DNA of 64,000 nucleotides, from the NCBI RefSeq assembly GCF_041260155.1, contig NC_091938.1, forward strand, positions 14,375,719 through 14,439,718, in the 5' to 3' direction. Shown here piece by piece: positions 1-64,000 of this stretch. The position numbers and the translations under genes were made by a program. The stretch is from Ptychodera flava (Eukaryota > Hemichordata > Enteropneusta > Ptychoderidae). Position 1 is the first letter of the stretch. The number at the start of each line of letters is the position of its first letter. Under the pieces are notes generated by a model that was not told the DNA's origin, did no database searches, and saw only the letters and a program-made list of their open reading frames with translations.

Positions 1-1530
1 AATACACAGAGAAACTTCAGATTGGTTTCCTGGATTTTGCTTTTTTTAGCATCATGCTTACACAAGTTACAAGAAATGTCAATTTTTACGCTGATCTATT
101 TCAGAAGAACTGTATTTTTCAGCAAAAACTGATGTAAAGAATTTATTTGGTTTGGCTGATCGCTTCTTGAGCTGGAACTCAGGAAAATGGGCATTTATAA
201 ATGAAATGAATTCTGGGTAAAGTTTTTAACAAAATCAAAATTAATGTCAAAAATAAATTTGAGAAGTAACTGTGAGATGTAGAAGATAACTATGATGTGA
301 TCATGTGAAACTTGTTCATTTAGTTGTATTTCGTAATCATGTAGAATTTTAAGTCAAGATGATACGGGAAATACCAAAATACCACAAAACTGTTACCACA
401 GCTGAAACCTATTAAATGCCAAAGTTTGATACAGGGGAATTGGACAGTATTTGACTTTGAAGTTTACTTGACCAACAGAGGGCGCCCTCATAGACTTGTA
501 TATGGTAGTTAGCTTCCCAAAGCAGTTGTAACTGCAACATTTTATTGTACTGGTTTTCAAGTGACTGACATTTTCATAGTTTGGTCATAAATCATGGGCA
601 TTATTCTTTAACAAGTCATTGTCAATGACATAGTCCCCACAAAATTAAAATTTGTCAATGTGCATCAGTTAAAATGTACAAATGTAACTGCAGTTTTCAA
701 GTCAAGAAGTGCCACATCAGCAAGTTTCTCTTTTCTCTTTGAATAGAAGAGGTGACACTGGCTGAAAGTGCCTGGTGGTCATTTAGACATATGGGATCAG
801 AATCTGTAGTATACACAAATGGCTCTAGAGGGCGCTATCACATACAATCTTTGATGCCTACTTTATAATTATGTTCAGAGTGTATTGGGTTGACTGGAAT
901 GTGCCTGTGGCATGCTGGCAAGAGAATTGTTTTGGCAAGGTCACGTATTGTAGAAAAAGAAAATGGAAAATGGCTTTTAGCGGCCATATTAGATCATATC
1001 ATAAAGAAATTTGACATGCTTATGTAAGTCATAGTGTGTTGTCCTTGTGGCACGTATAATAAAAGAAATTTGTGAAGACATGTCTTAGTAATGGCTCTGG
1101 ACATTAAAAATATCGCAAGAAAATGGGCGGCTGGCAGCCATATTGAATCGTATCACAAATTACCTATCAACACGCAAATGTATGGTATAGTTTACTATCC
1201 TTTTGCCAAGTTTGAATAAAATCGCTACTGGCATCTCTGAGAAATTAAAATCACCACTGGCATCTCTGAGAAATTTGCGTGAATGCATGGACGAAGAAGC
1301 ACGGACACGCACACGGACATGACAAATCAATAAGTCCTCCACGGACAAACTACGAAATACCAGTGTCAATAGCACAGATCATGATCATAGGCTTGTTACT
1401 AAATATAGCATCACATGCATATCATTGAGTTCTGATGATAGTTTTGCCACCATATTTTCTGTTGCAGTTTGTGGTCAGATTTCTTGACATAAGCTATTTA
1501 TAGTGCGAATCAAAGCATTGTTATAGCTAA
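1..1530. other. Gene-free stretch downstream of ALDH
   Basis: No exon, RNA gene or clear repeat boundary is recognised. It is AT-rich noncoding sequence with only short chance ORFs. Confidence 0.5.
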
Positions 1531-1752
1531 TAAACTCTTTGCACGCCAACGTCAATTTTTGTCACCTTTATAAAATATACTCTAGCAAATTTTTTTCAGA
1601 TTTTTGCCAAAATTTTGATGAAAAACTTTAGCAAATAAAATATGTCTATTTTGTCCAAAATTATCCAAAAATTTACAGAAAAATCTGCAAAAACTGGTAA
1701 AATGTTGAACTAAAATTTTGGTGGGAAAAAATTACGGCACTCAAAGGATTAA
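1531..1752. mobile_element. Family A MITE (piggyBac-like ends), degenerate copy
   Basis: Inverted-repeat element whose better copies read TTAA-CCCTTTGAGTGC ... GCACTCAAAGGG-TTAA. This copy ends in a slightly changed GCACTCAAAGGATTAA and has a mutated left end. CCCTTT termini with TTAA duplications are typical of piggyBac-type nonautonomous elements. Confidence 0.65.
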
Positions 1753-1945
1753 GTGACAATAGAGGCACTCCTCCATACACACATCTGAAAGTCTCATAAA
1801 AAAGTTCAAAGACAAATATTTATTTGTTCATACTAATGACAGAAATGTGTGTTATAAAAAATCCACCCCATTGGTTTTTATTAGCTCCCATATAATATGC
1901 ATATGTATATATGCAAATGGAGGTATTCGTATAAGGTGGAAAATG

Positions 1946-3060
1946 TTGTATGTATGTATGTATGTATGTATGTATGTCCGTCCACATCAAAAACTCCTAA
2001 ACCGTAGCACCTACTGTTTTAGTATTTGGTGTACAGGTGCACCTAGGGGTGGAGATGTGAATTTGTTCAAATGAACATGTCAGTGCCAAAAATATGCAAA
2101 TGAGGGGGAAAAAAGGAAAAATCCTGCAAATGGCTAAAACTCAGTAAGCAGTGGTCAGATTTGGTTGAAACTTGGTATGCAGATTTCTTTAGGTATTCTA
2201 AAGTATGTGTGCAAAAATTGGGATGAAATTTGCATGTTTGTATTTTTAGGGTATTTTTTCAGTTTTTAGTCTAAAAATCTTGTTCTCTGAAATCGCTCGT
2301 CTGATTGCTATGAAACTTCATATTCATGTTTCTCAGAATGACCTCAGTCATGCTTGTGCAAATTGTATTGATATTGTCATATTTGTAATTTTGGGGCAAT
2401 TTTCCCAATTTTTGATAAAAAAGTTTTTATTAAAAAACTACTGATTTGATAGCTTTGTACTTGGTATACAGGTATCTAAGATTAATCCCAATATAATGTA
2501 TTGAAGGTATGTTGAAACTGGCAATTTTTTTTTTATTTTGGGGCAATTTTTGCCTTTTTTGGTCAAAAAATTTTTCTCCTAAAACTTGTGATCTGGTAGC
2601 TTTGATATCTAGTGTACAGGTTCCTAGGGTTTATGTTAATTTGATATATTTAAAATTAGGATGAAATCTGCAATTTTTTATTTTGGGGGGCAATTTTTCT
2701 CATTTTTGGTCAAAAAATTTGTTTCTCAAAATTTACTAGTCTGATTGCTTTGATATTTAGTAAACAGGTTCTTAGGGTTTTTGTTAATAAGATATATGAA
2801 ATTAATTTGAAATCCGGAATTTTGAATTTTGGGGCAACTTTGCGAAACTGTCAGTTTTACTGGGATATCTTTCATTTTGTATTTTTAAGATTTTTTTTGG
2901 TAATTTTATACCTACTGGAACTAAGAGTATTAAAATGTGGTGATTTAGTAAGCATTTTATATGGTAAACTGTATTTGGTGTGGAAATGCAGTAAAAAATC
3001 CTGGCAGATTTTGAAAAAATTCCAAACAAATGCCAATAAAAAATTCAGAAGGTTTGACAA
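1946..3060. repeat. Dispersed repeat: (TGTA)n followed by diverged ~150-bp tandem units
   Basis: A tetranucleotide run (about 1946-1976) is followed by four to five diverged units of about 150 bp. Each carries a phrase like 'ttggggcaattttt ... ggtcaaaaaatt' and 'gctttgatatctagt'. The start is clearly related to 45183-45400. The architecture resembles pearl/HINE (helentron-derived) nonautonomous elements. Confidence 0.55.
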
Positions 3061-4202
3061 AAAGAAAAGATGGGAGAGTGGGGAAAAAAGAATGTTCAAT
3101 GGATAGGATAAAAAAGATACTGTAATGTACCTCATCGATCTTCCAGACACCGTCCCTTATCAAATGGTCCACCCCATGTATTTTTGTGCGCAATTAACAA
3201 TGCAGTGTATTTTAGTTTAAGATGTCAAGTTAGGTAAGGATTTGAAAGGGATGGTCAAGTTCACCACAGTTTAATTGTATCTCTTGTGTCATCATCCTTG
3301 TGTAATTGGTTAAGTTTGTAAGTTGTTCCAGATGTTGATGCACCAGCTGTTCTGGAAGAAAACAATGTTTACTTTTCCCTGTAGGGTTTCTGAGTTGATG
3401 ATTGTATGTTGAAATTTCTCCATGTATCTGGTGTATAGGCAAAGTGTAAACATTGGTAGCATGTTATGTATTTCAGTCTTTGTCAAATATTGTAAATGAA
3501 AAATCAAGAACAGTTTACTGTGTATACTATACTTGTAAAAGATAAGATATTTGTCAATACATAAACTGCCTTGCAGATTGATTGTCTTAAAGATTATCAC
3601 AGAAGTAGAAAAGGAAAAGAAACTAATCAAATTGCTGTAACATATTCACTCTCAGTGCCTGTATAGGCCTATACTTAACTATTTTATCATTACATTCAGC
3701 TGTTCGTTATATCTTTATCACTCTCCATGGGCCAAGGCACACTTGGGGTCAATGTCATCACTCTGTGCCACTGTGTATGTCAGTCTGTCTGTATATGTAT
3801 GTCCATGTTTCATACAATTATTGACTTGTTTTGATAACTATATGGGAGCGAACAGTGATGTTGTCACTATTTATTTCTAAAAACTGCAAGAAACTTTGAT
3901 TTATACACACCGAGTTCTAAAAATGGCACACAGTAAGATTCTGCAGGTCCCATTAACCAGTGCTGTTCATACTGAATTACCCTGCAGTTTTTTCATAAAA
4001 ACACCAAGCTATCATGAATATTCACAGATTTCAAGTTCAAATTACCCATAATAAAAGCTATCATTCCCACTACGATGACGGTTTCCAAAAAAAATGCTTT
4101 GTTTTTTTTCTATTGTTAATTCTGCCAATGCTACAATATTTTGTCCTGTTCCCAGGGCCAAATGACTACTACAAAAGACACGGTAATGTTGCATTTGTTG
4201 AT
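3061..4202. other. Noncoding stretch between the repeat and the ALDH 3' end
   Basis: No gene recognised. The minus-strand string near 3230-3260 was examined as a possible last ALDH exon and rejected because it has no splice acceptor; the real last exon is at 4727-4759. Confidence 0.5.
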
Positions 4203-4208
4203 TTTATT
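4203..4208 (-). terminator. Candidate poly(A) signal of the ALDH gene
   Basis: The plus strand reads TTTATT, which is AATAAA on the coding strand, about 520 bases past the stop codon. Other A-rich hexamers occur nearby, so this is only a candidate. Confidence 0.3.
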
Positions 4209-4726
4209 TCACTTGAGGAATTGCTCTACAAAACAATAAACCTTGGTACATCTTGGCAATATGCTCCTTGATACTATCTTTTGATACCCATCTTAACATA
4301 TCTGGACATTATTTGTGGTCAGGTTAAATTTCTTCAAGATATTTTGAATAATTTTCTTTCTCATCATGGAAAACAAATCAGTTATCTTGTCCCTTAAAAT
4401 GTTATTCAGCAACTGTATTATAAAAATTTCATATAAAATCACCCTGTTTCTTCTGGGTTTGTTTTTAATCTACAGAGATTGGTAGGTGCAACTTAATTGC
4501 TATTGTAGCATACTGTTTCCCATTACCTTATAGGTCCATTGTGTCCATATGAAATAAAATCATATAATTCAGTTTTTATCAGCTTGAAATCACTGAAACC
4601 CTGATATGTAACAGTACCTACATAACTACTTGACAGAATTGGATAAAATTGTTGATGACCTTGTTGCAGTGTAGGAGTAATTTTTGAAATTAAAAAGGAA
4701 GACCGTGGATCCTCTGCTGTCTTGAA

Positions 4727-4759
4727 TTATGCATTCTTTTGAGGAATTTGTATGGTCAC
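4727..4759 (-). CDS. ALDH1/2-like: ALDH exon 14 (last 10 residues and stop)
   Basis: A 33-nt coding end, [10 protein letters not shown] plus TAA, after acceptor TTTGTTGCCAG. It matches the family C-terminus (VTVKVPQKNS in vertebrates) and completes the phase-0 junction left by exon 13. It is easy to miss because it is so short. Confidence 0.92.
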   Translation of the reverse strand: MTIQIPQKNA

Positions 4760-7700
4760 CTGGCAACAAACATAGAACAAGAAATATCATTGGTTAGTTT
4801 ATTTTGGGATGCAATGTTGAATATTACAAAAAAAATTCACAAACTGTTTGCTAAGAGGAGTTTTACACTACTGTGTATGTGCTACTATACTTGCTGCAAT
4901 GGGATGGTCTTGCTGTTTGTCGATGTTTATTAAATATTAACCCTTTGAGCGCCAAAGTCAGTTTTTGTCGCCTTTATAAAGTAAAACCCAGTCACTTTTT
5001 TCAAATTTTTGCCAAAATTTTGATAAAAAATTGTAGCCAATGAAATGTGATGTCCATTTGGTCCAAAATTATCAAAAAATTACAGAAAAATAAAAAAAAT
5101 TGGTAAAATGTTGCGCTGATATTTTGGTGGGAAAAAAATAACAGCAAATTAATACCATCATTGACTAACAGTCAGCAAGTAATGTAACAGTTGTTCTCTG
5201 TAAATATCAACCAACTGCTTTGTGAATGATTTAGGGTCATGTGGGAATTCCACAGCTATTCATTCCTTATATTTACATCGTCTGCCTGAACAAACTCGTG
5301 AAAACTTAGATCAGATGTGGACAGACAGAGCAGAATGGGTACACAATTTCCTTCCTCTCTTCAGGGCATAAATAGAAACGGAGAAAATTTTAACCTGAAC
5401 TTACAGTTTTGACTTCAGTGTAAGCTTCCAGTCCATACTCTCCGAGTTCGCGTCCACTTCCAGACATTTTGTATCCACCAAACGGAGCCTGGGCACCAAA
5501 CACGTCATAGCAGTTGACCCTGCAGAGTAAAAATTAAAGATGCAAAGATAAAACCTCTCAAATACTACAGTACATTCCTACGTCCCTGTGTAGAGGTCTA
5601 ACCGTGGTTGAGTCAGGACACCAAGCACATCTTAGGTACTGATCTTCGCAAATGACAATGATATGAGTAACATAAATTTTTGTCCTAATTAGCTTATCTC
5701 AATTTTGAGGGCTGTATTTTTTCCCACCAAAATTTTAGTGCAACATTTTACCGGTAATTCACACACACATGTAGGAAAACAGGAAAATTAATTGTCCACT
5801 TTCAAATAATCTATGAATTTAGCAATCATTTGATAAGGGTTTGACAACGGCTTGACTCCTAACATAAGAATCAATATAGATTAGTGTATCTCTCGTTTTT
5901 CACCAAATCATATCAAACTTTAATATTTCCAAAGGTCAGAATAGAGTGCTAAATATATCACAGTGGGTCAGGGAAAAGAAATATTATTTCTAACCCTGCA
6001 ATAGTATATCCTTTTAGTCATAGTGTACAATGTATTTGTATGGCTGACATCTTGCAACACTACCAGCACGCGAGTTCATTTATGCCAGTTGGAAACCATC
6101 CTAGGGTTTGGATGCTAAGGGATGGACCATTGGCTCAGGGGAGGGGGGGGGGGTGTGTCAAAAACAGAAAAAAAAAATTTTCAAAGTAAAAAATTAGGAA
6201 AAAAAAATCTTCAGACTAGTTTGCAAAGTAAAAACAATCAGAACGCAAAAAAATGATAAATCTGACAGTTTACTGAGAAAAAAAAATTAGTACATCATGA
6301 CTCACTTGGAAAAAAAATTTTCAAAAATTTACAATTGTTCAAAAATATTCACAATCTTATTGTGACCACCCCACCTCCCAAGGTCTAACGGTCCGTCCCT
6401 AAGTCCTGTACCTACCAGCAGATGGTACTCCTTTCAAAATTACAGACCATAATTTTGTCAAAGTTCTAGCTGTGTTCTGCCCATAACATCACCAAAAATA
6501 TGACAAATTCAAGTTCAAACAACAAGCAAGTGCAAGTACATATATTTACACGTAATCAAAATCAACAACATTCCATAATGTAGCTAAAGACTAATTTGAG
6601 CATTCATGAACAGATACCTGTAACTTATCATTATTATATAACCATAAATGGAACTTGTTGGAAATACTTTGGACTTCAAGTTCATAGAAAATGACATGCT
6701 TTAAATGAAATTGAAATAAGCCATTGTGAAGTTTAAGTTCCCTGTATGTCTAATGGCAGGTACATTGTACATGTAGATTTGTAAGTCTACGAGGAAGTAC
6801 GTGTACATGTAGTTTAGATGTGGCAAGCTTGAAACTTGTCAAGATAAATTACTGTTTTATCTTTACCTACAGTGAAATAAACAATCTCAAATCATACTGG
6901 CCGTCAACTAATTATTGTGCTCTTTAAAGTAGTTTTGAAGCTGTTTTCATGTGGCGTAACAGATTAAACTGGTTTCGTTGAGAAACATGTTTGTCATGTA
7001 CAACTAAGTTTCACTTCTCTGAAATAAATATTAACTAATATATCAGACTTGTATGTGAAAAGGTAAACTTCACACAGATACTTTCAGAACAATTTTTACT
7101 CTCCACTGAAGAAAAATGATATTTATGCAGTGCCTCAGGAATAAGAAATTCAGAATTTCCATGTGCATCTGTCATTTTATTGAATTCAGAATTCCATATC
7201 TAAATATTTCAGATTACAACTTTTACGATGTTTCCTTCTTGCCTTGTTTGTAAATGTCAATTTTTATGATCTTTTCTGTAATTTTTCTGATAATTTTGGA
7301 CCAAATGAACACAACATTTCATTGGCCACAGTTTTTTATCAAAATTTTGGCAAAAATCTGACAAGAATTGACTTTGGTATATTTAATAAGGGTGACAAAA
7401 TTGGACTTTGCGCTGAAAGGGTTAAGCATAGGTGAAGTCTGAGTAATTTCTGTGTCACGAAACTGGGATGAAAAGTAATGAAGCTTGAAATGGCTGAAAA
7501 AAGTCTGAACAACATTTACGCCTGTAGTAAAGTGCACGGTAGCTTTGTTTATTGGAAGACGTAAAGTTTCTCAATGGACTGAAAATAGACATGTATGACG
7601 AAGGTATGGCTGGCAAAACTGAACAAATAATTTTGAGTAATATTAGGTACATGTATATTAATTTTGAAAAGTGATCCCTGCTCTTACAAATTTTTCTGGC

Positions 7701-10700
7701 CAGAACTAGTTGTGACCCTGCATTCTGAAGATCAAGGGCCAAGTCGGTCTTACCAGACAGTTCCAGCTCTGACACCATTTGCAATCATGATAGCCTTGTT
7801 GATGTCTGTTGTGTGAACAGCAGCAGCCAGGCCGTAAGCTGTTGTGTTGGCACGCTTAATCACTTCATTTATGTCCTTAAATTTCATGATCTGCATCACT
7901 GGTCCAAAGATCTATAAACAGTGGCCAAAAAAAATACAAAGATATAACAATGTGCACTAATAATAGGTGTTAATTATTATGCCAAAATAGGATTTATAAG
8001 TCCCCTATGACGATCTTCAATATACTTTTAAAAGTGATTATTTAGTCAACGGTATCCACTGACACAGGTATATCAGAAGTTTTGTTAAGGGTTGTGAGCA
8101 GAAAAAAATTTTGGGCACCGATTTCAATTTCCTTTTTATTTCTGTATCAATGAAATGGTATCACTGGAAGAAAAAAATGTTCTCATGCTCACCAAATCAT
8201 ACAGCTACATACTGAAGCCTTTGTGAAAAACCTCAATGATACATTTACTTTTTGTCGACAAAATACCATCACCTGTAGATCTTTCACAGAGAATACCAGA
8301 TATTTATACTGTATGAACACAAAATAATCTGAGACCCTCCAATATTACCATTTGTTAAGGACATGCTGTCTTTAAAGAACATAGCAAAAGACTTCTGATT
8401 CTTCATGTTAACCCTTTCAGTACTGTAATTTTTCCCGCCAAAATTTTAGTGCAACATTTTACTGATTTTTATGAATTTTTCTAAAATGTTTTTGATAGTT
8501 TTTGATCTAATTGACATCGCATTTCATTGACTATACTTTTTTATCAAAATTTTGGCAAAAATCTGATATATTTTATGAAGGCAACAAAAATTGAATTTGG
8601 CACTCAAAGGGTTAAATGATTCCGTTCAATGATTCAGTTCTCATTGTGCATGCTGTCAGCTCTCTGATTACAACATCAAAAGCCAACACAAAAAGTCAAA
8701 GTGACAAGTTCTACCTCTTCCTTGGCAATTCTCATGTCATCCTGGACATCGGAAAAGATAGTTGGGTTTATAAAATATCCTCTGTCACCAAGACGATCGC
8801 CTCCAATCAACAACTTGGCACCTTGATGTTTGCCGCTCTCTATCAGATCTAAGATCTTGTTCATCTGCTCTTCATCCACCTAAAAGAGAAAAGAAATAAC
8901 AAACGCTCATAAACTGACAATCAGCTTCACATTGAACATGAAACTACCGTAAAATATGTCCAGACATCAAGACATTATTCATTGAATGACCCTTGACCTT
9001 ATCAGGGTTGTTTCATCACTATCATCAGTGACAATACTTTGTGAAAAAATTTACACCATTGTAATATTACCCTTTTCTATTCTCATTTCATTTTGATTTG
9101 CCCCCTTCCTATTTTGAAAATTAAATGAAAATTTGGTGTATTACCGGTATATATTGGTTTGAAAGTTGTCACTGTTTTTTTCACAGAAGAGTACATAAAA
9201 ACGCTTAAAATCCATTATGAACTAATACAAAAGTATCACTCAGAATATGATAGCACTTGTAATAGTAAGAAGGCAACACTTGGAATTAATTTTAAGCAAA
9301 AACTTATTTCCAGAAATGTCAAATTTGGTTGGATTACCTGTGGGCCCTGCTCTGTTCCCGCCTCAAAGGGATTTCCAACGCTGCGTTTCTTGGCTCTTTC
9401 AACACTCCTCTTCACAAATTCGTCGTACACACTTTCATGTACAAACGTTCGGGATCCTGCGCAGCAACATTGACCCTGATTGAAGAAGAGCGCAAAGTGA
9501 CTCTTCTCCACTGCATCTTCCACTGCAAGGAGAAGATAAGAAACATTGTTGAAGACAGATACGATTTACAGTATAATAATATTCAGAAAACTTTTTCAGC
9601 AAAGTTTTGTACGCCTTACGCATGCCACCTTCTACAGCAATATCATTATTATGGTACAAAATGTAAAAATTGTATGTTAGATGGACAAAAGTACTTTCTT
9701 TTGTGAGACTTGAAATTTGCAGAGACTTGTAATTTTCTTGATGGGTGTAGAGTATATTAATATTCACTGAACTGGCTATCCTAGAAATCAACAGGTGGGG
9801 CTTTTTTTGGTGATGCTGAAAATGTGGCACTACTTTCAGTGTCACTGACTCACTGTCTGCATCTTCCATTACAATGTTCGGACTCTTTCCTCCAAGTTCC
9901 AAAGTGACCTTCTTCAGGTTGCTCTTGCCTGCAGCTTGTAAAATGATCTGACCAACCTAGTTTTTGTCACAAAAAAAAACATATGACAAGTTTAGAATGA
10001 GTTGTATGATGCGATATACTATTTAAAAGTATATAGACAAGTGGTTAAGCACTTAAAAGCCTCCATGTGCTGTAAACAAAAATGAGGCAAAGATTATGAC
10101 AATTTATGCTAGAAAACTCTACTACATTGCAATCTAGATATCTTCATTGATTTATCTGATTAATGGTACATTTTCCCTGAGATGCTTGAAAACACACACA
10201 CAAACACACAGAGGAACAGAAATATTGATGGTTTTAAGGTGGTTGGAAAGGCTATTTTTGCACCAATTCTTTTCTCAGAGTTAATGTCAAGTTTCAAGTG
10301 TTAGAATAAAGATATTTAGTTCAATTTTCAGGATAACTCCCTTAGTTAATATTTTCTCCAAAGAATATAACAATTGTATATTTGCAGCCATGATTTTGAA
10401 ATATGACACCAGTAAATATTAAAAATTAATTTTTCATATTTTTTTTACATATTTTAATTTAATAATAATTGGATAGTATTAATATTACCAAATTATAAAT
10501 ATGTTGACACTATTTATTGTAAGATTTGTACGGCAGGATTTGTAAATAAAATTTGTTTTTATGATTTTACATGGTTTATATATCAAAAAATTATTAAAAA
10601 TTCTTTCAAATTTCAAATGTGATTTTTCAAAAAGTACCTCAAATACAGGAAAATTGTGCCGTACATATCTTATCTGTAACCTTGTTAATAGGCTGTAAAA

Positions 10701-13700
10701 ATTCCATGTCCATATCTCATTTCAAAGTTGGATTAAATTGGTATACAATTATGTAGGAAAACTGTTATTCTGTCAAAAATGTTGAAAACAAGCCATATTT
10801 GCACCCCTCTTTTGAAGTCATAGAGCAGTCTTTTTGGTTAATCTCACTTTTGACACCTCTTTGACACTCAAAGAATCTAAAAATGCATTTACAATAACGT
10901 AACTCACTCTGAATGCCAGCACCACCTTGTCAAACTTTCCTGAAAAACAGCAAATAATGACTTTCCCTTTTCAAACATTTTATTAAAAGCTAGGGGACCT
11001 CTACCATAGTTAATACACTAAGGACTCCCCAACGTCTTCTTATTTGGTCAGTTTTTCAGAAGTTTTAACAGGCTATAACTCTGCAATGCCTTTGTGCCCA
11101 AATGTCTAGTTTTTTTTATTCCACAGAGAATGTTGACTACTTTTATATTTTAATAGTTTTGTTGAAATTTATAACTGACGCTCTAGCCTTTCCAACCACC
11201 TTAAGTCTTTCACACTTTGAAAATGTGCCAACAAAATAATCACTTAAATATGTCTCTGACTCCTGACAGCAGTGTCATTGCTTTGTGGTAATATGAATGC
11301 TGTTATTGTACATAGCATGAAAGAATTGCGTGATGACACCTGAAAACTTTATATGAATGTTACTTATTTTACTACTGTTCCATGTGTCACCTAATTACCT
11401 CAGTAGAACCAGTGAAGGCAACTTTATCCACATCCATGTGTTCAGAGATGGCAGCACCTGCTGTGGGGCCATATCCCGGAATAATATTGACGACACCAGG
11501 TGGGAAACCGGCCTGAAAGTGACAAGCACAAATCACATTAAATGGGTCGTGGCTTCAGTAACAGATGTGTGTTTCAGCTGAAACGATACATCCCTTTGAT
11601 TTTCAGTTCTAACCATCAAATTGTAAACGATAGGGTTATTTCAAACTTTGGGTGAGAAATGGTTAATCATAGGTATAATATTTGATTTGTCACAAAAGTG
11701 CTTCGTTTTGTGAATGTTTCATTTTACATGATTTTGAGTGTCAGTCCAAATTTTTATCAGCGCGGATTTTATGTCAAATATTGCCACGTTGACATGCAAT
11801 AAATTCACCCTTCATTGCTAGGCTAAAAGTCAAGCATATGATTTTATGGCTAATAGACAACTGAATTAGAAAGAAGGTAATTTCTAAGCCGACGGCTTCC
11901 TAGCAATCTTTTTGAAAAGACTTGAACTCACTTGTCACTGAAAACTGAGTTAAGATATTCTGACTCTCAAACTTCTTTTGGCCTACCACTCACTGGGGGC
12001 TCATTTTGAAGCTTATGGAATAAATAAAGTTTTCATCAGCTTAGTTTTGTGAAAATAGGGAATTTTATTTTGCCCCATGGAGACAACGCATGGATGGCAC
12101 CCATTTTGAATTTCAAATATGGGTAAAAATATTAGGTAATTTGTTTCTGGAGTTCCACAATATGCACTGTGACCCTTGATTTTTATTCTTGAATGTGAAA
12201 GCAAACGGTTGAAAGTTTGCTGTAGGAAAGTTTGAGCAAAAGTTTGTCTTCCGTTTTCGATGTGTGAACGACCTTTTAGGCTGAATCCTTGATGCAGATG
12301 TTTTTCATCTGATGAGTTACATAACCGAGCACATAATTCTTCTTTACTGTAATAAGATTTTGGAAATGTTTTTTTTTTGTGCAGTGCTGCAAAAGCCTTC
12401 ATTGTGATTTAATTTTAGTGTCTTTGATAAACCATTATACTAATGTGATAAAAATGATAAATACTATCGACAGAGAAGATATCAATCATTTCCTTACAAA
12501 CAGTGAATTTACATCCCCTTTGAAGGAGACTAAAATATCTCAATCATGATATTCAATCCTATGAATATTGATACTATACAGTGTTTCGGATAAATGGTTC
12601 AGAAGCCTCATTCAGAATGGATTTCCTCGTTGCTTAAAGTCTCCATTCAAAGTTTCACCTTGACGAAGATTGTTTTGTTTAGATGGAATCTTTAATTTGC
12701 ATAATAAAGAATGCTGCCAAATCTCCATTCTGGACCTGTGTAACACTAAACAATAGTTTAGTTAAACACATCACTATACACTAAACAATAGTTTCACAAT
12801 GGCACTGTGAAAAACAAGTTGCATTTCTGACGTAAGCATTTTTAGACAATCCAAGGAGTATTTTCAAATGGTGCACATGAATCAGGGAGATAGAATTGGA
12901 AAAGAGACTTCACAGGTTAAAAAGTAGAATATGCTGTAGGGACAGATATTATTATTAAGGACTCTCAAATTTTTGTAATACTTTTCTGGTCTAGCACTTG
13001 CGTAGACTCTTTGAAACTCTTGGAGAAAATAAAGTTTTCACTGTCTTGCTTTTGTGAAATGTGTTTACAGGCATGCAGCTCTGCTGTCACTTACAATGGA
13101 ATTTATGGTGATAGACTGCATCCGACGGGTATAGTACAGTTAAGGTACAATGCGCCTTGGGAACAGACATTCAGACTCTCAAATTTCTACAATTCTTTTC
13201 TGATCTAACACTTGTAGGGGCTTATTTTAAAGCTCTTGGAGAAAGGAAATCTTTCAGTCTTAGTTTTTGGATAATCCAAAATTAAATTTTCCCAATAGAG
13301 TTAAAACAGTAATGGTGGCCATTTTGAATTTCAAATATCGCAAAATGTTGGGTAATTTGTTTTGCTGGTTCCAAACTTTGCACGGTGACCCCCTATTTTT
13401 ATTCTTGATTTTGAAAAATTCCTTGGGGAAAGTTTGAGCAAAAGTTCAAGTCTTTCACTTTCAAGGTGCATACTACCTTGATTACTAATACTAAAAATAC
13501 TAACCTCAACTATCAAAGAGGCAACATAGAGAGCTGTGATTGGCGTTTGTTCTGCTGGTTTCATAACGACGGTATTACCAGTTGCCAAGGCTGGTCCCAA
13601 CTTCCAACACTGCATCAACAATGGAAAGTTCCACTGCAGATGGGAAAAAAGAGAGAATTTTAATGTCATCAGGAAGTTAAAAAATTTCATATGATGAATA

Positions 13701-16700
13701 TTAACTATTATTATCTATACCCTATCCTTTTCATCACATTAAAAGAAAGAGATCACCATATGGTAAGAACCTGGAGTTGCCATGTTTTAACAAGCCCTTT
13801 ACAGTTTGTTAATTTATCTGCTTTGAAAGTCAAGCCATTTTAGCATTAAAATGGTACATGTGATTACACACACATGTATCCTCCTCTAATTGAATTAAAA
13901 GAAAACCACATAACATTATTATACATTTACCATCGAGAACAACAGAATTTTGCGTGTGCTAAAAAATCCATGTGGAGCGCCCGCACAGTACAATAAATTA
14001 CCCACAATTCTCTTTGATTTGTATCCTTGAAGGTTACTTTTCTAAAAACTTTTTCAGTTCTGCATGTAAGCACTAATGTTCAGCATCAGAATAATTGTTA
14101 AATAATATCAAGCAAAAGTATGTTTAGAAATTTAAGTGAAAGTTTCCAAATAACCATTAAACAACCATAAAAGTCACATTCTGTAGGTACTACAAATGCC
14201 TTGCTTTTTGGGTAGCAAGTTATGATGAACTGAAGGGGTCATTCTCTGAGAAAACTTAGCATGCAAATTTCTTTTGTCTATTCCATTGCAAAAAATCAAT
14301 ATCCTTTTGTTTCATAAAACAGGTGCAACTAGCCTCCCTGCTTTCCATCACATTATTTTGTATGGCTAAGGACACAATCTGTGGCAAATTTTACAAAAAT
14401 GCTATCTCCTCTCTCAATTATGCATAATTTTCCAAATCATTTAAAATGAGAATTGAGAAGAATGGCATGCATAAAAGTACGTTTTCAAAATTTTGATAAA
14501 CAGTCTGTGAATTTGTCTACACATGGGAGACATGGTAGACTTCACTGAGGAATCTCCGAGGGTACAAATCATAATGAATTATGGGAAATCTACAGTACTG
14601 TGGCCTGTTCCGTAACATGTACGGTTTCCAGGCGCCCCATCCCATGCAGTTGTATCTGCACGTTCACTGCTTGCTAAACGGTTTCAAGGGACCCTCTCAT
14701 TGGATAAGTGCCAGAACATCTCTCCAACTTGCTCTGTATGTGCAGGTGTCGTGCACACACTATCCAGAACTAACAGAAGCGCGTCCGAGATAGCGTTCCA
14801 CACTTGCGCTATAAATCGGAAGAAAAATTGTTGACATTGCACAAAAACAGTCACTACTCTGACAACTTGACGACTCAGTCATGAATGTAAGACATTGTAT
14901 AAGGTTATCACGAAAATACCACAAAGGATGCACAGTGCGCCGCCCATTGCCCTCCACTTCTTGTCGGGCGATACGCTGTGCCAATGTCCTTGTGCCTCCT
15001 TTCTGGTATTTTCATAACAACCTCATAATATGCAAGGACATTGATTACTTGGCATTATGTAATGGTCTGCTCAGATTTATCTTTCTAGACTTAACAAAAT
15101 CCAAAATTCCGCAATCTGACATGATCTGACATGTATATGAAACAGTAACAATTACTGGCAATGGGAATATCATATCAGTATATTGGTGATGAAAATAAAG
15201 TGATCTGATTGGTTGAGACGTGAAAATAACCATGCTATATGTGCGATATCGCACTATTGTGATGCAAGAGAGCTTATTTTCTAGAGAAAAATTTCCATTT
15301 TTAGTATTTTACGCCAGAATTTCAATATACTGTTATGATATGATACCATTATATAAACCACCCCAGCAATGGGTATACCAGTCAGTTTTGACCAGTGATC
15401 ACTCCATATAACTCTCTATTGGTCATCCATGTATGTCGTGAACTGGTCAAAATCTCATGGTATACCGTCACTTGCTGTGGTGTATTGCTTAAATACATTA
15501 TGGTTACACTGAATGTGGAATAATAAAAAAATGCAAAATGTTGTGCTTGTGCTTATTAGTAATTTTCACACGGCTAAATTGTCGTGTCACACCCAAAAAC
15601 AGAATTTTAAAATGCTCACAGGAATAATTTGTCCACACACTCCAACAGGTTCATGGCGAGTGTAACAGAAGTAGTTACCATCTGATTGTGAAAAGAAAAA
15701 CATGATGCATCAATCTTTAACCTTTACAGATTAAATATACAAAAAAGAAGATATGTCTCCATGTTTAATTTGCTTCAAAAAATTTGATTCAAGATGAATA
15801 TGAATACAGACTGAGTTAGCAAAATGCGCCTCAGGAACAGATAGTTTGACTCTCAAATTTCTACAACTCTTTTCTGATCTACCTTCACTGGCTTAGTTTT
15901 TTGAAAATCCCAAATTTAATTCCCGCTCTCCTAATAGAGTTAACACAGGAATGGTGGCCATTTTGAATTTCAAATATCGCAAAATGTTGTGTAAACTTTG
16001 CACAGTAACCCCCCAATTTTGATGGTTGATTTGGTAAGAGAATGGTTTCATTCGGGAAAGTTTGAGCAAAAGTTTAAGTCTTTCACTTTCAAGGCGCTTA
16101 CTACCTTAAATATGCTATATTTTACAATATCTTTGAATGGCTTAAAAATGGAAAAGATTATATAACTGCAAAATTGGAGTGACATCCCAGTATATTTCAA
16201 TTGTATTTGATTTCAAAACAAAGATGAACACCAGGAATTTCTTTGAGAGAAGAATCTTTGCATAAATTTCCATAAAAATCCTTGGGATGACTTAGAATTT
16301 CTACTTTTTTCATAAAATCAATTCCTTATTTTTGTTATGAAAATTCATAATTTTATTATGAAAATTTCATAGTTCATAAATTTTTATCGAAATCATAAAG
16401 ATGACTTACCGATAGGGATTGTTTTACCATGAGTCTTATCAGCCCATCCAGCATAATACCTTGATTTAGAAAAAAGAAACAATCCTTTGTAATTTTTGTT
16501 TGCTTTCTGGTGTAATTCAAGCACAGAACAAATTAAAAATTATTGTTGTATACAACCTTAACATCCTAATATCAAAGCATTAAAAGCATCAAAAAAATCC
16601 TAATATCAATTAAAAGCATTGAAAAAATCCTAATATCAAAGCATAAAAATGCGGAAAAATATTTACTTTTGCATATTAATGAGAGAACAATGACATCAAC

Positions 16701-19700
16701 TGTGAACAGCCCAACACCCAACATGGACTGATGTTGATTTTTACTGCACATTAGTTGTAAGATTTCTGATTACGAGTTGTAATGTCTCTTGCATAGTACT
16801 ATGGGAGTATTTTTGTTCCAAAACGTCTCATGACGGTTCTCAAATCGAACATTATCACTTTTCTGATGGAAGCCATTTAGCATAATAATCAATGTACACA
16901 TGCATGCATATGTTATGGTCACCATGGTGATAAACACAAGTTTATCTGGTCCATTTCATTTGTCACAGATCATCACATTCAAGGTGAACATATGGCAATT
17001 GTGAAAAACATACATACCGGTAGTCGGTGAAAATCATGTTTATGTATATGCTTTCAGTGGTTCTAAAATAGTCTAGTCATTCAGGGATGAGAGCTATATT
17101 TACTGTTCATGATACTGTCATATTTCTTCTATGAAACAGGTACATGTTTTATTTTCATTTCATAAGTATGTTGAAATATGCAGTACTTAACCTTGCCAGT
17201 AACTATTTTGTGTACATATTGCCCGACATTCTGGCATGTTGTTTTTCAAGCCTAGTCAAAAGTTCAGTTAATTGTCAGCATGAATCAAATAATACCCACT
17301 CTTGTCAACATGGCGTCAGTATATGTGTGGAATTTACTATTATTATTTACATTTGAATTCGACTCCAGATCAGAATTCACTCGTCACCAAAACAACGCCG
17401 TTAACGCATGTACAGGTTGACTTGATAAGCTGAATACTGTGTACACTGACATGCTTTGGGGAGTAGCTAAAAAAATTATGGTTGACGTTACAAATAAAAA
17501 TAGTCAAAAAATCCACAAAAGATAGCATTACTGGCTGTTCAATATTATATACATACAGGCTATATTGATAAGTCAACCTATTAAAAGATATTTGGCATGA
17601 CTTTGGGGGTTACTTTACGACCTAATAAAAAATACAGAAAAATACATCCAAAGTTGCAACTAACCCTTTGAGTGCTGTAAATTTTCCAGGCAAAATTTTG
17701 TGCAAAATTTTACCAATTTTTTATGAATTTTTGAATTTTTTTTGATAAATCTGAACCACATGGACATTACTTTTCATTGGCTAGAGTTTTTGGTGAAAAT
17801 TTTGGAAAAAATCTGAAAATAAGGCAAAAAAAGGCGGCAAAACTTGACTTTGGCATTCAAAGGGTTAAGATTTACAGGACATAGATATATATGTAACCCT
17901 TGACTGATGTAATAAAGTTGACCTCATAGCGAATATTGAGCTGGTATGGAAAAGGACAATGAGTGCAAAGTTGAATGTCGTTGTTGATAATAATGATTTG
18001 TGGGAGCTTTCCTTTCCTTAGACTCACCTTAGACACTTAACGGACAACGGAAGGTCGGCAAAGTACGCTACCATGAATGGTTTCCCATTATCCAAAGTTT
18101 CCAAACTCTGAGAACAAAAAATAAAGAAAGAAAGAAAGAAACCAGTTTATGATATGACCCATCACAATGGCATGACATTTACAGATATTGACGGACGGAA
18201 GTTAGAAGTTGACAGCACCATACTGGTTTTCAACTCTAATAACTTCTCTGTCTATAAATAGACGAGAAGCTAAAAATGAATGATAGATAATGGAGACTGA
18301 TTTTTAATGGCATTCCTCAGAGCCTTGCATTTGTACAGTCTATTCAGTCATGTGTGTGAAATATGCAAATCTTTCAGACACTTCATTCAGTCTTGGGGAT
18401 CTTCTGGTAGTAGAAAAGTATATCTGTGAACATGCCACAACTGCATTGAGATAAACCAAAGGGTGTTTTATTGAGAAATAGCAAAACAGGAAACAGATAA
18501 AGAAATGGAAAATGAACTATTATACATGCAAGTAAAAACCTAAATTGCTTCTAAAAATTAACACATGAACAAATTTTGGAGAAGGCACCATTTCAGCCAA
18601 GGGCCATTTATAGTGATAATAAGCTCACACAACTGTCCAAAGTGTATTCTGGTGCTCTTTGGAAACACTCTTAGTTGTAACCAAGTTCATAGGAAAATGA
18701 AAACTATATTCGAAGACAGTTCACAATTAAATATAAATATTATACATTTGTCACTTCAATCCAATTTAATAATATCTTGTTTTAAGAACATTGCAATGTT
18801 TGGGTGACTTAAATACGGCCCATTTCCCATTACAAAATCTATGGAAAGTAAAGGGATCAAAATTGAGACAGAAAGTGTGGAAAATCTGCCATATATCTGA
18901 GTATTGACATGGTACTGATCTATCAATTTTGACTCACCGTAAAAACCCTATCAATTCGACACTCTGTTAATTCGACCACCCTATTTTTTCTCAAAACGTA
19001 ATTTTATTTTACCCTTATCAGTTCGACCACCGATGGAAATTGGGACTTTCTCAATCTCTAATAATTTGACCAACCAATCATGACAAACTGTTTTTTGGAA
19101 CATTTATTTTCGATAAAATACACAGAACAATACAATGTACAGCACAGAATGTCTATGTGAGGACTTCAGGAAAGTCACCTTTATATGTTTCAATCATCCA
19201 AGATGGTAAGCAATATATCACTTATGAACTGTCAAAAAAGTTGAAATCCCTAATAATTTGACCACTAAAATGATTTTGGCTTTATATTTGACAATCTAAA
19301 ATCGTTATTATTTTTTTCTGATCGAATGATAGGGTTTTTATGGTAATACAGAATATCAAAGTTCATGTGACACGTAGGCGATACATCCAAATCAAACAAA
19401 TTAATTCAGTATTTGTTGATGTTTTAAATATTGAAGAAAACTGGCACCAGTGAATTGTTCATTATCAGTATCTTTCAATATCTCAAAAGCAGCATTATAT
19501 TCAATCACAAATCAATGCATATTATTTGATTTCTGCATAGATTATGACAACAACCTGAAAACTGCTGGGTGAATCATGTTTGATTTCTCCACTGTGTGAT
19601 GTAGAATACTGGGGTATCCAAGCTGTACTTAGTGTTTTTGCTATCCTATTAAGATTCTGAATGATACACATTTCTTGTCTTAGTTCTCAAATGTTCATTT

Positions 19701-22700
19701 TGGTAATCAATTGTGAAATGCTTGTAAAATGTGCTGATGAAAATAGTGGACACAGATTTATAACGTTACAGCTGCCATTTTAAAACACTCGATGTGTTTG
19801 TAAAATGTATACCAGTATTTACAGATACATTTGTATTTGTTTGTAAAATAAGGGGATCTACAAAAAATGCAGTGGTTTCCTTCAAAAGAAGTTTTCAAAC
19901 AAACAACTCCTAAATCACATGTTTTATTTTCTGCATGCGGTGACAACTCTGTCATGTGGTACTATGTTTGTATATTTGCCAAACATGACCTTTGTTCCAC
20001 CCTTTGATCCTCCAAATCAGGCAGTTATTGATTAGTAATCCAAAGTTCAGCAAAAACTGATTGGGGAAAATCTAGTGTCTTAGGGTATGAGTCGACAGGT
20101 TTCTGGCATATCAAGCATGCACTGACAGTGATAAGAACCTGGAAAGGAGGGGAGTTCACTGAAAGTGAATAAATGTACGCCAATTCATAGATGACCAAGT
20201 TTTTTATGAAAAGTTAAAATATCCACCAAAACTTAGTAACTTGCCAGTAAGAGTAAATTTTACCTGTTTCAAGCTAAAAATGAACACACTGACAGCATGA
20301 AATCTACAAGCAAACATTCTGCCAGTGTCTGTGTTTGAATGAGATTATAAAATGTTTTGTTATTATCCTACCACAGCTGTGGCCAAAATGTAGCAACATT
20401 ACCAAAACTATAGAATGGTAAAATATCTCTGGCTGATGAGCGTTCTTTGGGTTAACCATTTACATTTGCAGGATAATTTTCAACATGTCTGACTACCCTG
20501 CAGCATTCAGAAACTCTAATGAACACATTATGTCTTACTCTAGTCAAAGCCATTCCATGTTTCTTTAAAAAATAATGTATGCTTTGAGAATACAATACCT
20601 TCTTTGTTATCTGATTATTGCTGCTACTTAAATTCTATTCACATTATTAAACACTGAAAGAAAAAGCAACAATGTCCTTGTGTACAATAAGCCTGCATAT
20701 TAACCCTTTGAGTGCTGTAATTTTTCCAACCAAAATTTTAGTGCAACATTTTACCATTTTTTATGAATTTTTCTATGGACGTTTTAATAATGTTAGACAA
20801 GATGGACATCATATTTCATTGGCTTCAGTCTTTTATCAAAATTTCGGTAAAAATCCGAAAAAAACTGACTAGGGTATATTTATAAAGTCGACAAAAATTG
20901 ACTTTGGCACTCAAAGGGTTAATAATGCCACTAAATGACATATTTCAGACCTGCTATCAATATTTGATCTCTATTACCTATTTTTTTTAAAAAACATTTA
21001 ACGCTCAGCAAAATTCCATTTCTGTTTACAAATAACATATAATTTGCTGCTACATGTATCTATGGTGCATTGATTCATATATTGTTAATTACTGTTAAAT
21101 GGTCATGTGTGGCAAACTTACGGCGATGTATTCTCTGTCTCTTTCGATAAGATCAGCTAACCTGTTGAGAAGGACGCCACGTTCAGACGCATCCATGGTT
21201 CTCCATGGTGATCCCAAGTCGAATGCCTCTCTGGCCGCAACAACTGCCTTGTCGACATCAGCCTGTCAACAACAAGCATATGTAACAGTAGATACAATTT
21301 ATTTTTTGGTCTCATGGTTGCGGAACGATAAAAATGGTGCAACAATAAGTGCAATGTTAAGAAAAGTTCACAATTGTGAACGCTCAATATTCAAACATAC
21401 TCCTTTAAAGCCCCAATAGCTGCGAATGTGTAATAAACCGATCTCAAAATATCCTCAGTTTTCCAAGAGTTTTCTTTGAATAAGACCCATTAAAGACTGA
21501 AAAAGTGCAAAACATTGGAAATTCAAACGTTTTAACATTTTAGATTTCCCGCCACTTTCAAAAACTAATCATATGACAGAAAAATAAAAATTGCAACAAC
21601 AAAATTTTGACCATTATGCGTTGTGCGTTCAAGCTAGTGGCATCATGGTTGTTTCTGGTATGATCACAATGTGTATGTACAGGAAATATTGTGTTTTTGT
21701 ACTTTTCCGCTGGGCACCATTTTATGAGTGCGGCACCTGTTTATATATCTTGCCTGTTAAAACGTTTACGGTAGGCATGGTCCAAATCAGCGATACTTCT
21801 ATACACGTCCTTCAGTTAGCACATTTACACCAAACAACTTTGGTTTAAAAATAAAATCATGAAAATATTGCATAAAATTCGCAGCTATTGTGGCTTTAAA
21901 GTGATCTTGTTATGGAATGGACCATTACATCTTTGGGATGGTCAAGAACGAATAAAATCTACAGCAAACATTCCCAAAGTATTTTGGGCAGATGTCAAAT
22001 TTGAAAGATATTCACACTGAGTTCAGCCAAAAAGTGTGTAAAAGTAGGAAAATAATAAAGTGTATGCATTGCTGCACAATAAGAAAAATACTGTCAAATT
22101 TTGCGATGTGATAAGACATCAGCATTCTGACCACCCCTTTCTGGGATCCAATGGTAAAACATGAAGCAGAAAATACATTTGCAGTTGGAGCAAATGGTAA
22201 AATATGAAAAATTTGATGATTTGAACATAGTACTTTTGGTAGGCTTTGCCAGATCTGCACAAAAGCAAAGTGCTTAATTCAACATCACTTACTTTGTCTC
22301 CCTCGGCAACATCACAGATCTTTTCCCCAGTGGTAGGATTCAGGGTCGGGAAAGTTTTCCCACTTACGGAATCATGCCATTCATTGTTGATGAAGATCTG
22401 GCAACATGACAAAATCAACAAAATTATGATTCAAAGCTTTTGTTAATTGATTTATAAATTCACTTTGTGGATGTCCAGGTATGATGGATGACCACAGAGG
22501 CACTGAATGCATCCTTTGTTTGATGGTCTGTGAATGAGAATCAACGAAAGTGCTGCAAATCTTGTAGTCGAGTTCACAAGTCTTACATGCAATCATTGGC
22601 TCTTAATCACACAAAATAATTAGTTTTTCACCAGCCTGTTGGATCAGATGGATAGAAAATGTTCTGGTTTGAGCCAGACAAATTGTCGTCTCAAACAAAC

Positions 22701-25700
22701 TTTGGACAGCTGCATTGTTTACCCTTTCCACGAACACAAAAATACTATGCATGAGAGGCGTAACTATACTCTATATACTCAAAGGCAAGCAGGAGAAATT
22801 GTCTTAAGTAGAGCTCAAAACTGCTTGACTCCGTTTAGACCGTTGACAGTCCCTTGTGCCTTTTCTGTCTCTTATTAGTGTAGTCTCTTGCACATACGAC
22901 GGTGGGGGGAATTGCAAGCAAAGCGCCAAAGGTGTGAGCCACAAGTGCCGTATAAAGGCATGAGGGACTGTTGTCTTCCACTGCACCCTCAATGACAACA
23001 ACCTAACAGAGAGGAAATGATTGACAGGTGAAGCGGGTCGTAGATTAATTCTAAAGGTTATTAAGTATTCAAATATGTACCGGTAATTAGCTGAAATAAA
23101 AATAATTAATTTCTTTGACTGCTGTCATTGTATCACCCTTTATATAGCAAGTTAATTGCCTTTGGTCAAGTCCTTCAAGCTATATATGCCAAACTGTGAA
23201 AGCTCATTAGATATGCAAAATATAAATCAGCTGATATGAAAATGTGAAATGACTTTCAATATTGGTATAATCTGGTATAATCATCAATGTACATAGCATG
23301 TTTTGCCAACTTTGATCAAGTAAATCCAATTATGTATCCCTAATTAGGAAAATTCATTAAATATGCAAAGAAGGAATTGGCTGAAGGAAAAATGCATAAT
23401 GACTTTCGATAATGTCATATCATAGTATCTTTAATGTACATAGCAAGTTTCATCAATTTTGGTCAAGTCAATTCAGATATATATCCCTAATTTCAAAAGT
23501 GCATTAAATTTGCAAATTAGGAGTTGGATAAGTTAAAAATGCTTAATGACTGCTTAATGACTGTCAAGAATGTTTTATCATAGTATCTTCAATATATGTA
23601 GCAAGTTTCATTACATTTGGTCCAGTCAATTCAGATATATATCGCTAATTAGGAAAGTTCATTAAATAAGCAAATTAGGAATTGGCAGAAGTAAAAATGC
23701 TTAAGGACTTTGAATAATGTGAAATCATAGTATCTTTGATATACATACCAAGTTTTGTCAATTTTGATCGAGTAAATTCAGATACTGTATATATCCCTAA
23801 TTAGGAAAGTTCACTAAATATGCAAATTAGCAATTATCTTTCATGTCAGCCCTTAATATCTTTCACAGCTGATATATCTTGGTGTGTAATCAACATTTGT
23901 AGCAAATCTCATCAAATTGTGTGCAGTCGTTCTCAATGTATATGTTTTTTTTCTAAAATCATTAATTATGCAAATGAGCAAAAAGCAAGCCACACCCACC
24001 AAAAACTAATCAGTTCCTGCCATTTGCAAACTGAATCTATGTACCAGATTTTATTGAGCCATTTTTGAGATATCAAGCACACAGACAGACAGATAGACAG
24101 GCAGACAGACAGACATCACTGCGACATTAGCTCACATGCATGAACATGTGAGCTAAAAATGGCTGCCTGGTGGCCATATTTGATCATATCACAAAACCAA
24201 TCGATGTGCATATGTATTCCGTAGTGTTTCATCCTTGTACTGAGTTTTATAGAAATCCACAGGGGCATGTCTGAGATATCTGCATGGAGACATGCACAGA
24301 AGCATGCATGCACAGAAACTAATCTATAAACCCCCACCAACTAATTAAATCACAAACTTGTGAGAAGTAACCAAATTGTCCACAAATGAGATGTACATGC
24401 ATAGCAGACTACAATTACGTAACCTCAGTAACCTATTTAAAAGCTCAACATTGTTGAAGGCAGAGCTAGAATAAGTGAAATTCACAGCTTTCTTCTGGAC
24501 AGATATTCAAACTTTTAAAATATTCTTTGCCCTATACCACCTACGGGGGCTCATTTGGAAGGTATGGAGTAGACTAAGTTTTCACATGCTCAGTATTGTG
24601 AAAATCAGGAATTATATTTTCCCTCATAGTCATAGATATAACACTGAGATGACAACCCTTTTGAATTTCAGATATCAAATTTTGCACGGTGTTCCTAATT
24701 TTCATTCTTTACTTTTGAAAGAGGAAGTTTGCTAGAAGAAAGTTTGAGCAAAAATCTTCATTTTCGAGTGACGAACTATCTTAAATGGACCACATCCTGT
24801 ATATTAGCACAAAGGTATTTTACACCTGGGGAAAGAGGCATACCGTACACTTCTTGTAATGGAAAAACACTAAATAAGTACAATGAGGGGGTTGTTACCC
24901 TGTTTCACCCCCCTTTTTATCTGCAAGGGAAATTCTGCCACTTGCTTTGCACTGAAGACAATCCACCAACATACACCAGGGATCCGTTTGACAAGTACAT
25001 TCTACCAACAATTCCCCTTTAATAGGTCTACATCAACGTTGAACGGCAACATAATCCAAGGATTCGCGATAATTTCAATGCCGTTATTGTAAAATATTGG
25101 AAATATTATAGCCCAAACATGGGACTATGTGCCAGAGGGTAGGTGACCATTTGCCCGACGTAAGGAGGGCAAATGGTCTCCTGCCCCGAGGGTACATTGT
25201 CCCTTTGTTTGGGCTATAAAATTTTTATTACATGCCTCTCTTACTCAGTTTGCACCAAAACTACGTTTATTGGCAAATTATAGTCAATGCTTTATTTCAT
25301 TTTAGACGAAAAAACGGTTTAAAAATAGTTACGATTTTCATCATCTAATGGCGCATTGATATATTTAAACTACTGTTATGCAGTTTATCAATATTTTTAT
25401 GCGAAATTTTCCAAAACCCGGATTTTCTGTGCAAAACATGAAATTGCAAGACTTACACATCCAAAAGTTTTCAAGTTGAAAATAGTTCCGGTTCACTTTC
25501 AGTCCAGTGATGACTATGCGGCCCGCGACGTCGAGTTACCATTATATCATTATAGCCCAAACATGGGACTATGTGCCCGAGGGCAGGTGACATTTGCCTG
25601 ACGTTAGGAGGGCAAATTGTCTCCTGCCCCGAGGGTACATAGTCCCATGTTTGGGCTATAATATTTTTATTACATGCCTCTCTTAGATAGTTTTCACTCA

Positions 25701-27770
25701 AAATATTTAGACTTATTGGCAAATGATAATCCAATGCTTTATTTCCATCTTAGAAGAAAATTCGTTAAAAATGGAACGATTTTCATCATCGAATGGCGTA
25801 ATGATATATTTAAACTACTGTTATGCGGTTTATCAATTTTTTTTCTGCAAAATTTTCCAAAACCGGATTTCCTGTGCAAAACATGAAATTTCGACATTTT
25901 TACATCAAAATGTTGTCAAGTTGAAAATAGTTCCAGTTCACTTTCAGTCCAATGATGACCATGCGGCCCGCGACGTCATCGACGAGTTACCATTGAATCC
26001 TATGGAGCGCGCGACGTTCGATATACGAGGCATGTAATAATGAATCCTATGGAGCGCGCGACGTTCGATATACGAGGCATGTAAGGGAGCGTTCAGTTTT
26101 TACGGCCTGGGGGGGGCGGCAAAATCTTGTCGCCGGTGTTCAAAAAAATAAAGACCCCCCCTGCATCTTTTGTGAAAAAAAGATGACCCCCCTTTGTCAG
26201 ACGAAAAAAATTGATGACCCCCTCCTGAAAAATAATCAAAACCCATATGTCAAATTTACCCGCATGGTTTGGATTTGAACTCCGGTACGCGGCGGCACAC
26301 TTTATTCGTGTAGCAGAGATGCCAGTGCACAAACTTCTCAGCCACATCCATTGAAACGTCTGTTAATTAGGACGACTGTAAGGCAATTTTTAACTTCATT
26401 TCCATGGACAACTCATGTCCATGGACATTGTATAAAGTAAACCTTATTGGAGTGGTTCGCCAAAGGCAGCCCTCCGGTTAAGAGGGTCATGGGCCATTAC
26501 GTAAAGTCAACTTTATTCTAGTGGGCCACCAAAGATGGCACGCCAGTAAAGAGGGTCGATCATGGCTATTGCATAAAGTAGACTTTACTGGACAGGGCCG
26601 CTGAAGGCGCGCGGCCATTACCATTATTCAGTGCGTGATCCTAGGGATCCCTCAAAAATGTTTCTAATACAAGCAGCGGCTTCAATTGGGAATTTTACGG
26701 TAAGATTGCCGGGGGTATTACATAAAGTCAATTTATTGTAGTGGGCTGCCGCAGGCGGCCCGCCGGTAAAGAGGGTCAATCATGGCCATTACATGAAGTA
26801 AACCTAATTGGAGTGGGCCGCCAAAGGCGTCTGCCCGTTAAGAGGGTCATGGGTAATACATAATGTATATTTATTGTAGTGGGCCGCCGAAGGCGGCCCG
26901 CCGGTTAAGAGGGTCGATCATGGCCATGGCATAAAGTGAACTTTATTGTTGGTATTATGTTTTTGAAAATGTGGTGACCCCCCCTTTCCTCCCAGTGAAA
27001 AAGCGATGACCCCCCCCTTTGCGGATTCCAAAATTACTGGATTTTGCCGGCCCCCCCCCCCGCCGTAAAAACTGAACGGTCCCTAATATATGGAAATACA
27101 ATGACTTACGGACTCCTCATCGATGTTACGTAATCACGTACCTGGGATCGATGGCGCACTGCGTTATTTATGCACTGACTGATGTTATGCAAGGTATTAA
27201 AATGCTACCACTTCGACAGTTCGTTGTGGCACACGCAGAAAACACACTTTGAGTTAAAGTTCTGTAAACTGAGAACTATTAAAAATCGACCCGCGCCCGC
27301 ATAATTGCAACAACTGTACATTGATATCAGCTGATAACATGAGAAGCGAGGTCCGTTACAGGCTTTGATCAGTGTAAATATTATCCGTAAAATGTCAAGA
27401 ATTAGGCTGTACAGCGTGCTAGCCCTGCGTACGATGCTGTGTATTCCCGGCGTCATCGTACGCAGGGATATAACCTAAGCAGTGCCAAAGCTAAAATGCA
27501 CCGTATGCTATTAAACAGAATGCCATCCCTCGACCTGTACCGAAACGTTTCGATTACAAGGGTCGAAGGTCCCTCTATTGCCTCGGAGGCAACATCATAA
27601 AGAGAGTTCAAGTCCACCCACGGTCCTACCATCTCTTTAACACTTCATGGTCCATCGACTATTCATGCAAACAGGTGTCAACTGTTCTTATAACGGTCTG
27701 AAAAATCCACAAAGTAACTTACCTTGGTATACTTGATTTCGGGGGTTAGATGGGGTTTCGGTGCAGACAT
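4727..27770 (-). CDS. ALDH1/2-like: Aldehyde dehydrogenase, ALDH1/ALDH2 group, complete 14-exon gene
   Basis: NAD(P)-dependent oxidation of aldehydes to carboxylic acids. Fourteen exons join in frame to 1488 nt (495 residues plus stop), against about 500 for human ALDH1A1 and mature ALDH2. Every intron is GT-AG and all phases match. Exons (5' to 3'): 27723-27770, 22293-22397, 21122-21262, 18028-18107, 16410-16459, 15620-15681, 13505-13633, 11399-11512, 9854-9956, 9338-9522, 8715-8879, 7754-7911, 5405-5519, 4727-4759. Key residues: N164 (oxyanion), K187 (coenzyme), G240-x4-G245 (Rossmann loop), E263 (general base), C297 in a CCC triplet (nucleophile) and E394. The protein starts MSAPKP and lacks a mitochondrial presequence. 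An in-frame TAG lies 42 nt upstream of the ATG, which has A at -3. L119, CCC296-298 and F454 are the pocket residues typical of ALDH2 rather than retinal-oxidising ALDH1A. A cytosolic ALDH1/2 enzyme is the likely reading; an upstream exon supplying a presequence cannot be excluded. Confidence 0.95.
4937..5150. mobile_element. Family A MITE in ALDH intron 13, right end eroded
   Basis: Starts TTAACCCTTTGAGCGCC and carries the family core (inverted ccaaaatttt / aaaattttgg blocks) but lacks a clean right terminus. A one-ended fragment of the same family lies at about 5704-5753. Confidence 0.65.
5405..5519 (-). CDS. ALDH1/2-like: ALDH exon 13 (end of W447 to T485)
   Basis: Encodes [20 protein letters not shown] then [18 protein letters not shown], the oligomerisation and C-terminal substrate-pocket segment. 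F454 aligns with Phe459 of ALDH2. The acceptor is CTCTGCAG and the donor ACT|GTAAGT, phase 0. Confidence 0.97.
6119..6399. mobile_element. TWA-flanked G-rich inverted-repeat element (281 bp)
   Basis: Termini GGGATGGACCATT and AACGGTCCGTCCC are inverted repeats, flanked by TAA at 6116-6118 and 6400-6402. A 3-bp TWA duplication and GGG ends are typical of PIF/Harbinger-type elements. The interior is A-rich and G-rich, with no coding capacity. It lies in ALDH intron 12. Confidence 0.65.
7240..7428. mobile_element. Family A MITE fragment
   Basis: Right end GCGCTGAAAGGGTTAA and the shared core (cattggccac..atcaaaattttggcaaaaatctg) are present; the left end is lost. Confidence 0.6.
7754..7911 (-). 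CDS. ALDH1/2-like: ALDH exon 12 (residues 395-446 plus part of W447)
   Basis: Encodes [36 protein letters not shown] and GVRAGTV. The acceptor is TTTATAG, and the donor TG|GTAAGA splits the W447 codon. Confidence 0.97.
8408..8615. mobile_element. Family A MITE, complete copy
   Basis: TTAA at 8408-8411 and 8612-8615 flank inverted ends CCCTTTCAGTACTG and GGCACTCAAAGGG. It is 208 bp with no ORF, and ends just 99 bases from ALDH exon 11. Confidence 0.75.
8715..8879 (-). CDS. ALDH1/2-like: ALDH exon 11 (residues 340-394)
   Basis: Encodes [36 protein letters not shown] and [10 protein letters not shown]394, the last residue, together with IFGP in the next exon, forms the conserved coenzyme-contact motif. 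The donor is GAG|GTAGAA, phase 0. Confidence 0.97.
9338..9522 (-). CDS. ALDH1/2-like: ALDH exon 10 (M278 to Q339; nucleophile Cys297)
   Basis: Encodes [20 protein letters not shown], then [10 protein letters not shown] to [14 protein letters not shown] is the ALDH cysteine signature, and C297 forms the thiohemiacetal. The acceptor is CTTGCAG and the donor CAG|GTAATC. Confidence 0.97.
9854..9956 (-). CDS. ALDH1/2-like: ALDH exon 9 (residues 244-277; catalytic Glu263)
   Basis: Encodes [20 protein letters not shown] followed by [15 protein letters not shown]263 in LELGGKSP is the general base. The donor is A|GTGAGT, splitting the M278 codon. Reading on past this donor gives an open but spurious extension. 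Confidence 0.96.
10234..11204. mobile_element. TTAA-flanked inverted-repeat element (971 bp) in ALDH intron 8
   Basis: TTAA at both ends (10234-10237, 11201-11204), with inverted termini GGTGGTTGGAAAGGCTA and TAGCCTTTCCAACCACC. The interior is AT-rich without a recognisable ORF, so it is a nonautonomous element. Confidence 0.75.
11399..11512 (-). CDS. ALDH1/2-like: ALDH exon 8 (residues 206-243; Rossmann loop)
   Basis: Encodes [20 protein letters not shown] to VAFTGSTE. The GSTE starts the G-x4-G coenzyme loop that finishes in the next exon (VG). The acceptor is TTTCAG and the donor GAG|GTAATT, phase 0. Confidence 0.97.
11950..12275. mobile_element. Family B MITE, diverged copy
   Basis: Shares the family B core ('gactctcaaa ... 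gggggctcattttgaa ... ccattttgaatttcaaatat ... agtttgagcaaaagtt'). The termini are degraded. Confidence 0.6.
13137..13480. mobile_element. Family B MITE, near-complete copy
   Basis: Ends AAGGTACAATGCGCC and GGTGCATACTACCTT form inverted termini. A fragment of a second copy precedes it (about 12955-13060). It lies immediately beside ALDH exon 7. Confidence 0.7.
13505..13633 (-). CDS. ALDH1/2-like: ALDH exon 7 (residues 163-205; catalytic Asn164)
   Basis: Encodes [20 protein letters not shown] and [10 protein letters not shown] to LIVE. N164 holds the oxyanion intermediate and K187 with E190 contacts the coenzyme ribose. The acceptor is CTGCAG and the donor GAG|GTTAGT, phase 0. A family B MITE lies just inside the upstream intron-exon neighbourhood. 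Confidence 0.97.
15358..15485. repeat. Imperfect hairpin (about 128 bp)
   Basis: 'accaccccagcaatgggtat' and its near-complement ending 'gctgtggtgt' bracket inner arms containing 'gttttgaccag' and 'ctggtcaaaat'. It lies in ALDH intron 6 and is noncoding. Confidence 0.55.
15620..15681 (-). CDS. ALDH1/2-like: ALDH exon 6 (D142 to P162)
   Basis: Encodes [20 protein letters not shown] after completing D142. The [14 protein letters not shown] block is diagnostic for the family. The donor is CCT|GTGAGC, phase 0, so the next codon is the Trp before the catalytic Asn. Confidence 0.96.
15823..16115. mobile_element. Family B MITE
   Basis: Starts near AAAATGCGCCTCAGG and ends GGCGCTTACTACCTTAA, with the shared family core between. 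It lies in ALDH intron 5, 141 bases from exon 6. Confidence 0.65.
16410..16459 (-). CDS. ALDH1/2-like: ALDH exon 5 (rest of R125 to I141, start of D142)
   Basis: A 50-nt exon encoding [16 protein letters not shown]. It completes R125 at its start and leaves the first base of D142 at its end. The donor is [15 protein letters not shown] is nearly invariant in ALDH1/2 proteins. Confidence 0.95.
17661..17868. mobile_element. Family A MITE, complete copy
   Basis: Inverted ends CCCTTTGAGTGCTG and GGCATTCAAAGGG, with (T)TAA at each side. It is 208 bp, in ALDH intron 4, about 160 bases from exon 4. Confidence 0.72.
18028..18107 (-). CDS. ALDH1/2-like: ALDH exon 4 (residues 99-124 plus part of R125)
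   Basis: Encodes [11 protein letters not shown] through LSVKCL. L119 aligns with Met124 of ALDH2 and Gly124 of ALDH1A1, so this exon sets the width of the substrate channel. The donor AG|GTGAGT splits the R125 codon. The acceptor is TTCTCAG. Confidence 0.95.
18935..19346. mobile_element. Inverted-repeat element, ends 'ccgtaaaaaccctatcaatt'
   Basis: Left CCGTAAAAACCCTATCA and right TGATAGGGTTTTTATGG are inverted repeats about 410 bp apart. The interior repeats short 'aatttgaccac' strings. No coding capacity; the target duplication is unclear. Confidence 0.55.
20700..20922. mobile_element. Family A MITE, complete copy
   Basis: TTAA at 20700-20703 and 20919-20922 around CCCTTTGAGTGCTG and GGCACTCAAAGGG. 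It lies in ALDH intron 3, 200 bases from exon 3, and is one of the best-preserved copies. Confidence 0.78.
21122..21262 (-). CDS. ALDH1/2-like: ALDH exon 3 (residues 52-98)
   Basis: Encodes [14 protein letters not shown], then [10 protein letters not shown] and [17 protein letters not shown], all hallmark ALDH1/2 helices. It has acceptor TTGACAG and donor GCC|GTAAGT, phase 0 at both ends. Confidence 0.97.
21415..21899. mobile_element. TTAA-flanked inverted-repeat element, 'AGCCCCAATAGCTG' ends
   Basis: TTAA at 21415-21418 and 21896-21899, with termini AGCCCCAATAGCTGCGAAT and ATTCGCAGCTATTGTGGCT. The ends resemble those of the element at 58721-59133. It is 485 bp in ALDH intron 2 and has no credible ORF. 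Confidence 0.7.
22293..22397 (-). CDS. ALDH1/2-like: ALDH exon 2 (residues 17-51)
   Basis: Encodes [20 protein letters not shown] through VAEGDK, the N-terminal NAD-domain strand region shared by ALDH1A and ALDH2. It has acceptor TTGCCAG and donor AAA|GTAAGT, and both ends are phase 0. Confidence 0.96.
23080..24155. mobile_element. Pearl/HINE-like tandem-repeat element in ALDH intron 1
   Basis: Four to five diverged units of about 175 bp ('atcatagtatctttaatgta ... aggaaagttcattaaatatg'). They are followed by a CAGA/GACA tetranucleotide run (24083-24116) and a terminal palindrome (tagctcacatg..catgtgagcta, 24129-24156). Tandem core units plus a tetranucleotide run plus a terminal hairpin is the layout of pearl/CvA/HINE elements. 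The assignment is inferred from layout. Confidence 0.5.
24490..24790. mobile_element. Family B MITE, diverged copy
   Basis: Has the 'ggggctcatttggaa', 'ttttgaatttcagatatc' and 'gtttgagcaaaa' family blocks, ending ACTATCTTAAA. Confidence 0.55.
25107..25995. repeat. Direct duplication of a ~444-bp unit, each with a 110-bp hairpin
   Basis: Unit 1 starts at 25107 and unit 2 at 25551. Each opens with a hairpin (25107-25217 and 25551-25660) whose arms begin TATAGCCCAAACATGGGAC and end in its complement. Each then shares about 330 bp, ending 'gcggcccgcgacgtc .. gagttaccatt'. The units differ by scattered substitutions. Confidence 0.75.
25994..26084. repeat. Tandem duplication of a ~47-bp sequence
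   Basis: 'tgaatcctatggagcgcgcg' to 'acgaggcatgtaa' occurs at 25994-26037 and again at 26041-26084, essentially identical. The second copy ends exactly at the TAA beside the next mobile element. Confidence 0.8.
26085..27083. mobile_element. TWA-flanked G-rich inverted-repeat element (999 bp)
   Basis: Ends GGGAGCGTTCAGTTTTTACG and CGTAAAAACTGAACGGTCCC, flanked by TAA at 26082-26084 and 27084-27086. The interior has about six diverged ~85-bp units ('gtgggccgccgaaggcggcc .. gagggtcat') between 26420 and 26955. No transposase is present; the ends and TSD suggest a PIF/Harbinger-type nonautonomous element. Confidence 0.75.
27723..27770 (-). CDS. ALDH1/2-like: ALDH exon 1 (start codon; residues 1-16)
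   Basis: ATG at 27770-27768 opens [16 protein letters not shown], whose tail (IKYTK) is the usual ALDH1A residue string just before the conserved IFINNEW. The donor is AAG|GTAAGT and the phase is 0. In-frame TAG at 27810-27812 upstream, with no other ATG between, supports this start. The intron that follows is about 5.3 kb. Confidence 0.88.
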
Positions 27771-28010
27771 CTTTGGCCAAAATCCGGTGTCGGGGTCTGT
27801 ACTGCTTATCTAATGGCGATGTGGCACGTGAGTACGGGGCCGGGCTTGTCTTTCGACAGGGCAGGACAGGTTGTGCTATAGCTCTGCGTGGCAGTGCTAT
27901 GTGTTACCGGCGTTACACGGCGTTATGTGCTAGCGAATACGAGGCGCGGTCAAACTCCGATGCTTACATTTCTGACAAGCGTGACCAGCAGTTTAAACAA
28001 TTTTCATAAA
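27771..28010 (-). promoter_or_regulatory. 5' flank / probable 5' UTR and promoter of the ALDH gene
   Basis: GC- and CpG-richer than its surroundings, directly upstream of the ALDH start codon. It contains a copy of the dispersed hairpin repeat also found at 30922-31014 and near 58.1 kb (here 27879-27920). No convincing TATA box is visible. The promoter role is inferred from position. Confidence 0.4.
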
Positions 28011-28417
28011 TATTAAGAAAATCAGGTATCCAAAAAAATCAAATATATGCGAAGATATACATCTTTAAACACCGATGAAACATGGTCATATTTGACACCC
28101 GTACCCCTCCCCTCTCCCACCCCCGTTTCAGTTTGCATTGGTGTAGCCTGAACCAAAGGACAATGGCCACACTATTTACTTCGAGGGGAGCTAGCTATTG
28201 CTCTGCAGTACGACCCCGCTCACAGAGTACCATCGTCAATGAAATTGATACCGATTAGGCGTACATTGTTTTTTCCAATCACAAATCGATTATTACATAT
28301 ATTTAATATGTTGTTTATTGTCACATTAGTAACAATGTTTTCGCCTGTATACAGTAGAACTCCACTGTGTAACCCAGAACAATATGTTACGTAAGCGGCA
28401 GCGCAATCAAATAATTA
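28011..28417. other. Unassigned upstream sequence
   Basis: About 400 bases with no recognisable gene or repeat boundary, between the ALDH 5' flank and the next mobile element. Confidence 0.4.
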
Positions 28418-29721
<1,304 letters not shown>

Positions 29722-30037
29722 TTAGGCCCATAGGCCCTATACAATCTATTTTAAAAATGAAACGAAGAGATGGCGATATCGGCACCCCTGCTTGTTCTTT
29801 GCTGTTATTGATGGCTGCAGTCTTCTCAATACGTGCAGTGAGGACTATCAGCTCATTAGAACGGCAAAGAACAACCACAGGTGGAAACTTCTTCATATCT
29901 ACTTTGATTTAAATTAAGATGTTACGCAAGCTATGTTCAATCATAGACCCTCGAGAGTCTATGGTTCAATACCGTCGTCATTCTGTTATGTATAAAGTCT
30001 CCAACCACTGGTAAAGACCTGCAGACCACGTTATCAA

Positions 30038-30040
30038 CAT

Positions 30041-30083
<43 letters not shown>

Positions 30084-30085
30084 TT
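30038..30085. repeat. (TTTA)n microsatellite
   Basis: About 12 perfect tetranucleotide units. Confidence 0.95.
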
Positions 30086-30097
30086 ATTTTTATTTTT

Positions 30098-31500
30098 ATC
30101 AGGCAAAATTTGTCTTCGATTTGACAAGATTTGTTTTTATCCAACAAATATTTTTTATTCGACTCAGACAAAATTTGTTTCTTCATCAAACAAAATTTGT
30201 TTTCTATCCGACAAAAATAAATTTTTCATCCAACATAATTTGTTTTGGTCGTGTGCGCCCACTATTGTTATCACAGGCAGATAGACAGGAAAAGTTACTT
30301 TGACATTTCTATCTTTCGCAATGTTGACCAACCCATAAAATCTCTGAAAGTCCACCGATTAGCACAATTAGTTGTGTTGACTAATTAATTACAAGATGTG
30401 TATATGAGATATAAACGTCCTTGTAATTGGGTGTGAAATAAACAAGAGGCTAGGTTAAGTTATATAATCATTTATTTCATATACTCCGATCAGTCAGAGC
30501 ATGAAGAAAAGGGGAGGAACTGATAGAGAAAACATACAGTGAGAAAACTCAATCGTCAATGTGGTGTTATGTTATTACCATGACAAGCCACGTGCGCGGA
30601 CAAGGTGCTTGATGTGATATTGCTCAATTCAGTGGAAGAACTTTTACTTTGTTCTTGCTTTTCTTATAACATTTCCTCGATGACTTCTTGCACTTCGGAT
30701 AAAAGTATGAGATGCAGAGGCTGACATGAGCATCTAACGATGGCCTATTCATTGCAATTCAAAATGGTTTTAACTTGTCGTATGAGTCAATATGCCATAA
30801 GTCGAAGAAGCGATACATTCTCCGTCCACACCGACACTTGATACGTAGGTTAATAAAACTCTGAATCCAGAACTCCGAGAAAATGGTGTCCATGTTTCTC
30901 TATCAGTAACAATACCATTCTTAGCTCTGCATGGCAGGGCTGTGTGTTACGGAGTTATACGGCCTCCCACCACCGTATAACGCCGGTAACACACAGCCCT
31001 GCCATGCAGAGCTATACCATTCTGTATTCATTTTCGAAGTGTCCATCGATATCCAGTAAGTTGACAAGGTCTTGTTATTGGTCTTGTTCTATTATGAACA
31101 AGGCTACTTCAATTTCTTCTGGTTTGTTTTTGCGACGGAACAAACCTTGACGCTGTTTTCCAAGCAAATGCCTTAGACTTATTATAGACAGTAGAGGAGC
31201 AACAAAACAAGCTGAATTTCACGATATCGTCGATCTTCCTTGATAGAATTCGCCATGCAGGTGATAAGTTTTGCACATGGTCACCCGTTGGACAAAAGAG
31301 GTTCTATCAAAACGCACATTTTGTAGGATAGAAAGTAAAAATTCGACGCAAAAAGACATTTTGTATAGAAACACAAATTTTGTTGGCAAAACAAAAACCA
31401 AATTTTCATCGTACAAAAAACATTTAGTTGGACAAAAACAACATTTCGTTTGATAATTTTTTTTCGGGTATTAGCAAAATGTTTGTCGGATTAAAGATAT
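30098..31500. mobile_element. Small foldback-like element with short-tandem inverted arms
   Basis: Left arm 30098-30250 repeats 'gacaaaatttgttt' in units of about 20-25 bp. Right arm 31285-31500 repeats the complementary style ('acattttgt', 'acaaattttgt'). Between them lies the hairpin 30922-31014. The units are themselves partly palindromic, so the arm orientation is less certain than for the giant element. No ORF recognised. Confidence 0.45.
30922..31014. repeat. Near-perfect 93-bp hairpin
   Basis: TAGCTCTGCATGGCAGGGCT at 30922 is mirrored by AGCCCTGCCATGCAGAGCTA ending at 31014. The inner stem is 'gttatacgg'/'ccgtataac' and the loop is short. Related sequences occur at 27879-27920 and 58090-58200. 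Confidence 0.85.
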
Positions 31501-32223
31501 ACACACCGATGGTGGCGCTATTTAAAATGGTGTAGTATAAATATGGAGATGTTCTAGGAGGTGGGGTGGTCACTGTGTACATGTTACTAGACAAGAAAAT
31601 GAGAGGTAAAAATAGATGATCATTATACCTAGAAACCAGAGCAATTTTTTAAATATCAGCACCAAATGAACGTTTTTCCTGCGTGAATTCCATTAGATCA
31701 GACCAAGGGGAGGACGAAAATTTTCCTAAATTTTTGCTCATGCAATTTGCATAATTATACCATACAGAGCTACAACCTCTTTGCTTAAACTTACCATGGT
31801 ATATACGACATACAGAAGTGAATTTTTAAAAGGATCATTGGTAAATTGTATGCATCAGAGTGTTAGCAAGATACCTGTGGGCACTCACTATATCCTAGAT
31901 CCCCATTTTGGGCGGCATGCAGGAACATTTCAAATTTTGCTTGAAATTGTAACAATATATCAGCGACTTTCAGCTTGGCTGAGACTGGTAATTTCCACGA
32001 AAATATTCTTCTTCACAGAAGGGCTTTCTCAAATACTGGTACATTGTTTATCGATTGTGGTGTAAGGCCTGCTTTGAGCAAGTTTTCATAACGGCTGCCA
32101 GTCTTGGACGAGCTACAAGTCACCATGGTGATTTACACTCAGGCTGAGCTTAGAAGCTGAAAACTGTGTATCTAAACATGCTTTACAGTCCGAGTAAGAT
32201 CCGAGATGAAATTCTAATGACAG
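31501..32223. other. Unassigned sequence left of the giant element
   Basis: No gene or clear repeat recognised; one open frame at 31781-32065 has no recognised similarity. Confidence 0.4.
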
Positions 32224-32240
32224 TGTGCTACATGGAGTAT
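32224..32240. repeat. Left copy of 17-bp direct repeat flanking the giant element
   Basis: TGTGCTACATGGAGTAT directly precedes the left arm and recurs at 54204-54220 just outside the right arm. Candidate target-site duplication; 20-bp windows match with one mismatch. Confidence 0.85.
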
Positions 32241-35200
32241 GTGAAGTTGGTTCCTAGTTCCTAGTTCCTTATTCGACCCGATCTGAATAAGGAACTGCAA
32301 CGTGAAGTTGGTTCCTAGTTCCTAGTTCCTTATTCGGCCCATTCTGAATAAGGAACTGCAATGTGAAGTTGGTTCCTAGTTCCTAGTTCCTTATTCGATG
32401 GTTCCCAGTTCCTTATTCGGCCCATTCTGAATAAGGAACTGCAATGTGAAGTTGGTTCCTAGTTCCTAGTTCCTTATTCGATGGTTCCCAGTTCCTTATT
32501 CGGCCCATTCTGAGTAAGGAACTGCAATGTGAAGTTGGTTCCTAGTTCCTAGTTCCTTATTCGATGGTTCCCAGTTCCTTATTCGGCCCATTCTGAATAA
32601 GGAAATGCAATGTGAAGTTGGTTCCTAGTTCCTAGTTCCTTATTCGATGGTTCCCAGTTCCTTATTCGGCCCATTCTGAATAAGGAACTGCAATGTGAAG
32701 TTGGTTCCTAGTTCCTTATTCGATGGTTCCCAGTTCCTTATTCGGCCCATTCTGAATAAGGAAATGCAATGTGAAGTAGGTTCCTAGTTCCTAGTTCCTT
32801 ATTCAAAATTACATTTTTGACCAATTCTAATCGTATTAACGCCATTTGCACTAGTTCCTGATTCATTTCTTAGTTTCTAATTCAGTTCCGATTCAAATAA
32901 CATTTTTGTTCCAGTTTACCCCTTTTCAACCAAATTTACTGCAAATAGAAACCTAGTTCATAGTTCCTTATCGATGGTTCCCAGTTCCTTATTCGGACCA
33001 TTCTGAATAAGGAACTGCAATGTAAAGTTGGTTCCTAGTTCCTAGTTCCTTATTCAAAATTACATTTTTGACCAATTCTAATCGTATTTGCACTAGTTCA
33101 TGATTCATTTCTTAGTTTCTAATTCAGTTCCCGATTCAAAATAACATTTTTGTTCAGTTTACCCTTTTCAACCAAATTTTACTGCAAATAGAAACCTAGT
33201 TCCTAGTTCCTGATTCGATGGTTCCCAGTTCCTTATTCGGCCCATTCTGAAGAAGGAACTGCAATGTGAAGTGGTTCCTAGTTCCTAGTTCCTTATTCAA
33301 AATTACATATTTGATCAATTCTAATCGTATTAATGCCATTTGCACTAGTTCCTGATTCATTTCTTAGTTTCTATTTCAGTTTCCGATTCAAAATAACATT
33401 TTTGTCCCAGTTTACCCCTTTTCAACCAAATTTACTGCAAATAGAAACCTAGTTCCTAGTTCCTTATTCGATGGTTCCCAGTTCCTTATTCGGCCCATTC
33501 TGAATAAGGAACTGCAATGTGAAGTTGGTTCCTAGTTCCTAGTTCCTTATTCAAAATTACATATTTGATCAATTCTAATCGTATTAATGCCATTTGCACT
33601 AGTTCCTGATTCATTTCTTAGTTTCTATTTCAGTTTCCGATTCAAAATAACATTTTTGTCCCAGTTTACCCCTTTTCAACCAAATTTTACTGCAAATAGA
33701 AACCTAGTTCCTAGTTCCTTATTCGATGGTTCCCAGTTCCTTATTCGGCCCATTCTGAATAAGGAACTGAAATGTGAAGTTGGTTCCTAGTTCCTAGTTC
33801 CTTATTCAAAATTACATTTTTGACCAATTCTAATCGTATTTGCACTAGTTCCTGATTCATTTCTTAGTTTCTAATTCAGTTCCCGATTCAAAATAACATT
33901 TTTGTCCCAGTTTACCCCTTTTCAACCAAATTTTACTGCAAATAGAAACCTAGTTCCTAGTTCCTTATTCGATGGTTCCCAGTTCCTTATTCGGCCCATT
34001 CTGAATAAGGAACTGCAATGTGAAGTTGGTTCCTAGTTCCTAGTTCTTATTCAAAATTACATATTTGATCAATTCTAATCGTATTAACGCCATTTGCACT
34101 AGTTCCTGATTCATTTCTTAGTTTCTATTTCAGTTCCCGCTTCAAATAACATTTTTGTCCCAGTTTACCCCTTTTCAACCAAATTTTACGCAAATAGAAA
34201 CCTAGTTCCTAGTTCCTTATTCGATGGTTCCCAGTTCCTTATTCGGACCATTCTGAATAAGGAACTGCAATGTGAAGTTGGTTCCTAGTTCCTAGTTCCT
34301 TATTCAAAATTACATTTTTGACCAATTCTAATCGTATTTGCACTAGTTCCTGATTCCTTTCTTAGTTTCTAATTCAGTTCCCGATTCAAAATAACATTTT
34401 TGTCCCAGTTTACCCCTTTTCAACCAAATTTACTGCAAATAGAAACCTAGTTCCTAGTTCCTTATTCGATGGTTCCCAGTTCCTTATTCGGACCATTCTG
34501 AATAAGGAACTGCAATGTGAAGTTGGTTCCTAGTTCCTAGTTCCTTATTCAAAATTACATATTTGACCAATTCTAATCGTATTAACGCCATTTGCATTAG
34601 TTCCTAATTCATTTCTTAGTTTCTATTTCAGTTCCCGATTCAAAATAACATGTTTGTCCCAGTTTACCCCTTTTCAACCAAATTTTACTGCAAATAGAAA
34701 CCTAGTTCCTAGTTCCTTATTCGATGGTTCCCAGTTCCTTATTCGGCCCAGTCTGAATAAGGCAATGCAATGTGAAGTTGGTTCCTAGTTCCTAGTTCCT
34801 TATTCAAAATTACATATTTGACCAATTCTAATCGTATTAACGCCATTTACACTAGTTCCTGATTCATTTCTTAGTTTCTATTTCAGTTCCGATTGAAAAT
34901 AACATTTTTGTCCCAGTTTACCCCTTTTCAACCAAATTTACTGCAAATAGAAACCTAGTTCCTAGTTCCTTATTCGATGGTTCCCAGTTCCTTATTCGGC
35001 CCAATCTGAATAAGGAACTGCAATGTGAAGTTGGTTCCTAGTGCCTTATTCAAAATAACACATTGGACCAATTCTACATGTAATTGTATTTAGGCCATTT
35101 TCATTTCAGTTCCTATTCATTTCTTAGTTTCTAAATCAGTTCATGATTCAAAATAATACATTTGTCCCATTTTACCCGTTTGCAACCAAATTTCACTGCA

Positions 35201-35775
35201 ATGAGAAGCCTAGTTCCTAGTTCCTTATTCGATGGTTCCTAGTTCTTATTCTACTCAATCTGAGTATGGAACAGCAACGTGAAGTTGGTTCCTAGTTCCT
35301 TATTCAAAATAACACATTTCACCTAATTTTATTTAGGTCATTTTCACTTCAGTTTCGGATTCATTTTTAGTTTCTGTATCAGTTCCCGATAATACTTGTG
35401 TCTCATTTACCTGTTTTCAACCAAATTTCACTGCAGTTCCTGATTCAACTGATAATTAGAAGCCTAGTTCCTAGTTTCTGATTCAACTCAATCTAAATAA
35501 GAAGCTTCGACATCGAGATGGTTCATAGTTCCTAGTTCCTTATTCAAAATAGCACAATTGACCAATCCTGAGTGTATTTAGGCCATTTCATCTGCAGTTC
35601 CTGATTAATATTTAGTTTCTTATTCAGGTCCCGATTTAAAATAATGCTTTTGCCCAATTGTGTGATTTTCAACCAAATTTCACTGCAGTTCCCGAGTCAA
35701 CTGATGAAAAAGTAGTCTATTTCCTAGTTCCTGATTCGGTTCCTGATTCAAAATAACTCATTTGACCAATCTAAA
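32241..35775 (+). repeat. Left arm: tandem array of ~83-bp and ~250-bp units
   Basis: The outer part (32241-32780) repeats an ~83-bp unit built from 'ggttcctagttcctagttcc', 'ttattcgatggttcccagtt' and 'ggcccattctgaataaggaa'. The inner part repeats an ~250-bp unit adding 'ttgaccaattctaatcgtat' and 'cccagtttaccccttttcaa', about nine copies to 35000, then decaying inward. It generates spurious open frames such as the one at 33587-33790. Confidence 0.9.
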
Positions 35776-36089
35776 TGTGTTTCAGGCATGTTAGAATTTA
35801 CTGCACTTTAGAATTTTAAAGGTAGATCTCGCCACGTTTTCATACGATTTTGTCTATTGTGGTAAACATAGCAGTGACGCTCTTGCTGCTGTGGTTATAC
35901 AGAAAACAAATATATTTACACATAATGGGACCTCTTTGGAACATTTTTCTCATGCATGTAGTGGCGTATTTTCAGAAAAAAGCGAAGAAGTAATCACTTT
36001 CTCACTTTGAACCACTCGGCATTTACGGAAATAGCCGAGCACGCCTCGTTGTGATTGTCGTTGCCATGGTGTCATGGATACAATTTACA

Positions 36090-36558
36090 TATCCGAAAAG
36101 TATAGAAAATGTATTTGTTTTCCAAAATGTCTCTGTGTGTGTTTGTTTTGGTCAAAAATACGCGAAAGTATAGAGGGAATGGGCCGTTTGTGATCTGTAA
36201 ACAGCAATCAACAGTAGAGTGTCTTAAGAAAAAAGTGTTTCAGAATTTTTCAATTCCGTTTGAATTTTTTACAATAGGATGTGAAAGTGACAACTCCGGT
36301 GACTTATTGAAAAACTCCAGGTTTGTCACTTTCACACCCTACTGTGCACAAAAACTAAAACAAATTTAAAAATTCTGAGACACTTTTTTCCGAAGATACT
36401 CTACTGTTCATTGCTGTTTACAGATCACCAAGCAGACCACTCCCTCTATACTTATAATTTTTAAAGTAAAAACATAAAAAATGTGTATTTTTGACCAAAA
36501 CAAGAAAAAATCCACATATTTTGGAAAATAAATACATTTTCTATAATTTTCAGATATA
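36090..36558. repeat. Imperfect snapback palindrome (about 470 bp)
   Basis: The left half runs 'tatagaaaatgtatttg', 'ggtcaaaaatacgcg', 'gatctgtaaacagcaat', 'gtttcagaattttt'. The right half is the complement in reverse order ('aaaaattctgagac', 'attgctgtttacagatc', 'tatttttgacc', 'atacattttctat'). The centre near 36323 has the stem 'gtgaaagtgaca'/'tgtcactttcac'. Diverged MITE-like element. Confidence 0.7.
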
Positions 36559-38121
36559 GAGTTTAAAGAAAACATATACTTTATTGGGTCAAAAACATCA
36601 TCTTCAATGAGAAATACTGAGAAATACAGGATTCAAGAATGGTGCATGTCATCCTTTAGAAAAGATTAATTTACTTTGTAACATACTCTATCTAAGAATG
36701 ACACCCAATAAAATTGAATTTTAAACATACCCTTAATTTTAACAGGCTAGACACTAAGTGTATCGGACGGACGAGTCCATCAAAAAACAGCTTAAAACGA
36801 TCGGCAATACATCTGCCTGTTACCTGTTAAATGATCAACAACACAACTGTGTGTCCTTGAAAATAGTAGTATCATTAATATGTAAAAATAAAATGAAAAA
36901 ATACATTAAAAAAGGGTTGGTTTTAAACAAATGTTATGTTCTAGCACAATGTCATTTGTTTATTTTTTCTAAATGTAGAAAATGCATTGGTTTTGCCCAG
37001 ACAATTACTGGATTGTGAGAAAAAAATTATCATAGTCACATTGCGCGTTGCCAGCCAGCAGTATGCTACATGCGTTACCATTACAACATCGGTAAACTAA
37101 CTTGACGGTCCTGTGAACTCTGTCGATCAAAATCACATCTCTTGGATGCTTTTCTCTCACAATTTCAGTAAAGTTGAAATACGGTATACACAAACTAAAT
37201 TACTGTTTAAATCAAGTATACCTTTTGATCGACCTTTCTTTGGGAAAAAATATTCCAGGAGATGATTGATACTATCTGTTCAAACAATTAGTTTACCCCC
37301 CCCCCCCCCCCCCCGCAATTGTGCCTGGACAGTGGCTGAGGTTGAGACTTGTTTTACAGTTTATTCAACAATCCTTGATGTTTACACTTGTTTGTGTTAT
37401 AGAAAGATTACGTTATTTAAAAGTTAAAGTTATATATTAAAGTTACCTAAACTAAATGTAATGGCTGTATGATTCCTTTGTATATGTAAACCCTTGATTT
37501 CCAAATGTCTTTATTGACATGATAATACTTGACGATGACAGTTAAACATCTTCTGAAGTTCTGCCATTTGACTTGTCAGTGCAATCTGCCTATGTCGCAA
37601 TCACACGAGAGAACAACAATATTTATTAATCCGTGGCATTTTCAGGCCAATCGAATTTGAATGTCAAAATCGAAGAAGGAATTCTGAAATATCGTCATAT
37701 TTCTTTCCGTGAATGTCGTTTTTAGAGTTGGCATTTCCAACATCGGATTTTACATGTAACGCCGTGCATTACGCGGCCAGCTTATATTTGATGATGATAT
37801 TAGAGAGCGAAACGCGTATTAGCTCGAAATCCGGCACATATGCAATGTTCGCACGAAACAAGTGAGAAGATGTAAAGACCATCGTTTGGCAATATGCTAG
37901 GAATAAATTGAATATCGAAATTTGGTGTAGAACAGGAAGTTAATTCATTTGTCAATGTTTCATTTGTAAAGGCGGAGCCTCCTTTTAAAAGGGCGCGAAG
38001 CCGTGGTTGCGTTCACTGTGTAAGTGGACACCAAATAGGCAACACGCGGGCACACGCTCCAGAAAATGCCACTTTTAGATTTTTTCCGGCCGCCAACAGG
38101 GCAGAAAACTACCAAGCAGTT
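36559..38121. other. Core of the giant element: no gene seen
   Basis: AT-rich sequence with a 19-base poly-C tract (37296-37314) and several chance ORFs without recognisable homology. Confidence 0.45.
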
Positions 38122-38510
38122 AGCTGCAATAATTGTAGCCCTTGGTTGGTGGGGATTGGGCTTCTGTCGTGCGGCTCGCGCCTTGCCCCAACCAGGGCTA
38201 CAATTTCTCCCAATACCTGCTCGTGTAAAAGCTGCAGTGCGGATCTACACTGCATGGTCCAGGCACACACGGGGCCGCATTATCAGAGAATCTCCCCTTA
38301 CCGTGTGCAAATTTCACCATAATCCTGCTCCCAGATAATGTTAGAGCCCTTGTAACTCCTATCGATGGTCAACTTTACTCCTTGCGGCTGAAAAATGACA
38401 GTTTAATGACTCAGGCGCGAAGTCAATTCGAACCTGACCGCCGTCGTTGAACTCTGTACCCAGCCGACTTGTACCATCACATTTTAGGGGTGGCCGACAG
38501 GTGTGAGGGA
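38122..38510. repeat. Left arm of inner inverted repeat
   Basis: Begins 'agctgcaataattgtagccc' and ends 'gacaggtgtgaggga'. It is a near-exact complement of 41154-42269, except that it lacks an internal segment of about 750 bp present there. Confidence 0.85.
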
Positions 38511-39044
38511 CTAATGAAAACGGTGGCACTAGCAGTAGCGCGCTAGTGGCAGTAGTTGTTATTTTAACGTTATCTTTTCGAAGGATTGTAAAAAGGTCAT
38601 AGGACCGTTTGCTCCTTTTCAATTACTGCAAGAATACAACTATCGCTGAAAGCAAAGAGAGACCAGTGACCATTGAAGAACTTGCCATCTTTATTTCTGA
38701 AGAAGTGAAAGAGATATTCACGCCATGCAAAGTCTGTCGTCTGGTCTTTGTCATTTTATACAGATGCTCTGACAACAAGAGGACACCGCAATATAATTAT
38801 AAGATATCCAATCGATATTTACGGCTACTATACTATACGATATAGATCTCTAAGGCTATAAAATCTTCGATATATATCGGATATTTACCCGCCTAATTAA
38901 CAAACTCTAGTATCATCTAGTAGCGAAGTTCGAACCAGACTAGCGCTTGGCCAGAGCTGTAAAGTGGTGAAATGTCTGACATATATTCGCGACTCTTTTT
39001 AATCTTGAAGCTTATAGTTGTACAATTTCCGACTGTTTCAAATG

Positions 39045-39500
39045 TGCTGAAATAGTTCCGATTCATAAGGGAGGCTCTAAGAGTGATGTCAACAACTATA
39101 GGCCTATCTCCCTCCTACCAGTTCTTCTACCTAAAATACTAGAAAAACATGTTTATATTAGTTTTTACAGTTTTATGCATTTAATCTTTTTGTCACAACT
39201 CACAATCATCAGACAACGTTAACATCACTCTTGTCACATTGCTTTAGTCAAGTTAACTGACCAGGGTCTATACTTTTACAGAATATGGATGAAGATTTAC
39301 GTGAAGATTTTTTCATCGTTGATCATAACATTTTGCTGAGCGAACTTCTGTGTACAGGTTTTCTGACTTGTCACTGAAGTGGTTTCGATCATACCTTACA
39401 GGAAGAAGTCAATGTTAGTTTTAGGTGTACACGCTCATGTTTTGTCGATTGGTGTGGTGTATCTCAGGAGTCCATTTTGGTCCACTTCTGTTTTTGATCA
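39045..39500 (+). pseudogene. Decayed non-LTR retrotransposon reverse transcriptase
   Basis: Reads KGGSKSDVNNYRPISLLP from 39067. Later, in shifted frames, come IVDHNILLSELL (near 39318), DLSLKWFRSYLTGRSQ (near 39366) and a GVSQxS-(shift)-GPLLFLI trace (near 39455-39500). These are successive RT blocks of CR1/L2/Jockey-like LINEs, with deletions, stops and frameshifts. No endonuclease domain is seen. It sits in the loop of the inner inverted repeat. Confidence 0.8.
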
Positions 39501-39593
39501 TGTTATGTATGTCATTTTACCCCACACTCATCATGACATGACTGTAATTAGTCTGGAACATTCTCAACTTTGTGTAAAAATGGGAAGCTTAGA

Positions 39594-39657
39594 TACTACT
39601 ACTACTGTGATACTACTACTACTACTACTACTACTACTCTACTACTACTACTACTAC

Positions 39658-39688
<31 letters not shown>

Positions 39689-39690
39689 GG
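39594..39690. repeat. (TAC)n/(CTA)n then (AAT)n microsatellite
   Basis: Trinucleotide runs that may represent the tail region of the LINE relic just upstream. Confidence 0.9.
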
Positions 39691-39975
39691 GACAAGTCTT
39701 CGTTGCGGTTGCTTCAAATCTTATTAGATTTATTCAAAAATGTTGAGCTCAATATCAAAGCAGGTATGTAAAACATGCTGATTACAAGGAATTGTTACAA
39801 AGAGAAAGGTGTATCCATGAAAAAGCACAGACGTGAAAATGATGTAAAGAAATCCTCATACAACCCGGCTACTACGTCATAAAGATGTATGTTGACAGAC
39901 AAGAAAATGCCGAAATTTTAAACTGATAAACACTGCATTATTGAAGTAGTCATGAACAAACGGATGGAGGAATTC

Positions 39976-40126
39976 CATCTGATTAAAATCAAAGGTAGAG
40001 TACGGCGACGTCTTCTTATGCGTACGCGGTACTCTCTCGCTGTCGCCTCTCACAACGCGACAGCGAGAGAATACCGCGTACGCATAAGAAGACGTCGCTG
40101 TACTCTACATCTGATTTTAATCAGAT
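39976..40126. repeat. Near-perfect ~150-bp hairpin
   Basis: Arms contain 'catctgattaaaatca', 'gcgacgtcttcttatgcgta' and 'ctctcgctgtcgc', and their complements; the loop 'ctctcacaac' is near 40050. One strand could fold into an almost continuous stem of about 70 bp. Confidence 0.85.
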
Positions 40127-40389
40127 TGGAGGAAGTCGTTCCTATATTGACCCTATTTCCATACTGAATTCATCATGCACACTGTAAAGTTCACTATGGT
40201 TCGAAGCGAGACTACATAAATGTCCTGTGAGAAAATTAACCTGGAATGTAATCCGCGTTTGTGTAATGAGTTTATTAAGATAAAAAATGTTACGACCGTA
40301 CAAAAACAGTAAAATACCTACGTGTAGTATACAAATAGCAATTTAGTATTTGGCAAAGTATAAGTATAGTTAAAGTATAAATAAATATC

Positions 40390-40530
40390 GGCAATTTCAC
40401 AGACCCGGCGTGCCGTGGCACAAGGCTAGTCATTGTAGTATCATCTAGAGTCCGGAAATCGCCGATAAATATTCGGTAAGTATAGGCGATTTCACAGACG
40501 CAGCGTGCTGAGGCACAAGGCAAGTCATTC
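40390..40530. repeat. Direct duplication of a ~45-bp sequence
   Basis: 'gcaatttcacagacccggcg .. gtcatt' (40390-40434) recurs as 'gcgatttcacagacgcagcg .. gtcatt' (40486-40530); a third partial copy starts near 40547. Confidence 0.7.
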
Positions 40531-41153
40531 TCGTCCAGTGTCGATCGGCGATTTCACAGTAATCCCGAAATCGTCGATATGTCAAACTTTGATACTAGAT
40601 GGTAAATATCCGATTAAAAAAATTGTGCAAAGTCACGCCGTCATGGACAAGAATGCCGTTTTGGCACCCCACTTCACACATTGTGACCTTTTTAGTCGAA
40701 CAGATTTTGCTTGGAACACTCTTTCCACATTGAACAACAGCGGCATCTTGTTCATGTAGTTGTACCATGAAGGTGGATGGTTGAACTTAGTTGTGAAAGT
40801 TGAACTAGTTATGGAGTTTAACTTAGGCACGCTCTGAACAATGTGCATGGGCACTAAGCTCTCACTGCTTTAAATGACCCGTTCCCGTGTAGGATTTATT
40901 GAACTAGTACGTAACTTTAATATTTGAGAAAGTTGGGAAGATACAGCAGAGGATTTATTGAACTAATTAAAATGCGTAGTTGAACTTTGGCAAAAGTATC
41001 TCTCTTTATTCACTAAGAGTTACATATTGTCATGAAAATTACCCATCCTTTCACTCCCATAAGCTAGTCCTACGAGTATGGCAAGAGTGTCCGGCTTTGG
41101 CTCCGGAGGCAGTGTAGGGCTCGTAGGGCTACCCGTAAGCATGCTCATTCAGC

Positions 41154-42269
41154 TCCCTCACACCTGTCGGCCACCCCTAAAATGTAATGGTACAAGTCGG
41201 CTGGGTACAGAGTTCAACGACGGCGGTCAGGTTCGAATTGACTTCGCGCCTGAGTCATTAAACTGTCATTTTTCAGCCGCAAGGAGTAAAGTTGACCATC
41301 GATAGGAGTTACAAGGGCTCTAACATTATCTGGGAGCAGGATTATGGTGAAATTTGCACACGGTAAGGGGAGATTCTCTGATAATGCGGCCCCGTGTGTG
41401 CCTGGACCATGCAGTGTAGATCCGCACTGCAGCTTTTACACGATATAAATCACTTTTTATTTCATAATCAATAAAAAGAAGATACACAATAAAACCCAGG
41501 TCCTCAGCCGAATATGAGAAAGGCAAAATGTTCCTCGAACTGGCAAGAGGCAGGGCAAACAAAACAATACAATAACAATGAAGAACATGACGTAAACATC
41601 TTGCCAAAAAAAACAAGCAATAAAAAATTTGACAAGAAAAAACTGCAATAAAACATTTGACAAGGAAAAACCTGCGCAAAACATAAGCAAATCTGTGTAA
41701 TACAGATGAACATATAGATTGGTTGGTAAATGTACATATACAATGCTATTTAGTAGTTGCACTTTTGGAAGAAGACAATATTGAAGCCTCACACCATGAT
41801 GGTTCATCTTTGGCATGAAATAGGCAATAGCTTGAGATAAGGCATAGTTTACTGATATCACGTATCACTGTTTTATGCTGTTTACTTAATTTCAGTGCCT
41901 TAAGAAGTTGTAGAAGTCTGAGTTTATTGTCTGTCGTTATTTGTCCTCTCGACCCGACTTCAAAACAAATGAGTTCAGTCGAATAACCTTGAGCTTGTAA
42001 AGAGTTAACAAGATGGGAATATTTCATGCATTTGTCATTATGACGTCTCTCGATATTAAATTCAAATGGTACTGTCAGTTCAAAAATGATCATTCTTTTT
42101 ACATTACTGAAAAGAATAACCAGATCAGGACGGTCAGGTGTACGTAAAACATTGTGGGGATGGTACCTTTTGTATGACCTGGTAAATCCTTGCCCCTGGT
42201 TGGGGCAAGGCGCGAGCCGCACGACAGAAGCCCAATCCCCACCAACCAAGGGCTACAATTATTGCAGCT
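41154..42269. repeat. Right arm of inner inverted repeat, with a ~750-bp extra segment
   Basis: 'tccctcacacctgtcggcca' at 41154 to 'attgcagct' at 42269 mirrors 38122-38510. The extra segment spans about 41443-42194 and holds the PD-(D/E)XK-like ORF. In the left arm it is replaced by about 13 bases, so the left arm looks like the deleted version. Confidence 0.8.
41746..42180 (-). pseudogene. PD-(D/E)XK-like C-terminal fragment of a mobile-element protein
   Basis: The open frame includes RPDLVILFSNVKRMIIFELT, VPFEFNIERRHNDKCMKYSH and CFEVGSRGQIT. It then ends in a Cys- and Trp-containing tail (YCLFHAKDEPSW). The P-D ... E-L-T pattern followed by E-V-G-x-R-G is that of a restriction-endonuclease-like domain seen in many invertebrate repeat-encoded proteins, often with reverse transcriptases. 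The upstream part of the frame (to 42249) runs into the inverted-repeat sequence and is probably not original. Only the C-terminal piece is present, so it is a fragment. The assignment is by eye. Confidence 0.55.
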
Positions 42270-44100
42270 ACCAAGCAGTCAGCGCGAAGCTGCTGCCGAT
42301 CAAACTCTGTGGTTACATTCAAATTCTAACGCAACTGGAAGACGATATTTTTAGGAAATTCGAGCGTTGGTGTTGGGAATCAATGACCGCTGGCGATTTG
42401 AACCGACCGTCAATCAAGCGCTAACCTCGTATAAACTCTGTTTGCAGGATAAGCAAAAGAAGCCAAAAGGTTGAGATCAATTTGCGTAATTAATGGTATA
42501 GAAATCAAACATCATACTGGCCAAGTGTTTGACTGGGAGGAGAACTCCACTAATGCGAGAACCTGGAATTGAAAATTGCGGCTTTAATGTTGACTTTGAC
42601 CTAGCGTCACAAGTCGGACGACTATGCCAAACAAAATAAGTTTTACAGTAAATGAAAGTTTCAGTCAGGCATTTAATTACAAACGAGTTACTCTGCTTTG
42701 TTTCCGAAACAGACGGCACATGGTCACCATACTCCCCCCCCCCCCCCCCATCCCAATAGAGCTGCTTATTGAGTTGCGTTTGCCAGAGTGGACAAAGTTT
42801 CAGGGTAACTACTTTTCGGCTAGATGCGTTCCTTGTTCAGAATAAAATAATTGATGGGGGTTGATAAAGACGTAATTAATTTGCAGTTCTCTACAGCTCG
42901 ATGTCTTTTCTTACTTTCTTTTTTCACTTTTTCCGGGATCAAGAAGTGCCTTTATGTAACTATCATCGACTGACAGCTGTTCTAGATCCATAGCTGTCCT
43001 TGTGCCAGACTTTCAGATCAGCCTCAGGCTGAGTTAACAGCGGCTCAGCATAGATACTAACTTTGCGGTTTTATCAGAAAGTATCACAAGGGCAGGAAGG
43101 AGCGCACTTTTTACATGTAGATACTAGCTATTGAGGAAACCGTCGACAGTATAGGCGCGGATGGATGTTTTGTCTAAAATGTATCAGTCTCAGTGAGACG
43201 GGATTATCACTAAAAATGTAACATTGTCGGGTCCGAACCAATATCGAAAATCGCATATCCGAAATAAGGAGCAGTGTATCAAATTGCAATATTCGATTTT
43301 GTTTCACGCATAAGACAGAACACGTCGCACAAGAGCAACTACTTCATGCGCAATATTGCTAGTCAACACTCGTAAATATCAATTTAAAGTCGATTCCACA
43401 CAAATGTTTTTTCTCTTTCCAAACTTGAAAAATGCCTGGCCGCAAAATGTATCCCGCGCCTCGCGCAATTTAAATTTGCGAATTCGTTCACAAAATCGCA
43501 GCGGTTTATGTAAAATTAGCTTGTAAACGTCATTTCCTTATGTCTGAAATCTGTGACAAAATGCAATTTAGACATAATTTATCATGTCGTTCTCTGATTT
43601 CAACATCGAAATATGGTTGGCCTAATAATGCCACGGATTTTTATTGGTCAACACACAGAAGATGATATGCATGTATCTACAGAGTGTGTTCACTTACCTA
43701 GAATCAGTGAACAATTCAAAAGGCTGAATGTAACTGAAAAGTAATTTCAAGAGGCTTTTGGAAAGACAAGAAGGGTGTACAGAAATGAAAACGTTACATC
43801 CCAAAAGGTTCTTGCTGATACTGTGATAGATTTTTTCTTCCACATTAGCTTGCCATTTTTTCCATAGTCATCTCAGGCAGATTCTCCCCTCTTATATCTG
43901 CTGGAATTTTTTTTAGAAAATCTTCCAGACCCCCCAAGGATATCAAATGGTTCACCCCTAACTGTGTGTTACTCAAAGAGAAATAAATATTTTATTTTAG
44001 AACACTTAACGTCATACTTGACGTACTTGATTTTATTCCTATTGACATTACTTGTGATCGACTTCTATCGGGACTTCCACAAATCATAGACTCTATTGTT
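42270..44100. other. Core of the giant element: no gene seen
   Basis: Contains a 16-base poly-C run (42734-42749) and CpG-containing unique-looking sequence. No ORF with recognisable similarity. Confidence 0.4.
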
Positions 44101-44129
44101 TTGAGTCTATGCCCAATAATGCATAGAAA

Positions 44130-44318
44130 GCATGCGCATGCGTTTACATCCGCCCTCAACGGCCCGGTAAGCTCTTACTCTAATTTTTATTGGTCGTAGC
44201 CCGAAAAAACAGACGATTTCACCAATCAGAGATGCTGACATAGAAACCGGTAACGTTAAAAAGCTCTGTGACGTCATCAGCTCTTTAGTATTGAGATATT
44301 GACGATGGAACGGTGAGT
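44130..44318 (+). promoter_or_regulatory. Promoter-like block with a possible first exon
   Basis: In order: an NRF1-like TGCGCATGCG (44133-44142), an inverted CCAAT box (ATTGG, 44189-44193), a CCAAT box (44222-44226) and a full CRE palindrome TGACGTCA (44269-44276). Then ATG GAA CG at 44305-44312 is followed at once by GTGAGT, a good donor. The cluster looks like a TATA-less promoter driving a short first coding exon. No matching downstream exon was found on this strand, so the call is tentative. Confidence 0.4.
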
Positions 44319-45182
44319 TTGACAAGTTTCTTCGATTCTGTAGATACTTCTATAAAAATATTCATTTGTCAAACCCCTTATTTCAAACAATAGAAATTTA
44401 CAGAACTTTTTAATGGTGTTCGATGTGTGCACCAAATCGTCTTATTCACTGATTGACATTAATTACAGAATGGAGCCATTTTAGCTGTACACATGGTGGC
44501 CTACGGCGTCATGCAGAAGTTAATGCATGCAATCTCTAGATCAATTTCGTCCAGTGTTTTCTTTACCCGCTTGCCAAATCGCATTTGCGAGAAAACAGTC
44601 ACGTTTTGAGAGAAAATTTTGTCACAAATTAGCCCAACTGGCGAATCCAAATTCGGGCTCAAGTGAAACGACCGTTACTGTCCGTATATAGTCATGTGCT
44701 TTCAATCATGTAATTGTTGAATTATTAGTGAATGAGAAAAGAATGGTCTTGTGCGGTATTTAAACATAAATTACATAAATGTAGCAAGTCGTGGGCAACT
44801 TGTGCGATTCGCTACATACACGATTTCTGCCATGCGAACACATCAGTCTCTCAAGATAAAACGGAACTCAGTCAGTGTTGGAAAGCAAGGAGAAATTTCT
44901 ACCAAGAGTACTCAAAAACTCCAGGTCCTTCGTGAAAATTGCCGGTCCTTCACTCAGTCGGTCTACAAGTTTATGCAAGTTTAAATCTCAGTTCAAAACT
45001 AGTGTTTTGACGATAGTACTGAACAGTTGGGCTGTCTTTTGATTTTATGAACAGAATAGACAGCTATTAACTGTTTGTTAACTTATATTATAATTATAAG
45101 ACCAAAACATCCATCATCATTTTCAGTTCACATTTGGTATACCAATGTGAGCTTATTGCATGTCAGCGTTCGTCATCTGTAT

Positions 45183-46680
45183 TGTATGTATGTATGTATG
45201 TATGTATGTATGTATGTATGTATGTATGTATGTATGTATGAACGTCCATCCACTGCATAAACTTGAGAACCGCTGTGCAGTTCAGCTTGATATTTGGTGT
45301 GTAGATGTATCCAGGGCTGTAAATGGGATTTTATTCAAATGAAGTTGACATTCCAAAAATTATGCAAATGAGCTTAGAAAATGTGGTAATGTTCAAAAAT
45401 TAATAACTCAAGAACTGCTGTTCGGATTGCTTTGAAATTAGTACACAAGTACCTTAGGTAAATCTCATACAGTATTATGGATTTTGTGAAGATATCTTGA
45501 ATTTCCCATTTTTACTAATTTTTTTGGTGATTTTCTTCATTTTTGGTTAAAAATCTATTTTTCTCTCTGAAACAGATGGCCCAATTACTTTGATTTTGGG
45601 GTGGATGTATGCAGGGTTGTTATCTTAGTATTTTTCACCAATTATAACAAAATTAGCAATATTACATTTTTAGTCCTTTGGACCATGGTCCAAAGGATTA
45701 ATGTGTGATCACTCTGTGTGTGCGGTATGCTGTATGCTGTATGCCGTGTGCCGTAGACACCCACCATTTGAAAACGCTTCAGTAACTTTTCCTGAAATTT
45801 GGCAGGATGATCACTTTTGCAAATCCCTCTAGCATGCTAATTGGATTTTTTGATTGAATCGTTGAAAGTGTCATTTTGGGTCAGTTTACTAAAATTCACT
45901 GTTCTCATTTGCATATTACTCAATGCACTGTGCACTGTTAACTTGACAACTGCTGAACCAAATGTGATGCTACTTGGTATGTAACATCGCCAGGGAAAGA
46001 TCTAGATCTGATAAGATAATGGTGGGCGTAGCTTGCATAATTAAGGGCAATTTGCATAATTAGTTTTATGGGCAATACATCAAGAATGCTTCAGTAACTT
46101 TTTCTGAAATTTGGTAAGATGATGACTGGTGCAAATCTCTAAAGCATGCTTTTGGAATTTTTGATTGAATCGTTGAAAGTGTCATTTTTGGGCATTTTAC
46201 TGAAATTCACTGTTCACATTCGCATATTGCACAATGCAATGTGCACTTATAACTTGACAACTGCTGAACCAAATGTGATGCTACTTGGTATGTAACATTG
46301 CCAGGGAAAGATCTAGATCTGATAAGATAATGGTGGGCATGGCTTGCATAATTAAGGGCAATTTGCATAATTCTTTTTGTTGGCAATACGTCAAGAATGT
46401 TTCATTAACTTTTTCTGAAATTTAGTAAGATGATGACTGGTGCAAATATCTCCAGCGTACTATTGAGAATTTTTGATTGAATTGTTGAACGTGTCATTTT
46501 TGGTCATTTTTCTAAAATTCACTCTTCACATTTGCAAATTGCACAATGCAATGTGCAATGTTAACTTGACAACCACTGAACCAAATGTGATGCTATTTGG
46601 TATATAAAATCTCCGGGGAAAGATCTAGATCTGATAAGATAATGGTGGGTGTGGCTTGCATAATTAAGGGTACTCATTAT
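45183..46680. repeat. (TATG)n, repeat core and three ~310-bp diverged tandem units
   Basis: The tetranucleotide run 45183-45240 is followed by sequence related to 1977-2100. Next comes a terminal-style palindrome TCCTTTGGACCATGGTCCAAAGGA (24 bases, 45672-45695), quoted here only as arms 'tcctttggacca' and its complement. Then about three units of roughly 310 bp follow ('cagtaactttttctgaaatt .. gatctagatctgataagata'). Pearl/HINE-like layout. Confidence 0.55.
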
Positions 46681-47774
46681 TAATGTGCATATCTAATGCA
46701 ATGGGATTAGAGGTTTGGTTTCTGATGTTTATTGATCATTGTAGGACTGAAATTGTATTGTAAATTTCAGGACCTCCTTGACCTATGTTGACCTAATCAA
46801 ATATGCACATATCTAATTCTAGGCTTACCAAAAGTGCTAGAGTTGCAGTTTTTTGAACATTGATCACTGTGGAACTAAAATTTGCTGTCAAATTTCTAGA
46901 CCCCTTTGACCTATGGTAACCTCTTTAAATATGCACATACCTAATTCCAGGCCAACCAATTGAGGTAGAAGTCTGTTTTTGCTGGACGTGGACATGTATC
47001 GGATCAAAATATTTCAAGAAAATTTTGAGTGACCTTGGGGCGACCGCTGACCTACTTTGGCCTCCATTTGACTTACTTTCACTCATGTCACCTCCCTTAA
47101 CATGTATTCACATGGTTATTGGTGGTACAGGGTACTTATATGGAGCCTGACAATTTAAGAGTACTGTTCAATGTGACTACCTCATCAATTATGTGCATAA
47201 CTAATTCTAGGCTTCCTATAATTCTTTGAGAAGTGGTTTTTGGTGGATTGGGATAACTATGGAACTAAATGTTTTGCCAAAGTTTCTGATGACATATATT
47301 TTTAGAACTAATAGAGGTAAAGGGCTGAGATTCGGTGGCATAGTGCACCATATGGTGATTGTTCTCTAAATCCTGCCTATGGCTTAGTGCTTGGGCCCCT
47401 GAAAGCTGCTTGGAGCTATAATTTTACCACATATTTCTGTAAAAAATTTACACAGTGACCCCATATTCCATACAATGTAAAGTCAAAGAAGTCCTCTGTT
47501 TTTACTCTATACAAATAACAAGAATTCATTTCTTTGCTACAGCATTGTCTTCCGAAGTCGTGCCCATTAGCCACAGTGTCCACTTCAGTCTTCCTTTGAT
47601 TGTAATTACCTTTGACCTACTCTTGACATGTGCTATTATTTTATGCATATCTAATTGTAGGCTAATCAATAATGCTAGAAGTTCGTTTTTGATTCTTGTG
47701 GTCACTACAAGACTTAAATTTGTTGGTAAAATCCAACACTCACTTGATCGGGACCTACCCTTGACACCCCCATT
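46681..47774. repeat. Diverged dispersed repeat continuing toward the exonuclease relic
   Basis: Repeated phrases 'atgcacatatctaattctaggc' (in pieces) and 'cctttgacctatg' recur every 150-250 bases, suggesting very diverged tandem units. No gene seen. It abuts the point where the exonuclease frame ends. Confidence 0.45.
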
Positions 47775-50700
47775 TCATCCTACATAGTCATTTACAAGAC
47801 TTTCTTGGGAATATGAAGACCTGTCAGGATAAAGTGATCTGAACAGAGGTAAAGAATCTACAAATCCACACACACTTGTGAGAAACTTATCTGTCAAGGA
47901 ACATTTGTTCATGGCTTGCAATAAATACCTACAATCAAAAGATCGAGCATTGTGTGCAATTAAAATTGGATTATCAAATCTACAGATAAATGTAATAAAA
48001 TTATTCAAGCATGTCTCCTCGGGAACTGTAGTCACTGGGTTTCCTTCATAGTACAATTTACCATTTTTCACGGTAAGGCGAGTTTTTTCACTGGCAATGC
48101 GACAAATTGGCTGTGTTGGCAAATATACTGGCTGAACTGGGAATCTCCTGACACAGCTGCAATTTGAGTGATTTCTGCAGTTGAGTCTGAAATTCAATAA
48201 AAATAAAACATGAAAAGTTTAGTCTTCTGAATAGTAATATAGAGTCAATCCAGGCTGTGTAAAAACATTGATTTTGGTTACAGTCGGGAAGTTACTGAAG
48301 TTGAATAATGTGTTCTATCTACTATGTTCACTTTTTGTATGAACAATACTTTCATATGGAATATCAACAAGCATCATGACTTTTACACCAAATTGATTCA
48401 AACTACATACATCTCTATGAAACCCAAGCATACTTTGTTTTTGTCAACCTGTGTTTGCCATTAAGACTAAAGTAATTTTTTGTTTTGTGTCCGCATGCAT
48501 AGGTTTTCAGAGATTTACTGAGAAAAAAGAATGCAATTTTGTAGCAAAAAAAATGTTTTTGGTGATGTTCTGTCCCCAAACAATGTCTGACTTTTAAATT
48601 AATGCAATTTTCTTCTTCAGTTAGTCATATTAGTATTATTGAATCATGTTGCAACATAAACAGTGTAACCTCTACAAGACTACTTAAGTTTACCCCACTG
48701 ATGTGTGCTCTTGTTAAAAGAAACTGCCAAAAAGGGCAAATTTGTTGTGTGTTAATTTTTGGGTGTTTTTTGGACCACTTACCTGTGTTCCTTTAACAAT
48801 TTTTGGTGGACACAAAACTAAGAATTTAATTACTCTGACCTAATTCATTAAGGATAACTAGTAAAATGCAGAAAAGACACTGCCAACCACAACTAATGCA
48901 CTCTTTCAAAATCATAGATAATTTCCAAATACCGTGTATGTTCACTGATAAATACAATGAAGTGTTGATGTGTGCTAACTAGTTTTGATTTAATATAGGA
49001 TATTTTTAGAGTCAAACATGAACTGCAGAACAATAAAATGCAAATAAAAGCTTTCAAGAAAAATGCCAATAGAAACTCCAAAACTGATCTTACACACTGT
49101 ACTTACATGCTGATGTAGTTTCTATATCAAATATCACAGGTGTGTATGATCCTGAAGGTAGAGACACAAGTTCAGGTGCTACAACAGGCTCTGGAATCTC
49201 AACCCTGGATTTTTCTGATGACATGGACAGCCCAATATCCTTTTCATACGTACTCCCTTCTCGAACCTCAGTGGCTGCTATCTTCTGGGCTCTTTTCTCT
49301 TTTTGCTGAAGTACAAGAAATAAAATTTGACAAAAAAACTGTATGATCTAGTGAGTGGTTTTCATATAAGAAATATTTACAAATAACCATGTTATTTATG
49401 GCTGTCTGTCTGCTTGTCTGTCTTTGTCTCACTCTGTATGTATGTACACTGTTTGTGGCATTCATTTTAATTTATTTTTAAATTCTCTCACGTCAACATA
49501 CCTGTAGCCGCTTCAACTTCCCTTCCTTGGTCTTAACTCTGTCATTCACTTCCTGGACTTTCTTATCCAATTTGGCACCATACATTTGGCATGTTCTACT
49601 TGGTGAGAGTAAATTTTCTTCGTGAACCTGCAATCAAGCAATAACAATAAGCGTATTTGCCTGTTGGGAGTTGAGCAAAGTAACTGACTGGTTCACATGG
49701 AAGTTATTTAAAAGTTTCATTTCCCCTTGCAGAGTACAATATATTGTAATTACAATGTATGCAGGTTCTCAGTCTGTCTTATTATATTCCTCATTATGAT
49801 TGCCAAACTGTGATTTTTTGGGATGAACAGCATCTGGGAATGTAATGGGTCAATTTAATGTTATACTGACTGGTTGCCATGCTGAGCTAGGTAGAGAAAA
49901 TTATAACGATCTATTGCCAAGGTTACTGGTCTAACAAAATAAGCATTTAAAGATATAGTCACCTAGGGTATTCAAAATGGATATGTGAGGACTCTGTTTT
50001 TAAAAAACAGCCACTAACTTGAAATCTGTGATTGGCTAGTTCTTCGCTTTCCATTGTAACTGTCACTAAATTCAAATAGGTGACCGTATACTTTTAACAT
50101 TATATGGTATTCACTAGTAATGTTAAACTGACCTAGCTTCTCACTCTATCACTGAGTCATTCTTTTACCAACCTTACTAATGTATGTATGTCCTATATTC
50201 TTCTGGGCAACTGCTGCAGCCACACGCATATTAAAGCTGTTAGAACTGCTGTAGTGTTTGGCTTTCGGTGCTTTTGAAGCTATCACCATATTCAAACTTT
50301 CGTTTCCTTGTGATGAACCTATTCTCGCAAGGTCACTCGAATTGGCGATATACAAATTCAAGATACTATCTAAGTCCTTCCTTAGATCTTCACCACACAA
50401 ATCTTTACCGTATGGGAGGCTTTTGTGCTTATACTGAGCTGGATCTTTCATATATTGGCACCACTTTGTATCACAATTAGTGTGATCACCAAATGCATGG
50501 GGGACATTGCCCTAAGGTTTCTTTCTAGATCACTCACATTGCTGTTGTTTTGACTTAGGGCATAACTGAAGCATTTCTGGAGATGGTTTATTACTTTTGT
50601 TGACAACTGACAGTATGATTTCTCTGCTTTCAGTTTATAAAGTTTGTCTGCAAAGCCTTTTTTTACATGATTGTTGTCTTTGTGTTTTACAAATGGTGGG
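47775..50700 (-). pseudogene. Mutator-like transposase C-terminal part fused to a DEDDh (PML exon-9-like) exonuclease
   Basis: Four exon-like blocks with matching phases: 50700-50173, 49627-49502, 49305-49107 and 48186-47775, all GT-AG. Block 1 reads FVKHKDNNHVKKGF, KCFSYALSQNNSNV, HTNCDTKWCQYMKDPAQYKH, KSLPYGKDL and RVAAAVAQKNIGHTYISK, the C-terminal region of Mutator-like transposases of invertebrates. Blocks 2-3 are a basic coiled-coil-like linker (KLKRLQ-QKEKRAQ) ending in FDIETT, exonuclease motif I. Block 4 has AEITQIAAVSG, then ILIAHNARSFDC (motif II). It stops before motif III (H-x4-D). Breaks: one base missing in the G run at 50499-50503, one near 48121, the upstream transposase core absent, and the C-terminus cut at 47775. 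A diverged family C MITE sits in the first intron. Dead copy. Confidence 0.72.
49947..50097. mobile_element. Family C MITE, diverged 151-bp copy in the transposase relic's intron
   Basis: TTAA at 49947-49950 and 50094-50097. The ends AGATATAGTCACCTA and TAGGTGACCGTATACT match the family C termini with substitutions, and the core 'tgattggctagttc' is shared. Confidence 0.65.
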
Positions 50701-50769
50701 CTAGCCTAAGAACTTGGTTAAATTCTGGATAATAATAACCATGCAAGTTAAAATAATTGTGCACCAGAA

Positions 50770-53700
50770 ACTATTCTTCTAATGATCAGTTGAATCAGGA
50801 ACTGCAGTGAAATTTGGTTGAAAATGGGTAAAATGTTCCAAAAGTATTATTTTGAATGGGAAACTGAATTAGAAACTAAGAAATGAATCAGGAACTGAAG
50901 TGAAAATGGCCTAAATACAATTTGAATTGGTCAAATATGTTACTTTGAATAAGGAACTGGGAACCAGGCTTCTAATTATCAGTTAAATCAGGAACTGCAA
51001 TGAACCTTGGTTAAAAACGGGTAAAATGGGCCAAAGGTATTATTGTGAATAAGGAACTGAATTAGAAACTAAGACATGAATCAAGAACTGAAGTAAAGGT
51101 GGCCTCGATACGATTAGAATGGTCAAATGTGTTATATTGAGTAAGGAACTAGGAACAATCTTCACATTGCAATTCCTTATTCTATTTTGAGAATAAGGAA
51201 CTTGGAACAAGGCTTCTAATTATCAATCGAATCAGGAACTGTAGTAAAAATTGGTTGAAAACGGGTACAATGACAAAAAATATTATTTAAATAGGGAACT
51301 GAATAAGAAACTGAAATGAATCCGGAACTGAAGTGAAAATGGCCTACATACAAGTAGAACTGTTCGCAGGTGTTATTTTGAATAAGGAACTGGGAATCGA
51401 ACTTAACATTGCAGTTTCTTTTCAGAATGGGTCAAATAAAAAAACTAGGAACTCGGCTTCTAATTATCAGTCAAATCAGGAACTGCGGTAAAATTTTGTT
51501 GAAAACGGGTAAAATGGGGAAAAAGTATTTTGAATGGGCAACTGAATTAGAAAATGGGAAATGAATCAGGAACTGAAGTGAAAATGGCCTCAATACAATT
51601 AGAATTGGTCATAGATGTTATTTTGAATAAGGAACTGGGAATCAAACTTAACGTAATGGTTGCAGTTTTTTTTCAGATTGAGTCAAATAAGGAACCAGGA
51701 AATAGGCTTCCAATTATCAGTCGAATTAGGAACTGCAGTTGACATTTGGTTGAAAACGGGTAAAATGGGCTAAGAGTTTTATGACTCGGGAATTAGAATT
51801 AGAAACTACGAAATAAATCAAAAACTGAAGTGAAAATGGCCTAGTTAAAATTCGAATTGGTCAAATGTGTTATTTTGAATAAGGAACTAGGAACTAGGAA
51901 CCTACTTTACGTTGCAGTTCCTTATTCAGCTTGGGTCGAATAAGGAACTAGGAACTAGGAACCAACTTCACATTGCAGTTCCTTATTCAGATTTCGCCGA
52001 ATAAGGAACTAGGAACTAGGGTTCTAATTATCAGTCGAATCAGGAACTGCACTGAAATTTGGTTGAAAACAGGTAAAATTGGGAAATAGTATTATTGTGA
52101 AACATAAACTGACTTAAATTACAACTATAAAATAAATCTGAAATGTAAATGGCCTAATAAAATACGAATTGGTCAAATATGTTATTTTGAATAAGGAACT
52201 AGGAACCTACTTCACGTTGCAGTTCCTTATTCAGCTTGGGTTGAATAAGGAACTAGGAACTAGGAACTAACTTCACATTGCAGTTCCTTATTCACATTGC
52301 AGTTCCTTATTCATATTTTGCTGAATAAGGAACTAGGAACTAGGGTTCTTATTATCAGTCGAATCAGGAACTGTACTGAAATTTGGTTGAAAACAGGTAA
52401 ATTGGGGAAAAGTATTATTGTGAATCATACATTGACTTAAATGACAACTAAAAAATAAATCTGGAACTGAAATGAAATTGATCTGATAAAATTCGAATTG
52501 GTCAAATGTGTTATTTTGAATAAGGAACTAGGAACCAACTTCACGTTGCAGTTCCTTATTCAGATTGGGCCGAATAAGGAACTGGGAACCATCGAATAAG
52601 GAACTAGGAACTAGGTTTCTATTTGCAGTAAAATTTGGTTGAAAAGGGGTAAACGGGGACAAAAATGTTATTTTGAATCGGGAACTGAATTAGAAACTAA
52701 GAAATGAATCAGGAACTAGTGCAAATGGCGTTAATACGATTAGAATTGGTCAAAAATGTAATTTTGAATAAGGAACTAGGAACTAGGAACCAACTTTACA
52801 TTGCAGTTCCTTATTCAGAATGGGCCGAATAAGGAACTGGGAACCATCGAATAAGGAACTAGGAACTAGGTTTCTATTTGCAGTAAAATTGGTTGAAAAG
52901 GGGTAAACGGGGACAAAAATGTTATTTTGAATCGGAAACTGAATTAGAAACTAAGAAATGAATCAGGAACTAGTGCAAATGGCGTTAATACGATTAGAAT
53001 TGGTCAAAAATGTAATTTTGAATAAGGAACTAGGAACTAGGAACCAACTTCACATTGCAGTTCCTTATTCAGAATGGGCCGAATAAGGAACTGGGAACCA
53101 TCGAATAAGGAACTAGCAACTAGGTTTCTATTTGCAGTAAAATTTGGTTGAAAAGGGGTAAACGGGGACAAAAATGTTATTTTGAATCGGGAACTGAATT
53201 AGAAACTAAGAAATGAATCAGGAACTAGTGCAAATGGCGTTAATACGATTAGAATTGGTCAAAAATGTAATTTTGAATAAGGAACTAGGAACTAGGAACC
53301 AACTTCACATTGCAGTTCCTTATTCAGAATGGGCCGAATAAGGAACTGGGCACCATCGAATAAGGAACTAGCAACTAGGTTTCTATTTGCAGTAAAATTT
53401 GGTTGAAAAGGGGTAAACGGGGACAAAATGTTATTTTGAATCGGGAACTGAAATAGAAACTAAGAATGAATCAGGAACTAGTGCAAATGGCGTTAATACG
53501 ATTAGAATTGGTCAAAAATGTAATTTTGAATAAGGAACTAGGAACTAGGAACCAACTTCACATTGCAGTTCCTTATTCAGAATGGGCCGAATAAGGAACT
53601 GGGAACCATCGAATAAGGAACTAGGAACTAGGTTTCTATTTGCAGTAAAATTTGGTTGAAAAGGGGTAAACGGGGACAAAAATGTTATTTTGAATCGGGA

Positions 53701-54203
53701 ACTGAATTAGAAACTAAGAAATGAATCAGGAACTAGTGCAAATGGCGTTAATACGATTAGAATTGGTCAAAAATGTAATTTTGAATAAGGAACTAGGAAC
53801 TAGGAACCAACTTCACATTGCAGTTCCTTATTCAGAATGGGCCGAATAAGGAACTGGGACCATCGAATAAGGAACTAGCAACTAGGTTTCTATTTGCAGT
53901 AAAATTTGGTTGAAAAGGGGTAAACGGGGACAAAAATGTTATTTTGAATCGGGAACTGAATTAGAAACTAAGAAATGAATCAGGAACTAGTGCAAATGGC
54001 GTTAATACGATTAGAATTGGTCAAAAATGTAATTTTGAATAAGGAACTAGGAACTAGGAACCAACTTCACATTGCAGTTCCTTATTCAGAATGGGCCGAA
54101 TAAGGAACTAGGAACTAGGAACCAACTTCACGTTGCAGTTCCTTATTCAGATCGGGTCGAATAAGGAACTAGGAACTAGGAACTAGGAACCAACTTCACA
54201 CAC
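50770..54203 (-). repeat. Right arm: the same tandem array, inverted
   Basis: Complement of the left-arm units ('gaataaggaactaggaacta', 'ccaacttcacattgcagttc', 'gggccgaataaggaactggg'). It is most regular from 52500 to the outer end and more diverged inward, mirroring the left arm. Confidence 0.9.
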
Positions 54204-54220
54204 TGTGCTACATGGAGTAT
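54204..54220. repeat. Right copy of 17-bp direct repeat
   Basis: TGTGCTACATGGAGTAT in the same orientation as at 32224-32240. Confidence 0.85.
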
Positions 54221-55600
54221 AAAAGGAAACGGAAAATCTATATCAGTGCTGGCATATGCCACTTGATAAAATGAAAGTTTTGATGGCTTTCACAGGTAAA
54301 CATAACAACCGGCAACTTGTCACATGAGTATACACAAAAGCAAAGCGAAAAATCAGTGATCAAAGGGATACAACAATATTTGATTAAAGTAGTGCAATTA
54401 AACCATCATTGCAAACAACAGTGTAGTGAATATTAAGTTTATTCCAAATAAAATAATTCATAAAGCACCACATAACAATCTACTATTGGAGTTAGCAGAA
54501 GGACACACCTTGAATGTGATATTATTAAAATCCTTCATTTACAACTTTGGGCTATTCTGTTCAAAGTTTGAGCGTGTTGTACAATCAACACTTTTCAGTA
54601 AAATCTCAAAAGTCTGTCCTGTAAGTTGGTGGAAGAGAAAAGCAATCTGTAGTCATGAGAGATGCTAATCATCAATGATTTTAGTTTCAAAGTGCTCATT
54701 AAAAAACGTGCAAAGACCCGTGGAGTAAAACAGTATTTCTTTTTTTTTTTAAATTCTCTTGTGGGATTTTCAACCTGAATACAAAGGCTGGCAGTAACTC
54801 TTATTTACAAGGTGAAACTGTTTCTGTGTTAGGGTTTTAAAATTCGCACCAACTGACGAACTTTAGATCGATCGAGTCTGTCCTTGCATTTGTGTTGACC
54901 AGCAGGCTGAACACCCGAGAGCGCCCTCAACGTTGAGCCAAGTGCAGGTGGAAAAAAGTTTTCACAGATGTGCCTATACACACGGCAATTCAACTCGCAG
55001 ACCTTACAGACCCGCAATCACCAGAGAGCTGACAACAGAAAGTTGATCCAAGCAGAACTGCTTTGTTTGATAAAAACACGTCTGGCGTTGGCGATTGATG
55101 AAAGTTGAAACATGCTTGTTAACAATGAATATCGTAAACTTTATAAGTTGCAGCTATGTTGAAGTGATGCATATAGATATCATAGAAATACATTGTTTAT
55201 AAACAAGAACGTCGCACACGCGCAGTTCCGACGACCATGATGAGACTTTGTAAGTTTTGTGAGCTCCGAAGAATATTACTTAAAGTAAATCGGTCGCTCA
55301 TTAAAAGTGTAAATGACTGTAGTTTTACAAAAATCATTACCTGTTGCCGGCCTGATATTGTTTGTACACTGGCGTGATTTCAATTTTGACCGTACAGTGA
55401 TGGTTGTAAGTAGTCACTTGATCAACCTAAGCATTGGTGATTTTGTTTTTTAAGAAATATAATTTGTGCTTGCATCAACTAGATGTAATTAACTGCTTGA
55501 TTACCGGGTGCATATGTAGAGAGATGTTGGTATGGTAAAACATTATATCTGGTGATCTCAGTGCTGTACTCCTATTATGAATACCACTACAAAAGGATGC
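54221..55600. other. Unassigned sequence right of the giant element
   Basis: No gene recognised; ORFs at 54426-54668 and 54829-55017 show no family signature. Confidence 0.4.
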
Positions 55601-56165
55601 GCCTTGATGACAGATATTCTGATAGTCCATTATTTTCAATGCTCTACTGTTTTATGGGCTCATTCAGAAAATCTTGGAGTAAATGAAGTGTTTGTCAACC
55701 CTTCTTGTTTTTTGTGAAAATTGAACATGTAATTTTTTTCTTAGGCCATTTCAAGAAAATTTTTTGTTTGCCGTCCATGGATTTTTGAAAAACCTACTAG
55801 CCAGCCAAAGAAAAATCAAACACAGACAAAAATACAAGTGTATTAACATATGCTCAATTTTTATGTTGTTTCCTTTGGAAAAATAATATTTTTGTTTGTA
55901 ATTGTGTTAACATTGTGTTTGTTTTTTTAATTTTCTATGAAAACCTATCAGAATGTGGACAGCAAACAAAGAATTTTATTTTAAGCGCCTAATATACTGA
56001 ACACGGTGATGGCCTTCATTCTGAACTTTAAATACCAGTTAAAGTCAGGTAACTGGCTTTTCTGGATCAAATTTGCAAGGTGACGCCAATGGTTTAAAGT
56101 TTCCTTAGGGAAAGTTTTGGCAAAAGTCTACATCTTTCACTTTCACGGTGCATATTAATTGAAGG
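55600..56165. mobile_element. Family B MITE, interrupted and diverged
   Basis: Family blocks at 55640-55700 ('gggctcattcagaaaatctt') and 56085-56160 ('aggaaagttttggcaaaag', 'tttcactttcacggtgcat'), separated by about 390 bases of other sequence. Confidence 0.5.
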
Positions 56166-58665
56166 TAGTATGCACTGCCAAAGTGAAAGACATTTGCTCG
56201 ATTTTTCCTCAAGGAATATTTCAACCGTTTTTTTTTCGAAAATCAAGAATAAAAATTGGGGGTCACGGTGCAAATTTTGGTAATTAAGAGAAACAAATTA
56301 CCCAAGATTTACCAATATTTGGAATTCAAAATGGTGGCCATCCCTTTGTTAACTCTATGGCGTAAAAATAAATTTTTTGATTTTTGAAAAACTAAGACAG
56401 TGAAAATTTTTCTCTCACCAAGAGCATTAAAGGTATACTGTCACCTGTTCCAATTTTGCCACAGTTACCATGGAAAGAGAAAATCTAACCAATCACAATT
56501 TTTAAGCGGGTGGCCGCTTTTTAAAAACAGTGCCCTCACACGGGCATTTTGAATACCAAGGAACGCCTCTTCAACCCATTCTCGCAGGCCAGAGCAATAA
56601 TTTCCGCTCCGCTGACCTACGCAAAAATCAAGCTCTGGCAGATTACGCCGGGAAACTGCGGAAGTATGAATGGGGGTTAATTAATTATTCATGAGAACAT
56701 ATCATCAGAATTAGCCAATCACGAATATGTTTTACAAAGTCATGTCGGGTCGTAAGCTCCTCATTGTCTGTGTGTACACAATCGAGCTTTCAGGGCCTGA
56801 GATCCTCTGGTTCTGTTGCACCTCTTCCGATATATGTTGCATTAAATCCGACAGCTTTCAAAATTTTGACTGTTTTTCTGTCATGATCGAGAGCAACGGC
56901 GACACCATGTGAATACTATGGCTTCGATAGGTACACAGACTACGGCCATCAACGAACCCTACCCGGTCCCACTGCAAGGTCGTCCCCGTACACTCAGTGT
57001 GACTATTTTCGGACGATCTCGGTTCGGACATTCAAAGACATGCTGTTCGTTGTACTCACTTTGTTCCGTATTGATAGCGTTTTACAAGTCATGATACCGC
57101 ATATTAAGTCAGGTGACGCTGCTGTCCCGTTTTGAATAGTTAGTTTTTTTCGGTAGAAGCTATTTCGGGCGCTATAAAACTTCGCGAAGTTAACACACCG
57201 TACGATCTAAAGCAACACACAGAGACAGCCCATATCCGATGTAAGCACCATACACGTCCAAATATAGTTGCGTCGTCCATGGGTTGAACGTACTAATTTA
57301 TCACAAAATTTTTACAAACAGTTTCTCAACACATCGAAATTGAAAATCGAGGGTTTGAAGTTTCAAAATATCAATATTTAGCCCTATAATCACATTCCAA
57401 ATACGACGTCCGATTACTACGCACTCACTATGGAGTCAACAATTTGGCAACTTTGACCCCCAAATACCACTTCCGTCCTGTTAACAGTTTTAGGATAAAC
57501 ACAATAAAGTTTCGAAGGGTATGGTAATAAGATTTCGTACTGCTCGTTATTTGTGAAACAGCTTTGGGCGAAATTCACTATACCCTGTCCGAAAATTGTC
57601 ACCTGCAGGTCACACTGAGCGAGTGTACGCATAAGCTTATACGTGTTCGTACCCCGCTGAACTGCAAACCCATGGAACAAACTAAACCTCTCTTGGTTTG
57701 ATTCCGTTGTAAGCGTAACTTTTGTGATGAATTAATGAAACATAATCGGACTTGAACAACTACGCAATTTCCCGAGATCTGTGATTTCGGCAGTGTTGAG
57801 ACGATCGGGAGCCTAGCGTACATTTGTGATTTGTATCGCGGAGCACCAGCTCGAATGAAAGGGCCCAATATACCATTCATACGTTTCTAGCTCCATGTAT
57901 ACCCACAGCACGATAAGAAAGCTTTCAGTGTGAACCTTAATGAAGAGATCGATACATAAACGTTTATACATAACTTGTGGTAAAGTAAATTTATGATCAA
58001 TAGTTTTGACCAACGGTTTTACACAGCGGTGTTGTTCTACGTCTGGGTCGGACACTGTGCTAGCGAGGCGTGGGCCAGCTCTCCAGTTATGTAACGCCGG
58101 TAAAACACAGCCCTGCCATGCAGAGCTATGCGATACCCTTCGATATAACGCCCGTGAAACACGATGGGCCGGACGCCTGCCATGCCTGGTAGCATACAGA
58201 CTTGCCACCGCTGGTCCTTGTGCAAAGAAACCCATCTTTTCCTTGTAAAATAATTATCAATGGCGTCTTTTTGGTGTGAATAGAGCGTTTGAGTCCAAAA
58301 ACATTAAACATTTACACATTGCACGCTCTTCGTCGACAGTGAACGCTGTGTGGTGGTAAGCACCAAGATCAGCTCTGTAACGGGCAATCTGATTGGCTCG
58401 TAGGTTTTTCCTCGACTATCATAGAGCCATGCAGCAATGCGTGAACGCTAAACGTGGCCAGTGATACCACGGCCTTTTCGGCGTTGGGTGATAAGACTCG
58501 CCGAAGAGGGCGTGGTTTACGACGATGCTTCAACCATATATGGGCATATTTAGATTACAGGTGACTGTATACCTTTAAAATGAGTCCCCACAAGTTGTTA
58601 TATCAGAAAAGAATAGTAAAAGTTTGAGAGTCTCAATATCTGTCCCCAAGGCGCATTCTACCATA
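56163..58665. mobile_element. Family B MITE split by a 2.15-kb family C insertion
   Basis: The left part 56163-56430 starts GAAGGTAGTATGCAC; the right part 58575-58665 resumes 'aaaatgagtccccacaag' and ends 'aaggcgcattctacc'. Comparison with the uninterrupted copy at 60190-60536 shows the join falls exactly on TTAA. Confidence 0.75.
56427..58578. mobile_element. Family C element, 2152 bp, TTAA target
   Basis: TTAA at 56427-56430 and 58575-58578. Inverted ends AGGTATACTGTCACCTG and CAGGTGACTGTATACCT. The first and last ~150 bp match the 184-bp MITE at 60533-60716. The interior is CpG-richer and holds a copy of the 30922-type hairpin near 58090-58200. ORFs up to 140 codons on the minus strand show no recognisable transposase, so it is nonautonomous or badly decayed. 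TTAA targets are used by piggyBac- and Kolobok-type elements. Confidence 0.75.
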
Positions 58666-58720
58666 ATTTACATGTTTTAAATATAAAGGGAATGATTCTC
58701 ATAATTCTCCTAAGGACAGA

Positions 58721-59133
58721 TTAAAGGGGCCAGTAGCTGTAACGACAGTGTAGTGATGAGATTTTGTTTCTATTTTTTCTCTCTCTCTTGTCAATTCACG
58801 CAGTATGCTGTGTACGCAGTGTGCTAAGGTAGCATACCAGATTAAAGACTGCCTCCATTGTGTGTTTGCACAGCTCATTACAATTAGAACCCTCTGTAAA
58901 AATCTTAAATACCATGATTTTGTGCGTCAACAAAGCTTAAATTCCTGTCTGGACAAGAAATCATGTTTCAGTCATTTTATTATACATTATGCGAGTACAA
59001 ATGTGAGCCGGGCTGGGCATGCATATTACTGTGCGAATCAGCATCATTTACCATGTACTTTTACAAATTGTAGATGCTATTTCAAACAAAACATACAAAA
59101 AATGGTGAAAACTTAGCATTACTGGGGCTTTAA
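58721..59133. mobile_element. TTAA-flanked inverted-repeat element (413 bp)
   Basis: TTAA at 58721-58724 and 59130-59133. Ends AGGGGCCAGTAGCTG and CATTACTGGGGCT are related to the termini of 21415-21899. Confidence 0.6.
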
Positions 59134-60189
59134 AGACTGATTAACCTGCAGTTTTAAGCTCTATTAGTTGTAACATTTGATGTATTTTTCCATTAACTTT
59201 GTTCCGTACGTAAAAGATAGTGTCATGTGCTACTCCAAGAATAAGTCAAAAGTGCCTTATCTTCACATGGTCAACAAGGCATATATGCATGTTATATCCC
59301 TGTGTATTGTTGACAACTGAATTTGAGTCCAATAACACTGCATATTGCACACAGTGTGTTGTGAGGTTAATGCTTTGTATCTCAATGAAGATCACAATAA
59401 GAGGAAGAAGGAAATGTTACTTGTTTTCTGGATAAAAAATCAAAAAATAGGTGACTAAAAGTCAGATGTTACCCAATGAAGGACCACAGTTGTTGGAACT
59501 TTACTGAAAGGTCAAACACAAGCCATAAAATCAAGAATTGTGATAAAATTTACATTGGAGAGGATTAACAGCTACAACAAGTTGTTTTCTCTGTCACCCT
59601 CTCATATGTAAATTTGTTGGCATTTTGACTTGCTTCAACCATGAATGATAAAGGAGAATACTCAAAAACAACCTCACACAAACGTAACCAAGAAACAAAT
59701 ATTCATATATTTCCATATTTCACAGTTTATTTACAACAGAGTGTCCATTCATCACATTCAAACATATAATAGAAACAATTGTTATGTGTACAGAGAATGG
59801 AAATTACAGAGAATGGAAATTAAATCGGAGAAATAGCACATACAGATTAAAAATTGAATTTGCAAAACAGGGAGGTTGATATCCATCAGCTACTTTTATT
59901 GGAAACTGTTAATTGTGTATTCTATATTTAAAGCCCAAATATTAATTTTGAAACAAACCCCTTATGATACTGATATAAACAGACTGAATCAAATCACAAG
60001 ACAGCATTCCATACAAAGGAATTCACTTTGAAATACTAGTAAGAGACTTGCAAATGAAGAAGTTGTTAGTATTTAATGAGTCTGTACTCATTCCTGTGTT
60101 ATGAGATAAATGGAATATTTCCATAACAAAAGTTTAGTTGAAAACTACACAATGGTCTGACTGAAACTTAAATTTGATCTCTGGTTTTA
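59134..60189. other. Unassigned gene-free sequence
   Basis: AT-rich, with no recognisable gene or repeat boundary. Confidence 0.45.
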
Positions 60190-60536
60190 TTAAGGTAGTA
60201 TGTGCCTCGAAAGTGAAAAACTTAATTTTGCTCAAACTTTCCTAAATGAAATTTCAACATTCTCTTACCAAATCAACAAGAAATTGAGGGTCACCATGCA
60301 AAGTTTGGAACTAGCGAAACAAATTACCCAACATTTGCTATATTTGAAATTCAAAATGATCGCCATCCCTGTGTTAACTCTATGGGGGAAAATTAAATTT
60401 TGAATTTTCCCAGAAATACGACACTAAAAGTTTTTCTTTCTCCTAGAGCTTTAAAATGAGCTCCCACAAGTAGTAGATCAGAAGAGACTTGAGTCCAAAT
60501 ATCTGTCTGAGGCCATTCTACCTTAAAGGTATACTG
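60190..60536. mobile_element. Family B MITE, best-preserved copy (347 bp)
   Basis: TTAA at 60190-60193 and 60533-60536. Inverted ends AGGTAGTATGTGCC and GGCCATTCTACC(T). It defines the family B boundaries and shares its right TTAA with the next element. Confidence 0.78.
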
Positions 60537-60716
60537 TCACCTGTTCCAATTTTGCCACAGTTACCAAGAAAAGAAAATAATCTAACCAATCACAGATTTT
60601 AAGCGGGTGGCCGCTTTTTAAAAACAGCGCCCTCACATGGGCATTATGAATACCAAGGAACGCCCCTTTGACCATATATGGGCATATTGAGATTACAGGA
60701 GACTGTATACCTTTAA
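60533..60716. mobile_element. Family C MITE (184 bp)
   Basis: TTAA at 60533-60536 and 60713-60716. Ends AGGTATACTGTCACCTG and GAGACTGTATACCT. It corresponds to the two ends of the 2152-bp element at 56427-58578 joined together, so it is an internal-deletion derivative of that family. Confidence 0.8.
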
Positions 60717-62268
60717 GTAATTAAACAATTCTCTCCTTCCCCAATAAACACATTTAATTTTCCTTTTTTTTCTTCAGAATTAAAATGAATTCTTTTTTGG
60801 GACATACACTGCTCTACACTGTCAAAAGTATCTTTTATTGGTAAATTTTTTGATCAAAGATTGTTGACAGTTGGATATGAATGCCCAGAATGATTTACTA
60901 AATTGTATACTCGAATACTGGCACAGCACACTTAGAAGGAACCTGAAGAGTTCTAAAATCATAGTATAATACAAAATTCAATATCTTCATGATAATTTCT
61001 GAAGGTTTTTGTTCTGCTTCACTATACCATGTTTGTGTTCTAATTCTTTTAAAATCTTTTTCTCGGAAAAACATGTTAGCTTTAGCTTTGAAACACTGAA
61101 TATCAACCAAGCTATGCTAAAGTGTGCCAGGCGTAAGATTGACTGGCCAGGAAATTGACCTACTAGATTACAATTTCAATGGAAAACAAAAAGCTATGAC
61201 ACCTCCATAAAAATCGTCTTACAGATCAGAACAAACTTGGTCCCTGGGGTCAAGTCCCTGGCCGATAAAGGTGTATGTAGAGGGTAAAATGATCGATTTT
61301 GCTGTGATTGTACACACATGAGTCATTGACAAATTGGTAATAAGTGTTAAGCAGCAACTACCAGAAATGAACAATGTATATTCTGAAATCAAAGGGCCTA
61401 CCTAGGTTAGTGGTAATTTTGTATCTTAAATGGCATAATTGACCTTGTGACCTTTCTGGAAGTGTAAATTAATGTATTTACATAGCAAGATGACCTCAGA
61501 AATGCAGCCTTAGACAAAAATATGTCAATATCAAAAAAAGACCTAATATTGCAAATTTTCTGTCTGCCCCACATTAAGAGAATACCACAATGCTATATCA
61601 TGTGTACATGTTTAACAGTTATCAATGAAATCTATATTCAACCTTTCAAACAGTTCAAAAAAAATCCACTGAAATGACATCAAAAGTCTAACTTGACTTT
61701 CAAGTTAATTATTTTGTTGACAGGAAAGAAGTTGCAAAGGACTAGTACAGTGCCTTCAATTTGGTTATGACATTCTCTTCATGGAAACAGACCTCATCAT
61801 AAAACTGGTCAAGGTAAGATACTATAATAGGCAACTACTGGCTTGAATTTTTACACTTTAAAAAGTAACAATGTTACATGAATTGCTAACTTTCAAAAAC
61901 TTGCGTATTCCTTCTTTTAAATTTCAAACTCCAATATTTTGTAGATTTCATAGGTGAAGGTAGAGAAAGATGTTGAGTTGTGACAAAAAGAGGTTTGACA
62001 CCGACAAACATGATATCCCTCACAAATTTCATGATAAACATACAGATTGGTAACTATCACAAAACCAGTAAGTGGAATTAATTATTCTTGATTGCGTCAA
62101 TTCATGTACCTTTAGGAAGAACACATCTATTTCAGGAAAGATACTTTTCTTTTTGTTTCATAATTTTGCAAACATATATTCTGGCATATTTCAATGTTTT
62201 TAGTCTTCATTTTTATGACAAAGATCTCTCTTTTCAATTGTTCAACCTCAAAAACTAGAACTGATCAT
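60717..62268. other. Gene-free sequence, probably including 3' UTR and flank of the right-edge gene
   Basis: No exon recognised; AT-rich. Confidence 0.4.
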
Positions 62269-62602
62269 TTAAAGGGACAAAGTCTGCCATTTTTCATGAA
62301 TTTTGTTTGATACAAGATACTACTTATATTGTTTGACATGTTGAAAGATAGTGAATGAATGGGTGCCCATGCATATATTTGACCCCGGTTTTAGAATCGA
62401 TACAAGAAACAATCGCGAAAATGAATTAATGGTCATGACCATTAATTCATTTTTGCAATGGTTTCATTTAATTTGTCTAAAACTGGGGTAAAATATATGC
62501 ATGGGCACCCATTCATTCACTATCTTTCAACATGTCAAACAATATAAGTAGTATCTCGTATCAAACAAAATTCATGAAAAATGGCCGACTTTGTCCCTTT
62601 AA
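62269..62602. mobile_element. 334-bp near-perfect palindrome, TTAA at both ends
   Basis: TTAA at 62269-62272 and 62599-62602, with ends AGGGACAAAGTCTGCC and GGCCGACTTTGTCCCT. The centre GGTCATGACC (62431-62440) lies exactly midway. The arms match almost base for base over 167 bp each. Snapback MITE with no coding capacity. Confidence 0.85.
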
Positions 62603-62876
62603 GTGATGTTTCAAAAAAAACTACAGTACATGTACTGTAAAAGTCAAAACGACATGAAACAGGTTTGGCAAACCAACAATTTGGACACTAAATCTTTGAG
62701 TAATCAGTGTGCCACTCAACTTTGGTGTACTTGGATCTGACTGGTAAAACCTCTGAAGGTTGGAGCCCTTGGAACTGAATAAATGTTGTCAGGGGGTGTC
62801 ACATTATATCAATAATTATTTTTAGCATTATCAGGGGGTGCCACACTTAGTGTCTCATCACATGCTTGAAGCAACT

Positions 62877-64000
62877 TCATCGTCTCAATACCCCTAATTC
62901 TTCAAGGAAGTCCATGTGGGACTTATCAAGTTCTGCACAATTTTTTAGATCCTCTTTCAGCTGCTTAGCCTTGTGGAAGTACACCTTTCTGCGTTCAGGG
63001 TTCATCCTGGAAAGCATAGCATCTTTCCATCTATTGCTGTCCTCCTCCAATGATCCATCATTGACATTCGTCTGGACACTGCAATTGCCGGCATAATCTT
63101 TCAGGTGGAACAAACGCTCCAGAAATGTGAAGATGCCGGAGCAGCTCGGCACCAGGACCGGAATGCCTGTCTGCATGGCAAGATATGCTGTGAAATGGAA
63201 TGAATCATTTCTCTCTGGCGCTATGAAAAGCATACTTTGGAGAAGATACTGTCCAAGATCTTTCAACGAACTTCGATGAGAAACAGTGACCTGAAGACTT
63301 GTACACTCTGATTTGTCTTGCAGAAACTTCTTAAATGCACTGACCACATCTTTCTTGACTCCGATTACCTTCCAATTTGTGGTTTGACCGAAAGATTCTC
63401 TGTTGGCCTTTGCTAGCTTACCCATGGCTCTAGCACCCAGAGTGTACCTCTCAAAGTCATCTTCTGTTTTCACATCACAAACACTGAGAACCTGCCAACA
63501 CACTTTACCATCTCTACACACAACTGACATGTTCATGAACTTATCCAATACAGGTGGTAAGTAGAGAAGATGCCGTGGCCTTTCCTCCTCTAGAGCCTCA
63601 TACTTATTCTCAAAGTGCTCGTGGATCAGGTGGCCAAGCGAAACTACCACATGATCTCCTTTGATGCTCTCTATGGCACTATCCTCTCCTTCAGTATCCC
63701 CGTAATCTTCTGGAATTGCTAAATTGAAATGAATCATTTTAGCCGTGCGGAAAGTGGAATTTTTAAAGTCCACAGCGGCGTCAAGAAAGCCAGACTCCTT
63801 GCCAACCGACAAATATCCTACCACAGTCTTAACATCATTGGTAAAATTGGTGAAATGAGGGTACAAACTTTGATGTTGGTGGAACCAGTCGACTGCTGGT
63901 ATCTGATTCTTCAATTTGGAAAGTCTTTCCTCGTTGGGATAGAGTTTGCGGACTCTTGACTCACGATCAATCTCTTCAGTTTTCCCATCACTGTGTCTCT
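62877..64000 (-). CDS. C-terminal exon of a protein with a divergent GT-B (GT4-like) glycosyltransferase domain, partial
   Basis: The open frame enters from the right edge with no stop and runs 373 codons to TGA at 62879-62877. There is no obvious start; TTG at 63914 is simply in-frame. Visible segments: RVRKLYPNEERLSKLKNQIP, then VVGYLSVGKE and GDHVVVSLGHLIHEHF (first Rossmann-like half). Next are PRHLLYLPPVLDKF and WQVLSVCDVKTEDDFERYTL, NWKVIGVKKD, VTVSHRSSLKDLGQYLLQ and APERNDSFHFTAYLAMQTG followed by IPVLVPSCSG. The last part is the GT4 E-x7-E region, but Asp and Leu stand where the two Glu residues normally are. A basic/charged tail follows (MNPERRKVYFHKAKQLKEDL). Similar domains terminate large multidomain proteins in invertebrate deuterostomes. 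The upstream domains are outside the window, so function is unknown; possibly a catalytically dead sugar-binding or scaffold domain. Confidence 0.7.
   Translation of the reverse strand, partial: RHSDGKTEEIDRESRVRKLYPNEERLSKLKNQIPAVDWFHQHQSLYPHFTNFTNDVKTVVGYLSVGKESGFLDAAVDFKNSTFRTAKMIHFNLAIPEDYGDTEGEDSAIESIKGDHVVVSLGHLIHEHFENKYEALEEERPRHLLYLPPVLDKFMNMSVVCRDGKVCWQVLSVCDVKTEDDFERYTLGARAMGKLAKANRESFGQTTNWKVIGVKKDVVSAFKKFLQDKSECTSLQVTVSHRSSLKDLGQYLLQSMLFIAPERNDSFHFTAYLAMQTGIPVLVPSCSGIFTFLERLFHLKDYAGNCSVQTNVNDGSLEEDSNRWKDAMLSRMNPERRKVYFHKAKQLKEDLKNCAELDKSHMDFLEELGVLRR

Follow-up and report, generated by a model that had tools for sequence, protein, structure and literature searches.

The stretch of DNA analysed here, 64,000 nucleotides of the genome of the hemichordate Ptychodera flava (the window), carries a host gene coding for an aldehyde dehydrogenase and, outside this gene, a unit of 21,963 bp (32241-54203) lying between two copies of the 17-bp direct repeat TGTGCTACATGGAGTAT. 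From left to right, the unit comprises an arm of 3,547 bp, an interior of 14,975 bp and a second arm of 3,441 bp. In the interior there are remains of a transposase gene and a nested element, as summarised in Table 1. The distance from the match to residue 1 of the aldehyde dehydrogenase to the start of the left 17-mer is 4,453 bp.

Table 1. Features of the window, with positions counted from its first nucleotide (TSD, target-site duplication; TIR, terminal inverted repeat).
Feature	Positions	Strand	Remarks
Host aldehyde dehydrogenase gene, outside the element	5399..27770	-	13 matched coding segments, large introns
17-bp direct repeat TGTGCTACATGGAGTAT, left copy (candidate TSD)	32224..32240	+	exact match
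Left arm	32241..35787	+	units of 58-83 bp outermost, followed by units of ~250 bp; divergence highest in the inner units
Nested element, 4,150 bp	38121..42270	.	77-bp exact TIRs; 9-bp TSD CCAAGCAGT at 38112-38120 and 42271-42279
Palindromic MITE-like element, 150 bp, inside the nested element	39977..40126	.	TGGAGGAA on both sides
Exon with the exonuclease domain, P0002 residues 249-384	47778..48184	-	frameshift near 48122
Exon of the transposase gene, P0002 residues 180-247	49108..49311	-	extends to the first DxE of the exonuclease
Exon of the transposase gene, P0002 residues 139-181	49502..49630	-	splice-like AG/GT at the edges
Mutator-like transposase relic, C-terminal part of PF20700 and beyond	50170..50699	-	frameshift near 50505
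Right arm	50763..54203	-	unit families of the left arm, opposite orientation
Additional bases ACAC separating the right arm from the direct repeat	54200..54203	.	right-end asymmetry
17-bp direct repeat TGTGCTACATGGAGTAT, right copy	54204..54220	+	exact match

The host gene is best represented by the P. flava aldehyde dehydrogenase P0045, which is 94-100% identical to the window in 11 of its 13 segments and 82% and 70% identical in the other two. A second P. flava protein (P0046) gives a poorer fit, with 12 segments at 53-98% identity. When a single exon was used for a protein search, P0045 showed the highest identity (98%) among the best 120 of 3,629 matches, and within these best 120 five plant proteins scored above it at 68-75% identity. 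A host coding exon running across the target site was also considered and none is evident: after joining the flanks, the open stretches of at least 45 aa that cross the junction are of 46 and 49 aa. Other features were observed in the flanks. The G+C content of the 2-kb bin 26001-28000 is 47%, compared with 35-38% for adjacent bins, and a G+C-rich stretch at 25105-26949 comprises a 445-bp tandem duplication and 67-71-bp repeats. Besides, a 344-bp stretch at 62264-62607 matches its own reverse complement at 91% and is likely to be a palindromic element.

The arms of the unit are composed of tandem repeats arranged in opposite orientation, and the best single alignment between them reaches 81% over 3,400 columns. 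Their outer ~150 bp (152 bases of the left end compared with 160 of the right) are identical but for an additional 7-bp subunit in the right arm; the final A of this alignment is an alignment edge. Fuzzy matching placed 18 unit starts on the left and 16 on the right; the outer units measure 58-83 bp and most of the others 241-269 bp. For the comparison among units, 23 long ones were taken (11 left and 12 right), excluding those of up to 200 bp. Similarity is 90-100% in a group formed by nine units of the left arm (L8-L16) and six of the right (R3-R8), whether units of one arm or of both are compared; L17 shows 75-80% similarity to this group and the remaining seven long units 58-70%. In the right arm, the six outer ~254-bp units are 97-100% alike, and the six inner long units are 60-81% like these or each other. 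As judged from the sequences of the units, the arms have an apparent age gradient, with young units outside and old ones inside, and divergence rising inwards is what would be expected if arms amplify at their outer ends. The palindrome AGTTCCTTATTC...GAATAAGGAACT is present in 29 copies in the window when up to two mismatches per half are allowed (23 of the 29 have perfect 12-bp halves), and all of them lie in the arms, 16 in the left and 13 in the right, among the 34 units. These palindromes are probably multiplied copies of putative transposase-binding sites, which would have been amplified at the outer ends.

With regard to the flanking repeat, TGTGCTACATGGAGTAT occurs exactly twice on the plus strand of the window (at 32224 and 54204) and not at all on its minus strand. 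A chance repeat was rejected, because exact matches running through the aligned point did not exceed 14 bp in 2,000,000 random pairs of positions (drawn outside the arms, skipping pairs less than 500 bases apart); the probability of a 17-bp match at one fixed pair is ~2e-10. An earlier note on this DNA had described an element of ~22 kb, with inverted tandem-repeat arms of ~3.5 kb and a 17-bp flanking direct repeat, and this description has been borne out by the length of 21,963 bp and by the exact repeat. That it is one inserted unit, as was also claimed, is well supported by the inverted arms together with the exact direct repeat at the arm edges. Two details of that description require correction. 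The arm units, given as ~83/250 bp, do have those lengths, but the outer ends also hold units of 58-68 bp. The repeats were placed exactly outside the arms, which is right on the left side; on the right side the last matching arm base is 54199, and ACAC follows before the 17-mer.

The gene remains found in the interior belong to a transposase of the Mutator group. The relic matches PF20700 at 1.7e-06 (profile positions 272-339 of 357; 27.7 bits against a gathering score of 26.5), and no other Pfam family was found at 0.01 in a six-frame scan of 35750-50746 in which stops were read as X. It starts 63 bp inside the right arm, on the minus strand, and reads inward; position and orientation are its only tie to the arms. 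It contains GSSQGNESLN, including the residue aligned to the conserved E, which is the third and the only residue of the DDE set retained in the window. The assignment to the Mutator group relies on the PF20700 match and on the D/D/E residues of the relatives described below. A 118-aa query is 84% identical to the P. flava protein P0002 over 97% of the query, and six tblastn blocks are collinear with P0002 and with the Glandiceps protein P0003. The gene pieces have splice-like AG and GT at their inner borders. No counterpart of P0003 residues 1-328 or of P0002 residues 385-477 was found in the window by tblastn. The gene lacks its N-terminal half and its last exon and carries frameshifts, and therefore this copy is broken. 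The six-frame scan is not very sensitive, since it missed the exonuclease exon, whose open reading frame gave DNA_pol_B_exo1 at 3.4e-05 when scanned alone. This exon codes for a predicted 3'-5' exonuclease of the TREX/Plex9 class, in the same gene and the same orientation as the transposase relic; the matches obtained by fold search cover residues of the exonuclease half only.

The interior also contains later or smaller elements. The 9-bp TSD of the nested element was set by aligning its TIR in full; 290 bp are repeated in inverted orientation within it at 99.7% identity, and its one open reading frame (P0036) has no Pfam match at 0.01. The 150-bp MITE-like element (39965-40134 with its flanks) has four extra bases, TTCC, at its left end, an asymmetry of the same size as that of the outer element. 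There is also a tandem array of a 311-bp unit (2.9 copies, 45776-46670). When TSD and TIR pairs were searched (repeats of at least 8 bp and at least 16 matches in the inner 20 bases), the outer element, the nested element and the small MITE were found, and the other pairs were only arm-internal, palindromic or of 8-10 bp. Scans of the viral and the bacterial/archaeal sequence collections (viral_contigs and genome_contigs) confirmed no DNA relative of the element.

At the protein level, 34 relatives were collected (P0002-P0035), which are Mutator-like transposases of animals; 28 of them carry both the transposase and an exonuclease-type (Plex9/TREX class) domain, most with PML_C as well. The catalytic residues were inspected in 26 of the 34 and, counting the rows with a residue, the first D is conserved in 18/18, the second D in 24/25 and the E in 26/26. 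Proteins longer than the broken copy of the window exist among those found. The fusion of transposase and exonuclease is present in mollusc and cnidarian proteins, and P. flava P0002 has a truncated form of it. The 9 Pfam families matched by 26 relatives do not include the PHD finger, which argues against Rehavkus, nor the FLYWCH zinc finger and the MULE domain PF10551, which argues against Phantom/Tm1; nevertheless, the N-terminal half of the protein is missing from the window.

Taken as a whole, the 21,963-bp unit is a real insertion, large, Mutator-like and of Foldback type, which represents a variant of a kind already known. It has the long terminal inverted repeats of MULEs (arms of 3.4-3.5 kb) and the inverted tandem-repeat arms, able to fold back, of the Foldback structural class. 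Very probably it arose when a Mutator-like DNA transposon of the Foldback type (with composite TIRs) inserted once in the genome of Ptychodera flava, at a site ~4.5 kb upstream of the aldehyde dehydrogenase gene's first coding exon. The following mechanism can be proposed. The termini would be the arrays of 58-83-bp and ~250-bp units around the retained part of the transposase gene. Considering the loss of the N-terminal half and the last exon, and the frameshifts, this copy was presumably mobilised in trans by an intact relative, through cut and paste by a Mutator-type transposase from another copy. A staggered cut of the target followed by gap filling would produce the target duplication. 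This would be either the full 17 bp, in which case four stray bases were kept on the right, or 9-13 bp, with termini that are imperfect and slightly longer; later insertions would have enlarged the interior. In a more speculative way, the exonuclease may trim the 3' ends before or after strand transfer, the four extra bases being untrimmed donor flank; it can be reasoned that a 3'-5' exonuclease alone would not lengthen the TSD, because trimmed target ends would be refilled.

Several points speak against this explanation: position and orientation alone tie the relic to the arms, and a second copy was not observed; the window retains a single residue of the DDE set; a 17-bp direct repeat lies outside the 8-11 bp of MULEs (PMC6446971, cited, as are the other published systems below, from parts of the paper); and the relic could be an older piece captured by the element. 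The last point leads to the proposal that the mobilising enzyme was a different transposase and that the Mutator relic is an older insertion or a captured fragment. The relic is certainly incomplete and decayed, other nested elements are present in the interior, and the limited sensitivity of the six-frame scan weakens its failure to find another family. However, this relic is the only transposase match in the scanned interior, it begins 63 bp inside the right arm and reads inward, and long TIRs are in keeping with the Mutator superfamily, so a different enzyme is considered unlikely. It could also be thought that two satellite arrays were inverted by accident or brought together by misassembly, as short reads would make satellite-like arms difficult to assemble. 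Unrelated arrays would not be expected to have the same 17 bp repeated exactly at their two outer edges, to share near-identical termini or to enclose a transposase relic, and hence this origin is hardly credible.

Within the preferred explanation, a Foldback-type Mutator-like insertion, the length of the TSD admits several readings, because, given the 4-bp asymmetry at the right end, the termini can also be drawn slightly longer and the TSD shorter, at 13, 11 or 9 bp. Moving both ends outward by 4 bases gives a flush 13-bp duplication (TGTGCTACATGGA) with 19/20 terminal bases matching; by 5 bases, a flush 11-bp duplication (GTGCTACATGG), also with 19/20; and by 6 bases, a flush 9-bp duplication (TGCTACATG) with 18/20. 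The 11- and 9-bp readings fall within the Mutator range and the 13-bp reading is outside it. One possibility is that the transposases of this lineage make an unusually wide staggered cut, which gave a true 17-bp TSD, ACAC being untrimmed donor flank or the result of slippage; the arms would then end at GTGAAGTTGG. The repeat is exact over all 17 bp, and the 13-, 11- and 9-bp readings need 4, 6 and 8 coincidental bases (probabilities of 0.005, 0.0004 and 0.00003, respectively), whereas under a 17-bp TSD the apparent extension of the termini would arise by chance with a probability of ~0.02 (4/5) or 0.06 (3/4). Against this wide cut stand the published lengths: 8-11 bp in MULEs (PMC6446971), 8-10 bp in 45 of 53 complete copies of Tm1, the Mutator/Foldback family of root-knot nematodes, with 9 bp the commonest (PMC3169594), and 8 or 9 bp in the reinsertion of Muta1 of Aedes aegypti (PMC5225508). 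Moreover, a single insertion was observed and the ends of the element are not flush. We give it slightly less than an even chance.

The other possibility is a TSD of 9-13 bp, of usual or near-usual Mutator length, in which the ends of the element (termini AGTRTGTGAAG) reach 4-6 bases into the left 17-mer and the remaining identity is explained by chance, by target preference or by something that happened there before. The symmetric extension gives the flush duplications and matching termini described above and absorbs ACAC without any special event, in agreement with the three papers just cited. On the other hand, the 4-8 coincidental bases have to be accepted, and the added AGTAT and AGTGT differ from the GCAAC or GCAAT that usually precedes GTGAAG in the inner units. 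We give this shorter duplication the same chance as the wide cut. Sequence alone thus favours 17 bp and the published MULE lengths favour the shorter readings; the balance is about even, by judgement and not by computation. The 17-bp repeat hints at a new mode of cutting but does not prove one. Should duplications of 17 bp be present in other copies as well, Mutator target cuts would span a wider range than is known at present.

Foldback arms around Mutator-type transposases and satellite monomers within inverted termini are already known, as described in the consulted parts of the papers on Tm1 and on Rehavkus-1_TC of Tribolium. Tm1 resembles the P. flava element in its composite inverted termini of repeated motifs, a Mutator-group transposase in one class of copies, the predominance of non-autonomous copies, the different terminal motifs (A1, A2) at its two ends and the nested insertions, and differs in having a Phantom-like FLYWCH+MULE transposase and a transposase-encoding copy of 2.5 kb (PMC3169594). 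Rehavkus-1_TC, with a length of 9.5 kb, belongs to the Rehavkus group of DNA transposons, which has been placed with or next to MULEs, and its inverted termini contain satellite monomers of 164 bp, mostly in arrays of 5 and 8 (PMC10218199). Repeat arrays in the termini are thus shared with the P. flava element; Rehavkus-1_TC is smaller, and Rehavkus has a 9-bp TSD and a PHD finger (PMC6446971). The Muta families of Aedes aegypti are also Mutator-like, with TIRs of more than 100 bp in 12 of 14 families, subterminal tandem repeats in 10 of 12 and, in Muta1, a terminal palindromic motif, but their repeats are of 9-15 bp, their TSDs of 8-9 bp and the Muta1 transposase has 504 residues (PMC5225508).

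Related to this, the earlier note had considered the size of the element unusual and its lineage possibly undescribed, given that 17 bp exceeds the 8-11 bp of Mutator. The size claim holds in that total length and arms exceed those of arthropod MULEs, which reach about 10 kb with TIRs of up to 1,193 bp according to parts of PMC13359780, although a share of the 22 kb is later insertion, namely the nested 4.15-kb element. The claim about the lineage is only partly supported, as the repeat can be read in shorter forms, a Mutator-like transposase relic lies inside and Foldback-type Mutator elements with satellite-like termini were known before. Foldback Mutator elements are of interest as a route from transposon ends to satellite arrays and the reverse, and the P. 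flava copy shows the gradient from old inner to young outer units clearly.

The transposase-exonuclease lineage is a more interesting lead than the 17-bp repeat. The fusion raises the question of the role of a 3'-5' exonuclease in DNA transposition, and points to transposons as a possible source of the nuclease-like module found in PML and Plex9 proteins, or else to a common ancestor. The Plex9.1 exonuclease of zebrafish and the C-terminal module of PML (PDB 9mrc, 9mrd) are host proteins for which no transposase domain is described in the parts consulted of PMC12934764, and the portions seen of the literature on these proteins make no mention of a transposon origin of PML-like exonucleases or PML. 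The word exonuclease does not appear in the main texts of PMC6446971, PMC3169594, PMC5225508 and PMC13359780, nor is a Mutator-exonuclease fusion mentioned in the excerpts of PMC3985635. Titles and abstract starts gave no report of such a fusion, which does not imply that it is unpublished, as the search covered neither Repbase nor most of the subscription literature. The literature search gave no paper on the TU elements of sea urchins, and the word Mutator is absent from the accessible parts of the P. flava genome paper (PMC11175523).

The boldest proposal, which we regard as doubtful, would be an undescribed and widespread animal Mutator lineage combining a DDE transposase, a TREX/Plex9-class 3'-5' exonuclease and PML_C. 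By analogy with the Cas2-DEDDh fusion, its exonuclease might trim the donor flank; such elements might build foldback arms and insert with a 17-bp stagger, the four stray bases on the right being the outcome of imperfect trimming, and the nuclease-like module of PML could have descended from transposases of this kind. The family profile also matches the Cas2-DEDDh fusion weakly.
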